Part shown: in pieces, positions 1 through 64,000 of the stretch
Layout of the letters: each line of letters begins with the position of its first letter
How positions within the stretch are numbered: the stretch's first letter is position 1
Assembly (NCBI RefSeq): GCF_963576615.1
Contig: NW_027045314.1
Span: forward strand, 1-64,000
Direction: 5' to 3'
Source of the DNA: Watersipora subatra
Taxonomy: Eukaryota; Bryozoa; Gymnolaemata; Cheilostomatida; Watersiporidae
DNA: 64,000 bases
Notes under the pieces: generated by a model
Seen by the model: the letters and a program-made list of their open reading frames with translations, nothing else
The model's database searches: none
What the model was told of the DNA's origin: nothing
Made by a program: the position numbers and the translations under genes

Positions 1-3000
1 ATTATCAGTCCTCCTATCCAATATTTAAGGAATTTCTGAATGAATGACAAGGTATTATCAGTCCTCCTATCCAACATTTAAGGAATTTCTGAATGAATGA
101 CAATGTATTATCAGTCCTCCTATCCAACATTTAAGTAATTTCTGAATGAATGACAAGGTATTATCAGTCCTCCTATCCAACATTTAAGGAATTTCTGAAT
201 GAATGACAAGGTATTATCAGTCCTCCTATCCAACATTTAAGGAATTTCTGAATGAATGACAAGGTATTATCAGTCCTCCTATCCAACATTTAAGGAATTT
301 CTGAATGAATGACAAGGTATTATCAGTCCTCCTATCCAACATTTAAGGAATTTCTGAATGAATGACAAGGTATTATCAGTCCTCCTATCCAATATTTAAG
401 GAATTTCTGAATGAATGACAAGGTATTATCAGTCCTCCTATCCAACATTTAAGGAATTTCTGAATGAATGACAATGTATTATCAGTCCTCCTATCCAACA
501 TTTAAGTAATTTCTGAATGAATGACAAGGTATTATCAGTCCTCCTATCCAACATTTAAGGAATTTCTGAATGAATGACAAGGTATTATCAGTCTTCCTAT
601 CCAACATTTAAGGAATTTCTGAATGAATGACAAGGTATTATCAGTCTTCCTATCCAACATTTAAGGAATTTCTGAATGAATGACAAGGTATTATCAGTCC
701 TCCTATCCAACATTTAAGGAATTTCTGAATGAATGACAAGGTATTATCAGTCCTCCTATCCAATATTTAAGGAATTTCTGAATGAATGACAAGGTATTAT
801 CAGTCCTCCTATCCAACATTTAAGGAATTTCTGAATGAATGACAATGTATTATCAGTCCTCCTATCCAACATTTAAGTAATTTCTGAATGAATGACAAGG
901 TATTATCAGTCCTCCTATCCAACATTTAAGGAATTTCTGAATGAATGACAAGGTATTATCAGTCCTCCTATCCAACATTTAAGGAATTTCTGAATGAATG
1001 ACAAGGTATTATCAGTCTTCCTATCCAACATTTAAGGAATTTCTGAATGAATGACAAGGTATTATCAGTCCTCCTATCCAACATTTAAGGAATTTCTGAA
1101 TGAATGACAATGTATTATCAGTCCTCCTATCCAACATTTAAGGAATTTCTGAATGAATCGCAAGGTATTATCAGTCCTCCTATCCAACATTTAAGGAATT
1201 TCTGAATGAAAGACAAGGTATTATCAGTCTTCCTATCCAACATTTAAGGAATTTCTGAATGAATGACAAGGTATTATCAGTCCTCCTATCCAACATTTAA
1301 GGAATTTCTGAATGAATTGCAAGGTATTATCAGTCCTCCTATCCAACATTTAAGGAATTTCTGAATGAAAGACAAGGTATTATCAGTCCTCCAAACCAAC
1401 ATTTAAGGAATTACTGAATGAATGACAAGGTATTATCAGTCCTCCTATCCAACATTTAAGGAATTACTGAATGAATGACAAGGTATTATCAGTCCTCCTA
1501 TCCAACATTTAAGGAATTACTGAATGAATGACAAGGTATTATCAGTCCTCCTATCCAACATTTAAGGAATTACTGAATGAATGACAAGGTATTATCAGTC
1601 CTCCTATCCAACATTTAAGGAATTACTGAATGAATGACAAGGTATTATCAGTCCTCCTATCCAACATTTAAGGAATTACTGAATGAATGACAAGGTATTA
1701 TCAGTCCTCCTATCCAACATTTAAGGAATTACTGAATGAATGACAAGGTATTATCAGTCCTCCTATCCAACATTTAAGGAATTACTGAATGAATGACAAG
1801 GTATTATCAGTCCTCCTATCCAACATTTAAGGAATTACTGAATGAATGACAAGGTATTATCAGTCCTCCTATCCAACATTTAAGGAATTACTGAATGAAT
1901 GACAAGGTATTATCAGTCTTCCTATTCAACATTTAAGGAATTTCTGAATGAATTGCAAGGTATTATCAGTCCTCCTATCCAACATTTAAGGAATTACTGA
2001 ATGAATGACAAGGTATTATCAGTCCTCCTATCCAACATTTAAGTAATTTCTGAATGAATGACAATGTATTATCAGTCCTCCTATCCAACATTTAAGTAAT
2101 TTCTGAATGAATGACAATGTATTATCAGTCCTCCTATCCAACATTTAAGGAGTTTCTGAATGAATGACAAGGTATTATCAGTCCTCCTATCCAACATTTA
2201 AGGAATTTCTGAATGAAAGACAAGGTATTATCAGTCTTCCTATTCAACATTTAAGGAATTTCTGAATGAATTGCAAGGTATTATCAGTCCTCCTATCCAA
2301 CATTTAAGGAATTACTGAATGAATGACAAGGTATTATCAGTCCTCCTATCCAACATTTAAGGAATTTCTGAATGAATGACAAGGTATTATCAGTCCTCCT
2401 ATCCAATATTTAAGGAATTTCTGAATGAATGACAAGGTATTATCAGTCCTCCTATCCAACATTTAAGGAATTTCTGAATGAATGACAATGTATTATCAGT
2501 CCTCCTATCCAACATTTAAGTAATTTCTGAATGAATGACAAGGTATTATCAGTCCTCCTATCCAACATTTAAGGAATTTCTGAATGAATGACAAGGTATT
2601 ATCAGTCCTCCTATCCAACATTTAAGGAATTTCTGAATGAATGACAAGGTATTATCAGTCCTCCTATCCAACATATAAGGAATCTCTGAATGAATGACAA
2701 GGTATTATCAGTCCTCCTATCCAACATTTAAGGAATTTCTGAATGAATGACAAGGTATTATCAGTCCTCCTATCCAACATTTAAGGAATCTCTGAATGGA
2801 TGACAAGGTATGATCAGTCCTCCTATCCAACATTTAAGGAATTTCTGAATGAATTGCAAGGTATTATCAGTCCTCCTATCCAATATTTAAGGAATTTCTG
2901 AATGAATGACAAGGTATTATCAGTCCTCCTATCCAACATTTAAGGAATTTCTGAATGAATGACAATGTATTATCAGTCCTCCTATCCAACATTTAAGTAA

Positions 3001-6000
3001 TTTCTGAATGAATGACAAGGTATTATCAGTCCTCCTATCCAACATTTAAGGAATTTCTGAATGAATGACAAGGTATTATCAGTCTTCCTATCCAACATTT
3101 AAGGAATTTCTGAATGAATGACAAGGTATTATCAGTCTTCCTATCCAACATTTAAGGAATTTCTGAATGAATGACAAGGTATTATCAGTCCTCCTATCCA
3201 ACATTTAAGGAATTTCTGAATGAATGACAAGGTATTATCAGTCCTCCTATCCAATATTTAAGGAATTTCTGAATGAATGACAAGGTATTATCAGTCCTCC
3301 TATCCAACATTTAAGGAATTTCTGAATGAATGACAATGTATTATCAGTCCTCCTATCCAACATTTAAGTAATTTCTGAATGAATGACAAGGTATTATCAG
3401 TCCTCCTATCCAACATTTAAGGAATTTCTGAATGAATGACAAGGTATTATCAGTCTTCCTATCCAACATTTAAGGAATTTCTGAATGAATGACAAGGTAT
3501 TATCAGTCTTCCTATCCAACATTTAAGGAATTTCTGAATGAATGACAAGGTATTATCAGTCCTCCTATCCAACATTTAAGGAATTTCTGAATGAATGACA
3601 AGGTATTATCAGTCCTCCTATCCAATATTTAAGGAATTTCTGAATGAATGACAAGGTATTATCAGTCCTCCTATCCAACATTTAAGGAATTTCTGAATGA
3701 ATGACAATGTATTATCAGTCCTCCTATCCAACATTTAAGTAATTTCTGAATGAATGACAAGGTATTATCAGTCCTCCTATCCAACATTTAAGGAATTTCT
3801 GAATGAAAGACAAGGTATTATAAGTCCTCCTATCCAACATTTAAGGAATTTCTGAATGAATGACAAGGTATTATCAGTCTTCCTATCCAACATTTAAGGA
3901 ATTTCTGAATGAATGACAAGGTATTATCAGTCCTCCTATCCAACATTTAAGGAATTTCTGAATGAATGACAATGTATTATCAGTCCTCCTATCCAACATT
4001 TAAGGAATTTCTGAATGAATCGCAAGGTATTATCAGTCCTCCTATCCAACATTTAAGGAATTTCTGAATGAAAGACAAGGTATTATCAGTCTTCCTATCC
4101 AACATTTAAGGAATTTCTGAATGAATGACAAGGTATTATCAGTCCTCCTATCCAACATTTAAGGAATTTCTGAATGAATTGCAAGGTATTATCAGTCCTC
4201 CTATCCAACATTTAAGGAATTTCTGAATGAAAGACAAGGTATTATCAGTCCTCCAAACCAACATTTAAGGAATTACTGAATGAATTGCAAGGTATTATCA
4301 GTCCTCCTATCCAACATTTAAGGAATTTCTGAATGAATTGCAAGGTATTATCAGTCCTCCTATCCAACATTTAAGGAATTTCTGAATGAATGACAATGTA
4401 TTATCAGTCCTCCTATCCAACATTTAAGGAATTTCTGAATGAATGACAATGTATTATCAGTCCTCCTATCCAACATTTAAGGAATTTCTGAATGAAAGAC
4501 AAGGTATTATCAGTCCTCCTATCCAACATTTAAGGAATTTCTGAATGAATGACAAGGTATTATCAGGCCTCTTATCCAACATTTAAGGAACTACTGAATG
4601 AATGACAAGGTATTATCAGTCCTCCTATCCAACATTTAAGGAATTACTGAATGAATGACAAGGTATTATCAGTCGTCCTATCCAACATTTAAGGAACTAC
4701 TGAATGAATGACAAGGTATTATCAGTCCTCCTATCCAACATTTAAGGAATTTCTGAATGAATGACAATGTATTATCAGTCCTCTTATCCAACATTTAAGG
4801 AATTTCTGAATGAATGACAAGGTATTATCAGTCTTCCTATCCAACATTTAAGGAACTTCTGAATGAATGACAAGGTATTATCAGTCTTCCTATTTAACAT
4901 TTAAGAAATTTCTTAATGAATTGCAAGGTATTATCAGCCCTCCTATCCAACATTTAAGGAATTTCTGAATGAATTGCAAGGTATTATCAGTCCTCCTATC
5001 CAACATTTAAGGAATTTCTGAATGAATGACAATGTATTATCAGTCCTCCTATCCAACATTTAAGGAATTACTGAATGAATGACAAGGTATTATCAGTCCT
5101 CTTATCCAACATTTAAGGAACTACTGAATGAATGACAAGGTATTATCAGTCCTCTTATCCAACATTTAAGGAATTTCTGAATGAATGACAAGGTATTATC
5201 AGTCTTCCTATCCAACATTTAAGGAACTTCTGAATGAATGACAAGGTATTATCAGTCTTCCTATTTAACATTTAAGAAATTTCTTAATGAATTGCAAGGT
5301 ATTATCAGCCCTCCTATCCAACATTTAAGGAATTTCTGAATGAATTGCAAGGTATTATCAGTCCTCCTATCCAACATTTAAGGAATTTCTGAATGAATGA
5401 CAATGTATTATCAGTCCTCCTATCCAACATTTAAGGAATTACTGAATGAATGACAAGGTATTATCAGTCCTCTTATCCAACATTTAAGGAACTACTGAAT
5501 GAATGACAAGGTATTATCAGTCCTCCTATCCAACATTTAAGGAATTACTGAATGAATGACAAGGTATTATCAGTCGTCCTATCCAACATTTAAGGAACTA
5601 CTGAATGAATGACAAGGTATTATCAGTCTTCCTATCCAACATTTAAGGAACTTCTGAATGAATGACAAGGTATTATCAGTCTTCCTATTTAACATTTAAG
5701 AAATTTCTTAATGAATTGCAAGGTATTATCAGCCCTCCTATCCAACATTTAAGGAACTTCTGAATGAATGACAAGGTATTATCAGTCTTCCTATTTAACA
5801 TTTAAGAAATTTCTTAATGAATTGCAAGGTATTATCAGTCCTCCTATCCAATATTTAAGGAATTTCTGAATGAATGACAAGGTATTATCAGTCCTCCTAT
5901 CCAACATTTAAGGAATTTCTGAATGAATGACAATGTATTATCAGTCCTCCTATCCAACATTTAAGTAATTTCTGAATGAATGACAAGGTATTATCAGTCC

Positions 6001-9000
6001 TCCTATCCAACATTTAAGGAATTTCTGAATGAATGACAAGGTATTATCAGTCCTCCTATCCAACATTTAAGGAATTTCTGAATGAATGACAATGTATTAT
6101 CAGTCCTCCTATCCAACATTTAAGGAATTTCTGAATGAATGACAAGGTATTATCAGTCCTCCTATCCAACATTTAAGGAATTTCTGAATGAATGACAATG
6201 TATTATCAGTCCTCCTATCCAACATTTAAGGAATTTCTGAATGAATCGCAAGGTATTATCAGTCCTCCTATCCAACATTTAAGGAATTTCTGAATGAAAG
6301 ACAAGGTATTATCAGTCTTCCTATCCAACATTTAAGGAATTTCTGAATGAATGACAAGGTATTATCAGTCCTCCTATCCAACATTTAAGGAATTTCTGAA
6401 TGAATTGCAAGGTATTATCAGTCCTCCTATCCAACATTTAAGGAATTTCTGAATGAAAGACAAGGTATTATCAGTCCTCCTATCCAACATTTAAGGAATT
6501 ACTGAATGAATTGCAAGGTATTATCAGTCCTCCTATCCAACATTTAAGGAATTTCTGAATGAATTGCAAGGTATTATCAGTCCTCCTATCCAACATTTAA
6601 GGAATTTCTGAATGAATGACAATGTATTATCAGTCCTCCTATCCAACATTTAAGGAATTACTGAATGAATGACAAGGTATTATCAGTCCTCTTATCCAAC
6701 ATTTAAGGAATTTCTGAATGAATTGCAAGGTATTATCAGTCCTCCTATCCAACATTTAAGGAACTACTGAATGAATGACAAGGTATTATCAGTCCTCCTA
6801 TCCAACATTTAAGGAATTACTGAATGAATGACAAGGTATTATCAGTCGTCCTATCCAACATTTAAGGAACTACTGAATGAATGACAAGGTATTATCAGTC
6901 CTCCTATCCAACATTTAAGGAATTTCTGAATGAATGACAATGTATTATCAGTCCTCTTATCCAACATTTAAGGAATTTCTGAATGAATGACAAGGTATTA
7001 TCAGTCTTCCTATCCAACATTTAAGGAACTTCTGAATGAATGACAAGGTATTATCAGTCTTCCTATTTAACATTTAAGAAATTTCTTAATGAATTGCAAG
7101 GTATTATCAGCCCTCCTATCCAACATTTAAGGAATTTCTGAATGAATTGCAAGGTATTATGAGTCCTCCTATCCAACATTTAAGGAATTACTGAATGAAT
7201 GACAAGGTATTATCAGTCTTCCTATCCAACATTCAAGGAATTTCTGAATGAATTACAAGGTATTATCAGTCCTCCTATCCAACATTTAAGTAATTTCTGA
7301 ATGAATGACAAGGTATTATCAGTCTTCCTATCCAACATTTAAGGAACTTCTGAATGAATGACAAGGTATTATCAGTCTTCCTATTTAACATTTAAGAAAT
7401 TTCTTAATGAATTGCAAGGTATTATCAGCCCTCCTATCCAACATTTAAGGAATTTCTGAATGAATTGCAAGGTATTATGAGTCCTCCTATCCAACATTTA
7501 AGGAATTACTGAATGAATGACAAGGTATTATCAGTCTTCCTATCCAACATTCAAGGAATTTCTGAATGAATTACAAGGTATTATCAGTCCTCCTATCCAA
7601 CATTTAAGTAATTTCTGAATGAATGACAAGGTATTATCAGTCCTCTTATCCAACATTTAAGGAATTTCTGCATGAATTGCAAGGTATTATCAGTCCTCCT
7701 ATCCAACATTTAAGGAATTACTGAATGAATGACAAGGTATTATCAGTCCTCCTATCCAATATTTAAGTAATTTCTGAATGAATGACAAGGTATTATCAGT
7801 CTTCCTATCCAACATTCAAGGAAATTCTGAATGAATTACAAGGTATTATCAGTCCTCCTATCCAACATTTAAGTAATTTCTGAATGAATGACAAGGTATT
7901 ATCAGTCCTCCTATCCAACATTTAATGAATTTCTGAATGAATGACAAGGTATTATCAGTCCTATCCAACATTTAAGGAATTTCTGAATGAATGACAAGGT
8001 ATTATCAGTCCTCCTATCCAACATTTTAGGAATTTCTGAATGAATGACAATGTATTATCAGTCCTCCTATCCAAGATTTAAGGAATTTCTGAATGAATGA
8101 CAAGGTATTATCAGACCTCCTATCCAACATTTAAGGAATTGCTGAATGAATTACAAGGTATTATCAGTCCTCCTATCCAACATTTAAGTAATTTCTGAAT
8201 GAATGACAAGGTATTATCAGTCCTCCTATCCAACATTTAATGAATTGCTGAATGAATTGCAAGGTCTTATCAGTCCTCCTATCCAACATTTAAGTAATTT
8301 CTGAATGAATGACAAGGTATTATCAGTCTTCCTATCCAACATTTAAGGAATTACTGAATGAATGACAAGGTATTATCAGTCCTCCTATCCAACATTTAAG
8401 GAATTTCTGAATGAATTGCAAGGTATTATCAGTCTTCCTATCCAACATTTAAGGAATTTCTGAATGAATGACAAGGTATTATCAGTCCTCCTATCCAACA
8501 TTTAAGGAATTACTGAATGAATGACAAGGTATTATCAGTCCTCCTATCCAACATTTAAGGAATTTCTGAATGAATGACAAGGTATTATCAGTCCTCCTAT
8601 CCAACATTTTAGGAATTTCTGAATGAATGACAATGTATTATCAGTCCTCCTATCCAACATTTAAGGAATTTCTGAATGAATGACAAGGTATTATCAGTCT
8701 TCCTATCCAACATTTAAGGAATTTCTGAATGAATGACAAGGTATTATCAGTCCTCCTATCCAACATTTAAGGAATTTCTGAATGAATGACAATGTATTAT
8801 CAGTCCTCCTATCCAACATTTAAGGAATTTCTGAATGAATGACAAGGTATTATCAGTCCTCCTATCCAACATTTAAGGAATTTCTGAATGAATGACAATG
8901 TATTATCAGTCCTCCTATCCAACATTTAAGGAATTTCTGAATGAATTGCAAGGTATTATCAGTCCTCCTATCCAACATTTAAGGAATTTCTGAATGAAAG

Positions 9001-12000
9001 ACAAGGTATTATCAGTCTTCCTATCCAACATTTAAGGAATTTCTGAATGAATGACAATGTATTATCAGTCCTCCTATCCAACATTTAAGGAATTTCTGAA
9101 TGAATTGCAAGGTATTATCAGTCCTCCTATCCAACATTTAAGGAATTTCTGAATGAAAGACAAGGTATTATCAGTCCTCCTATCCAACATTTAAGGAATT
9201 ACTGAATGAATTGCAAGGTATTATCAGTCCTCCTATCCAACATTTAAGGAATTTCTGAATGAATTGCAAGGTATTATCAGTCTTCCGATCCAACATTTAA
9301 GGAACTTCTGAATGAATGACAATGTATTATCAGTCCTCCTATCCAACATTTAAGGAATTTCCGAATGAATGACAATGTATTATCAGTCCTCCTATCCAAC
9401 ATTTAAGGAATTTCCGAATGAATGACAATGTATTATCAGTCCTCCTATCCAACATTTAAGGAATTTCTGAATGAATTGCAAGGTATTATCAGTCCTCCTA
9501 TCCAACATTTAAGGAATTTCCGAATGAATGACAATGTATTATCAGTCCTCCTATCCAACATTTAAGGAATTTCCGAATGAATGACAAGGTATTATAAGTC
9601 CTCCTATCCAACATTTAAGGAATTACTGAATGAATTGCAAGGTATTATCAGTCCTCCTATCCAACATTTAAGGAATTTCTGAATGAATTGCAAGGTATTA
9701 TCAGTCCTCCTATCCAACATTTAAGGAATTTCTGAATGAAAGACAAGGTATTATCAGTCTTCCTATCCAACATTTAAGGAATTTCTGAATGAAAGACAAA
9801 GTATTATCAGTCCTCCTATCCAACATTAAAGGAATTACTGAATGAATTGCAAGGTATTATCAGTCCTCCTATCCAACATTTAAGGAATTTCTGAATGAAA
9901 GACAAGGTATTATCAGTCTTCCTATCCAACATTTAAGGAATTTCTGAATGAATGACAAGGTATTATCAGTCCTCCTATCCAACATTAAAGGAATTACTGA
10001 ATGAATGACAATGTATTATCAGTCCTCCTATCCAACATTTAAGGAATTTCTGAATGAATTGCAAGGTATTATCAGTCCTCCTATCCAACATTTAAGGAAT
10101 TACTGAATGAATTGCAAGGTATTATCAGTCCTCCTATCCAACATTTAAGGAATTTCTGAATGAATTGCAAGGTATTATCAGTCCTCCTATCCAACATTTA
10201 AAGAATTTCTGAATGAATGACAATGTATTATCAGTCCTCCTATCCAACATTTAAGGAATTTCTGAATGAATTGCAAGGTATTATCAGTCCTCCTATCCAA
10301 CATTTAAGGAATTTCTGAATGAAAGACAAGGTATTATCAGTCTTCCTATCCAACATTTAAGGAATTTCTGAATGAATGACAAGGTATTATCAGTCCTCCT
10401 ATCCAACATTAAAGGAATTACTGAATGAATGACAAGGTATTATCAGTCCTCCTATCCAACATTAAAGGAATTACTGAATGAATGACGAGGTATTATCAGT
10501 CCTCCTATCCAACATTTAAGGAATTTCTGAATGAATGACAAGGTATTATCAGTCTTCCTATCCAACATTTAAGGAATTTCTGAATGAATGACAAGGTATT
10601 ATCAGTCCTCCTATCCAACATTTGAGGAATTTCTGAATGAATGACAAGGTATTATCAGTCCTCCTATCCAATATTTAAGGAATTTCTGAATGAATGACAA
10701 GGTATTATCAGTCCTCCTATCCAACATTAAAGGAATTACTGAATGAATTGCAAGGTATTATCAGTCCTCCTATCCAACATTTAAGGAATTTCTGAATGAA
10801 AGACAAGGTATTATCAGTCTTCCTATCCAACATTTACGGAATTTCTGAATGAATGACAAGGTATTATCAGTCCTCCTATCCAACATTTAAGGAATTTCTG
10901 AATGAAAGACAAGGTATTATCAGTCTTCCTATCCAACATTTAAGGAATTTCTGAATGAATGACAAGGTATTATCAGTCCTCCTATCCAACATTAAAGGAA
11001 TTACTGAATGAATGACAAGGTATTATCAGTCTTCCTATCCAACATTTAAGGAATTTCTGAATGAAAGACAAGGTATTATCAGTCCTCCTATCCAACATTT
11101 AAGGGATTTCTGAATGAATGACAAGGTATTATCAGTCCTCCTATCCAACATTAAAGGAATTACTGAATGAATGACAAGGTATTATCAGTCCTCCTATCCA
11201 ACATTAAAGGAATTACTGAATGAATGACGAGGTATTATCAGTCCTCCTATCCAACATTTAAGGAATTTCTGAATGAATGACAAGGTATTATCAGTCTTCC
11301 TATCCAACATTTAAGGAATTTCTGAATGAATGACAAGGTATTATCAGTCCTCCTATCCAACATTTGAGGAATTTCTGAATGAATGACAAGGTATTATCAG
11401 TCCTCCTATCCAACATTTAAGGAATTTCTGAATGAATGACAAGGTATTATCAGTCCTCCTATCCAATATTTAAGGAATTTCTGAATGAATGACAAGGTAT
11501 TATCAGTCCTCCTATCCAACATTTAAGGAATTTCTGAATGAATTGCAAGGTATTATCAGTCCTCCTATCCAACATTTAAGGAATTTCTGAATGAAAGACA
11601 AGGTATTATCAGTCCTCCTATCCAACATTTAAGGAATTACTGAATGAATTGCAAGGTATTATCAGTCCTCCTATCCAACATTTAAGGAATTTCTGAATGA
11701 ATTGCAAGGTATTATCATTCTTCCTATCCAACATTTAAGGAACTTCTGAATGAATGACAATGTATTATCAGTCCTCCTATCCAACATTTAAGGAATTTCT
11801 GAATGAATGACAAGGTATTATCAGTCCTCCTATCCAACATTTAAGGAATTTCTGAATGAATGACAATGTATTATCAGTCCTCCTATCCAACATTTAAGGA
11901 ATTTCTGAATGAATTGCAAGGTATTATCAGTCCTCCTATCCAACATTTAAGGAATTTCTGAATGAAAGACAAGGTATTATCAGTCTTCCTATCCAACATT

Positions 12001-15000
12001 TAAGGAATTTCTGAATGAAAGACAAGGTATTATCAGTCCTCCTATCCAACATTAAAGGGATTACTGAATGAATTGCAAGGTATTATCAGTCCTCCTATCC
12101 AACATTTAAGGAATTTCTGAATGAAAGACAAGGTATTATCAGTCTTCCTATCCAACATTTAAGGAATTTCTGAATGAATGACAAGGTATTATCAGTCCTC
12201 CTATCCAACATTAAAGGAATTACTGAATGAATGACAATGTATTATCAGTCCTTCTATCCAACATTTAAGGAGTTTCTGAATGAATTGCAAGGTATTATCA
12301 GTCCTCCTATCCAACATTTAAGGAATTACTGAATGAATTGCAAGGTATTATCAGTCCTCCTATCCAACATTTAAGGAATTTCTGAATGAATTGCAAGGTA
12401 TTATCAGTCCTCCTATCCAACATTTAAAGAATTTCTGAATGAATGACAATGTATTATCAGTCCTCCTATCCAACATTTAAGAAATTTCTGAATGAATTGC
12501 AAGGTATTATCAGTCCTCCTATCCAACATTTAAGGAATTTCTGAATGAATGACAATGTATTATCAGTCCTCTTATCCAACATTTAAGGAATTTCTGAATG
12601 AATTGCAAGGTATTATCAGTCCTCCTATCCAACATTTAAGGAATTTCTGAATGAAAGACAAGGTATTATCAGTCTTCCTATCCAACATTTAAGGAATTTC
12701 TGAATGAAAGACAAGGTATTATCAGTCCTCCTATCCAACATTTAAGGAATTTCTGAATGAAAGACAAGGTATTATCAGTCTTCCTATCCAACATTTAAGG
12801 AATTTCTGAATGAATGACAAGGTATTATCAGTCCTCCTATCCAACATTTAAGGGATTTCTGAATGAATGACAAGGTATTATCAGTCCTCCTATCCAACAT
12901 TAAAGGAATTACTGAATGAATGACAAGGTATTATCAGTCCTCCTATCCAACATTAAAGGAATTACTGAATGAATTGCAAGGTATTATCAGTCCTCCTATC
13001 CAACATTTAAGGAATTTCTTAATGAAAGACAAGGTATTATCAGTCTTCCTATCCAACATTTAAGGAATTTCTGAATGAATGACAAGGTATTATCAGTCCT
13101 CCTATCCAACATTTAAGGAATTTCTGAATGAAAGACAAGGTATTATCAGTCTTCCTATCCAACATTTAAGGAATTTCTGAATGAATGACAAGGTATTATC
13201 AGTCCTCCTATCCAACATTAAAGGAATTACTGAATGAATGACAAGGTATTATCAGTCTTCCTATCCAACATTTAAGGAATTTCTGAATGAAAGACAAGGT
13301 ATTATCAGTCCTCCTATCCAACATTTAAGGGATTTCTGAATGAATGACAAGGTATTATCAGTCCTCCTATCCAACATTAAAGGAATTACTGAATGAATGA
13401 CAAGGTATTATCAGTCCTCCTATCCAACATTAAAGGAATTACTGAATGAATTGCAAGGTATTATCAGTCCTCCTATCCAACATTTAAGGAATTTCTGAAT
13501 GAAAGACAAGGTATTATCAGTCTTCCTATCCAACATTTAAGGAATTTCTGAATGAATGACAAGGTATTATCAGTCCTCCTATCCAACATTTAAGGAATTT
13601 CTGAATGAATGACAAGGTATTATCAGTCCTCCTATCCAATATTTAAGGAATTTCTGAATGAATGACAAGGTATTATCAGTCTTCCTATCCAACATTTAAG
13701 GAATTTCTGAATGAATGACAAGGTATTATCAGTCCTCCTATCCAACATTTAAGGAATTTCTGAATGAATGACAAGGTATTATCAGTCCTCCTATCCAATA
13801 TTTAAGGAATTTCTGAATGAATGACAAGGTATTATCAGTCCTCCTATCCAACATTTAAGGAATTTCTGAATGAATGACAATGTATTATCAGTCTTCCTAT
13901 TCAACATTTAAGGAATTTCTGAATGAATGACAAGGTATTATCAGTCTTCCTATCCAACATTTAAGGAATTTCTGAATGAATGACAAGGTATTATCAGTCC
14001 TCCTATCCAACATTTAAGTAATTTTTGAATGAATGACAAGGTATTATCAGTCCTCCTATCCAACATTTAAGGAATTTCTGAATGAAAGACAAGGTATTAT
14101 AAGTCCTCCTATCCAACATTTAAGGAATTTCTGAATGAATGACAAGGTATTATCAGTCTTCCTATCCAACATTTAAGGAATTTCTGAATGAATGACAAGG
14201 TATTATCAGTCCTCCTATCCAACATTTAAGGAATTTCTGAATGAATGACAATGTATTATCAGTCCTCCTATCCAACATTTAAGGAATTTCTGAATGAATG
14301 ACAAGGTATTATCAGTCCTCCTATCCAACATTTAAGGAATTTCTGAATGAATGACAATGTATTATCAGTCCTCCTATCCAACATTTAAGGAATTTCTGAA
14401 TGAATTGCAAGGTATTATCAGTCCTCCTATCCAACATTTAAGGAATTTCTGAATGAAAGACAAGGTATTATCAGTCTTCCTATCCAACATTTAAGGAATT
14501 TCTGAATGAATGACAAGGTATTATCAGTCCTCCTATCCAACATTTAAGGAATTTCTGAATGAATTGCAAGGTATTATCAGTCCTCCTATCCAACATTTAA
14601 GGAATTTCTGAATGAAAGACAAGGTATTATCAGTCCTCCTATCCAACATTTAAGGAATTACTGAATGAATTGCAAGGTATTATCAGTCCTCCTATCCAAC
14701 ATTTAAGGAATTTCTGAATGAATTGCAAGGTATTATCAGTCCTCCTATCCAACATTTAAGGAATTTCTGAATGAATGACAATGTATTATCAGTCCTCCTA
14801 TCCAACATTTAAGGAATTACTGAATGAATGACAAGGTATTATCAGTCCTCTTATCCAACATTTAAGGAACTACTGAATGAATGACAAGGTATTATCAGTC
14901 CTCCTATCCAACATTTAAGGAATTACTGAATGAATGACAAGGTATTATCAGTCGTCCTATCCAACATTTAAGGAACTACTGAATGAATGACAAGGTATTA

Positions 15001-18000
15001 TCAGTCCTCCTATCCAACATTTAAGGAATTTCTGAATGAATGACAATGTATTATCAGTCCTCTTATCCAACATTTAAGGAATTTCTGAATGAATGACAAG
15101 GTATTATCAGTCTTCCTATCCAACATTTAAGGAACTTCTGAATGAATGACAAGGTATTATCAGTCTTCCTATTTAACATTTAAGAAATTTCTTAATGAAT
15201 TGCAAGGTATTATCAGCCCTCCTATCCAACATTTAAGGAATTTCTGAATGAATTGCAAGGTATTATCAGTCCTCCTATCCAACATTTAAGGAATTACTGA
15301 ATGAATGACAAGGTATTATCAGTCTTCCTATCCAACATTCAAGGAATTTCTGAATGAATTACAAGGTATTATCAGTCCTCCTATCCAACATTTAAGTAAT
15401 TTCTGAATGAATGACAAGGTATTATCAGTCTTCCTATCCAACATTTAAGGAACTTCTGAATGAATGACAAGGTATTATCAGTCTTCCTATTTAACATTTA
15501 AGAAATTTCTTAATGAATTGCAAGGTATTATCAGTCTTCCTATCCAACATTTAAGGAATTTCTGAATGAATGACAAGGTATTATCAGTCCTCTTATCCAA
15601 CATTTAAGGAACTACTGAATGAATGACAAGGTATTATCAGCCCTCCTATCCAACATTTAAGGAATTTCTGAATGAATTGCAAGGTATTATGAGTCCTCCT
15701 ATCCAACATTTAAGGAATTACTGAATGAATGACAAGGTATTATCAGTCTTCCTATCCAACATTCAAGGAATTTCTGAATGAATTACAAGGTATTATCAGT
15801 CCTCCTATCCAACATTTAAGTAATTTCTGAATGAATGACAAGGTATTATCAGTCCTCTTATCCAACATTTAAGGAATTTCTGCATGAATTGCAAGGTATT
15901 ATCAGTCCTCCTATCCAACATTTAAGGAATTACTGAATGAATGACAAGGTATTATCAGTCCTCCTATCCAATATTTAAGTAATTTCTGAATGAATGACAA
16001 GGTATTATCAGTCTTCCTATCCAACATTCAAGGAAATTCTGAATGAATTACAAGGTATTATCAGTCCTCCTATCCAACATTTAAGTAATTTCTGAAAGAA
16101 TGACAAGGTATTATCAGTCCTCCTATCCAACATTTAATGAATTTCTGAATGAATGACAAGGTATTATCAGTCCTATCCAACATTTAAGGAATTTCTGAAT
16201 GAATGACAAGGTATTATCAGTCCTCCTATCCAACATTTTAGGAATTTCTGAATGAATGACAATGTATTATCAGTCCTCCTATCCAAGATTTAAGGAATTT
16301 CTGAATGAATGACAAGGTATTATCAGACCTCCTATCCAACATTTAAGGAATTGCTGAATGAATTACAAGGTATTATCAGTCCTCCTATCCAACATTTAAG
16401 TAATTTCTGAATGAATGACAAGGTATTATCAGTCCTCCTATCCAACATTTAAGGAATTGCTGAATGAATTGCAAGGTCTTATCAGTCCTCCTATCCAACA
16501 TTTAAGTAATTTCTGAATGAATGACAAGGTATTATCAGTCTTCCTATCCAAACTTTAAGGAATTACTGAATGAATGACAAGGTATTATCAGTCCTCCTAT
16601 CCAACATTTAAGGAATTTCTGAATGAATTGCAAGGTATTATCAGTCTTCCTATCCAACATTTAAGGAATTTCTGAATGAATGACAAGGTATTATCAGTCC
16701 TCCTATCCAACATTTAAGGAATTACTGAATGAATGACAAGGTATTATCAGTCCTCCTATCCAACATTTAAGGAATTTCTGAATGAATGACAAGGTATTAT
16801 CAGTCCTCCTATCCAACATTTTAGGAATTTCTGAATGAATGACAATGTATTATCAGTCCTCCTATCCAACATTTAAGGAATTTCTGAATGAATGACAAGG
16901 TATTATCAGTCTTCCTATCCAACATTTAAGGAATTTCTGAATGAATGACAAGGTATTATCAGTCCTCCTATCCAACATTTAAGGAATTTCTGAATGAATG
17001 ACAATGTATTATCAGTCCTCCTATCCAACATTTAAGGAATTTCTGAATGAATGACAAGGTATTATCAGTCCTCCTATCCAACATTTAAGGAATTTCTGAA
17101 TGAATGACAATGTATTATCAGTCCTCCTATCCAACATTTAAGGAATTTCTGAATGAATTGCAAGGTATTATCAGTCCTCCTATCCAACATTTAAGGAATT
17201 TCTGAATGAAAGACAAGGTATTATCAGTCTTCCTATCCAACATTTAAGGAATTTCTGAATGAATGACAATGTATTATCAGTCCTCCTATCCAACATTTAA
17301 GGAATTTCTGAATGAATTGCAAGGTATTATCAGTCCTCCTATCCAACATTTAAGGAGTTTCTGAATGAATGACAAGGTATTATCAGTCCTCTTATCCAAC
17401 ATTTAAGGAATTTCTGAATGAATTGCAAGGTATTATCAGTCCTCCTATCCAACATTTAAGGAATTTCTGAACGAAAGACAAGGTATTATCAGTCCTCCTA
17501 TCCAACATTTAAGGAATTACTGAATGAATTGCAAGGTATTATCAGTCCTCCTATCCAACATTTAAGGAATTTCTGAATGAATTGCAAGGTATTATCAGTC
17601 TTCCTATCCAACATTTAAGGAACTTCTGAATGAATGACAATGTATTATCAGTCCTCCTATCCAACATTTAAGGAATTTCCGAATGAATGACAAGGTATTA
17701 TCAGTCCTCCTATCCAACATTTAAGGAATTTCTGAATGAATGACAAGGTATTATCAGTCCTCCTATTCAACATTTAAGGAATTTCTGAATGAATTGCAAG
17801 GTATTATCAGTCCTCCTATCCAACATTTAAGGAATTTCTGAATGAATTGCAAGGTATTATCAGTCCTCCTATCCAACATTTAAGGAATTTCTGAATGAAA
17901 GACAAGATATTATCAGTCTTCCTATCCAACATTAAAGGAATTACTGAATGAATGACAATGTATTATCAGTCCTCCTATCCAACATTTAAGGAATTTCTGA

Positions 18001-21000
18001 ATGAATTGCAAGGTATTATCAGTCCTCCTATCCAACATTTAAGGAATTACTGAATGAATTGCAAGGTATTATCAGTCCTCCTATCCAACATTTAAGGAAT
18101 TTCTGAATGAATTGCAAGGTATTATCAGTCCTCCTATCCAACATTTAAGGAATTTCTGAATGAATGACAATGTATTATCAGTCCTCCTATCCAACATTTA
18201 AGGAATTTCTGAATGAATTGCAAGGTATTATCAGTCCTCCTATCCAACATTTAAGGAATTTCTGAATGAAAGACAAGGTATTATCAGTCTTCCTATCCAA
18301 CATTTAAGGAATTTCTGAATGAATGACAAGGTATTATCAGTCCTCCTATCCAACATTAAAGGAATTACTGAATGAATGACAAGGTATTATCAGTCCTCCT
18401 ATCCAACATTAAAGGAATTACTGAATGAATGACGAGGTATTATCAGTCCTCCTATCCAACATTTAAGGAATTTCTGAATGAATGACAAGGTATTATCAGT
18501 CTTCCTATCCAACATTTAAGGAATTTCTGAATGAATGACAATGTATTATCAGTCCTCCTATCCAACATTTAAGGAATTTCTGAATGAATTGCAAGGTATT
18601 ATCAGTCCTCCTATCCAACATTTAAGGAATTTCTGAATGAAAGACAAGGTATTATCAGTCCTCCTATCCAACATTTAAGGAATTACTGAATGAATTGCAA
18701 GGTATTATCAGTCCTCCTATCCAACATTTAAGGAATTTCTGAATGAATTGCAAGGTATTATCAGTCTTCCTATCCAACATTTAAGGAACTTCTGAATGAA
18801 TGACAATGTATTATCAGTCCTCCTATCCAACATTTAAGGAATTTCTGAATGAATGACAAGGTATTATCAGTCCTCCTATCCAACATTTAAGGAATTTCTG
18901 AATGAATGACAATGTATTATCAGTCCTCCTATCCAACATTTAAGGAATTTCTGAATGAATTGCAAGGTATTATCAGTCCTCCTATCCAACATTTAAGGAA
19001 TTTCTGAATGAAAGACAAGGTATTATCAGTCTTCCTATCCAACATTTAAGGAATTTCTGAATGAAAGACAAGGTATTATCAGTCCTCCTATCCAACATTA
19101 AAGGAATTACTGAATGAATTGCAAGGTATTATCAGTCCTCCTATCCAACATTTAAGGAATTTCTGAATGAAAGACAAGGTATTATCAGTCTTCCTATCCA
19201 ACATTTAAGGAATTTCTGAATGAATGACAAGGTATTATCAGTCCTCCTATCCAACATTAAAGGAATTACTGAATGAATGACAATGTATTATCAGTCCTCC
19301 TATCCAACATTTAAGGAGTTTCTGAATGAATGACAAGGTATTATCAGTCCTCCTATCCAACATTTAAGGAATTACTGAATGAATTGCAAGGTATTATCAG
19401 TCCTCCTATCCAACATTTAAGGAATTTCTGAATGAATTGCAAGGTATTGTCAGTCCTCCTATCCAACATTTAAAGAATTTCTGAATGAATGACAATGTAT
19501 TATCAGTCCTCCTATCCAACATTTAAGAAATTTCTGAATGAATTGCAAGGTATTATCAGTCCTCCTATCCAACATTTAAGGAATTTCTGAATGAAAGACA
19601 AGGTATTATCAGTCTTCCTATCCAACATTTAAGGAATTTCTGAATGAATGACAAGGTATTATCAGTCCTCCTATCCAACATTTAAGGGATTTCTGAATGA
19701 ATGACAAGGTATTATCAGTCCTCCTATCCAACATTAAAGGAATTACTGAATGAATGACAAGGTATTATCAGTCCTCCTATCCAACATTAAAGGAATTACT
19801 GAATGAATTGCAAGGTATTATCAGTCCTCCTATCCAACATTTAAGGAATTTCTGAATGAAAGACAAGGTATTATCAGTCTTCCTATCCAACATTTAAGGA
19901 ATTTCTGAATGAATGACAAGGTATTATCAGTCCTCCTATCCAACATTTAAGGAATTTCTGAATGAAAGACAAGGTATTATCAGTCTTCCTATCCAACATT
20001 TAAGGAATTTCTGAATGAATGACAAGGTATTATCAGTCCTCCTATCCAACATTAAAGGAATTACTGAATGAATGACAAGGTATTATCAGTCTTCCTATCC
20101 AACATTTAAGGAATTTCTGAATGAAAGACAAGGTATTATCAGTCCTCCTATCCAACATTTAAGGGATTTCTGAATGAATGACAAGGTATTATCAGTCCTC
20201 CTATCCAACATTAAAGGAATTACTGAATGAATGACAAGGTATTATCAGTCCTCCTATCCAACATTAAAGGAATTACTGAATGAATTGCAAGGTATTATCA
20301 GTCCTCCTATCCAACATTTAAGGAATTTCTGAATGAAAGACAAGGTATTATCAGTCTTCCTATCCAACATTTAAGGAATTTCTGAATGAATGACAAGGTA
20401 TTATCAGTCCTCCTATCCAACATTAAAGGAATTACTGAATGAATGACAATGTATTATCAGTCCTCCTATCCAACATTTAAGGAATTTCTGAATGAATTGC
20501 AAGGTATTATCAGTCCTCCTATCCAACATTTAAGGAATTTCTGAATGAAAGACAAGGTATTATCAGTCCTCCTATCCAACATTTAAGGAATTACTGAATG
20601 AATGACAAGGTATTATCAGTCCTCCTATCCAACATTTAAGGAATTTCTGAATGAATTGCATGGTATTATCAGTCCTCCTATCCAACATTTAAGGAACTTC
20701 TGAATGAATGACAAGGTATTATCAGTCCTCCTATCCATCATTTAAGGAATTTCTGAATGAATGACAAGGTATTATCAGTCCTCCTATTCAACATTTAAGG
20801 AATTTCTGAATGAATTGCAAGGTATTATCAGTCCTCCTATTTAACATTTAAGGAATTTCTGAATGAATGACAAGGTATTATCAGTCCTCCTATTCAACAT
20901 TTAAGGAATTTCTGAATGAATGACAAGGTATTATCAGTCTTCCTATCCAACATTTAAGGAATTACTGAATGAATGACAAGGTATTATCAGTCCTCCTATT

Positions 21001-24000
21001 CAACATTTAAGGAATTTCTGAATGAATGACAAGGTATTATCAGTCTTCCTATCCAACATTTAAGGAATTACTGAATGAATGACAAGGTATTATCAGTCCT
21101 CCTATTCAACATTTAAGGAATTTCTGAATGAATGACAAGGTATTATCAGTCTTCCTATCCAACATTTAAGGAATTACTGAATGAATGACAAGGTATTATC
21201 AGTCCTCCTATCCAACATTTAAGGAATTTCTGAATGAATTGCAAGGTATTATCAGTCCTCCTATTTAACATTTAAGGAATTTCTGAATGAATGACAAGGT
21301 ATTATCAGTCTTCCTATCCAACATTTAAGGAATTACTGAATGAATGACAAGGTATTATCAGTCCTCCTATCCAACATTTAAGGAACTTCTGAATGAATGA
21401 CAAGGTATTATCAGTCCTCCTATTCAACATTTAAGGAATTTCTGAATGAATTGCAAGGTACTATCAGTCCTCCTATCCAACATTTAAGGAATTTCTGAAT
21501 GAATGACAAGGTATTATCAGTCCTCCTATCCAACATTTAAGGAATTTCTGAATGAATGACAAGGTGTTATCAGTCCTCCTATCCAACATTTAAGGAACTT
21601 CTGAATGAATGACAAGGTATTATCAGTCCTCCTATTCAACATTTAAGGAATTTCTGAATGAATTGCAAGGTGTTATCAGTCCTCCTATCCAACATTTAAG
21701 GAATTTCTGAATGAAAGGCAAGGTATTATCAGTCCTCCTATTTAACATTTAAGGAATTTCTGAATGAATGACAAGGTATTATCAGTCTTCCTATCCAACA
21801 TTTAAGGAATTTCTGAATGAATGACATGGTATTATCAGTCTTCATATCCAACATTTAAGGAATTTCTGAATGAATGACAAGGTATTATCAGTCCTCTTAT
21901 CCAACATTTAAGGAATTACTGAATGAATGACAAGATATTATCAGTCCTCCTATCCAACATTTAAGGAATTTCTGAATGAATGACAATGTATTATCAGTCC
22001 TCTTATCCAACATTTAAGGAATTTCTGAATGAATGACAGGGTATTATCAGTCTTCCTATTTAACATTTAAGGAATTTCTGAATGAATGACAAGGTATTAT
22101 CAGTCCTCCTATCCAACATTTAAGGAATTTCTGAATGAATGACAAGGTATTATCAGTCTTCATATCCAACATTTAAGGAATTTCTGAATGAATGACAAGG
22201 TATTATCAGTCCTCTTATCCAACATTTAAGGAATTACTGAATGAATGACAAGGTATTATCAGTCTTCCTATTCAACATTTAAGGAATTTCTGAATGAATG
22301 ACAAGGTATTATCAGTCCTCTTATCCAACATTTAAGGAATTACTGAATGAATGACAAGATATTATCAGTCCTCCTATCCAACATTTAAGGAATTTCTGAA
22401 TGAATGACAATGTATTATCAGTCCTCTTATCCAACATTTAAGGAATTTCTGAATGAATGACATGGTATTATCAGTCTTCCTATTTAACATTTAAGGAATT
22501 TCTGAATGAATTGCAAGGTATTATCAGTCCTCCTATCCAACATTTAAGGAATTTCTGAATGAATGACAGGGTATTATCAGTCTTCCTATTTAACATTTAA
22601 GGAATTTCTGAATGAATTGCAAGGTATTATCAGTCTTCCTATCCAACATTTAAGGAATTTCTGAATGAATGACAAGGTATTATCAGTCCTCCTATCCAAC
22701 ATTTTAGGAATTTCTGAATGAATGACAATGTATTATCAGTCCTCCTATCCAACATTCAAGGAATTACTGAATGAATGACAAGGTATTATCAGTCCTCCTA
22801 TCCATCATTTAAGGAATTTCTGAATGAATTGCAAGGTATTATCAGTCCTCCTATCCAACATTTAAGGAATTTCTGAATGAATGACAAGGTATTATCAGTC
22901 CTCCTATCCAACATTTAAGGAATTTCTGAATGAATGACAAGGTATTATCAGTCCTCCTATCCAACATTTTAGGAATTTCTGAATGAATGACAAGGTATTA
23001 TCAGTCCTCCTATCCATCATTTAAGGAATTTCTGAATGAATTGCAAGGTATTATCAGTCCTCCTATCCAACATTTAAGGAATTTCTGAATGAATGACAAG
23101 GTATTATCAGTCTTCCTATCCAACATTTAAGGAATTTCTGAATGAATGACAAGGTATTATCAGTCCTCCTATCCAACATTTAAGGAATCTCTGAATGAAT
23201 GACAAGGTATTATCAGTCCTCCTATCCAACATTCAAGGAATTACTGAATGAATGACAATGTATTATCAGTCCTCCTATCCAACATTTAAGGAATTACTGA
23301 ATGAATGACAAGGTATTATCAGTCCTCCTATCCAACATTTAAAGAATTTCTGAATGAATGACAAGGTATTATCAGTCCTCCTATCCAACATTTTAGGAAT
23401 TTCTGAATGAATGACAAGGTATTATCAGTCCTCCTATCCAACATTTAAGGAATTTCTGAATGAATGACAAGGTATTATCAGTCCTCCTATCCTACATTTA
23501 AGGAATTTCTGAATGAATGACAAGGTATTATCAGTCTTCCTATCCAACATTTAAGGAATTACTGAATGAATGACAATGTATTATCAGTCCTCCTATCCAA
23601 CATTTAAGGAATTACTGAATGAATGACAAGGTATTATCAGTCCTCCTATCCAACATTTAAGGAATTACTGAATGAATTGCAAGGTATTATCAGTCCTCTT
23701 ATCCAACATTTAAGGAATTTCTGAATGAATGACAATGTATTATCAGTCCTCCTATCCAACATTTAAGGAATTTCTGAATGAATGACAATGTATTATCAGT
23801 CCTCCTATCCAACATTTAAGGAATTTCTGAATGAATGACAAGGTATTATCAGTCCTCCTATCCAACATTTAAGGAATTACTGAATGAAAGACAAGGTATT
23901 ATCAGTCCTCCTATCCAACATTTAAGGAATTTCTGAATGAATGACAAGGTATTATCAGTCCTCCTATCCAACATTTAAGGAACTACTGAATGAAAGACAA

Positions 24001-24799
24001 GGTATGATCAGTCTTCCTATCCAACATTTAAGGAATTTCTGAATGAATGACAAGGTATTATCAGTCCTCCTATCCAACATTTAAGGAATTTCTGAATGAA
24101 TTGCAAGGTATTATCAGTCCTCCTATCCAACATTTAAGGAATTTCTGAATGAATGACAAGGTATTATCAGTCCTCCTATCCAAAATTTAAGGAATTTCTG
24201 AGTGAATGACAAGGTATTATCAGTCCTCCTATCCAACATTTAAGGAATTTCTGAATGAATGACAAGGTATTATCAGTCTTCCTATCCAACATTTAAGGAA
24301 TTTCTGAATGAATGGCAAGGTATTATCAGTCCTCCTATCCAACATTTAAGGAATTTCTGAATGAATGACAAGGTATTATCAGTCCTCCTATCCAACATTT
24401 AAGGAATTTCTGAATGAATGACAAGGTATTATCAGTCCTCCTATCCAACATTTAAGTAATTTCTGAATGAATGACAAGGTATTATCAGTCCTCTTATCCA
24501 ACATTTAAGGAATTTCTGAATGAATTGCAAGGTATTATCAGTCCTCCTATCCAACATTTAAGGAACTACTGAATGAATGACAAGGTATTATCAGTCCTCC
24601 TATCCAACATTTAAGGAATTTCTGAATGAATGACAAGGTATTATCAGTCCTCCTATCCAACATTTAAGTAATTTCTGAATGAATGACAAGGTATTATCAG
24701 TCCTCTTATCCAACATTTAAGGAATTTCTGCATGAATTGCAAGGTACTATCAGTCCTCCTATCCAACATTTAAGGAACTACTGAATGAATGACAAGGTA
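1..24799. repeat. 53-bp satellite array, block 1
   Basis: Uninterrupted head-to-tail tandem repeat with a 53-bp unit, about 468 copies. The unit begins ATTATCAGTCCTCCTATCC, continues through ACATTTAAGGAATTTCTG and ends GAATGAATGACAAGGT. Variation is in recurring diagnostic sites rather than random: CAATATTT for CAACATTT, AAGTAAT for AAGGAAT, GACAATGT for GACAAGGT, TCTTCC for TCCTCC, GAATTGCAAGG or GAAAGACAAGG at the unit end, GAATTACTG or GAACTACTG in the middle. Combinations of these recur, giving higher-order structure. No frame stays open across the unit, so it is not coding. A role as pericentromeric or other heterochromatic satellite is inference from length and homogeneity. Confidence 0.98.
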
Positions 24800-24824
24800 G
24801 GGGTAACCGGGGCACCTTTGGCCA
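24800..24824. repeat. Pogo-like element, left terminal inverted repeat (pairs with 26966-26990)
   Basis: The first 17 bases match the other end perfectly, then one mismatch, then TTGGCCA matches again, giving 25 bp with one mismatch. The same G-rich plus TTTGGCCA core recurs in the subterminal repeats of the element, so it is probably part of the transposase recognition site. Confidence 0.93.
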
Positions 24825-25176
24825 TGGGGCAGTTTTGGCCACCCCTGTTTTACTAAGAAAAACATTATTGAAGTTGTTCTTTCTGTCATAATAATCTAGA
24901 AACAACGTAATGGACCAGCCATTGTGATCTTGGAGCCGCATGTGATGTATTTTGTAAGTGGTAAGTAAATTATTATTTTAGTGAGCTAAAGTTCATTCGA
25001 AAGACATTAGTTGGAAGTTTTTTTTTCTGATGAAGTACAAATAGTAGAACAGCTTACTTACTAGGTAAAATTTAGGCATTAGTTGCTTATTTAATTTAGT
25101 AGTCAAAGCCAATATCCAATCACTTAGTAATTTGTGAAGGAGTATTTTGTCAATTATGAACTGATGGGGCAGCTTT

Positions 25177-25234
25177 GGCCACAGAGTTCGGGGCACATTT
25201 GGCCATGGCTAAATGTGCCCCGAAATCTGTGGCC
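25177..25234. repeat. Internal palindrome in pogo-like element (copy 1)
   Basis: Two 24-bp arms (25177-25200 and 25211-25234) with one mismatch around a 10-bp centre. Each arm contains the GGGGCACATTTGGCCA-type motif also seen at the termini. It lies just upstream of the transposase remnant, where subterminal transposase-binding or promoter elements could sit. The same palindrome is in copy 3 at +9,850 and is absent from copy 2 because it falls in the deletion. Confidence 0.85.
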
Positions 25235-25322
25235 CAACTTTGTGCCCTGATACAAAGTTACTTGTCTGATATTATTTAACTCTGAGAAATTCATGCTTTA
25301 ACTGATATAACAATGCATTTTA

Positions 25323-26560
25323 TTGCTTAGATTTCTACATTATTATTGTATTTTAAAGGATTTACTGTTATTTTTGGAGTGTGACACTTCGGTTCGAACC
25401 TGTACCAGCAAAAGACCAACATGGGCATCTGAGGATGTAATGCTTACTGCAGTCAAGAATGTGTTAAAAAGTGGACTTTTTGTAAGGCAGATGTCAAAAG
25501 ATCTTCGTACACCAAGGTCCTCACTACAAAACTATGATAATGAAGCTAAACTAAATGGGCTTGACAACATAAAATTTGTAAAGTCAAATGTCACTAGACA
25601 GGTCTTCTTTGCAGACCCAGAATAAAAATTACAGGGTTACCTGCTTCTGCCATCAAAGCACCATCATGGGCTAACAAACTGACATCCGCGTTAGCTGGCA
25701 TATGAATATGCTAAAAAGGAATGATAGGGTCTACCCACCGCAGTGGGACACTAACAAATGTGCTGGCGATGACTGGATGAGTGGTTTTCTGAAAAGTCAT
25801 CCAAATATTTCATGCCGCAAGCCAGAGGCTACTAGTTTATGCCGTGAAACAAGATTTTAGCTGACCAAAGCTGACCGGGGAATTCTGGTGACTATGATCG
25901 GAGTAGTAAATGCTTCTGGAGGATTTATTGCACCATTTCCATTTTTCCCCATGCTTTCAATAGCACCAACTGAAACTATTGGTGCGGCGAACTCTTCAGG
26001 GTGGATTAATGCCGAGATCTTCAAACAGTGGCCTCAGCACTTCATCAGGCATAGTCGATGCTCAAGAGAACCACCTGCCCTGTCATTACTTGACAACCAT
26101 CATCAAACTAAACATCGCAGCAATTGAATTGGCTAAGCAGAATAGTGTGGTAATTTAACCTTCCTTCCCCATTGTAAAAACAAACACTAACCACTTGATA
26201 TAACGAGTTTATGGCCTTCTAAAACTCTATTTAAATGATGTAGTAAACTCATGGCACTTGAATCGTGGAAAACAGAATGTCACCATATATGATGTTGCTA
26301 GCCTATTAGGAAAAGCATTCCCATGAGCAATGACTATCTAAAATATCACATGAGGGTTCAGACTTCCAGGGATTTCACCATTTGACAGACACACTTTTGC
26401 TGACGATGAGTTTCTAGGCACCTTTGTTACTGATCGTCCAAACCTGGATGCAGCATCATGTGAGATCCCATCTCTGAAACAGCCTATATCATCAGATCAA
26501 CCTAGTTGCTCATACAGTGGAGTGCGGTTGTTACAAGTCACACCATAGTGGCCCCAGAGC
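25323..26560 (+). pseudogene. Pogo/Tigger-family transposase remnant, copy 1
   Basis: A transposase-like sequence broken by stops, a deletion and frameshifts. An open stretch 25323-25625 includes a psq-type helix-turn-helix (KRPTWASEDVMLTAVKNVL followed by RQMSKDLRTPRSSLQNY). A second, frame-shifted stretch at about 25700-25858 matches a CENP-B-type DNA-binding segment (DDWMSGFLKSHPNISCRKPE). An open stretch 25888-26127 is DDE_1 core with GAANSSGWINAEIFKQW and LSLLDNHH, which holds the second catalytic Asp. A later PLDITSLW segment near 26200 would carry the third Asp. The part holding the first catalytic Asp appears deleted near 25858-25870. C-terminal homology (VTIYDVASLLGKAF, FVTDRPNLD) continues to about 26460. 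Clearly non-functional. Confidence 0.9.
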
Positions 26561-26768
26561 AGATACATCCATTTGTCAATGCAAGTCCTTGACAAATGGA
26601 CGGAAAATGCTATGAAAAATGTCATATTTTAGTTCAAAGAGCATTATATTATGTTTTAAATACAAAAATCAGTTACCTTGATATGTTTGAATAGTCAGTA
26701 AATGCATATATGCAACAGTAGTTATAAATTCTGAACAGTTCAGGGAGTGGCCATTTGTGCCCCAGTGG

Positions 26769-26806
26769 TGGCCAAAGCTGCCCCGGATACGGGGCAGCTT
26801 TGGCCA
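26769..26806. repeat. Perfect 17-bp hairpin near right end of pogo-like element (copy 1)
   Basis: TGGCCAAAGCTGCCCCG (26769-26785), a GATA loop (26786-26789), then its exact reverse complement (26790-26806). Each arm is one copy of the element's recurring GGGGCAnnTTTGGCCA motif, so this is a head-to-head pair of putative transposase-binding sites about 185 bp from the right end. The same hairpin is in copies 2 and 3. Confidence 0.93.
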
Positions 26807-26965
26807 GTAGCCAGGTACTTTTGTAATCTATTTTGCCGGAGACAAAAGCAACATTAGATTTTTGAAAATATCTGTTTTAATAGATAAAATATATGTGAAT
26901 TCCATGTCCAAAATTCAAAAAGTTGTAATTACTATCACACAAGTTATGGTGAAATAAGTGAATTT

Positions 26966-26990
26966 TGGCCAACGGTGCCCCGGTTACCCC
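26966..26990. repeat. Pogo-like element, right terminal inverted repeat
   Basis: Reverse complement of the left end with one mismatch over 25 bp. It ends ...GGTTACCCC immediately before TA. Confidence 0.93.
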
Positions 26991-27946
26991 TATTATCAGT
27001 CCTCCTATCCAACATTTAAGGAACTACTGAATGAATGACAAGGTATTATCAGTCCTCCTATCCAACATTTAAGGAACTACTGAATGAATGACAAGGTATT
27101 ATCAGTCCTCCTATCCAACATTTAAGGAATTTCTGAATGAATGACAATGTATTATCAGTCCTCTTATCCAACATTTAAGGAATTTCTGAATGAATTGCAA
27201 GGTATTATGAGTCCTCCTATTTAACATTTAAGGAATTTCTGAATGAATGACAAGGTATTATCAGTCTTCCTATCCAACATTTAAGGAGTTTCTGAATGAA
27301 TGACAAGGTATGATCAGTCCTCCTATCCAACATTTAAGGAATTTCTGAGTGAATGACAAGGTATTATCAGTCCTCCTATCCAACATTTAAGGAATTTCTG
27401 AATGAATGACAAGGTATTATCAGTCTTCCTATCCAACATTTAAGGAATTTCTGAATGAATGGCAAGGTATTATCAGTCCTCCTATCCAACATTTAAGGAA
27501 TTTCTGAATGAATGACAAGGTATTATCAGTCCTCCTATCCAACATTCAAGGAATTTCTGAATGAATGACAAGGTATTATCAGTCCTCCTATCCAACATTT
27601 AAGTAATTTCTGAATGAATGACAAGGTATTATCAGTCCTCTTATCCAACATTTAAGGAATTTCTGAATGAATTGCAAGGTATTATCAGTCCTCCTATCCA
27701 ACATTTAAGGAACTACTGAATGAATGACAAGGTATTATCAGTCCTCCTATCCAACATTTAAGGAATTTCTGAATGAATGACAAGGTATTATCAGTCCTCC
27801 TATCCAACATTTAAGTAATTTCTGAATGAATGACAAGGTATTATCAGTCCTCTTATCCAACATTTAAGGAATTTCTGCATGAATTGCAAGGTACTATCAG
27901 TCCTCCTATCCAACATTTAAGGAACTACTGAATGAATGACAAGGTA
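26991..27946. repeat. 53-bp satellite array, block 2
   Basis: About 18 units between transposon copies 1 and 2. The first roughly 296 bp match the right flanks of copies 2 and 3, and the last roughly 600 bp match the left flank of copy 1 (24190-24799) at an offset of 3,147 bp. The block is therefore part of a duplication that included the transposon. Confidence 0.97.
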
Positions 27947-28500
27947 GGGGTAACCGGGGCACCTTTGGCCATGGGGCAGTTTTGGCCACCCCTGTTTTAC
28001 TAAGAAAAACATTATTGAAGTTGTTCTTTCTGTCATAATAATCTAGAAACAACGTAATGGACCAGCCATTGTGATCTTGGAGCCGCATGTGATGTATTTT
28101 GTAAGTGGTATGAAAAATGCTATGAAAAATGTCATATTTTAGTTCAAAGAGCATTATATTATGTTTTAAATACAAAAATCAGTTACCTTGATATGTTTGA
28201 ATAGTCAGTAAATGCATATATGCAACAGTAGTTATAAATTCTGAACAGTTCAGGGAGTGGCCATTTGTGCCCCAGTGGTGGCCAAAGCTGCCCCGGATAC
28301 GGGGCAGCTTTGGCCAGTAGCCAGGTACTTTTGTAATCTATTTTGCCGGAGACAAAAGCAACATTAGATTTTTGAAAATATCTGTTTTAATAGATAAAAT
28401 ATATGTGAATTCCATGTCCAAAATTCAAAAAGTTGTAATTACTATCACACAAGTTATGGTGAAATAAGTGAATTTTGGCCAACGGTGCCCCGGTTACCCC
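27947..28500 (+). mobile_element. Pogo-like DNA transposon, copy 2 (internally deleted, 554 bp)
   Basis: Same termini, TA flanks and satellite context as copies 1 and 3. The first 164 bp correspond to 24800-24963 of copy 1 and the last 390 bp to 26601-26990; the intervening 1,637 bp are missing. At the junction TATGAAAAATGC precedes a second TATGAAAAATG, which looks like a small templated filler. Both terminal repeats and the right-hand hairpin are kept, so it has the form of a MITE-like derivative. Its flanks show that it arose by deletion inside an already duplicated block. The antisense open frame across it is not a gene. Confidence 0.95.
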
Positions 28501-31500
28501 TATTATCAGTCCTCCTATCCAACATTTAAGGAACTACTGAATGAATGACAAGGTATTATCAGTCCTCCTATCCAACATTTAAGGAACTACTGAATGAATG
28601 ACAAGGTATTATCAGTCCTCCTATCCAACATTTAAGGAATTTCTGAATGAATGACAATGTATTATCAGTCCTCTTATCCAACATTTAAGGAATTTCTGAA
28701 TGAATTGCAAGGTATTATGAGTCCTCCTATTTAACATTTAAGGAATTTCTGAATGAATGACAAGGTATTATCAGTCTTCCTATCCAACATTTAAGGAATT
28801 TCTGAATGAATTGCAAGGTATTATCAGTCCTCCTATCCAACATTTAAGGAATTACTGAATGAATTGCAAGGTATTATCAGTCCTCCTATCCAACATTTAA
28901 GGAATTACTGAATGAATGACAAGGTATTATCAGTCCTCCTATCCAACATTGAAGGAATTTCTGAATGAATGACAAGGTATTATCAGTCCTCCTATCCAAC
29001 ATTGAAGGAACTACTGAATGAATGACAAGGTATTATCAGTCCTCCTATCCAACATTTAAGGAATTACTGAATGAATGACAAGGTATTATCAGTCCTCCTA
29101 TCCAACATTGAAGGAATTTCTGAATTAATTGCAAGGTATTATCAGTCCTCCTAACCAACATTTAAGGAATTGCTGAATGAATTGCAAGGTATTATCAGTC
29201 CTCCTATCCAACATTTAAGGAATTTCTGAATGAATGACAAGGTATGATCAGTCCTCCTATCCAACATTTAAGGAATTACTGAATGAATTGCAAGGTATTA
29301 TCAGTCCTCCTATCCAACATTTAAGGAATTTCTGAATGAATTGCAAGGTATTATCAGTCCTCCTATCCAACATTTAAGGAATTTCTGAATGAATGACAAG
29401 GTATTATCAGTCTTCCTATCCAATATTTAAGGAATTGTTGAATGAATTGCAAGGTATTATCAGTCCTCCTATCCAACATTTAAGGAATTACTAAATGAAT
29501 GACAAGGTATGATCAGTCCTCCTATCCAACATTTAAGGAATTACTGAATGAATTGCAAGGTATTATCAGTCCTCCTATCCAACATTTAAGGAATTTCTGA
29601 ATGAATTGCAAGGTATTATCAGTCCTCCTATCCAACATTTAAGGAATTTCTGAATGAATGACAAAGTATTATCAGTCTTCCTATCCAATATTTAAGGAAT
29701 TGCTGAATGAATTGCAAGGTATTATCAGTCCTCCTATCCAACATTTAATGAATTTCTGAATGAATGACAAGGTATTATCAGTCCTCCTATCCAACATTGA
29801 AGGAATTTCTGAATTAATTGCAAGGTATTATCAGTCCTCCTAACCAACATTTAAGGAATTTCTGAATGAATGACAAGGTATTATCAGTCTTCCTATCCAA
29901 TATTTAAGGAATTGCTGAATGAATTGCAAGGTATTATCAGTCCTCCTATCCAACATTTAAGGAATTACTGAATGAATGACAAGGTATTATCAGTCCTTCT
30001 ATCCAACATTTAAGGAATCTCTGAATGAATTGCAAGGTATTATCAGTCCTCCTATCCAACATTTAAGGAACTTCTGAATGAATGACAAGGTAATATCAGT
30101 CCTCCTATCCAACATTGAAGGAATTTCTGAATTAATTGCAAGGTATGATCAGTCCTCCTATCCAACATTTAAGGAATTTCTGAATGAAAGACAAGGTATT
30201 ATCAGTCTTCCTATTCAACATTTAAGGAATTTCTGAATGAATTGCAAGGTATTATCAGTCCTCCTATCCAACATTTAAGGAATTTCTGAATGAATGACAA
30301 GGTATTATCAGTCCTCTTATCCAGCATTTAAGGAATTTCTGAATGAATGACAAGGTATTATCAGTCCTCCTATCCAACATTTAAGGAATTTCTGAATGAA
30401 TGACAAGGTATTATCAGTCCTCCTATCCAACATTTAAGGAATTTCTGAATGAATGACAAGGTATTATCAGTCCTCCTATCCAACATTTAAGGAATTTCTG
30501 AATGAATGACAATGTATTATCAGTCCTCTTATCCAACATTTAAGGAATTTCTGAATGAATGACAGGGTATTATCAGTCTTCCTATTTAACATTTAAGGAA
30601 TTTCTGAATGAATGACAAGGTATTATCAGTCCTCCTATGCAACATTTAAGGAATTTCTGAATGAATGACAAGGTATTATCAGTCTTCATATCCAACATTT
30701 AAGGAATTTCTGAATGAATGACAAGGTATTATCAGTCCTCTTATCCAACATTTAAGGAATTACTGAATGAATGACAAGGTATTATCAGTCTTCCTATTCA
30801 ACATTTAAGGAATTTCTGAATGAATGACAAGGTATTATCAGTCCTCTTATCCAACATTTTAGGAATTACTGAATGAATGACAAGATATTATCAGTCCTCC
30901 TATCCAACATTTAAGGAATTTCTGAATGAATGACAATGTATTATCAGTCCTCTTATCCAACATTTAAGGAATTTCTGAATGAATGACAGGGTATTATCAG
31001 TCTTCCTATTTAACATTTAAGGAATTTCTGAATGAATTGCAAGGTATTATCAGTCTTCCTATCCAACATTTAAGGAATTACTGAATGAATGACAATGTAT
31101 TATCAGTCCTCCTATCCAACATTTAAGGAATTACTGAATGAATGACAAGGTATTATCAGTCCTCCTATCCAACATTTAAGGAATTACTGAATGAATTGCA
31201 AGGTATTATCAGTCCTCTTATCCAACATTTAAGGAATTTCTGAATGAATGACAATGTATTATCAGTCCTCCTATCCAACATTTAAGGAATTTCTGAATGA
31301 ATGACAATGTATTATCAGTCCTCCTATCCAACATTTAAGGAATTTCTGAATGAATGACAAGGTATTATCAGTCCTCCTATCCAACATTTAAGGAATTACT
31401 CAATGAAAGACAAGGTATTATCAGTCCTCCTATCCAACATTTAAGGAATTTCTGAATGAATGACAAGGTATTATCAGTCCTCCTATCCAACATTTAAGGA

Positions 31501-34500
31501 ACTACTGAATGAAAGACAAGGTATGATCAGTCTTCCTATCCAACATTTAAGGAATTTCTGAATGAATGACAAGGTATTATCAGTCCTCCTATCCAACATT
31601 TAAGGAATTTCTGAATGAATTGCAAGGTATTATCAGTCCTCCTATCCAACATTTAAGGAATTTCTGAATGAATGACAAGGTATTATCAGTCCTCCTATCC
31701 AACATTTAAGGAATTTCTGAGTCAATGACAAGGTATTATCAGTCCTCCTATCCAACATTTAAGGAATTTCTGAATGAATGACAAGGTATTATCAGTCTTC
31801 CTATCCAACATTTAAGGAATTTCTGAATGAATGGCAAGGTATTATCAGTCCTCCTATCCAACATTTAAGGAATTTCTGAATGAATGACAAGGTATTATCA
31901 GTCCTCCTATCCAACATTTAAGGAATTTCTGAATGAATGACAAGGTATTATCAGTCCTCCTAACCAACATTTAAGGAATTGCTGAATGAATTGCAAGGTA
32001 TTATCAGTCCTCCTATCCAACATTTAAGGAATTTCTGAATGAATGACAAGGTATTATCAGTCCTCCTATCCAACATTTAAGGAATTACTGAATGAATGAC
32101 AAGGTATTATCAGTCCTCCTATCCAACATTTAAGGAATTTCTGAATGAATGACAAGGTATTATCAGTCCTCCTATCCAACATTTAAGGAGTTTCTGAATG
32201 AATGACAATGTATTATCAGTCCTCCTATCCAACATTTAAGGAATTTCTGAATGAATTGCAAGGTATTATCAGTCTTCCTATCCAACATTTAAGGAATTTC
32301 TGAATGAATGACAAGGTATTATCAGTCCTCCTATCCAACATTTAAGGAATTACTGAATGAATGACAATGTATTATCAGTCTTCCTATCCAACATTTAAGG
32401 AATTTCTGAATGAATGACAAGGTATTATCAGTCCTCCTATCCAACATTTAAGGAATTACTGAATGAATGACAATGTATTATCAGTCCTCCTATCCAACAT
32501 TTAAGGAATTACTGAATGAATGACAATGTATTATCAGTCCTCCTATCCAACATTTTAGGAATTTCTGAATGAATGACAAGGTATTATCAGTCCTCCTATC
32601 CAACATTTAAGGAATTTCTGAATGAATGACAAGGTATTATCAGTCCTCCTATCCAACATTTAAGGAATTACTGAATGAATGACAATGTATTATCAGTCCT
32701 CCTATCCAACATTTAAGGAATTTCTGAATGAATGACAAGGTATTATCAGTCCTCCTATCCAACATTTAAGGAATTTCTGAATGAATGACAAGGTATTATC
32801 AGTCCTCCTATCCAACATTTAAGGAATTTCTGAATGAATGACAAGGTATTATCAGTCCTCCTATCCAACATTTAAGGAATTACTGAATGAATGACAAGGT
32901 ATTATCAGTCCTTCTATCCAACATTTAAGGAATTACTGAATGAATGACAAGGTATTATCAGTCCTCCTATCCAACATTTAAGGAATTTCTGAATGAATGA
33001 CAAGGTATTATCAGTCCTCCTATCCAACATTTAAGGAATTTCTGAATGAATGAGAAGGTATTATCAGTCCTCTTATCCAACATTTAAGGAATTTCTGAGT
33101 GAATGACAAGGTATTATCAGTCCTCCTATCCAACATTTAAGGAATTTCTGAATGAATGACAAGGTATTATCAGTCCTCCTATCCAACATTTAAGGAGTTT
33201 CTGAATGAATGACAAGGTATTATCAGTCCTCCTATCCAACATTTAAGGAATTTCTGAATGAATTGCAAGGTATTATCAGTCCTCCTATCCAACATTTAAG
33301 GAATTTCTGAATGAATTGCAAGGTATTATCAGTCCTCCTATCCAACATTTAAGGAATTTCTGAATGAAAGACAAGGTATTATCAGTCCTCCTATCCAACA
33401 TTTAAGGAATTTCTGAATGAATGACAAGGTATTATCAGTCCTCCTATCCAACATTCAAGGAATTTCTGAATGAATGACAAGGTATTATCAGTCCTCCTAT
33501 CCAACATTTAAGGAATTTCTGAATGTATGACAAGGTATTATCAGTCCTCCTATCCAACATTTAAGGAATTTCTGAATGAATGACAAGGTATTATCAGTCC
33601 TCCTATCCAACATTAAGGAATTTCTGAATGAATGACAATGTATTATCAGTCCTCCTATCTAACATTTAAGGAATTTCTGAATGAATTGCAAGGTATTATC
33701 AGTCCTCCTATCCAACATTTAAGGAATTACTGAATGAATGACAATGTATTATCAGTCCTCCTATCCAACATTTAAGGAATTTCGGAATGAATGACAAGGT
33801 ATTATCAGTCCTCCTATCCAACATTTAAGGAATTTCTGAGTGAATGACAAGGTATTATCAGTCCTCCTATCCAACATTTAAGGAATTTCTGAATGAATGA
33901 CAAGGTATTATCAGTCCTCCTATCCAACATTTAAGTAATTTCTGAATGAATGACAAGGTATTATCAGTCCTCTTATCCAACATTTAAGGAATTTCTGCAT
34001 GAATTGCAAGGTACTATCAGTCCTCCTATCCAACATTTAAGGAACTACTGAATGAATGACAAGGTATTATCAGTCCTCTTATCCAACATTTAAGGAATTT
34101 CTGAATGAATTGCAAGGTATTATCAGTCCTCCTATCCAACATTTAAGGAACTACTGAATGAATGACAAGGTATTATCAGTCCTCCTATCCAACATTTAAG
34201 GAATTTCTGAATGAATGACAAGGTATTATCAGTCCTCCTATCCAACATTTAAGTAATTTCTGAATGAATGACAAGGTATTATCAGTCCTCCTATCCAACA
34301 TTTAAGTAATTTCTGAATGAATGACAAGGTATTATCAGTCCTCTTATCCAACATTTAAGGAATTTCTGCATGAATTGCAAGGTACTATCAGTCCTCCTAT
34401 CCAACATTTAAGGAACTACTGAATGAATGACAAGGTATTATCAGTCCTCTTATCCAACATTTAAGGAATTTCTGAATGAATGACAAGGTATTATCAGTCC

Positions 34501-34649
34501 TCCTATCCAACATTTAAGTAATTTCTGAATGAATGACAAGGTATTATCAGTCCTCTTATCCAACATTTAAGGAATTTCTGCATGAATTGCAAGGTACTAT
34601 CAGTCCTCCTATCCAACATTTAAGGAACTACTGAATGAATGACAAGGTA
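28501..34649. repeat. 53-bp satellite array, block 3
   Basis: About 116 units between copies 2 and 3. The stretch 28501 to about 30145 is nearly identical to 36841 to about 38485 (offset 8,340), with scattered single-base differences. Local variants include ATTGAAGG, CTAACCAAC and GAATTAATTGC, which are absent from block 1. The last part repeats the AAGTAAT / CATGAATTGCAAGGTACTATC series that precedes every transposon copy. Confidence 0.97.
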
Positions 34650-36840
34650 GGGGTAACCGGGGCACCTTTGGCCATGGGGCAGTTTTGGCCACCCCTGTTT
34701 TACTAAGAAAAACATTATTGAAGTTGTTCTTTCTGTCATAATAATCTAGAAACAACGTAATGGACCAGCCATTGTGATCTTGGAGCCGCATGTGATGTAT
34801 TTTGTAAGTGGTAAGTAAATTATTATTTTAGTGAGCTAAAGTTCATTCGAAAGACATTAGTTGGAAGTTTTTTTTTCTGATGAAGTACAAATAGTAGAAC
34901 AGCTTACTTACTAGGTAAAATTTAGGCATTAGTTGCTTATTTAATTTAGTAGTCAAAGCCAATATCCAATCACTTAGTAATTTGTGAAGGAGTATTTTGT
35001 CAATTATGAACTGATGGGGCAGCTTTGGCCACAGAGTTCGGGGCACATTTGGCCATGGCTAAATGTGCCCCGAAATCTGTGGCCCAACTTTGTGCCCTGA
35101 TACAAAGTTACTTGTCTGATATTATTTAATTCTGAGAAATTCATGCTTTAACTGATATAACAATGCATTTTATTGCTTAGATTTCTACATTATTATTGTA
35201 TTTTAAAGGATTTACTGTTATTTTTGGAGTGTGACACTTCGGTTCGAACCTGTACCAGCAAAAGACCAACATGGGCATCTGAGGATGTAATGCTTACTGC
35301 AGTCAAGAATGTGTTAAAAAGTGGACTTTTTGTAAGGCAGATGTCAAAAGATCTTGGTACACCAAGGTCCTCACTACAAAACTATGATAATGAAGCTAAA
35401 CTAAATGGGCTTGACAACATAAAATTTGTAAAGTCAAATGTCACTAGACAGGTCTTCTTTGCAGACCCAGAATAAAAATTACAGGGTTACCTGCTTCTGC
35501 CATCAAAGCACCATCATGGGCTAACAAACTGACATCCGCGTTAGCTGGCATATGAATATGCTAAAAAGGAATGATAGGGTCTACCCACCGCAGTGGGACA
35601 CTAACAAATGTGCTGGCGATGACTGGATGAGTGGTTTCCTGAAAAGTCATCCAAATATTTCATGCCGCAAGCCAGAGGCTACTAGTTTATGCCGTGAAAC
35701 AAGATTTTAGCTGACCAAAGCTGACCGGGGAATTCTGGTGACTATGATCGGAGTAGTAAATGCTTCTGGAGGATTTATTGCACCATTTCCATTTTTCCCC
35801 ATGCTTTCAATAGCACCAACTGAAACTATTGGTGCGGCGAACTCTTCAGGGTGGATTAATGCCGAGATCTTCAAACAGTGGCCTCAGCACTTCATCAGGC
35901 ATAGTCGATGCTCAAGAGAACCACCTGCCCTGTCATTACTTGACAACCATCATCAAACTAAACATCGCAGCAATTGAATTGGCTAAGCAGAATAGTGTGG
36001 TAATTTAACCTTCCTTCCCCATTGTAAAAACAAACACTAACCACTTGATATAACGAGTTTATGGCCTTCTAAAACTCTATTTAAATGATGTAGTAAACTC
36101 ATGGCACTTGAATCGTGGAAAACAGAATGTCACCATATATGATGTTGCTAGCCTATTAGGAAAAGCATTCCCATGAGCAATGACTATCTAAAATATCACA
36201 TGAGGGTTCAGACTTCCAGGGATTTCACCATTTGACAGACACACTTTTGCTGACGATGAGTTTCTAGGCACCTTTGTTACTGATCGTCCAAACCTGGATG
36301 CAGCATCATGTGAGATCCCATCTCTGAAACAGCCTATATCATCAGATCAACCTAGTTGCTCATACAGTGGAGTGCGGTTGTTACAAGTCACACCATAGTG
36401 GCCCCAGAGCAGATACATCCATTTGTCAATGCAAGTCCTTGACAAATGGACGGAAAATGCTATGAAAAATGTCATATTTTAGTTCAAAGAGCATTATATT
36501 ATGTTTTAAATACAAAAATCAGTTACCTTGATATGTTTGAATAGTCAGTAAATGCATATATGCAACAGTAGTTATAAATTCTGAACAGTTCAGGGAGTGG
36601 CCATTTGTGCCCCAGTGGTGGCCAAAGCTGCCCCGGATACGGGGCAGCTTTGGCCAGTAGCCAGGTACTTTTGTAATCTATTTTGCCGGAGACAAAAGCA
36701 ACATTAGATTTTTGAAAATATCTGTTTTAATAGATAAAATATATGTGAATTCCATGTCCAAAATTCAAAAAGTTGTAATTACTATCACACAAGTTATGGT
36801 GAAATAAGTGAATTTTGGCCAACGGTGCCCCGGTTACCCC
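34650..36840 (+). mobile_element. Pogo-like DNA transposon, copy 3 (full length, defective)
   Basis: 2,191 bp, the same length as copy 1, at a constant offset of 9,850. Differences I could find are a C/T near 35130, a C/G in the psq segment (Arg in copy 1, Gly here) and a T/C near 35638. Terminal repeats, the internal palindrome (35027-35084) and the GATA-loop hairpin (36619-36656) are all present. TA flanks and satellite flanks match the other copies. Confidence 0.95.
35173..36410 (+). pseudogene. Pogo/Tigger-family transposase remnant, copy 3
   Basis: Carries the same stops, frameshifts and missing first-Asp region as the remnant in copy 1. Open pieces are 35173-35475 (psq helix-turn-helix) and 35738-35977 (DDE_1 core with LSLLDNHH), with C-terminal homology following. 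Shared lesions mean the gene was already dead before the duplication. Confidence 0.9.
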
Positions 36841-39800
36841 TATTATCAGTCCTCCTATCCAACATTTAAGGAACTACTGAATGAATGACAAGGTATTATC
36901 AGTCCTCCTATCCAACATTTAAGGAACTACTGAATGAATGACAAGGTATTATCAGTCCTCCTATCCAACATTTAAGGAATTTCTGAATGAATGACAATGT
37001 ATTATCAGTCCTCTTATCCAACATTTAAGGAATTTCTGAATGAATTGCAAGGTATTATGAGTCCTCCTATTTAACATTTAAGGAATTTCTGAATGAATGA
37101 CAAGGTATTATCAGTCTTCCTATCCAACATTTAAGGAATTTCTGAATGAATTGCAAGGTATTATCAGTCCTCCTATCCAACATTTAAGGAATTACTGAAT
37201 GAATTGCAAGGTATTATCAGTCCTCCTATCCAACATTTAAGGAATTACTGAATGAATGACAAGGTATTATCAGTCCTCCTATCCAACATTGAAGGAATTT
37301 CTGAATGAATGACAAGGTATTATCAGTCCTCCTATCCAACATTGAAGGAACTACTGAATGAATGACAAGGTATTATCAGTCCTCCTATCCAACATTTAAG
37401 GAATTACTGAATGAATGACAAGGTATTATCAGTCCTCCTATCCAACATTGAAGGAATTTCTGAATTAATTGCAAGGTATTATCAGTCCTCCTAACCAACA
37501 TTTAAGGAATTGCTGAATGAATTGCAAGGTATTATCAGTCCTCCTATCCAACATTTAAGGAATTTCTGAATGAATGACAAGGTATGATCAGTCCTCCTAT
37601 CCAACATTTAAGGAATTACTGAATGAATTGCAAGGTATTATCAGTCCTCCTATCCAACATTTAAGGAATTTCTGAATGAATTGCAAGGTATTATCAGTCC
37701 TCCTATCCAACATTTAAGGAATTTCTGAATGAATGACAAGGTATTATCAGTCTTCCTATCCAATATTTAAGGAATTGCTGAATGAATTGCAAGGTATTAT
37801 CAGTCCTCCTATCCAACATTTAAGGAATTACTAAATGAATGACAAGGTATGATCAGTCCTCCTATCCAACATTTAAGGAATTACTGAATGAATTGCAAGG
37901 TATTATCAGTCCTCCTATCCAACATTTAAGGAATTTCTGAATGAATTGCAAGGTATTATCAGTCCTCCTATCCAACATTTAAGGAATTTCTGAATGAATG
38001 ACAAGGTATTATCAGTCTTCCTATCCAATATTTAAGGAATTGCTGAATGAAATGCAAGGTATTATCAGTCCTCCTATCCAACATTTAATGAATTTCTGAA
38101 TGAATGACAAGGTATTATCAGTCCTCCTATCCAACATTGAAGGAATTTCTGAATTAATTGCAAGGTATTATCAGTCCTCCTAACCAACATTTAAGGAATT
38201 TCTGAATGAATGACAAGGTATTATCAGTCTTCCTATCCAATATTTAAGGAATTGCTGAATGAATTGCAAGGTATTATCAGTCCTCCTATCCAACATTTAA
38301 GGAATTACTCAATGAATGACAAGGTATTATCAGTCCTTCTATCCAACATTTAAGGAATCTCTGAATGAATTGCAAGGTATTATCAGTCCTCCTATCTAAC
38401 ATTTAAGGAACTTCTGAATGAATGACAAGGTAATATCAGTCCTCCTATCCAACATTGAAGGAATTTCTGAATTAATTGCAAGGTATTATCAGTCCTCCTA
38501 ACCAACATTTTAGGAATCTCTGAATGAATTGCAAGGTATTATCAGTCCTCCTATCCAACATTTAAGGAATTTCTGAATGAATGACAAGGTATTATCAGTC
38601 CTCCTATCCAACATTTAAGGAATTTCTGAATGAAAGACAAGGTATTATCAGTCCTCCTATCCAACATTTAAGGAATTTCTGAATGAATGACAAGGTATTA
38701 TCAGTCTTCCTATCCAACATTTAAGGAATTTCTGAATGAATGACAAGGTATTATCAGTCCTCCTATCCAACATTTAAGGAATCTCTGAATGAATGACAAG
38801 GTATTATCAGTCCTCCTATCCAACATTTAAGGAATTACTGAATGAATGACAATGTATTATCAGTCCTCCTATCCAACATTTAAGGAATTTCTGAATGAAT
38901 GACAATGTATTATCAGTCCTCCTATCCAACATTTAAGGAATTACTGAATGAATGACAATGTATTATCAGTCCTCCTATCCAACATTTAAGGAATTACTGA
39001 ATGAATGACAATGTATTATCAGTCCTCCTATCCAATATTTAAGGAATTTCTGAATGAATGACAAGGTATTATCAGTCCTCCTATCCAACATTTAAGGAAT
39101 TTCTGAATGAATGACAAGGTATTATCAGTCCTCCTATCCAACATTTTAGGAATTTCTGAATGAATGACAAGGTATTATCAGTCCTCCTATCCAACATTTA
39201 AGGAATTTCTGAATGAATGACAATGTATTATCAGTCCTCCTATCCAACATTTAAGGAATTTCTGAATGAATGACAAGGTATTATCAGTCTTCCTATCCAA
39301 CATTTAAGGAATTTCTGAGTGAATGACAAGGTATTATCAGTCCTCCTATCCAACATTTAAGGAATTTCTGAATGAATGACAAGGTATTATCAGTCCTCCT
39401 ATCCAACATTTAAGGAGTTTCTGAATGAATGACAAGGTATTATCAGTCCTCCTATCCAACATTTAAGGAATTTCTGAATGAATTGCAAGGTATTATCAGT
39501 CCTCCTATCCAACATTTAAGGAATTACTGAATGAATGACAATGTATTATCAGTCCTCCTATCCAACATTTAAGGAATTTCTGAATGAATGACAAGGTATT
39601 ATCAGTCCTCCTATCCAACATTTAAGGAATTTCTGAATGAATGACAAGGTATTATCAGTCCTCCTATCCAACATTTAAGGAATTTCTGAATGAATGACAA
39701 GGTATTATCAGTCCTCCTATCCAACATTTAAGGAATTTCTGAATGAATGACAAGGTATTATCAGTCCTCCTATCCAACATTTAAGGAATTACTGAATGAA

Positions 39801-40554
39801 TGACAAGGTATGATCAGTCCTCCTATCCAACATTTAAGGAACTTCTGAATGAATGACAAGGTATTATCAGTCCTCCTATCCAACATTTAAGGAATTTCTG
39901 AATGAATGACAAGGTATTATCAGTCCTCCTATCCAACATTTAAGGAATTACTGAATGAATGACAAGGTATGATCAGTCCTCCTATCCAACATTTAAGGAA
40001 TTTCTGAATGAAAGACAAGGTATTATCAGTCTTCCTATTCAACATTTAAGGAATTTCTGAATGAATTGCAAGGTATTATCAGTCCTCCTATCCAACATTT
40101 AAGGAATTTCTGAATGAATGACAAGGTATTATCAGTCCTCTTATCCAGCATTTAAGGAATTTCTGAATGAATGACAAGGTATTATCAGTCCTCCTATCCA
40201 ACATTTAAGGAATTTCTGAGTGAATGACAAGGTATTATCAGTCCTCCTATCCAACATTTAAGGAATTTCTGAATGAATGACAAGGTATTATCAGTCTTCC
40301 TATCCAACATTTAAGGAATTTCTGAGTGAATGACAAGGTATTATCAGTCCTCCTATCCAACATTTAAGGAATTTCTGAATGAATGACAATGTATTATCAG
40401 TCCTCCTATCCAACATTTAAGGAATTTCTGAATGAATGACAAGGTATTATCAGTCCTCCTATCCAACATTTAAGGAATTTCTGAATGAATGACAAGGTAT
40501 TATCAGTCTTCCTATCCAACATTTAAGGAATTTCTGAGTGAATGACAAGGTATT
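36841..40554. repeat. 53-bp satellite array, block 4
   Basis: About 70 units up to the left end of the giant element. The first 1.65 kb duplicate the start of block 3. The final unit stops inside GACAAGGTATT, where the giant element begins. The first 7 bp of the broken site are repeated on the far side at 60819-60825. Confidence 0.97.
40548..40554. other. Left target-site duplication of the giant element (AGGTATT)
   Basis: AGGTATT is satellite sequence and recurs at 60819-60825 directly after the element's ACTG end. Joining left and right flanks through one copy restores a normal AAGGTATTATCAG unit. The match could be an 8-bp duplication with one mismatch (AAGGTATT against GAGGTATT) if the element ends one base earlier. 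Confidence 0.75.
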
Positions 40555-40565
40555 CAGTATATCCC

Positions 40566-40735
40566 TCACCTGTACGACTATATTAGTCGATAGAGTTGTG
40601 GGCGCGGGTCGGCGTATGTGGTCGTGGTGAAAGGCTATGCGTATACGACTGATATCGTCGACAATACAACCCGCTTATAATATTGCAGTACATTCTTCAC
40701 CTGCACGACTATATTAGTCGATATAGTTGTGGGCG
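40566..40735. repeat. Left subterminal direct repeats with CGACTATATTAGTCG palindromes
   Basis: A 39-bp sequence at 40566-40604 recurs at 40697-40735 with two mismatches. Each copy contains the palindrome CGACTATATTAGTCG followed by a GTTGTGGGCG box. A related ATACGACTGATATCGTCGAC lies between them. The right end of the element has GTCGA/CGAC motifs but not this exact repeat. Such subterminal arrays are candidate transposase-binding sites. Confidence 0.8.
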
Positions 40736-40754
40736 TGTCCATCCAAGCTGACCC

Positions 40755-40972
40755 GTAGATTTTTTTGTTAGGTGCTCTGTTGTATTCGGACACCACGCGT
40801 TTTCCGGAGAAATAATTTATTATTCTTTCGTTGGACAATTCTTCAGCGCTAATAACTTGAACATAACGCTACGCTAGATAACTAGACTACTAAGCACCAT
40901 AGATTTAGGCTTAACGATACGCTAAAAGAACTTGTGCAGTTTGGTCGTGTCATGAGAAACAGAATGAGAAAA
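40755..40972 (+). repeat. Left inverted copy of the transposase 5' region and exon 1 (degenerate)
   Basis: Collinear, in inverted orientation, with 60411-60630. Shared blocks include GTTGTATTCGGACA, ACAATTCTTCAGC, CTAATAACTTGAACA and AAAGAACTTGTG, then TGGTCGTGTCA and GAGAAACAGAATGAGAAAA. It therefore spans the upstream region and coding exon 1 of the transposase. In this copy the ATG is ACG and the splice donor context AAAG|GT has become AAAATGT, so it cannot serve as that exon. Functionally it may act as part of a long terminal inverted repeat and could promote transcription toward the plus-strand gene. Confidence 0.85.
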
Positions 40973-41570
40973 TGTCCGAACTGTGCTGTACCATTTGTTA
41001 CAGTTATAGTATTTTTATTGTGTTAACTTTTATTGTATTGACAGTGTTGTCCGAAGATTTCTCCATAAAGTGAGCCTCAAATAACGAAGTAGTTGTAATT
41101 TTTTGTTTGTGAATTTCCAACATAAAAACGAACATTTTTGTGTAAGTTTTGTTAAGTACCGCGCGAGCCAGAAAACAGAAAATTATTTGTGTTGGTGCCA
41201 TCATAACCAATTAAGATTCAGCTTTTCGTGATGACACAAATAATTAAAATAGCATCATTGACTCTGATGATGGTGAACGTAATAGTTTTGGGAGAGTAAG
41301 GAACATTTTAGAGGATCGTTTTAGCTTCGAAGCGATCGTGGCTTCACATAGCTTTAGCAATGCACAAAGCGTGGATACATTGAATTTTTTTTCATAGTAC
41401 TATTGGTTAACATGTTAGCAACATAAAATATATAACGAAGTGTTCTAGATAAGTTTGAAGTTGAAGAAAAAATTGTATACATATCATGAAGAAAAATCGG
41501 CAATTTTCGGTAAAAGGCTGGCAGTAGGCCGATAGCTAAATTTGTACATGGGCAGGAGTTAAAGGGTAGC
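40973..41570. other. Left arm, non-coding stretch
   Basis: About 600 bp between the exon-1 relic and the exon-8 relic. No convincing gene. A frame open for about 47 codons at roughly 41256-41396 has no start or recognisable domain. I see no clear match to transposase exons 2-7, so if this arm was once an inverted copy of the transposase gene, those exons are deleted or decayed. Confidence 0.5.
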
Positions 41571-41830
41571 TCACAGCAAACACAATTTGGAGAGTTCAAG
41601 GCCGTGAAAACTATCTAGCAACCTCATTAGTCTTATACACAGCCAAGTTTTCAAACACTGTTGATTAAAAAACATCCAAACACAATTCAGTTGTAATGCA
41701 TTTCTGAAATTACACACCTTATAAAGACCCAGCATAGGTACCCATAAGTATAGCAAAATAAAGGGAATTGATTGGGTGCAGACTTAATTAACCCTATCCA
41801 TAAACTGATTTAGCGAGGTGGCTGTACCAT
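41571..41830 (+). pseudogene. Inverted relic of transposase exon 8 end and intron 8
   Basis: Starting at CACAGCAAACACAATTTGG, this matches the transposase exon 8 3' end (CAGCAAACACAATTCGG) and then about 230 bp of intron 8, in the opposite orientation to the working gene. Shared pieces include AACTATCTAGCAACCTCATT, AATGCATTTCTGAAATTA, AAGACCCAGCATAGGTACCC and GGTGGCTGTACCATTGAATA on the plus strand. Its order after the exon-1 relic is the gene order. The intron part also belongs to an interspersed repeat (copies at 56168-56560 and 58957-59240), so insertion of that repeat alone is a possible explanation, but the exon fragment favours a duplicated gene end. Confidence 0.75.
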
Positions 41831-42172
41831 TGAATAACGATTCAGGACATGTGTTTAATATCTTTGCTGAAGGTCATGTGTAGTTGAAAATTCATAATCA
41901 CTACCTACTACGGCTGTACTGGTAATCTAAAATTCTGAACTTAGCCATACCTTAACTTTACAATGAGAGTGATCCAGGTGACTCAAGTGTTGATTTCTTT
42001 GCTTAGACGGTACGTCAATTGGTACATATTTAACATTACAACTTTTCGACTTCATCTTGAGATTGGAGACCAGGCTCCTAGGCTGGGCATGTACCATATG
42101 AAGCGGCGCTCAGTTTATTAAAAAAAAGTTATTATCATAAATCACCAGTGAACCACGCACAAAAATCTAATA
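41831..42172. other. Non-coding stretch without recognisable features
   Basis: A+T-rich sequence between the exon-8 relic and the MITE, including a short A run near 42120. No open frame, repeat or motif that I can support. Confidence 0.5.
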
Positions 42173-42783
42173 CAGTAAAACTCGGCTAACTCGACATTCA
42201 CGGAACCGAAAGAAAGTGTTAGAGTTATTAGAGCGTTCAAGTTATGAGAACACTCACAAGTGCATGTATTGTTGTATTTATCAGTACATATACAAACTAT
42301 ATATAAATCAAAAGCATTTATGGCTTGTTTCAAGTTAAGGGACCTCTCATGTAATGTTTTAACAATTTTTATCAGAAAGTATAAATATTTTCCTCTTATT
42401 ACTTGAGATTCGTTTGTTTGTTTTTGGTGATGTGACGCTTCTCCTTGCTTGCGGAGGGCTATCCCCAAGCGGATGTTTGGTAAAATTTAATTTTTTGCTA
42501 ACCTTTAAAAAAGTCGTTAACGAAAATATTTGGCAGATAGTGGTAATAAGGACGCCTAAGAACTACTAAAAGTTGTTGTTTATCTTTATGGCTGGGAATA
42601 AAGTGATATTCTAAAGCGATAACAATCGTCTCGGTAGCCGTTGGGCAAAAAAACTTCGAATTAACGAAGTTAAGGTCGAGTTATCTAAAGCATTTTATCA
42701 TTGCGTGGGAACGGACCAAACAAATCCATTCGAGTTAACCATGTGTTCGAGCTATCCGAGGGCGAGTTATCCGAGTTTCACTG
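42173..42783. mobile_element. Tc1/mariner-pogo type MITE, 611 bp
   Basis: Starts CAGTAAAACTCGGCTAACTC and ends ...GAGTTATCCGAGTTTCACTG. The two ends are inverted repeats of about 21 bp with two mismatches, flanked by TA at 42171-42172 and 42784-42785. The CAGT ends, TA target and recurrent GAGTTA/TAACTCG motifs inside are typical of short non-autonomous pogo/Tigger or mariner relatives. No transposase is present; the antisense frame inside it is chance. Confidence 0.85.
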
Positions 42784-42992
42784 TATATGGCTTGAAGCAA
42801 TAAAGTCTCTACAATATGTCTTTTCATTTTATTGTTTGTTTTATGAACATATCTAACAGCTCATTTTATATGCTGGAAGCGGTCAGACTGTTGGGGCGTC
42901 TCCTTGTTATTACTTATATTACTGGTATCACGCTACCACCACCTCATATTTTATTGTCTGATGTTCTTTTGTCTGTTTTAGCTTGCAGCATT
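42784..42992 (+). promoter_or_regulatory. Region upstream of the chromodomain gene
   Basis: About 200 bp between the MITE and the chosen start codon. TTTTAGCTTGCAG at 42977-42987 could be a splice acceptor for a coding exon that begins just before the ATG, implying an untranslated first exon further upstream. The frame is open upstream to an ATG at 42816, so a longer N-terminus is possible. No clear TATA box can be assigned. Confidence 0.4.
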
Positions 42993-45900
42993 ATGGAAAG
43001 AAGTTGTAGCATTTGCGGTAGCACAGGAAATGTATCTAAAAATAAATGTAATGCATGTGGTAAGTTTGTCTATTTGTTTTAAAACAGTGAGCTCGCTACC
43101 CTTTTAATTCTGCAATATTTATAATAATTTGTTATGATTCACAGGCAAAGCACCCAGTCACATCAAAATAAAAGTAAGCTGTCCTTAAATTTTCCTTTTT
43201 GCATTTATTTTTAGTTGTCAAGATGAAGTGCCAGTGTGGGGCCATTAATGCCATCAATGCCACAAAGTGTAGTGCATGTCGTAAGTCTAAAACAATCATC
43301 ATTTAAAAGCTTCTGTGTTAATACTAATAGTCGTGATTGCTTTGCATGGTCTTTTAGCATAGAACTCTTTTCTTGTTTTGCCTAAATCTCACTGTTCTCA
43401 ATAACAGCTTTAGATCATCAGAACTCCACCCCATGTGGAAATGCGATGTTGGTTTAGCATGCTTTGCAGTGCCAGGTTATCCATCAATGTCAAAATGTCA
43501 AAGTTTTATTATGTTTGCGATAGTTTTATCTGTCCCCATTTATTGTTTTCACAGCTATCATCTTCCGTGATTTGAAGGCACAGACAAGGACGTCTACACT
43601 TAAGAAAAGGCGGGAGGAGGGCTGGGCTGGGAAGAAGACCACAAAATACTATGTGGATGCACTGGAGCGTGCTGTGAGTGAAGTAAAATATATTTTGCTT
43701 TACGTCAAGTTATAAGACTGACATGCCAAATTGTGTAAATAGAAAGCTTTAAATACGCTCAGGCTCAACTTTAAAACAACTTACTTTTGCGGCTGCAATT
43801 CAGGTTTTGTTTACATTAAAAATGTCCGAAAGTATGCAGATATCAAAGTATAGTAGATTCAGATACAAATGTGGTTAATGTGAAAAATCACTTGTAATAT
43901 TGGTTTTGAAGCCTTGTGATGGTGGTGACTACAACGCTATTGATTGGTCCCCTAAAGCTTAACATGCCAGTAATAGTTGCACAAGCCCAACTGAGCATAG
44001 GACAGCTTTCCTTAGTAGATGAAATGAATAAGACAACAACCCATGCAAAAGAGTTATTTTAGGAATACCTAGCATCCAAATAACTGAAAAAATAGTGCAA
44101 ATTCTCCAAGCTCAACAAATCTGAACCAGCTCACGTCTAGTGCAATGGTATATTATCAGCTAGCAGAAGATTTGCTTTTCATGTTGTTGTTGTAATTCAT
44201 GGTATGAGCGAATGTATCATACACTCTTATAATATTGTTTATGTTCATTTTTACAGGCTGCCCACGCCCACGGTGCAGGTTTATCTGTTTTATGCCTGGT
44301 ATTCAAACCTTCAGGCAAAGGTACCTTGTCTACTATTATCGAAGAAGGATGCCACCAGACTGAAATTGTGTCAGTCATCAAAGAAGCGTTCAATGACATG
44401 ACAAGATGTAGTAAGTTCCCTTGGTCTTTTCAATGTACAGCATAACTTAATTGCCTGTTTTACATTACATCCTACTCCCCTATGTGATTGTTTTGTTGCA
44501 GAAGACTATGTGCAAAGGACCTATAAACCGTATAACCCCACATCTGCTTCCACATCAGCTACTACATCAGCTTCCACATTTGCTACTTCTACATCTGCTC
44601 CCATATTAACGTCTACATCTGCTCCTACATTACCTTCTACATCTGTTCCCATATTACCTGCTACATCTGCTCCCACATTACCTTCCACATCTGCTCCCAC
44701 ATTAACTTATACATCTGTTCCCACATTACCTCCTACATCTGCTCCCACATTACCTCCTACGTCTGTTCCCACATTAACTTCTATATCTGCTCCCATATCA
44801 TCTGCTCCTACATTACCTTCCACATCTGCTCCCACATTAACTTCTACATCTGCTCCCATATCACCTGCTCCCACATTACCTTCCACATCTGCTCCCACAT
44901 TAACTTCTACATCTGTTCCCACATTACCTCCTACATCTGCTCCCACATTAACTTCTACATCTGTTCCCACATTACCTCCTACATCTGTTCCCACATTAAC
45001 TTCTACATCTGCTCCCATATCATCTGCTCCTACATTACCTTCTACCTCTACTCCCAGATCAGCTACTACTACTACTTCCTCAACCACACCAACACCTACA
45101 AAGGCTGTAAGTATAGTATTCCTAATATTTCGTCCCAAAAGAAACCAAAATTTTAAATAATACGAGATCTTTAGAGAAACAATGCATATGAATTGCTTCC
45201 CATTGTTTGGTCATCTTTCTTCATACAAATTATGACATATAAGATAGACAAACAGTTCAGAAAAACTAATACAGACCCAGCAATGAAATGTTCAATATCG
45301 TTTGTTGTAGAAAAGGTGTGCTGACAAAGCATGGCACACACAGACACACAAAGTAAGTAAAGCCATAGCTCATTTCTCACTGTCTAATTTTGTTGAACCT
45401 CAGTCAAGCAATTTCATTGCTGATATGTTTGTCTACGCCATGAGATATTTACTTTGCAGTTGACCTTTACTCAAATTTAAAGTACCCATAATTTCTGAAT
45501 GCCATTGACCTCAGTACTGTTATTTTCCAGTGTAAGCAGAGAAAAAGGCCGAATAAGCAGCGCTCTAGTAAGTAGAAAATGCTGTTTCATTTTTCATTGT
45601 CGTTGTGTTGAATCTCTTATCAATTGTACAGTAATGCGCTATGACCATGATGAAATTGACTATTTTGCTATTTTATTTTCTCTTAGAGAGGATGGCTGCT
45701 ATGCAGGTAAAACTTTTCTTCTGTGTGGTGCATAGGCAGCAAAAACTTTTGTTATTCTCTTCTTTCCTTCCCTCACCACTCTTCTTGCGAGGAGAGGTGG
45801 TAGGGGAAGGAAAGAAGAGAATAAAAAGAGTTTTTGCTGCCCATGGGTGGTGTCTTTTTTGCCTATAGTGGAATTCACAAAACAACCCTGCAATACTATC

Positions 45901-47595
45901 AATTATAACAACCTGGTGTCGTGATTTTGTTACCATTTTGTTTAACATGTCATAATTTGACATGTTTGTATTTTAATTGGCAGCCAAATAACCACAACAC
46001 AGCTTGCGTTTGCCTCACTCACTAACAGCTTTGTCATAATCACGACATGCCAACAGCCCACAGGGTGGCAGTAAATGATCAAATAACTTGCTTTCTTCAG
46101 CTAACCATGGTTGATTTCAGGTCTGATTCAGGATGGGCTTTTCGCTTGTACAAATTACTTGTTGCGCTAACATGCTGTGATATGCACTGGTTGCTAGCAG
46201 CTCAATCATTGCGTCTTTTTTCACCAAAGATATGGTTTTTCTTTGTTGTATAGGAAATACTACTCCAGCAGAATATATTAACCCAAACAATTCTGACTCA
46301 GATGCAGAAGAGATATTGAGTGAAAAGTTGGTAAGTTGATGAACAGTCAAGGGCACTTTTCCAGTGTTTTAGAGTACACATTGAAGTATACCAAGGTCCA
46401 AATCATGGTAATTTTTCGTTTTCTCATGCCAATAAACATCTATAATCCTGGGGATCTATCCTTTCGCAAAAAATTGCCTAAAAGGACTAAATTGGTTAAT
46501 TAACTGGGTATGATCATTACAAATACCTGAAATGGTGTACTCGGTAATCTATGTGTATTATTTTTAAATGACGTTCAATATCTTATGGCATTGTTTTATT
46601 AGATAGGTGCAAATTTGATCAATTTTTTGTATCAGCAATGGGTAATGTTACTGTCGAGAAAAGACAACTTGACACATATTTGGAATGCAAATTGATATTT
46701 TGTGTTCAAAAAGTTTCAACCTCTGGTCATGCATGGACTACATTCACTACCACATGTTACAATATGTTTGACATAGATTTTCTGCCCCTCCTCTCCTCTC
46801 TCTTTCACTTTTCGATTCTCATAATTTGTTTCTGAATCTTTTTCAGGACAAGAATGGTAGAACACTGTACCTGGTCAAGTGGAAACATTATTCATCACAG
46901 TAAGTCACGTCAGCCGAATGTCTATTAGGGGCGAATATTCATGGGCTGAGTCGTGACTAAAATCCATGCTTTTAGTCATGACTCAGCTTCAGCCAGTCAA
47001 TACGATGAAAATAACAATTTAGCAGAGTATACACAAATCAGGATTATCAACAATAGAGCAATTGATGCTGTATTGAGTTGTCATTTATTTATTTAGTCAT
47101 TGCTGCAACAAAGCACAATGACCTTATGTTAAGAGCGGAAACATGTAGCATCTTAAAACCCACCAGCTGATCAGACTAATAATCATCTCAATTTTATTTT
47201 GTTGCAGAAGTAACACCTGGGAGCCCTCTAGAAATCTCAAACAAACTTTGGCACTGCTAAACTATAAGGTGAGTTTAGCCAGTTACACAAGCAAAAAGTG
47301 CTTTGCTGAAAGTCTTATTGTTTACCTAATCATTGATAAAGATCGCCACAATCATGGAGTCAAATCTGCACCCCATTCATGGCTATATGTCGCCCGATTT
47401 TTGTCACGTAATGCATTCATATCATACAAGTTAGTTGCAAGGACATCAGCCGAAAAGAGTATCGCCTCCCCAGCTGAATCATCATATAGCCATGTGTTTT
47501 TACTGGGTAACTAATGCACATCTTGTTTTGTCACTTCAGACAGCATTTCTTTACCGTTTTTCCTTCTTTTGCAGGAACATGTCCAGTCAACATGA
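42993..47595 (+). CDS. Zinc-knuckle and chromodomain protein carried by the giant element (11 exons, 426 aa)
   Basis: Exons read by eye: 42993-43059, 43145-43173, 43223-43280, 43555-43673, 44257-44410, 44502-45106, 45531-45567, 46254-46330, 46847-46899, 47208-47268, 47575-47595. All introns are GT-AG and the frame is kept to TGA. Residues 5-22 form CSIC...CNAC and 35-51 form CQC...CSAC, two probable zinc knuckles. Residues 52-142 are a domain I do not recognise, with a basic start (LKKRREEGWAGKK). Residues about 150-335 are Ser/Thr/Pro repeats (STSAPTLP). CKQRKRPNKQR at 345-355 may be a nuclear signal. Residues about 373-414 are a chromodomain: EEILSEKL, YLVKWKHYSS, NTWEPSRNL. The W394 and Y397 cage aromatics are present; the first cage aromatic is not obvious. 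Chromodomains bind methylated histone tails; a tethering role for the transposase is inference. An upstream in-frame ATG at 42816 is an alternative start. Confidence 0.8.
44550..45060 (+). repeat. Coding minisatellite for the Ser/Thr/Pro linker
   Basis: Imperfect 24-bp units (ACATCTGCTCCCACATTACC and variants) inside exon 6, encoding STSAPTLP, STSVPTLP, STSAPI and similar. All copies keep frame, so the linker has expanded as protein. The open antisense frame over the same bases is a mirror of the repeat and not a gene. Confidence 0.9.
45735..45841. repeat. Intronic hairpin, about 50-bp arms
   Basis: GGCAGCAAAAAC and a C/T-rich run (45735-45785) pair with a G/A-rich run ending TTTTTGCTGCC (to 45841), with a few mismatches and a short centre. 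It lies in intron 7 of the chromodomain gene. Probably a small foldback element; no target duplication is clear. Confidence 0.85.
46946..46986. repeat. Short intronic hairpin
   Basis: CTGAGTCGTGACTAAAA (46946-46962), a 7-base loop and TTTTAGTCATGACTCAG (46970-46986), one mismatch in 17. It lies in intron 9 of the chromodomain gene, about 50 bp after the exon 9 donor. Confidence 0.85.
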
Positions 47596-48189
47596 CCAGC
47601 AACTCCTATCTGCCACCAGCAAGCATCCACATACACAGACATTCTTTACTTGTATAATGTAAAAATATGTAATATAATAGTAATATAATATATCAATTAA
47701 TAATCAACAGAAAATAACACTTTGTTGCAATAATCAATTCATCAGATCAAACTACCCGGCTTGCATTATTCTATTTGAGGATTGATAACAATAGGAAGAA
47801 GAAATAGAATAGAACGGAATCTTGCTTACTCTTGAGTGGAGTTCCCTACACAGCTTTGTTGTGATCCTTTGTGTAATCTTATAATTATGTTCAATAAAAG
47901 TGATCACAGGGACCCCCTACACATAACCACAACATTCTAACACAATTCTAACCTGTTGTCCAATCAGGTTGATTTATGCAACTTGCTCACCTGCTTAGTC
48001 CATACAAACCATCATAAAGTTTTCGAAGCCTTAGGATGTGCACTGATGTGGTCCAGAACAGTTTTGTAAATCACTGCTTTTTTGGTAAGGCAGTGATGGC
48101 TGAAAGTGTCATGGCTGTCTCACTGGTGCGGACACCTGCAGGTATGAATAGACAACTCCAGAGTAGATGGATAATATTTATCTATTAAT
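47596..48189 (+). other. 3' region of the chromodomain gene
   Basis: Follows the stop codon. Contains AT-rich sequence and a candidate polyadenylation signal at 47893-47898. Nothing else supported. Confidence 0.5.
47893..47898 (+). terminator. Candidate polyadenylation signal (AATAAA)
   Basis: AATAAA about 300 bp after the chromodomain gene's stop codon, followed by a TGTG-poor, A-rich stretch. Plausible but unproven. Confidence 0.5.
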
Positions 48190-50270
48190 AACGAATTTCT
48201 ACAATTCTTGTCCCACATGTCTAAAAACTTGGTATTTATACTGCTGAGCCATGTTAATACTCAATATTATTTCAGTGTTGCTACATTTGCGTTAGTTCCC
48301 ATGTAAACAGTGAAATATATTCAGGATTTATCTCCCCCTTGTGTTGCCTGTAATAGTTGAATATTTTAATAATTCAACTCAGTAGATACAGTAGGCTTAT
48401 TGAAATGCATTTTAGTCATTTTTACTTGTATCTTGAGAAATTGAAATGGTTAAAACTAGGTGCCCGACTTGCTTCTCCATACAAATCACAATACTTGTGG
48501 AAACCTATTACTTTATTTACTCATGTAGCCCTGAATAGTTTTGTGAGAATGAACTTTTACAATTTTTAGGCCACGTGTATAAAAACTTGGTATTTATACC
48601 GGTGAGCCTTGTTAATACTGAATATTACTTCAATATTGCTACATTTGCCTTAGTTCTTATGTAAACAGTGAAAGATATTCAGGATTTATCTCCCCCTTGT
48701 GTTGCCTGTCATAGTTGAATATTTTAATAATTCAACTCAATAGATACAGTAGGCTTATGGAAATGCATTTTAGTCATTTTGACTTGTACCCTGAAAAAAT
48801 TGAAATGGTTAAAATTAGGTGCCCGACTTGCTTCTCCATGCAAATCACAATACATGTGGAAACCTATTATTTTATTTACTCATGTCGCTCTGAATAGTTT
48901 TGTGAGAATGAATTTTTACAATTTTTAGGCCACATGTATAAAAACTTGGCATTTATACTGCTGAACTATGTTAATACTGAATATTACTTCAATATTGCTA
49001 CATTTGCCTTAGTTCTTATGTAAACAGTGAAAGATATTCAGGATTTATCTCCCCCTTGTGTTGCCTGTCATAGTTGAATATTTTAATAATTCAACTCAAT
49101 AGATACAGTAGGCTTATGGAAATGCATTTTAGTCATTTTGACTTGTATCCTGAAAAAATTGAAATGGTTAAAATTAGGTGCCCGACTTGCTTCTCCATGC
49201 GAATCACAATACTTGTGGAAACCTATTATTTTATTTACTCATGTCGCTCTGAATAGTTTTGTGAGAATGAATTTTTACAATTTTTAGGCCACATGTATAA
49301 AAACTTGGCATTTATGCTGCTGAACTATGTTAATACTGAATATTACTTCAATATTGCTACATTTGCCTTAGTTCTTATGTAAACAGTGAAAGATATTCAG
49401 GATTTATCTCCCCCTTGTGTTGCCTGTCATAGTTGAATATTTTAATAATTCATCTCAATAGATACAGTAGGCTTATGGAAATGCATTTTAGTCATTTTGA
49501 CTTGTATCCTGAAAAAATTGAAATGGTTAAAATTAGGTGCCCGACTTGCTTCTCCATGCAAATCACAATACTTGTGGAAACCTATTATTTTATTTACTCA
49601 TGTCGCTCTGAATAGTTTTGTGAGAATGAATTTTTACAATTTTTAGGCCACATGTATAAAAACTTGGCATTTATACTGCTGAACTATGTTAATACTGAAT
49701 ATTACTTCAATATTGCTACATTTGCCTTAGTTCTTATGTAAACAGTGAAAGATATTCAGGATTTATCTCCCCCTTGTGTTGCCTGTCATAGTTGAATATT
49801 TTAATAATTCAACTCAATAGATACAGTAGGCTTATGGAAATGCATTTTAGTCATTTTGACTTGTATCCTGAAAAAATTGAAATGGTTAAAATTAGGTGCC
49901 CGACTTGCTTCTCCATGCAAATCACAATACTTGTGGAAACCTATTATTTTATTTACTCATGTCGCCCTGAATAGTTTTGTGAGAATGAATTTTTACAATT
50001 TTTAGGCCACATGTATAAAAACTTGGCATTTATACTGCTGAACTATGTTAATACTGAATATTACTTCAATATTGCTACATTTGCCTTAGTTCTTATGTAA
50101 ACAGTAAAAGATATTCAGGATTTATCTCCACCTTGTGTTGCCTGTCATAATTGAATATTTTATATAATGGATACAGGAGGCTCATTGCAATGGATTTTTT
50201 GTCATTCTCACCTGTATCCAAAGGTATCAAAATAGTTAAAACTAGGTGCCCGACAGGCTTGTTATGACAT
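48190..50270. repeat. 359-bp tandem array, about 5.8 copies
   Basis: A 359-bp unit repeated head to tail. Landmarks such as CAGGATTTATCTCCCCCTTG and AGGTGCCCGACTTGCTTCTC recur every 358-359 bp. Central units are almost identical; the first and last are more diverged, as expected for an array homogenised by unequal exchange. Each unit has a frame of about 60 codons starting at TTG, present only because the unit is repeated and with no sign of protein constraint. The array sits between the convergent gene ends. Confidence 0.95.
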
Positions 50271-50877
50271 TCTCACCTATTGTCGCATGGCCTAGACTCA
50301 CCTGAGAGGGGTTGTCCATTTTATTCTGGCTGATAACATATGTGACCCAGGCAGTCAGAATGTACAATTGTGCTAAAACCACATTTTTGAGTTATTTAAA
50401 GATTTAAAATCAGCAAATTCTGAGGATTTTAATGCATTTTATATTTTTTTAAATTGGATTATTTATACCCAGGTTAGGCAAGATTTAGTAGAGAAGGTCT
50501 CATGATAAACTAAAACTGTTGTTTTGAGTTTAATCAGAATAAAGTTGGTGATTCATGAACTGTAAATCATGGTATTTTCTTACAAATCAAAATGCCATAG
50601 CAACCAACCACTAAATCTCAACCTATATTGATGAAACCCGGCATTCTTCACAATAAAACCTTGAAACAGATGATCGTTGCATTTTTATTCCAATTCGATT
50701 GACAGTTGACATCCCAAAGGTCATGGTAAGGTTAACAATATATGTGGCTAAAAGCTCACCGTCCTGGATGTATTCATTAAAAGGGTATGCTTCAAACTGG
50801 GCAATTCTCATCAAGCTATATTGCTATGACTGCATTTAATGACAGTCCAACAACTTAACAAAGAGCTGGATGTGTAT

Positions 50878-51430
50878 TCAGAATTGTCCACCTATACAGA
50901 AGGTCGTGGTAAGGTCAACGATGCGGAAAATATGTGATGCGAAAATATCAACCCAACTCATCAAGTGACTATTCAATCTAGAGCTCTTTTTATGTAGTTT
51001 AACACTCACACAGTGTAGCACAAGTACGCTGCAGAGATTTATTGTAGCACATTGGAGAGGTTTGTTTGTTATGCTAGCGGCAATTTGTCTCAACGCAACC
51101 ATATCCAATGTTTCCTTCGGCAATCGTTGATATACAGTTCTAATGAGGCTTAATTGTTCAGATGACATAAAACTAGCGCATAATTCCCTACACTTGCACC
51201 CACTTATTAGTTTGATGTCAACAGCTAGAATGGGAATGTTATCAGCAGTGATAGGCTGATCGTTATTCTCTGTAATTTGATTTAATTAATTCGCATTATC
51301 GTTAGCAGCCACATACTGCGTAAGCAGCTGTATTTCTAAGGTTGACCTATTATCATAATTCTCATCATCGCTTTCACTATGATCTGAGGCAGCTGACTCA
51401 GATTCTAAGTAGAAATACTCATCTAGCATC
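50878..51430 (-). pseudogene. Decayed coding remnant, unknown family
   Basis: Reading on the minus strand from about 51430: an acidic segment (SESESAASDHSESDDENYDN), then a stop near 51285, then an open stretch to 50878 containing ISGCKCRELC and SSEQLSLIRTVYQRLPKETL, TLDMVALRQIAASITNKPL. I do not recognise the family. The acidic start, stop codons and position inside a transposon suggest the remains of a transposon protein. Confidence 0.45.
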
Positions 51431-51603
51431 AACAAGCCGTAATTTGGCGATTGTTTATTTCGTTCTAGCCTGAAGCATTAAAAGAGGAAATGGCCACATA
51501 CATGCGCGCACCCGCAGTTAAAGCCTACAGTTGTGATCTTGGGTTATGAAAAATTCCATAGCAACCACCAATATGGGTATAGTCAGAGCCGTATACGTAG
51601 TTG

Positions 51604-51951
51604 CACAGAGTCCCGTGACCAAAAGCCGGAAACAAAAACGCTTGATTCCAAACAAACCCGATCGACATGCTGATCTCTAATGGAATATTCTTACCTCGCT
51701 CTCAACATCTCACTCTTTTGCATTTACTTATTACAAAAAATAATTTGTGGTTTCTTGTAGAAAATTTTGTCCTTTTTCAAGTGGTGTATAATACAACTAT
51801 CAATTTCAAAGCGACTGCTAATGGGAGTAGTTTTTGTTGATTAATGTTGCGGCTTCTACATTATAACTTATATAAAACTAGTAGGCGTGGCCTGTTTGTT
51901 TGGAATCGAGCTCCCTCCCGTATACGCTTCTGTTGGACGCCGGACTCTGTG
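51604..51951. mobile_element. Nested inverted-end element (MITE-like), about 348 bp
   Basis: Starts CACAGAGTCC, with GATTCCAAACAAACC about 40 bp in. It ends with the inverted pair GTTTGTTTGGAATCGAGC ... GGACTCTGTG. The arms match in blocks rather than base for base. It has no coding capacity. Nested in the 1.8-kb transposon. Confidence 0.65.
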
Positions 51952-52233
51952 AAACCAGACGACACTGGGTATAGCTAAATGGCAATTCTGGATTTATGAT
52001 TGGTCAGACACAAAAATAAACAAGACCATGTAAAAGAGCAGGGTTGAATGCACTGTAAACCACTGTTTACTAAAATAGTGACGGTGAGTCATATAATAGC
52101 GTGAAGCACGCTTAGCGCGCTATTGTGAACAATGGAATTACCGCACGATTGTACATTCTGACGGCCGGGGTCACATGTACTAAAGGTTATACAAAAGACA
52201 TTTCGTTTATTATTGAGAAATAAATTAATATAC

Positions 52234-52239
52234 TTTATT
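52234..52239 (-). terminator. Candidate polyadenylation signal of the transposase gene
   Basis: AATAAA on the minus strand 76 bp after the transposase stop codon, with a second one at 52206-52211. Confidence 0.6.
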
Positions 52240-52314
52240 ACAATATTGTTTTGTGAAGATCAGCATAAAAAGTAATACAGAAAGTAGATCAGCATACATG
52301 TAAATCATGGCATT

Positions 52315-55300
52315 TCAATCCCCATAAAAACTTCCATCAGAGTCATCGTCGTCCTCGTCATCATCAGATACATCTAAGTCCTGGCATAGTGATACAGCTA
52401 GCTGCATATCCTAACAATAGAATAATTCAATGAATGAAATCATAAGTAAATCATAGGTAAATCATCGGTCATGGCATAAATAATACTGGATGTTTTTTAA
52501 ATCTGTCATTTGCTGCTATATGAAATGTTGTTGCTGACTGGCAAACAGTGATTGGCAAAAGCTTGATCACTATTGCGATACTGTTCTTCCCCAATTTAAT
52601 AGTACGTACCTCAACTTCCTCAGAGAAGAAAACAGAGGATTTTTCGACCATGTTTTGAAGAAATATGGCCTCTTCTCCATTGCATGTATCAAGTTGCTGG
52701 ACTGAAAATGAAGAGGACCAAATTAGCCAGAAATCTGAACTCAGAATTCAACTAAATACTTAAAAAAGTATCTTATGTTTCAACGTGATGTTGTAGACAA
52801 TTTGTTATAGAATGGACCTGCTAAAAACAACTGAGACATCACTATTGATACTATATCATGTATATTAAGCATCTACAAACACGGATGAGAAACTCACCTA
52901 TTGTTCTTATCATTGTATGCCTTTCCTGTTCTAGAATAGGGATTTCTTCTACAGTTCTCTGCCACAATTGATAGCTCTCCACTGCCTTAAGAACATCCTG
53001 TGAGAAGGTTATATCTGAAACATCAAAAAGTGACATCAGCATGGCTTGCTAATATAGGATTTTCATGTGTAAAAGTTGAACAAGGAATGTCTAGATTTGT
53101 TGCGGGGAATTGATATTTCATGAAAAAACTTACCTCCACGGACAACTGCCCATGGGAATAACCCTGACTTCAAACAGCTTTGCAGCTTTTCTGTTGTCGT
53201 TTCTGGATGGAGGTTGCTGTATTCTAAAGCCTTTTTCTTATAGCTGCAATGGTTTGCACGCAGACGCGATCTCAACTTCTGTGCAATTTTTCCACTCTCT
53301 GTTAATATAAACAGAAATTACATTCTCGATAACACAATACATAGAAAAATTTTAACTTTGATTTTTTTTCAGAGAGATCACCTGACAAACCTACCTGATT
53401 TCTTAAGAACATCTTCTTGCCGCAGGATATTGACTCTGAGGTCTTCTAAGACAGCTTGTATGTTATCTGGTTCTGAAAGATAATACAATATATCAATCAC
53501 AACATTCTAATCATACATCTATATGTATACTTCTCAAAGTATGTATGTGTGTATTCCGGCTATAGCTACTATTAAAATTGCTATTATTAAAATAGCTACA
53601 GCTGGACAATGCTGACGCAACATCATGGCGTATGTCATTAGAAGCCTAACGCTTATTAGCAAGCTTAATGGAATTTTCCAGTGGCAGTGTGCCAGGCTAA
53701 TAGCAAAGTGGCAGGTAGCCTGTCTTGACAAAATGTTGTTTTTTGTAGGGTTGTCCCCCGTCGAGCGGGCGAGCAACAAAACAGCTTGTCAAAAGACGTA
53801 CTGCACCTGATGCATCAGCTGCACTTATAGGGAGTTGTTCTTGTTCTCTTCCGTCTATGCGGCTTGGTGGCAATGCTATGTCGGTCGCTCCATTGGTAAT
53901 CATAACCGATTTCGCGCAAAAAATTATGTAGAAAGAAATAAGATTACAACGTTTAACCAAAGACTGTTGGTTGTTTACAACTCTGTTGTAAACTTTAGTA
54001 GAATTTAAGAATAAAACAAATTGAAAATAAAATCCATAAGAACAAATAAAACTGACTGATACAAAAATAGAAATTAAACTGACCGAGCGCACAAATAATG
54101 ACATGTTTAGTCGCTGTTGTTGCCTAAGTTCTCAAGTTCTACTAAAGTTTATCGCAGAGACTGGTCGCTAGTTAAGAGTTATAATCTTATTTCTTTCTAC
54201 ATAATTTTTTGCGCGAAATCAGTTATGATTACCAATGGAGCGACCGACATAACATTGCCACCAAGCCGCATAGACGGAAGAGAACAACTCCCTATAAGTG
54301 CAGCTGATGCATCAGGTGCAGTACGTCTTGTGATAAGCTGTTGGGTTGCTCGCCCGCTCGACGGGGGACAACTACGCAAAAACAACAGTTTGTCAAGACA
54401 GGCTAAGTGGCAGGCAACTCTCATCACTCCTCATTGTTTATAAGCTGATTTTTAATACCCGGGCAACGCCGGAGGCACAGCTAGTTGTTACTATAAACTA
54501 CAATGAGCATCTTTCACCATGAAACGTGAAACGTCATCTTTGCATCAGGGCCTCATATTATTCATACTCATATTATTATGAGCATTATCATGAAATACAA
54601 ATCATCCACTGCTAATTGACACAGAAAAACAATCATTTACTCTCTAAGCATGCGGAAATAGTATAAGTAAAAAACTCACTTGGCGGCGGCTTGGCAACAA
54701 GGATTGCTCTGGCCTCAAGTTCAGCTAAAGTTAATCCAATTGAGTGGCAGTGTGCATCCACTTGTGCCTCTAGAATGGGTAGTTGTTTCTTGGCCTAAAA
54801 CGAGACGTACTCGGCACTATAATTCTTCACTTGTTGTATAACTGCAATAAAGCCAATTATTTATTGAGAAAGCTTGGCTTTTTGTCAATAGTTAAAACAA
54901 ATTGAACCTGGGTAACAGTACGATTTCATCCTATGATTGCTGTTTCTACATACTTTGGAAAGAGATGTAAATATCTGTTTGGGCAGATTGACAAACTTTC
55001 GGAGATTCCAAAAAGCTGCCCCTTGCTCCAAGCGTCTCCGTCTACCTTGAAACAAGAGAATAAATTGGGAAGTCATACCATTGACAAGTTGGCACTTAGG
55101 CACAATAGGCGCCAAAGTCACCAATGTGTATTGTCATTAACCAAGTTATAAAACATATCACAGTGGTACAATACATTTAACATTGTCAAATGCAAAGCTA
55201 ATAACTTACCCGATAGGTTTTAACTATCGGGTAAGTTATTAGCTTACCCGACAGTTAAGGCCTAAAAAATACCTCCCTTGACAATATATAAAATAGTGCT

Positions 55301-58300
55301 CACTGAATAAACTCACCATCTGATGTCATGTGTCTTGTTACTTTTCCCAATCGGGACATGTAGCTATTAACAAGTTCTGTAGTCTCCCCAGTACTTAATC
55401 CTGTTCCTACAGTGACTCTTCCACTCCATTTCATCTGAAAAAAGCAAAAAAAGAAAATTTTGGTAATATGAAACTTAAAGTAAAGTAGATGAACGATTAC
55501 TATATTCATTAGACAGATTACTGACAACTCCAACGGTGAGCTTTATTCATTAGACAGATTACTGACAACTCCAACGGTGAGCTTTATTCATTAGACAGAT
55601 ACCTGACAACTCCAACGGTGAGCTTTGGCGTGCATGATACTAAGGAACGGGCGTTGCTGCTGTGGTAGCCTCTCCAGCCGCTCTAGCCAAGGCCAGTATC
55701 TGCACATTGTATCAAGGGCAATGAATTTTGCACCTTGAAATTCTCTCTAAAAACATAATACATTAGCTTTATGGAGGGAGCATCGTAGCAAAAACTATTT
55801 AAGATTTCTGCAATAGAAAGACCATTGTAATAAGTAGACAGACATTCCTGTTGCCAGAAAAGAAGTTGTAGGTTTTAGGGAGGTTTGTGAATTTTTTCTG
55901 TGACAATAAAAAATGTTGACTGGACCGATGATGATGTATTATGGACAACCACCAATACCTGCATAGTGTATGGATACGCGTATATCTCCCCCCTAGTCAT
56001 ATCCAATCCCTTCAACAGAAAACAGTGGCGGCATGTGGCTAGCAAACAACCAGTCACATCCTTCTTGGAGAATGCTTTTCCTTTGGCAGACGCAGCCTTC
56101 CAAACCGTATCACCACATCTATTGGAGACCTGTAATAACGATCTAGGTAATTGAGGTTTATAAAGACAACCACAATTGGCCAGGTTCATTGGCTATAGAC
56201 CAGGACTTCCCAGCAGTTATCTTTTCAAGATATTCCATATAGTTTTTAAAATATTCTAAATTTGCCCATCAAACTTACTAAGATTTTTTTAACTTGGGTG
56301 GATGGCAGCACTATCAATTCAGTGCACTGATTGGTTATTCAATGGTACAGCCACCTTGCTGTATGGGGTTTATTAGGCCTGCAACCAAACAATTCACTTG
56401 ATTCTGCTATACCTATGGGTACCTATTCTGGGTCTTCATAAGGTATGAGATTTCAGAAATGCATTACAACTGAATTGTGATTGGATGGTTTTTAATCAAC
56501 AGGGTTTAAAAACTTGGCTGTGATTAAGACTAATGAGGTTGCTAGATAGTTTTGACGACCTTAAACTCACCGAATTGTGTTTGCTGTTCTCTATACGCGT
56601 GACCTGCTCTTCAACGTCACTAGTGGAAACAAAAAACTCACTTGGCTCCTCAATTCCTGATGAAACTCTAAGATCAATGACAAGAATCAAATTAAAAATG
56701 AATAAACAAAGGCTTCCTCTTTGAATTACTACACAATAGCCCCACTTGAGAAATCTAGTAATAGAATGCGAATAATATAGTTGCACATCAAAACTTTAAA
56801 CACACAACATCATATTAAAAGCGTTGGGTGCGTCCAAACATTTTATATGCTGAATGGAGCTAGTGCTTAGTAATTTGAAGATTGGATGATAGGCAGAACC
56901 CACTGTCCCAAAATGAAATTAACCCATATTAAATTGTTACTATCTGTAAACACAGAGAATGCAAAAATCTGATATATGGTTTTTTCATTAGATATCATAC
57001 CTGCCGGCAGCTCTATAGTGAAATAGTTTTGCATTCCCGTCAATGTGAATCGCATGGGGCTCGTCCAAACATGCAGGGCAACTGAACAAACTACCACCGG
57101 TAGCTTTAGATAAATAGTCTGTCTCTTGAATCCTCCATTCCGACATTGAATAGTTGAAGACATCTTGTTTGAGCATGAAACTCTAAATAACAACACAACA
57201 CCTTTCAAATCTAATGGAAAAGTCAAAGAAATGTCACAAAAGACTCTTTGTCTAGTTTTTCTGCTAATTGGATCCTTGCTTGATGACAAATGCGGCATTG
57301 CGCAAGTTGGCTGACTATATAGCTCGACACTCTACACGTTATATAATGATGATATCACTAACATCCACTGTGAACATAACGATCAGATGTAATACCTCGC
57401 CATCCAAGGATGAGATAAAGCTGACGGAATCCAACAGACTTTTAAGGCTTAGAGATGGTGAGAAGTGCTGCAGGATTGAAGCACTCAGAAGAAAACTGAA
57501 GTTGAAGTAGGCTCTTCCCTCAACGTCAACAGGCCAAAGTCCATACTGGACCAGCTGTTGAGGCTCCCGCCAAGAAGACCACGAACAGGCCTCACAGACC
57601 ATAACGTCTATTTTTTGGCTGACCATCCCTGAAAGATTAGTTCAGTTTTTACAAACACAAAAAACATTAGCCTATTCTAGTACAGCTAACTAGGGTAGCC
57701 TATGTTAGTACAAGTAACCCAGGGTAGCCTATACTAGTACATCTAACCTAGAGTAGCCTATTCTAGTACAGGTAACCTAGGGTAGCCTATACTAATATAG
57801 GTGACCTAGTGTAGCCCATGTTAGTACAGGTAACCTAGAGTAGCCTATGTTAGTACAAGTAACACAGGGTAGCCTATACTAGTACATCTAACCTAGAGTA
57901 GCCTATTCTAGTACAGGTAACCTAGGGTAGCCTATACTAATATAGGTGACCTAGTGTAGCCCATGTTAGTACAGGTAACCTAGAGTAGCCTATGTTAGTA
58001 CAAGTAACACAGGGTAGCCTATACTGGTACATATAACCTAGAGTAGCCTATGTTAGTACAAGTAACCCAGGGTAGCCTATACTAGTACATCTAACCTAGA
58101 GTAGCCTATTCTAGTACAGGTAACCTAGGGTAGCCTATACTAATATAGGTGACCTAGTGTAGCCCATGCTAGTACAGGTAACCTAGAGTAGCGTATGTTA
58201 GTACAAGTAACACAGGGTAGCCTATACTGGTACATATAACCTAGAGTAGCCTATGTTAGTACAGGTAACCTAGGGTAGCCTATAATACTAATACAGCTAA

Positions 58301-60473
58301 CCTAGTGCTCGTAAAGCTAACCTTTGCTAGTATAACTAATCAATTCAGTTGAAAACATACCTTCAAAAGAAATAATTCTAACCATCTCATATCTACCAGG
58401 TGGACAGAACACGGTTCCATTGCAGTCTGGGCAAACCTGATGAATGGCAGACTGACGATCATCTGTAAAATTATATGAAAAATGAAAAACATAATCGCCT
58501 TTTATTATCTTCTGAATTTGTGATATATATATATTCGACATATTCTTGATCATCTCAGATAACGGAATAACACGGGGATGCTCACCAACTCTCATTTTTC
58601 GCACTCTCATTCCATCTGCAAACAATCTCCCAATCTCCTCTCGGTGAAGATCCCAATTCCCTTTCTGGGTCTGGATGTAAGTCTTCTTACGGTGTCTCAA
58701 TGACTTTAGTCTGGTCAAAATAGTTTCATCTACAATAACACATTAGATAGTACAACCAGTGTGTTAGTTAAACATGAATATTAATAAATTATAAGATGTA
58801 TGAGGAAACAAATATTCATTTTACAACCTCTCAGACATGTAAAAGGACCAATCAGATTGCAGCAGACTCATTATAGCGGTAGATTCAAGCTTGTTCAGTC
58901 AAATGACCTTAGGTCTAAGATTTTTGGCAATACAAACAGCCAGCCATGCACAAATGCCACAAAACCTAGCCAGCTTCATTGGCTATAGACCAAAACTGTC
59001 CATACCAAGTCTTTTCTAGAGACCACATGTAGGTTTCAAGATATTCTATTTGAGCAGTAGGCAGCACTTGATTTGATTGACCTTGACCAGTCCTATCATC
59101 GTGTGAGTGCAATGATTCATTGGTACAGCCACCTTGTATAAGTTTTGCTAAATGGGTATAAGGGTATGGTTAATTAAGCCTGCAACCAATCGATTCACTT
59201 GATTCTGATAATCCCCGTGGTAGGTGTGCTGGGTCTTTATTACCTATGCATCCTGTGTTTGTTATGACATCACCTCCACTGCCATCACCAACTTCCATAT
59301 CACAAGCTGACGTATCTATAATATGAAAATCAATATTGGTAATTAAAAAATACAAACAAGAATAGAAAGCACACAACAGCACATTGATTTAATAATAGTA
59401 TTTCCTTTGCTGCGGCTCTCACCTGTAAAAGTGGTTGCTGCTATTCTACTGTTGTCAATTGCATTCTTCAATTTATGGAGACTCTCCTGGGCTTTTTTTT
59501 TGCTCTTACTCTGCCTCTTCTCTTGAAACATACAATGCATGTTAACAACTAGGCAAGAATCATGATACCCATAATTACGCTACACATGGCATATTAATAA
59601 AACTGCATCACTGTCAAACTTTTTGACAGTGTGGTAGTTCATGATAAATGCTCAAAAAATATAAAGCCAGCACTGGGCCTTGCTGAACCAACGTGTAGTG
59701 TCTCATTACTTACTTTCCAATTGATCCTAAACGCCAGTTCAAGGCATGTAGGGTATATTAACCTGTATCACCGAGTATTAACTGAGCTCTGAGTAAAGTG
59801 AATCAAAGTATAGTTGTTGGCATAAAATGAGGGTTATAAAGTGGTAAAAACTATATATACGAGTATTTATGTATCATCAGTCCGATTGTCTAAGGCCAAA
59901 GGTGATATAAATGATATATATGAGTATTTGTGCATATCAGTGAGTATTATTAGTCTGATTGTCTGTGGGCAGAAAATATATTTTAACTTGGTTTTTAATG
60001 CGATTGTAAAAGCTAAATCGCCACACATTTGTTCGGTGTTGGTGGCTTAATATCTTACTTCTAGTATCATGTGTCACAAGTGCAAATTTAATGTATTCAT
60101 TTAATTGTATGTTATAGAGACTCGCTTCAATTTTTCTCAGAAATAGGGTATCCAGACTGCCTCGCCTGTCACTCAGAAAAATAATTTCATTTTCGTCGCG
60201 GCATTTTGTTATACTAGCTCTTTTACGGAGCCAGAAAATCATTCACCAAAGGTTACCAAATACAAGCCCATCCATTATCATAAGTCAAGATTGAATAAAC
60301 CAACTTTAAATACATAAATAATTATATATGATATTGAATATATTAATTTTAGTAAAGAATAACAAAAAAATAATGGTTTATAGTCAAATATAACAAATGG
60401 TAAAGTACAGACCTTTTCTCATTCTGTTTCTCCTGACACGACCAGACTCCACAAGTTCTTTGAGCGTTTCCAT
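52315..60473 (-). CDS. KDZ-family (Kyakuja-Dileera-Zisupton) transposase, 18 exons, 725 aa, apparently intact
   Basis: Exons in gene order: 60473-60413, 59521-59423, 59315-59244, 58729-58586, 58462-58361, 57628-57396, 57182-57001, 56667-56571, 56129-55959, 55746-55603, 55434-55317, 55045-54954, 54794-54680, 53472-53395, 53298-53134, 53014-52898, 52701-52610, 52410-52315. All introns are GT-AG, lengths sum to 2,178, and there is no internal stop. N-terminus is basic (VRRNRMRKEKRQSKSKKKAQ). C136/C139, C145 and C171/C174 form a cysteine cluster like those upstream of KDZ cores. CPAC 272-275 and DGN at D285, VTGCLLATCRH 355-365, LDTMCRYWPW with D399, MHAKAH 425-430 and GLSTGETTE with E452/E455 give a likely DDE triad. 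The C-terminus is helical and charged, ending in an acidic DDDEDDDD tail. It should cut and join the element's ends in the nucleus. Family call rests on remembered motifs; exon edges are by eye. Confidence 0.85.
53717..54405. mobile_element. Foldback element in transposase intron 13
   Basis: Arms 53717-54010 and 54130-54405 are inverted copies with scattered differences, including TGTCTTGACAAA, GCACCTGATGCATCAGCTGC, CTCTTCCGTCTATGCGGCTT and ATTTCGCGCAAAAAATTATG, around a spacer of about 120 bp. Just outside the right arm lies TACCCGGGCAACGCCGG and then CAGCTAGT, which resembles the 3' ends of Helitron-like elements; that link is inference. Open frames on both strands inside the arms are mirror images and not genes. 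Confidence 0.85.
55198..55242. repeat. Perfect 19-bp palindrome in transposase intron 11
   Basis: CTAATAACTTACCCGATAG (55198-55216), a 7-bp spacer, then its exact reverse complement (55224-55242). A third, imperfect half (CTTACCCGACAGTT) follows at once. A perfect pairing this long in an intron could be a protein site or the trace of a tiny foldback element. Confidence 0.92.
55507..55627. repeat. 41-bp tandem triplication covering the end of transposase exon 10
   Basis: Units start at 55507, 55548 and 55589. The unit includes the last 18-23 bases of exon 10 (minus strand AGCTCACCGTTGGAGTTGTC) and the first intron bases. In the exon-proximal unit the boundary reads CAG|GTATCTG, a working donor. 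In the other two it reads CAGTAATCTG, which has no GT. Only one donor is usable. Confidence 0.9.
56168..56560. repeat. Interspersed repeat, copy A (fills most of transposase intron 8)
   Basis: Shares TTCATTGGCTATAGACCA, TTTTCAAGATATTC, ATGGTACAGCCACCTTG, GCCTGCAACCAA and ATTCACTTGATTCTG with the repeat at 58957-59240, in the same orientation. Also matches the left-arm relic at 41571-41830 in inverted orientation. It covers about 390 of the 441 bp of intron 8. No inverted ends or A tail are seen; class unknown. Confidence 0.85.
57668..58315. repeat. 29-bp minisatellite with 145-bp higher-order unit
   Basis: Units such as GTAGCCTATGTTAGTACAAG plus AACCCAG repeat every 29 bp through intron 5 of the transposase gene. 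Sets of five variant units recur at 145 bp (for example GGGTAGCC at 57722 and 57867). Non-coding. Confidence 0.95.
58957..59240. repeat. Interspersed repeat, copy B (transposase intron 3)
   Basis: Same family and orientation as copy A (CTTCATTGGCTATAGACCA, ATTGGTACAGCCACCTTG, CAATCGATTCACTTGATTCT, GCTGGGTCTTTA). It ends a few bases from the exon 3 donor at 59244. The intron's first bases (GTAATAAAGACCC) align with repeat sequence, so the repeat may supply part of that splice site. Confidence 0.85.
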
Positions 60474-60630
60474 GAGTCAAAATCTATAAGACTTAGTAGT
60501 TTACTAGTCTTGCGAAGCGTTGTGTTCAAGTTATTAGTGCTGAAGAATTGTCAAGCAAAATAATAAATATTTATCCCTTCGCAAGCGGTGCTGTCCGAAT
60601 ACAACAGCGCATCTAACAAAAAAATTCTAC
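60411..60630 (-). repeat. Right inverted copy: transposase upstream region and exon 1
   Basis: Inverted partner of 40755-40972. On the minus strand it holds the working ATG (60473-60471), coding exon 1 to the donor at 60412, and about 150 bp upstream including GATAAATATTTATTATT, a possible A+T-rich core promoter element. Because it matches the other end, the transposase promoter and first exon may lie within the element's terminal repeat. Confidence 0.82.
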
Positions 60631-60818
60631 TGCTCGGCATAGATATAGAGATAAAACGCAACTTTCCATTGGGTGCAGAATCGTTAGGGACAATTCGACC
60701 GTATGCGTCGTAGAACGCCCATCGACGAGATCAGGCGACCATGAAGCACGACCGATTTCGTGGATAAGCTACACGCGTCTATCGACCGTTTTGAGCGTAT
60801 GAACTGCGGTATGGACTG
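60631..60818. other. Right terminal region of the giant element
   Basis: The last 188 bp to ACTG are richer in G+C than the interior and carry several TCGAC/GTCGA motifs (for example ATTCGACCGTATGCGTCG and CTATCGACCG). The reverse complement starts CAGTCCATACCGCAG and aligns only loosely with the left start CAGTATATCCCTCAC. No gene is present; the antisense frame that runs into the satellite is chance. Confidence 0.6.
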
Positions 60819-63800
60819 AGGTATTATCAGTCCTCCTATCCAACATTTAAGGAATTTCTGAATGAATGACAATGTATTATCAGTCCTCCTATCCAACATT
60901 TAAGGAATTTCTGAATGAAAGACAAGGTATTATCAGTCCTCCTATCCAACATTTAAGGAATTTCTGAATGAATGACAAGGTATTATCAGTCCTCCTATCC
61001 AACATTTAAGGAATTACTGAATGAATGACAAGGTATTATCAGTCCTCCTATCCAACATTTAAGGAATTTCTGAATGAATGACAAGGTATTATCAGTCCTC
61101 CTATCCAACATTTAAGGAGTTTCTGAATGAATGACAATGTATTATCAGTCCTCCTATCCAACATTTAAGGAATTTCTGAATGAATTGCAAGGTATTATCA
61201 GTCTTCCTATCCAACATTTAAGGAATTTCTGAATGAATGACAAGGTATTATCAGTCCTCCTATCCAACATTTAAGGAATTACTGAATGAATGACAATGTA
61301 TTATCAGTCCTCCTATCCAACATTTAAGGAATTTCTGAATGAATGACAAGGTATTATCAGTCCTCCTATCCAACATTTAAGGAATTACTGAATGAATGAC
61401 AATGTATTATCAGTCCTCCTATCCAACATTTAAGGAATTACTGAATGAATGACAATGTATTATCAGTCCTCCTATCCAACATTTTAGGAATTTCTGAATG
61501 AATGACAAGGTATTATCAGTCCTCCTATCCAACATTTAAGGAATTTCTGAATGAATGACAAGGTATTATCAGTCCTCCTATCCAACATTTAAGGAATTAC
61601 TGAATGAATGACAATGTATTATCAGTCCTCCTATCCAACATTTAAGGAATTTCTGAATGAATGACAAGGTATTATCAGTCCTCCTATCCAACATTTAAGG
61701 AATTTCTGAATGAATGACAAGGTATTATCAGTCCTCCTATCCAACATTTAAGGAATTTCTGAATGAATGACAAGGTATTATCAGTCCTCCTATCCAACAT
61801 TTAAGGAATTACTGAATGAATGACAAGGTATTATCAGTCCTTCTATCCAACATTTAAGGAATTACTGAATGAATGACAAGGTATTATCAGTCCTCCTATC
61901 CAACATTTAAGGAATTTCTGAATGAATGACAAGGTATTATCAGTCCTCCTATCCAACATTTAAGGAATTTCTGAATGAATGAGAAGGTATTATCAGTCCT
62001 CTTATCCAACATTTAAGGAATTTCTGAGTGAATGACAAGGTATTATCAGTCCTCCTATCCAACATTTAAGGAATTTCTGAATGAATGACAAGGTATTATC
62101 AGTCTTCCTATCCAACATTTAAGGAATTTCTGAGTGAATGACAAGGTATTATCAGTCCTCCTATCCAACATTTAAGGATTTTCTGAATGAATGACAAGGT
62201 ATTATCAGTCCTCCTATCCAACATTTAAGGAGTTTCTGAATGAATGACAAGGTATTATCAGTCCTCCTATCCAACATTTAAGGAATTTCTGAATGAATTG
62301 CAAGGTATTATCAGTCCTCCTATCCAACATTTAAGGAATTTCTGAATGAATTGCAAGGTATTATCAGTCCTCCTATCCAACATTTAAGGAATTTCTGAAT
62401 GAAAGACAAGGTATTATCAGTCCTCCTATCCAACATTTAAGGAATTTCTGAATGAATGACAAGGTATTATCAGTCCTCCTATCCAACATTCAAGGAATTT
62501 CTGAATGAATGACAAGGTATTATCAGTCCTCCTATCCAACATTTAAGGAATTTCTGAATGTATGACAAGGTATTATCAGTCCTCCTATCCAACATTTAAG
62601 GAATTTCTGAATGAATGACAAGGTATTATCAGTCCTCCTATCCAACATTAAGGAATTTCTGAATGAATGACAATGTATTATCAGTCCTCCTATCTAACAT
62701 TTAAGGAATTTCTGAATGAATTGCAAGGTATTATCAGTCCTCCTATCCAACATTTAAGGAATTACTGAATGAATGACAATGTATTATCAGTCCTCCTATC
62801 CAACATTTAAGGAATTTCGGAATGAATGACAAGGTATTATCAGTCCTCCTATCCAACATTTAAGGAATTTCTGAATGAATGACAAGGTATTATCAGTCCT
62901 CCTATCCAACATTTAAGGAATTTCTGAATGAATGACAAGGTATTATCAGTCCTCCTATCCAACATTTAAGGAATTTCTGAATGAATGAGAAGGTATTATC
63001 AGTCCTCTTATCCAACATTTAAGGAATTTCTGAGTGAATGACAAGGTATTATCAGTCCTCCTATCCAACATTTAAGGAATTTCTGAATGAATGACAAGGT
63101 ATTATCAGTCTTCCTATCCAACATTTAAGGAATTTCTGAGTGAATGACAAGGTATTATCAGTCCTCCTATCCAACATTTAAGGAATTTCTGAATGAATGA
63201 CAAGGTATTATCAGTCCTCCTATCCAACATTTAAGGAGTTTCTGAATGAATGACAAGGTATTATCAGTCCTCCTATCCAACATTTAAGGAATTTCTGAAT
63301 GAATTGCAAGGTATTATCAGTCCTCCTATCCAACATTTAAGGAATTTCTGAATGAATTGCAAGGTATTATCAGTCCTCCTATCCAACATTTAAGGAATTT
63401 CTGAATGAATGACAAGGTATTATCAGTCCTTCTATCCAACATTTAAGGAATTTCTGAATGAATGACAAGGTATTATCAGTACTCCTATCCAACATTTTAG
63501 GAATTTCTGAATGAATGACAAGGTATTATCAGTCCTCCTATCCAACATTTAAGGAATTTCTGAATGAATGAGAAGGTATTATCAGTCCTCTTATCCAACA
63601 TTTAAGGAATTTCTGAGTGAATGACAAGGTATTATCAGTCCTCCTATCCAACATTTAAGGAATTTCTGAATGAAAGACAAGGTATTATCAGTCCTCCTAT
63701 CCAACATTTAAGGAATTACTGAATGAATGACAATGTATTATCAGTCCTCCTATCCAACATTTAAGGAATTTCTGAATGAATGACAAGGTATTATCAGTAC

Positions 63801-64000
63801 TCCTATCCAACATTTTAGGAATTTCTGAATGAATGACAAGGTATTATCAGTCCTCTTATCCAACATTTAAGGAATTTCTGAATGAATTGCAAGGTATTAT
63901 CAGTCCTCCTATCCAACATTTAAGGAATTTCTGAATGAATGACAAGGTATTATCAGTCCTCCTATCCAACATTTAAGGAATTTCTGAATGAATTGCAAGG
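60819..64000. repeat. 53-bp satellite array, block 5 (continues past the window)
   Basis: Same satellite resumes with AGGTATTATCAG, the right target duplication, and runs to the window end, about 60 units. Rare variants (TGAATGTATGAC at 62559, ACATTAAGG at 62646, TTCGGAATG at 62817) match block 3 at 33525, 33612 and 33783, a constant offset of 29,034, so part of this block is a paralogue of 31.9-33.8 kb. Confidence 0.97.

Follow-up and report, generated by a model that had tools for sequence, protein, structure and literature searches.

The element in its satellite array

Within the window, by which we mean the whole 64,000-nucleotide stretch analysed here, a block of 20,264 bp (40555..60818) lies inside a 53-bp satellite array that occupies 1-40554 on one side and 60819-64000 on the other, as the first-pass annotation had described. 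The AGGTATT reported at its borders is indeed a direct repeat at both junctions, and in silico deletion of the block with one AGGTATT brings the satellite back into register, 110 of 113 bases being those of the unit. The termini of this transposon read CAGTATATCC...GGTATGGACTG. Its very tips match over 3-4 bp only, and the inverted repeats start about 175-190 bp inside the ends. Inverted segments had been noticed there, and the two arms align with a score of 302, the maximum among 200 shuffles being 38. Another insert in the satellite has been duplicated with its flanks (24712-27117 and 34562-36967, 99.85% identical). The features outside the two main genes are as follows; a point marks those without a strand.

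40555..60818 (.) whole transposon; both ends common to copies, duplication at the ends
40548..40554 (.) target-site duplication AGGTATT, left copy
60819..60825 (.) target-site duplication AGGTATT, right copy
40555..40604 (+) left terminal 50-bp unit, recurring 131 bp further inward
40686..40735 (+) the 50-bp left-end unit again, second copy, 90%
40741..41000 (.) left arm of the subterminal inverted repeat
60391..60644 (.) right arm of the subterminal inverted repeat; holds transposase exon 1
48193..50168 (.) 359-bp tandem array, separating the convergent genes
57668..58283 (.) 29-bp tandem array, within an intron of the transposase gene

Two convergent genes

Both gene models were predicted from sequence alone, using a gene finder with raised penalties and manual phase checks. 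The transposase gene proposed earlier, with 18 exons and the frame kept at every junction, was recovered on the minus strand; it has GT-AG introns and consistent exon phases, and encodes 749 aa with a single stop at the end, so that the window copy is free of frameshifts and internal stops, as had been claimed. Pfam profiles were run on the spliced 17-exon protein, exon 1 being added afterwards to give the 749 aa. The assignment to KDZ is upheld by PF18758 (100.4 bits, cut-off 26.6; E 1.5e-28; profile positions 5-217 of 217), and an N-terminal cysteine cluster matches PF18804, CxC3 (30.5 bits, cut-off 26.6; E 3.4e-7). The motifs IDGN (position 308), LDTMCRYW (422) and GLSTGE (471) are presumably linked to the acidic residues that carry out catalysis in an RNase H-like fold; no solved structure matching the transposase was found.

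60413..60473 (-) transposase exon 1, predicted
59423..59548 (-) exon 2, predicted
59199..59315 (-) exon 3, predicted
58586..58729 (-) exon 4, predicted
58361..58462 (-) exon 5, start of CxC3
57396..57628 (-) exon 6, CxC3 cysteine cluster
57001..57182 (-) exon 7, IDGN motif
56571..56667 (-) exon 8, predicted
55959..56129 (-) exon 9, CRH; KDZ
55603..55746 (-) exon 10, LDTMCRYW, MHAKAH
55317..55434 (-) exon 11, GLSTGE; KDZ
54954..55045 (-) exon 12, predicted
54680..54794 (-) exon 13, predicted
53395..53472 (-) exon 14, predicted
53134..53298 (-) exon 15, predicted
52898..53014 (-) exon 16, predicted
52610..52701 (-) exon 17, predicted
52315..52410 (-) exon 18, with stop codon

A second gene (hereafter gene 2), which the earlier description did not contain, is predicted on the plus strand, convergent to the transposase, with 12 exons. 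In its protein, cysteine clusters and a Pro/Ser/Thr array accompany a chromodomain (E 1.8e-13), the best solved relative of which is the Clr4 chromodomain.

42993..43059 (+) gene 2 exon 1, Cys cluster
43145..43173 (+) exon 2, predicted
43223..43280 (+) exon 3, second Cys cluster
43555..43673 (+) exon 4
44257..44410 (+) exon 5
44502..45106 (+) exon 6, 24-bp repeat array, Pro/Ser/Thr-rich
45311..45352 (+) exon 7, predicted
45531..45567 (+) exon 8, predicted
46254..46330 (+) exon 9
46847..46899 (+) exon 10, chromodomain
47208..47268 (+) exon 11, chromodomain
47575..47595 (+) exon 12, with stop codon

A candidate third gene (50881-51477, minus) was rejected. It consists of two frames split by a stop, Pfam finds nothing in it, and it sits between inverted arms at 50340-50388 and 52128-52176; we therefore read it as a nested relic.

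Copies in the genome and constraint on the genes

Queries made from the ends were run against the element's own genome (784 Mb). The left end was found at 41 places, 35 of which cover at least 90% of the query, and the right end at 40; among these 35, 26 have a partner right end, at a span of 18-25 kb in 18 cases. The four large inserts of longer copies show no mutual similarity, which places the core length at about 19-20 kb; a longer ancestral element behind the 23-24 kb copies was accordingly rejected. A genome-wide profile search listed only two other places and not the element's family itself, and searches of viral and prokaryote contigs found no relatives of the element.

All 26 paired copies, older elements included, contain at least one match to an exon of gene 2; three further matches fall outside the listed element ends, at C9:5.8, C7:45.8 and C4:51.9 Mb. 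Chromodomains are common domains in hosts, and it is conceivable, though we consider it doubtful, that gene 2 was captured from the host and travels as a passive passenger rather than as a working part. The Clr4 likeness would fit such an origin, as would the changes accumulated over eight copies (21 synonymous, 24 replacement), which reveal weaker constraint than on the transposase. Outside the array one codon carries an indel in three of the eight copies, and the exon 6 donor is GC in two of eight. Against passive carriage stand the presence of gene 2 matches in every pair and the fact that none of the eight copies has a stop created by substitution, either outside the array or in the array exon. 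Gene 2 is thus possibly a new accessory gene of KDZ elements; a literature search for chromodomains in such elements found none described.

For the transposase, the window copy was compared with eight other copies and the changes were summed. They are mostly synonymous (90, as against 57 replacements), whereas 2.7-3.7 replacements per synonymous change (about 1:3) would be expected without selection, and no substitution stop occurs in the covered codons of any of the eight. Exon substitution rates are not clearly below intron rates, being lower in six copies and higher in two, with small margins; indel sites, on the other hand, number 6 in exons versus 67 in introns. The signal of constraint comes from which changes occur and from the indels, not from the overall rate. 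These data bear on the suggestion that the window copy belongs to a KDZ element but is itself dead and was mobilised by others, in trans. That some giant KDZ families are thought to be mobilised in this way is stated in the pertinent part of PMC12477816, and four of the eight copies carry one-base frameshifts, one of them also missing later transposase exons. We nevertheless judge this unlikely: the window copy has no indel, nor do the covered transposase codons of C8:30.6, C2:27.6 and C6:19.3 (750, 750 and 710 of 750), a further copy differs by an in-frame +6, and the changes are mostly of the synonymous kind. Present activity of the window copy is plausible.

The copies terminate at identical bases. 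Exact target duplications flank 12 of the 26 pairs (7 bp in seven, 8 bp in five) and near matches three, while 11 have none; by a hand estimate, 26 x 4^-7, or about 0.002, exact 7-bp repeats would be expected by chance, which the 12 exact cases rule out. The first-pass annotation had thus rightly predicted that other copies with the same ends and with 7-8 bp duplications would be found, and that the block moved as one unit. Its CAGT...ACTG ends, by contrast, hold for the window copy and one other of the 26 but are not general; GGGCTG stands at the end of 23 of 26, the right tip being missing in one. The 60-bp flanks are unrelated, save one right flank common to two copies whose left flanks are not shared, implying that recombination or segmental duplication also acted. 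That a host segment was simply multiplied by segmental duplication or satellite amplification, as this shared flank and the neighbouring satellite insert copied with its flanks might suggest, is refuted as the main explanation, and is exceedingly improbable, because the ends are exact and duplications accompany them at otherwise unrelated sites. Finally, four copies at different loci are 99.68-99.92% identical over about 2.5 kb, and hence the family spread recently.

A KDZ transposon with a possible chromodomain partner

Taken together, we are highly confident that the block, which interrupts a satellite array, is a DNA transposon of the KDZ (Kyakuja-Dileera-Zisupton) type, about 20 kb long, full-length and probably autonomous. 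The KDZ domain was reportedly recognised by Iyer et al. in 2014 as a DDE enzyme with an RNase H-like character. The transposase would bind the left-end repeats and the subterminal inverted repeats through its zinc cluster, while the KDZ domain would cut at CAG...CTG and insert the element at a target site opened with a 7-8 bp stagger, the gaps then presumably being filled by host repair. The chromodomain protein probably helps the element with chromatin, either by tethering it to marked histones or by guarding it against silencing.

The element is an additional member of the known KDZ family. Its size and intron number, at first thought unusual, are both ordinary for such elements in the relevant portions of PMC12477816 and PMC9297572. 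The former describes Ectocarpus and Chlamydomonas elements of up to 30.3 kb and cites one of 31.7 kb as seen transposing; the latter gives 18 and 31 exons for Pristionchus Zisupton. With Zisupton (fish, Pristionchus, fungi) the element shares the KDZ domain and many exons. The 8-bp duplications of Zisupton (in the pertinent part of PMC12730594) have counterparts here in 5 of 12 exact cases, the other 7 being 7 bp. The element differs in its tips matching over so few bases, in its shorter transposase (1166 and 1367 aa in the Pristionchus entries) and in the convergent chromodomain gene. Fungal Kyakuja, as outlined in PMC12730594, has 7-bp duplications, CA...TG tips and no terminal inverted repeats; the tips of the present element fit this pattern, but its duplications are of 8 bp as well as 7 bp, it has long subterminal inverted repeats, and a TET/JBP gene was not recognised in it, without a dedicated search. 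Cryptococcus KDZ1-KDZ3, in the corresponding section of PMC12810828, likewise combine KDZ with a cysteine cluster and have duplications of 8 or 4-8 bp; they are, however, 9-11 kb long, with terminal inverted repeats of 139-241 bp and CxC1 instead of CxC3. The giant elements of Ectocarpus and Chlamydomonas resemble ours in size, accessory genes and nested insertions, yet their hosts are brown and green algae, and the chromodomains mentioned in that portion of PMC12477816 belong to Gypsy elements.

We tentatively suggest, as a possibility short of an even chance, a two-protein KDZ lineage in which the transposase has been accompanied by a zinc-cluster/chromodomain reader of its own from a time before the oldest copies split, the reader recognising histone marks to steer integration or escape silencing. 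The family is complete, giant and recently spread, with an intact-looking transposase gene, clear ends and many copies, and it appears to be good starting material for learning how cut-and-paste movement works for an element of 20 kb. Its chromodomain gene, being co-inherited, offers a testable link from a DNA transposon to chromatin marks, and the two-protein reading, if true, would make this element a DNA-transposon counterpart of the Gypsy chromodomain integrases.

Insertion site, ends and genomic copies

The transposon, its surroundings and the parts of it discussed here are as follows.
40555–60818: the 20-kb KDZ element
1–40554 and 60819 to the window end: 53-bp satellite
40741–41000 and 60391–60644: inverted repeats of about 255 bp, starting some 175–190 bp inward from each end
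60413–60473, minus strand: predicted transposase exon 1
42993–47595, plus strand: second gene (gene 2), convergent with the transposase

The satellite continues across the remainder of the 86-kb contig. The left junction reads ...GACAAGGTATT up to the boundary and CAGTATATCC beyond it, and the right junction GGTATGGACTG and then AGGTATTATCAG. When the block and one AGGTATT are removed, the satellite is back in register and agrees with its unit at 110 of 113 bases; the inverted repeats align with a score of 302, against a maximum of 38 in 200 shuffles. The first-pass annotation, which had described satellite on both sides, a repeated AGGTATT and inverted segments inside the ends, is borne out on all of these points. 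In addition, a 50-bp unit occurs twice at the left end, with a spacing of 131 bp.

In the source genome (783.7 Mb, 239 contigs), which contains the window, the first 1001 bp of the element matched at least 41 places, a lower bound with 40 of 4306 candidates scored, and the last 1000 bp matched 40. We retained 35 left ends with at least 90% query coverage (six shorter ones were left out) and 34 right ends at or near the right tip (six ending short were left out), and paired those on the same contig and strand lying no more than 45 kb apart. Among the matches listed, 26 of the 35 left ends found a partner, with spans of 18–25 kb in 18 pairs, 7.2–16.5 kb in five and 29–35 kb in three; the search for further copies with the same ends proposed at first pass was thus productive. 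Four of eight other copies read at length contain an insert of 4.6–6.2 kb, and the mutual dissimilarity of these inserts argues that they are later insertions and that the core element is about 19–20 kb.

The 7–8 bp duplications sought at the copies were exact in 12 of the 26 pairs (7 bp in seven, 8 bp in five), nearly so in three (7/8, 6/7 and 6/8) and absent in 11. Judging from these flanks, one family produces both lengths. The last base of all 12 exact duplications, adjoining the left tip, is a pyrimidine. The right tip is GGGCTG in 23 of 26 cases and GGACTG in the window and its nearest sister, and is absent in one. Exact duplications flank three of the four members of a young group (contig:Mb C2:65.6, C9:21.0, C8:54.2 and C8:8.45), which are 99.68–99.92% identical across about 2.5 kb.

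The 60-bp flanks of the 26 copies are unrelated, bar one right flank common to the copies at C9:1.73–1.76 and C8:0.048–0.072 Mb, which have differing left flanks and no duplication. This combination argues that at least one of the two was produced by recombination or segmental duplication. Four right ends, these two included, match only from query base 332 onward; together with the common flank, this suggests that they share a nested insert and that recombination or duplication followed. The ordinary reading of the ends and of the 7–8 bp duplications is cut-and-paste transposition with a staggered cut of that length, in which the zinc cluster, the subterminal repeats and gene 2 may all have roles.

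The transposase gene and its changes between copies

Single frames gave Pfam matches to KDZ (E 1.2e-6 and 4.4e-4) and to CxC3 (8.2e-5, under its cut-off). The predicted protein joined from 17 exons matched PF18758 (KDZ) with E 1.5e-28, over profile positions 5–217 of 217, and PF18804 (CxC3) with E 3.4e-7. With the first exon added, the predicted gene has 18 exons, 2250 nt and 749 aa with a single terminal stop, every intron being GT-AG and all phases consistent. Exon count, preserved frame and KDZ assignment thus agree with the first reading, as do the motifs IDGN, CRH, MHAKAH and GLSTGE, found together with LDTMCRYW. These motifs presumably hold the catalytic residues, as Iyer et al. (2014) reportedly describe.

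Exon 1 falls inside the inverted repeat on the right, and a similar peptide lacking a start codon is encoded by the left arm (40886–41026); one stretch of DNA (60413–60473) may therefore serve both as coding exon and as end sequence. At the end of exon 10, a 41-bp unit that includes the splice donor region occurs in triplicate (55500–55626), and the AG/GTAT donor is kept solely in the unit adjoining the exon. An intron carries a fold-back element (53709–54412) with inverted arms 89–94% complementary; these arms are present in at least six other copies, which places the fixation of the fold-back before the spread of those copies.

Summed over eight copies compared with the window, the transposase codons show 90 synonymous and 57 replacement changes, where 2.7–3.7 replacements per synonymous change are expected without selection, the eight comparisons not being mutually independent. 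The decayed copy C9:0.15 alone shows 12 and 18. One-base frameshifts occur in four of the eight, in exon 2 of C178, C2:27.2 and C9:0.15 and in exon 6 of C9:1.76; C9:0.15 also has a second frameshift and an altered start codon, and C2:27.2 is without the later exons. No frameshift was found in the covered codons of C8:30.6, C2:27.6 and C6:19.3, and C2:65.6 has an in-frame +6 difference. Substitution rates in exons and introns are close (exons lower in six of eight copies); indel sites number six in exons and 67 in introns.

Two more KDZ-domain places, G000:C5:50058911–50059237 and 50295733–50296062, lie outside the described copies in the source genome, each with two in-frame TGA codons.

The chromodomain gene, a probable nested element and a satellite insert

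Gene 2 is predicted to have 12 exons with consistent phases, encoding 440 aa. The protein ends in a chromodomain (PF00385, E 1.8e-13 for the joined piece) and also has a pair of short Cys clusters and a Pro/Ser/Thr array built from 24-bp units. Among solved structures, the closest chain is the chromodomain of Clr4 (E 1e-10); the Clr4 aromatic residue preceding the first strand has no aromatic counterpart in the alignment, which makes lysine binding by gene 2 uncertain. The copies differ in this gene by 21 synonymous and 24 replacement changes. No substitution-derived stops were seen across eight copies, three of which have one indel codon apiece outside the array. The repeat exon, 311 to 734 nt long, is in frame and stop-free in all nine sequences, the window included, which by itself is weak evidence because the length of the repeat units is divisible by three. 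Two of the nine have a GC donor at this exon. Each of the 26 pairs encloses one or more matches to gene 2 exons, and decayed matches remain in the element at C5:7.35 Mb, whose left end is 83% identical. Three matches are located outside the listed element ends.

Segment 50340–52176 lies between 49-bp inverted arms (80% complementary) and holds a broken frame with a CKCRELC motif; its frames gave no Pfam match, and it is probably an old nested element. In the satellite, an insert of about 2.3 kb occurs twice (24712–27117 and 34562–36967; 99.85% identity, same satellite flank) and once in an internally deleted version (27859–28627). By eye, one of its frames looks like a pogo-type transposase, and the insert seems to have been amplified together with the satellite.

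Comparison with known KDZ elements

We found no report in the open literature searched of a chromodomain paired with Zisupton or KDZ, which does not establish its absence from print; in the accessible text of the Ectocarpus study, the chromodomains are those of Gypsy elements (PMC12477816). The size and intron number, deemed unusual for a cut-and-paste element in the first-pass annotation, prove not to be so for KDZ elements. KDZ elements reach 30.3 kb in Ectocarpus (PMC12477816), a transposing Chlamydomonas element of 31.7 kb is cited there, and in Pristionchus the Zisupton genes consist of 18 and 31 exons (PMC9297572). Duplications are 7 bp in Kyakuja, which has CA...TG tips without terminal inverted repeats, 8 bp in Zisupton and Dileera (PMC12730594) and 4–8 bp in Cryptococcus KDZ elements (PMC12810828). 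Set against these published values, the element as predicted here is within the known KDZ range in size, introns and duplication length.
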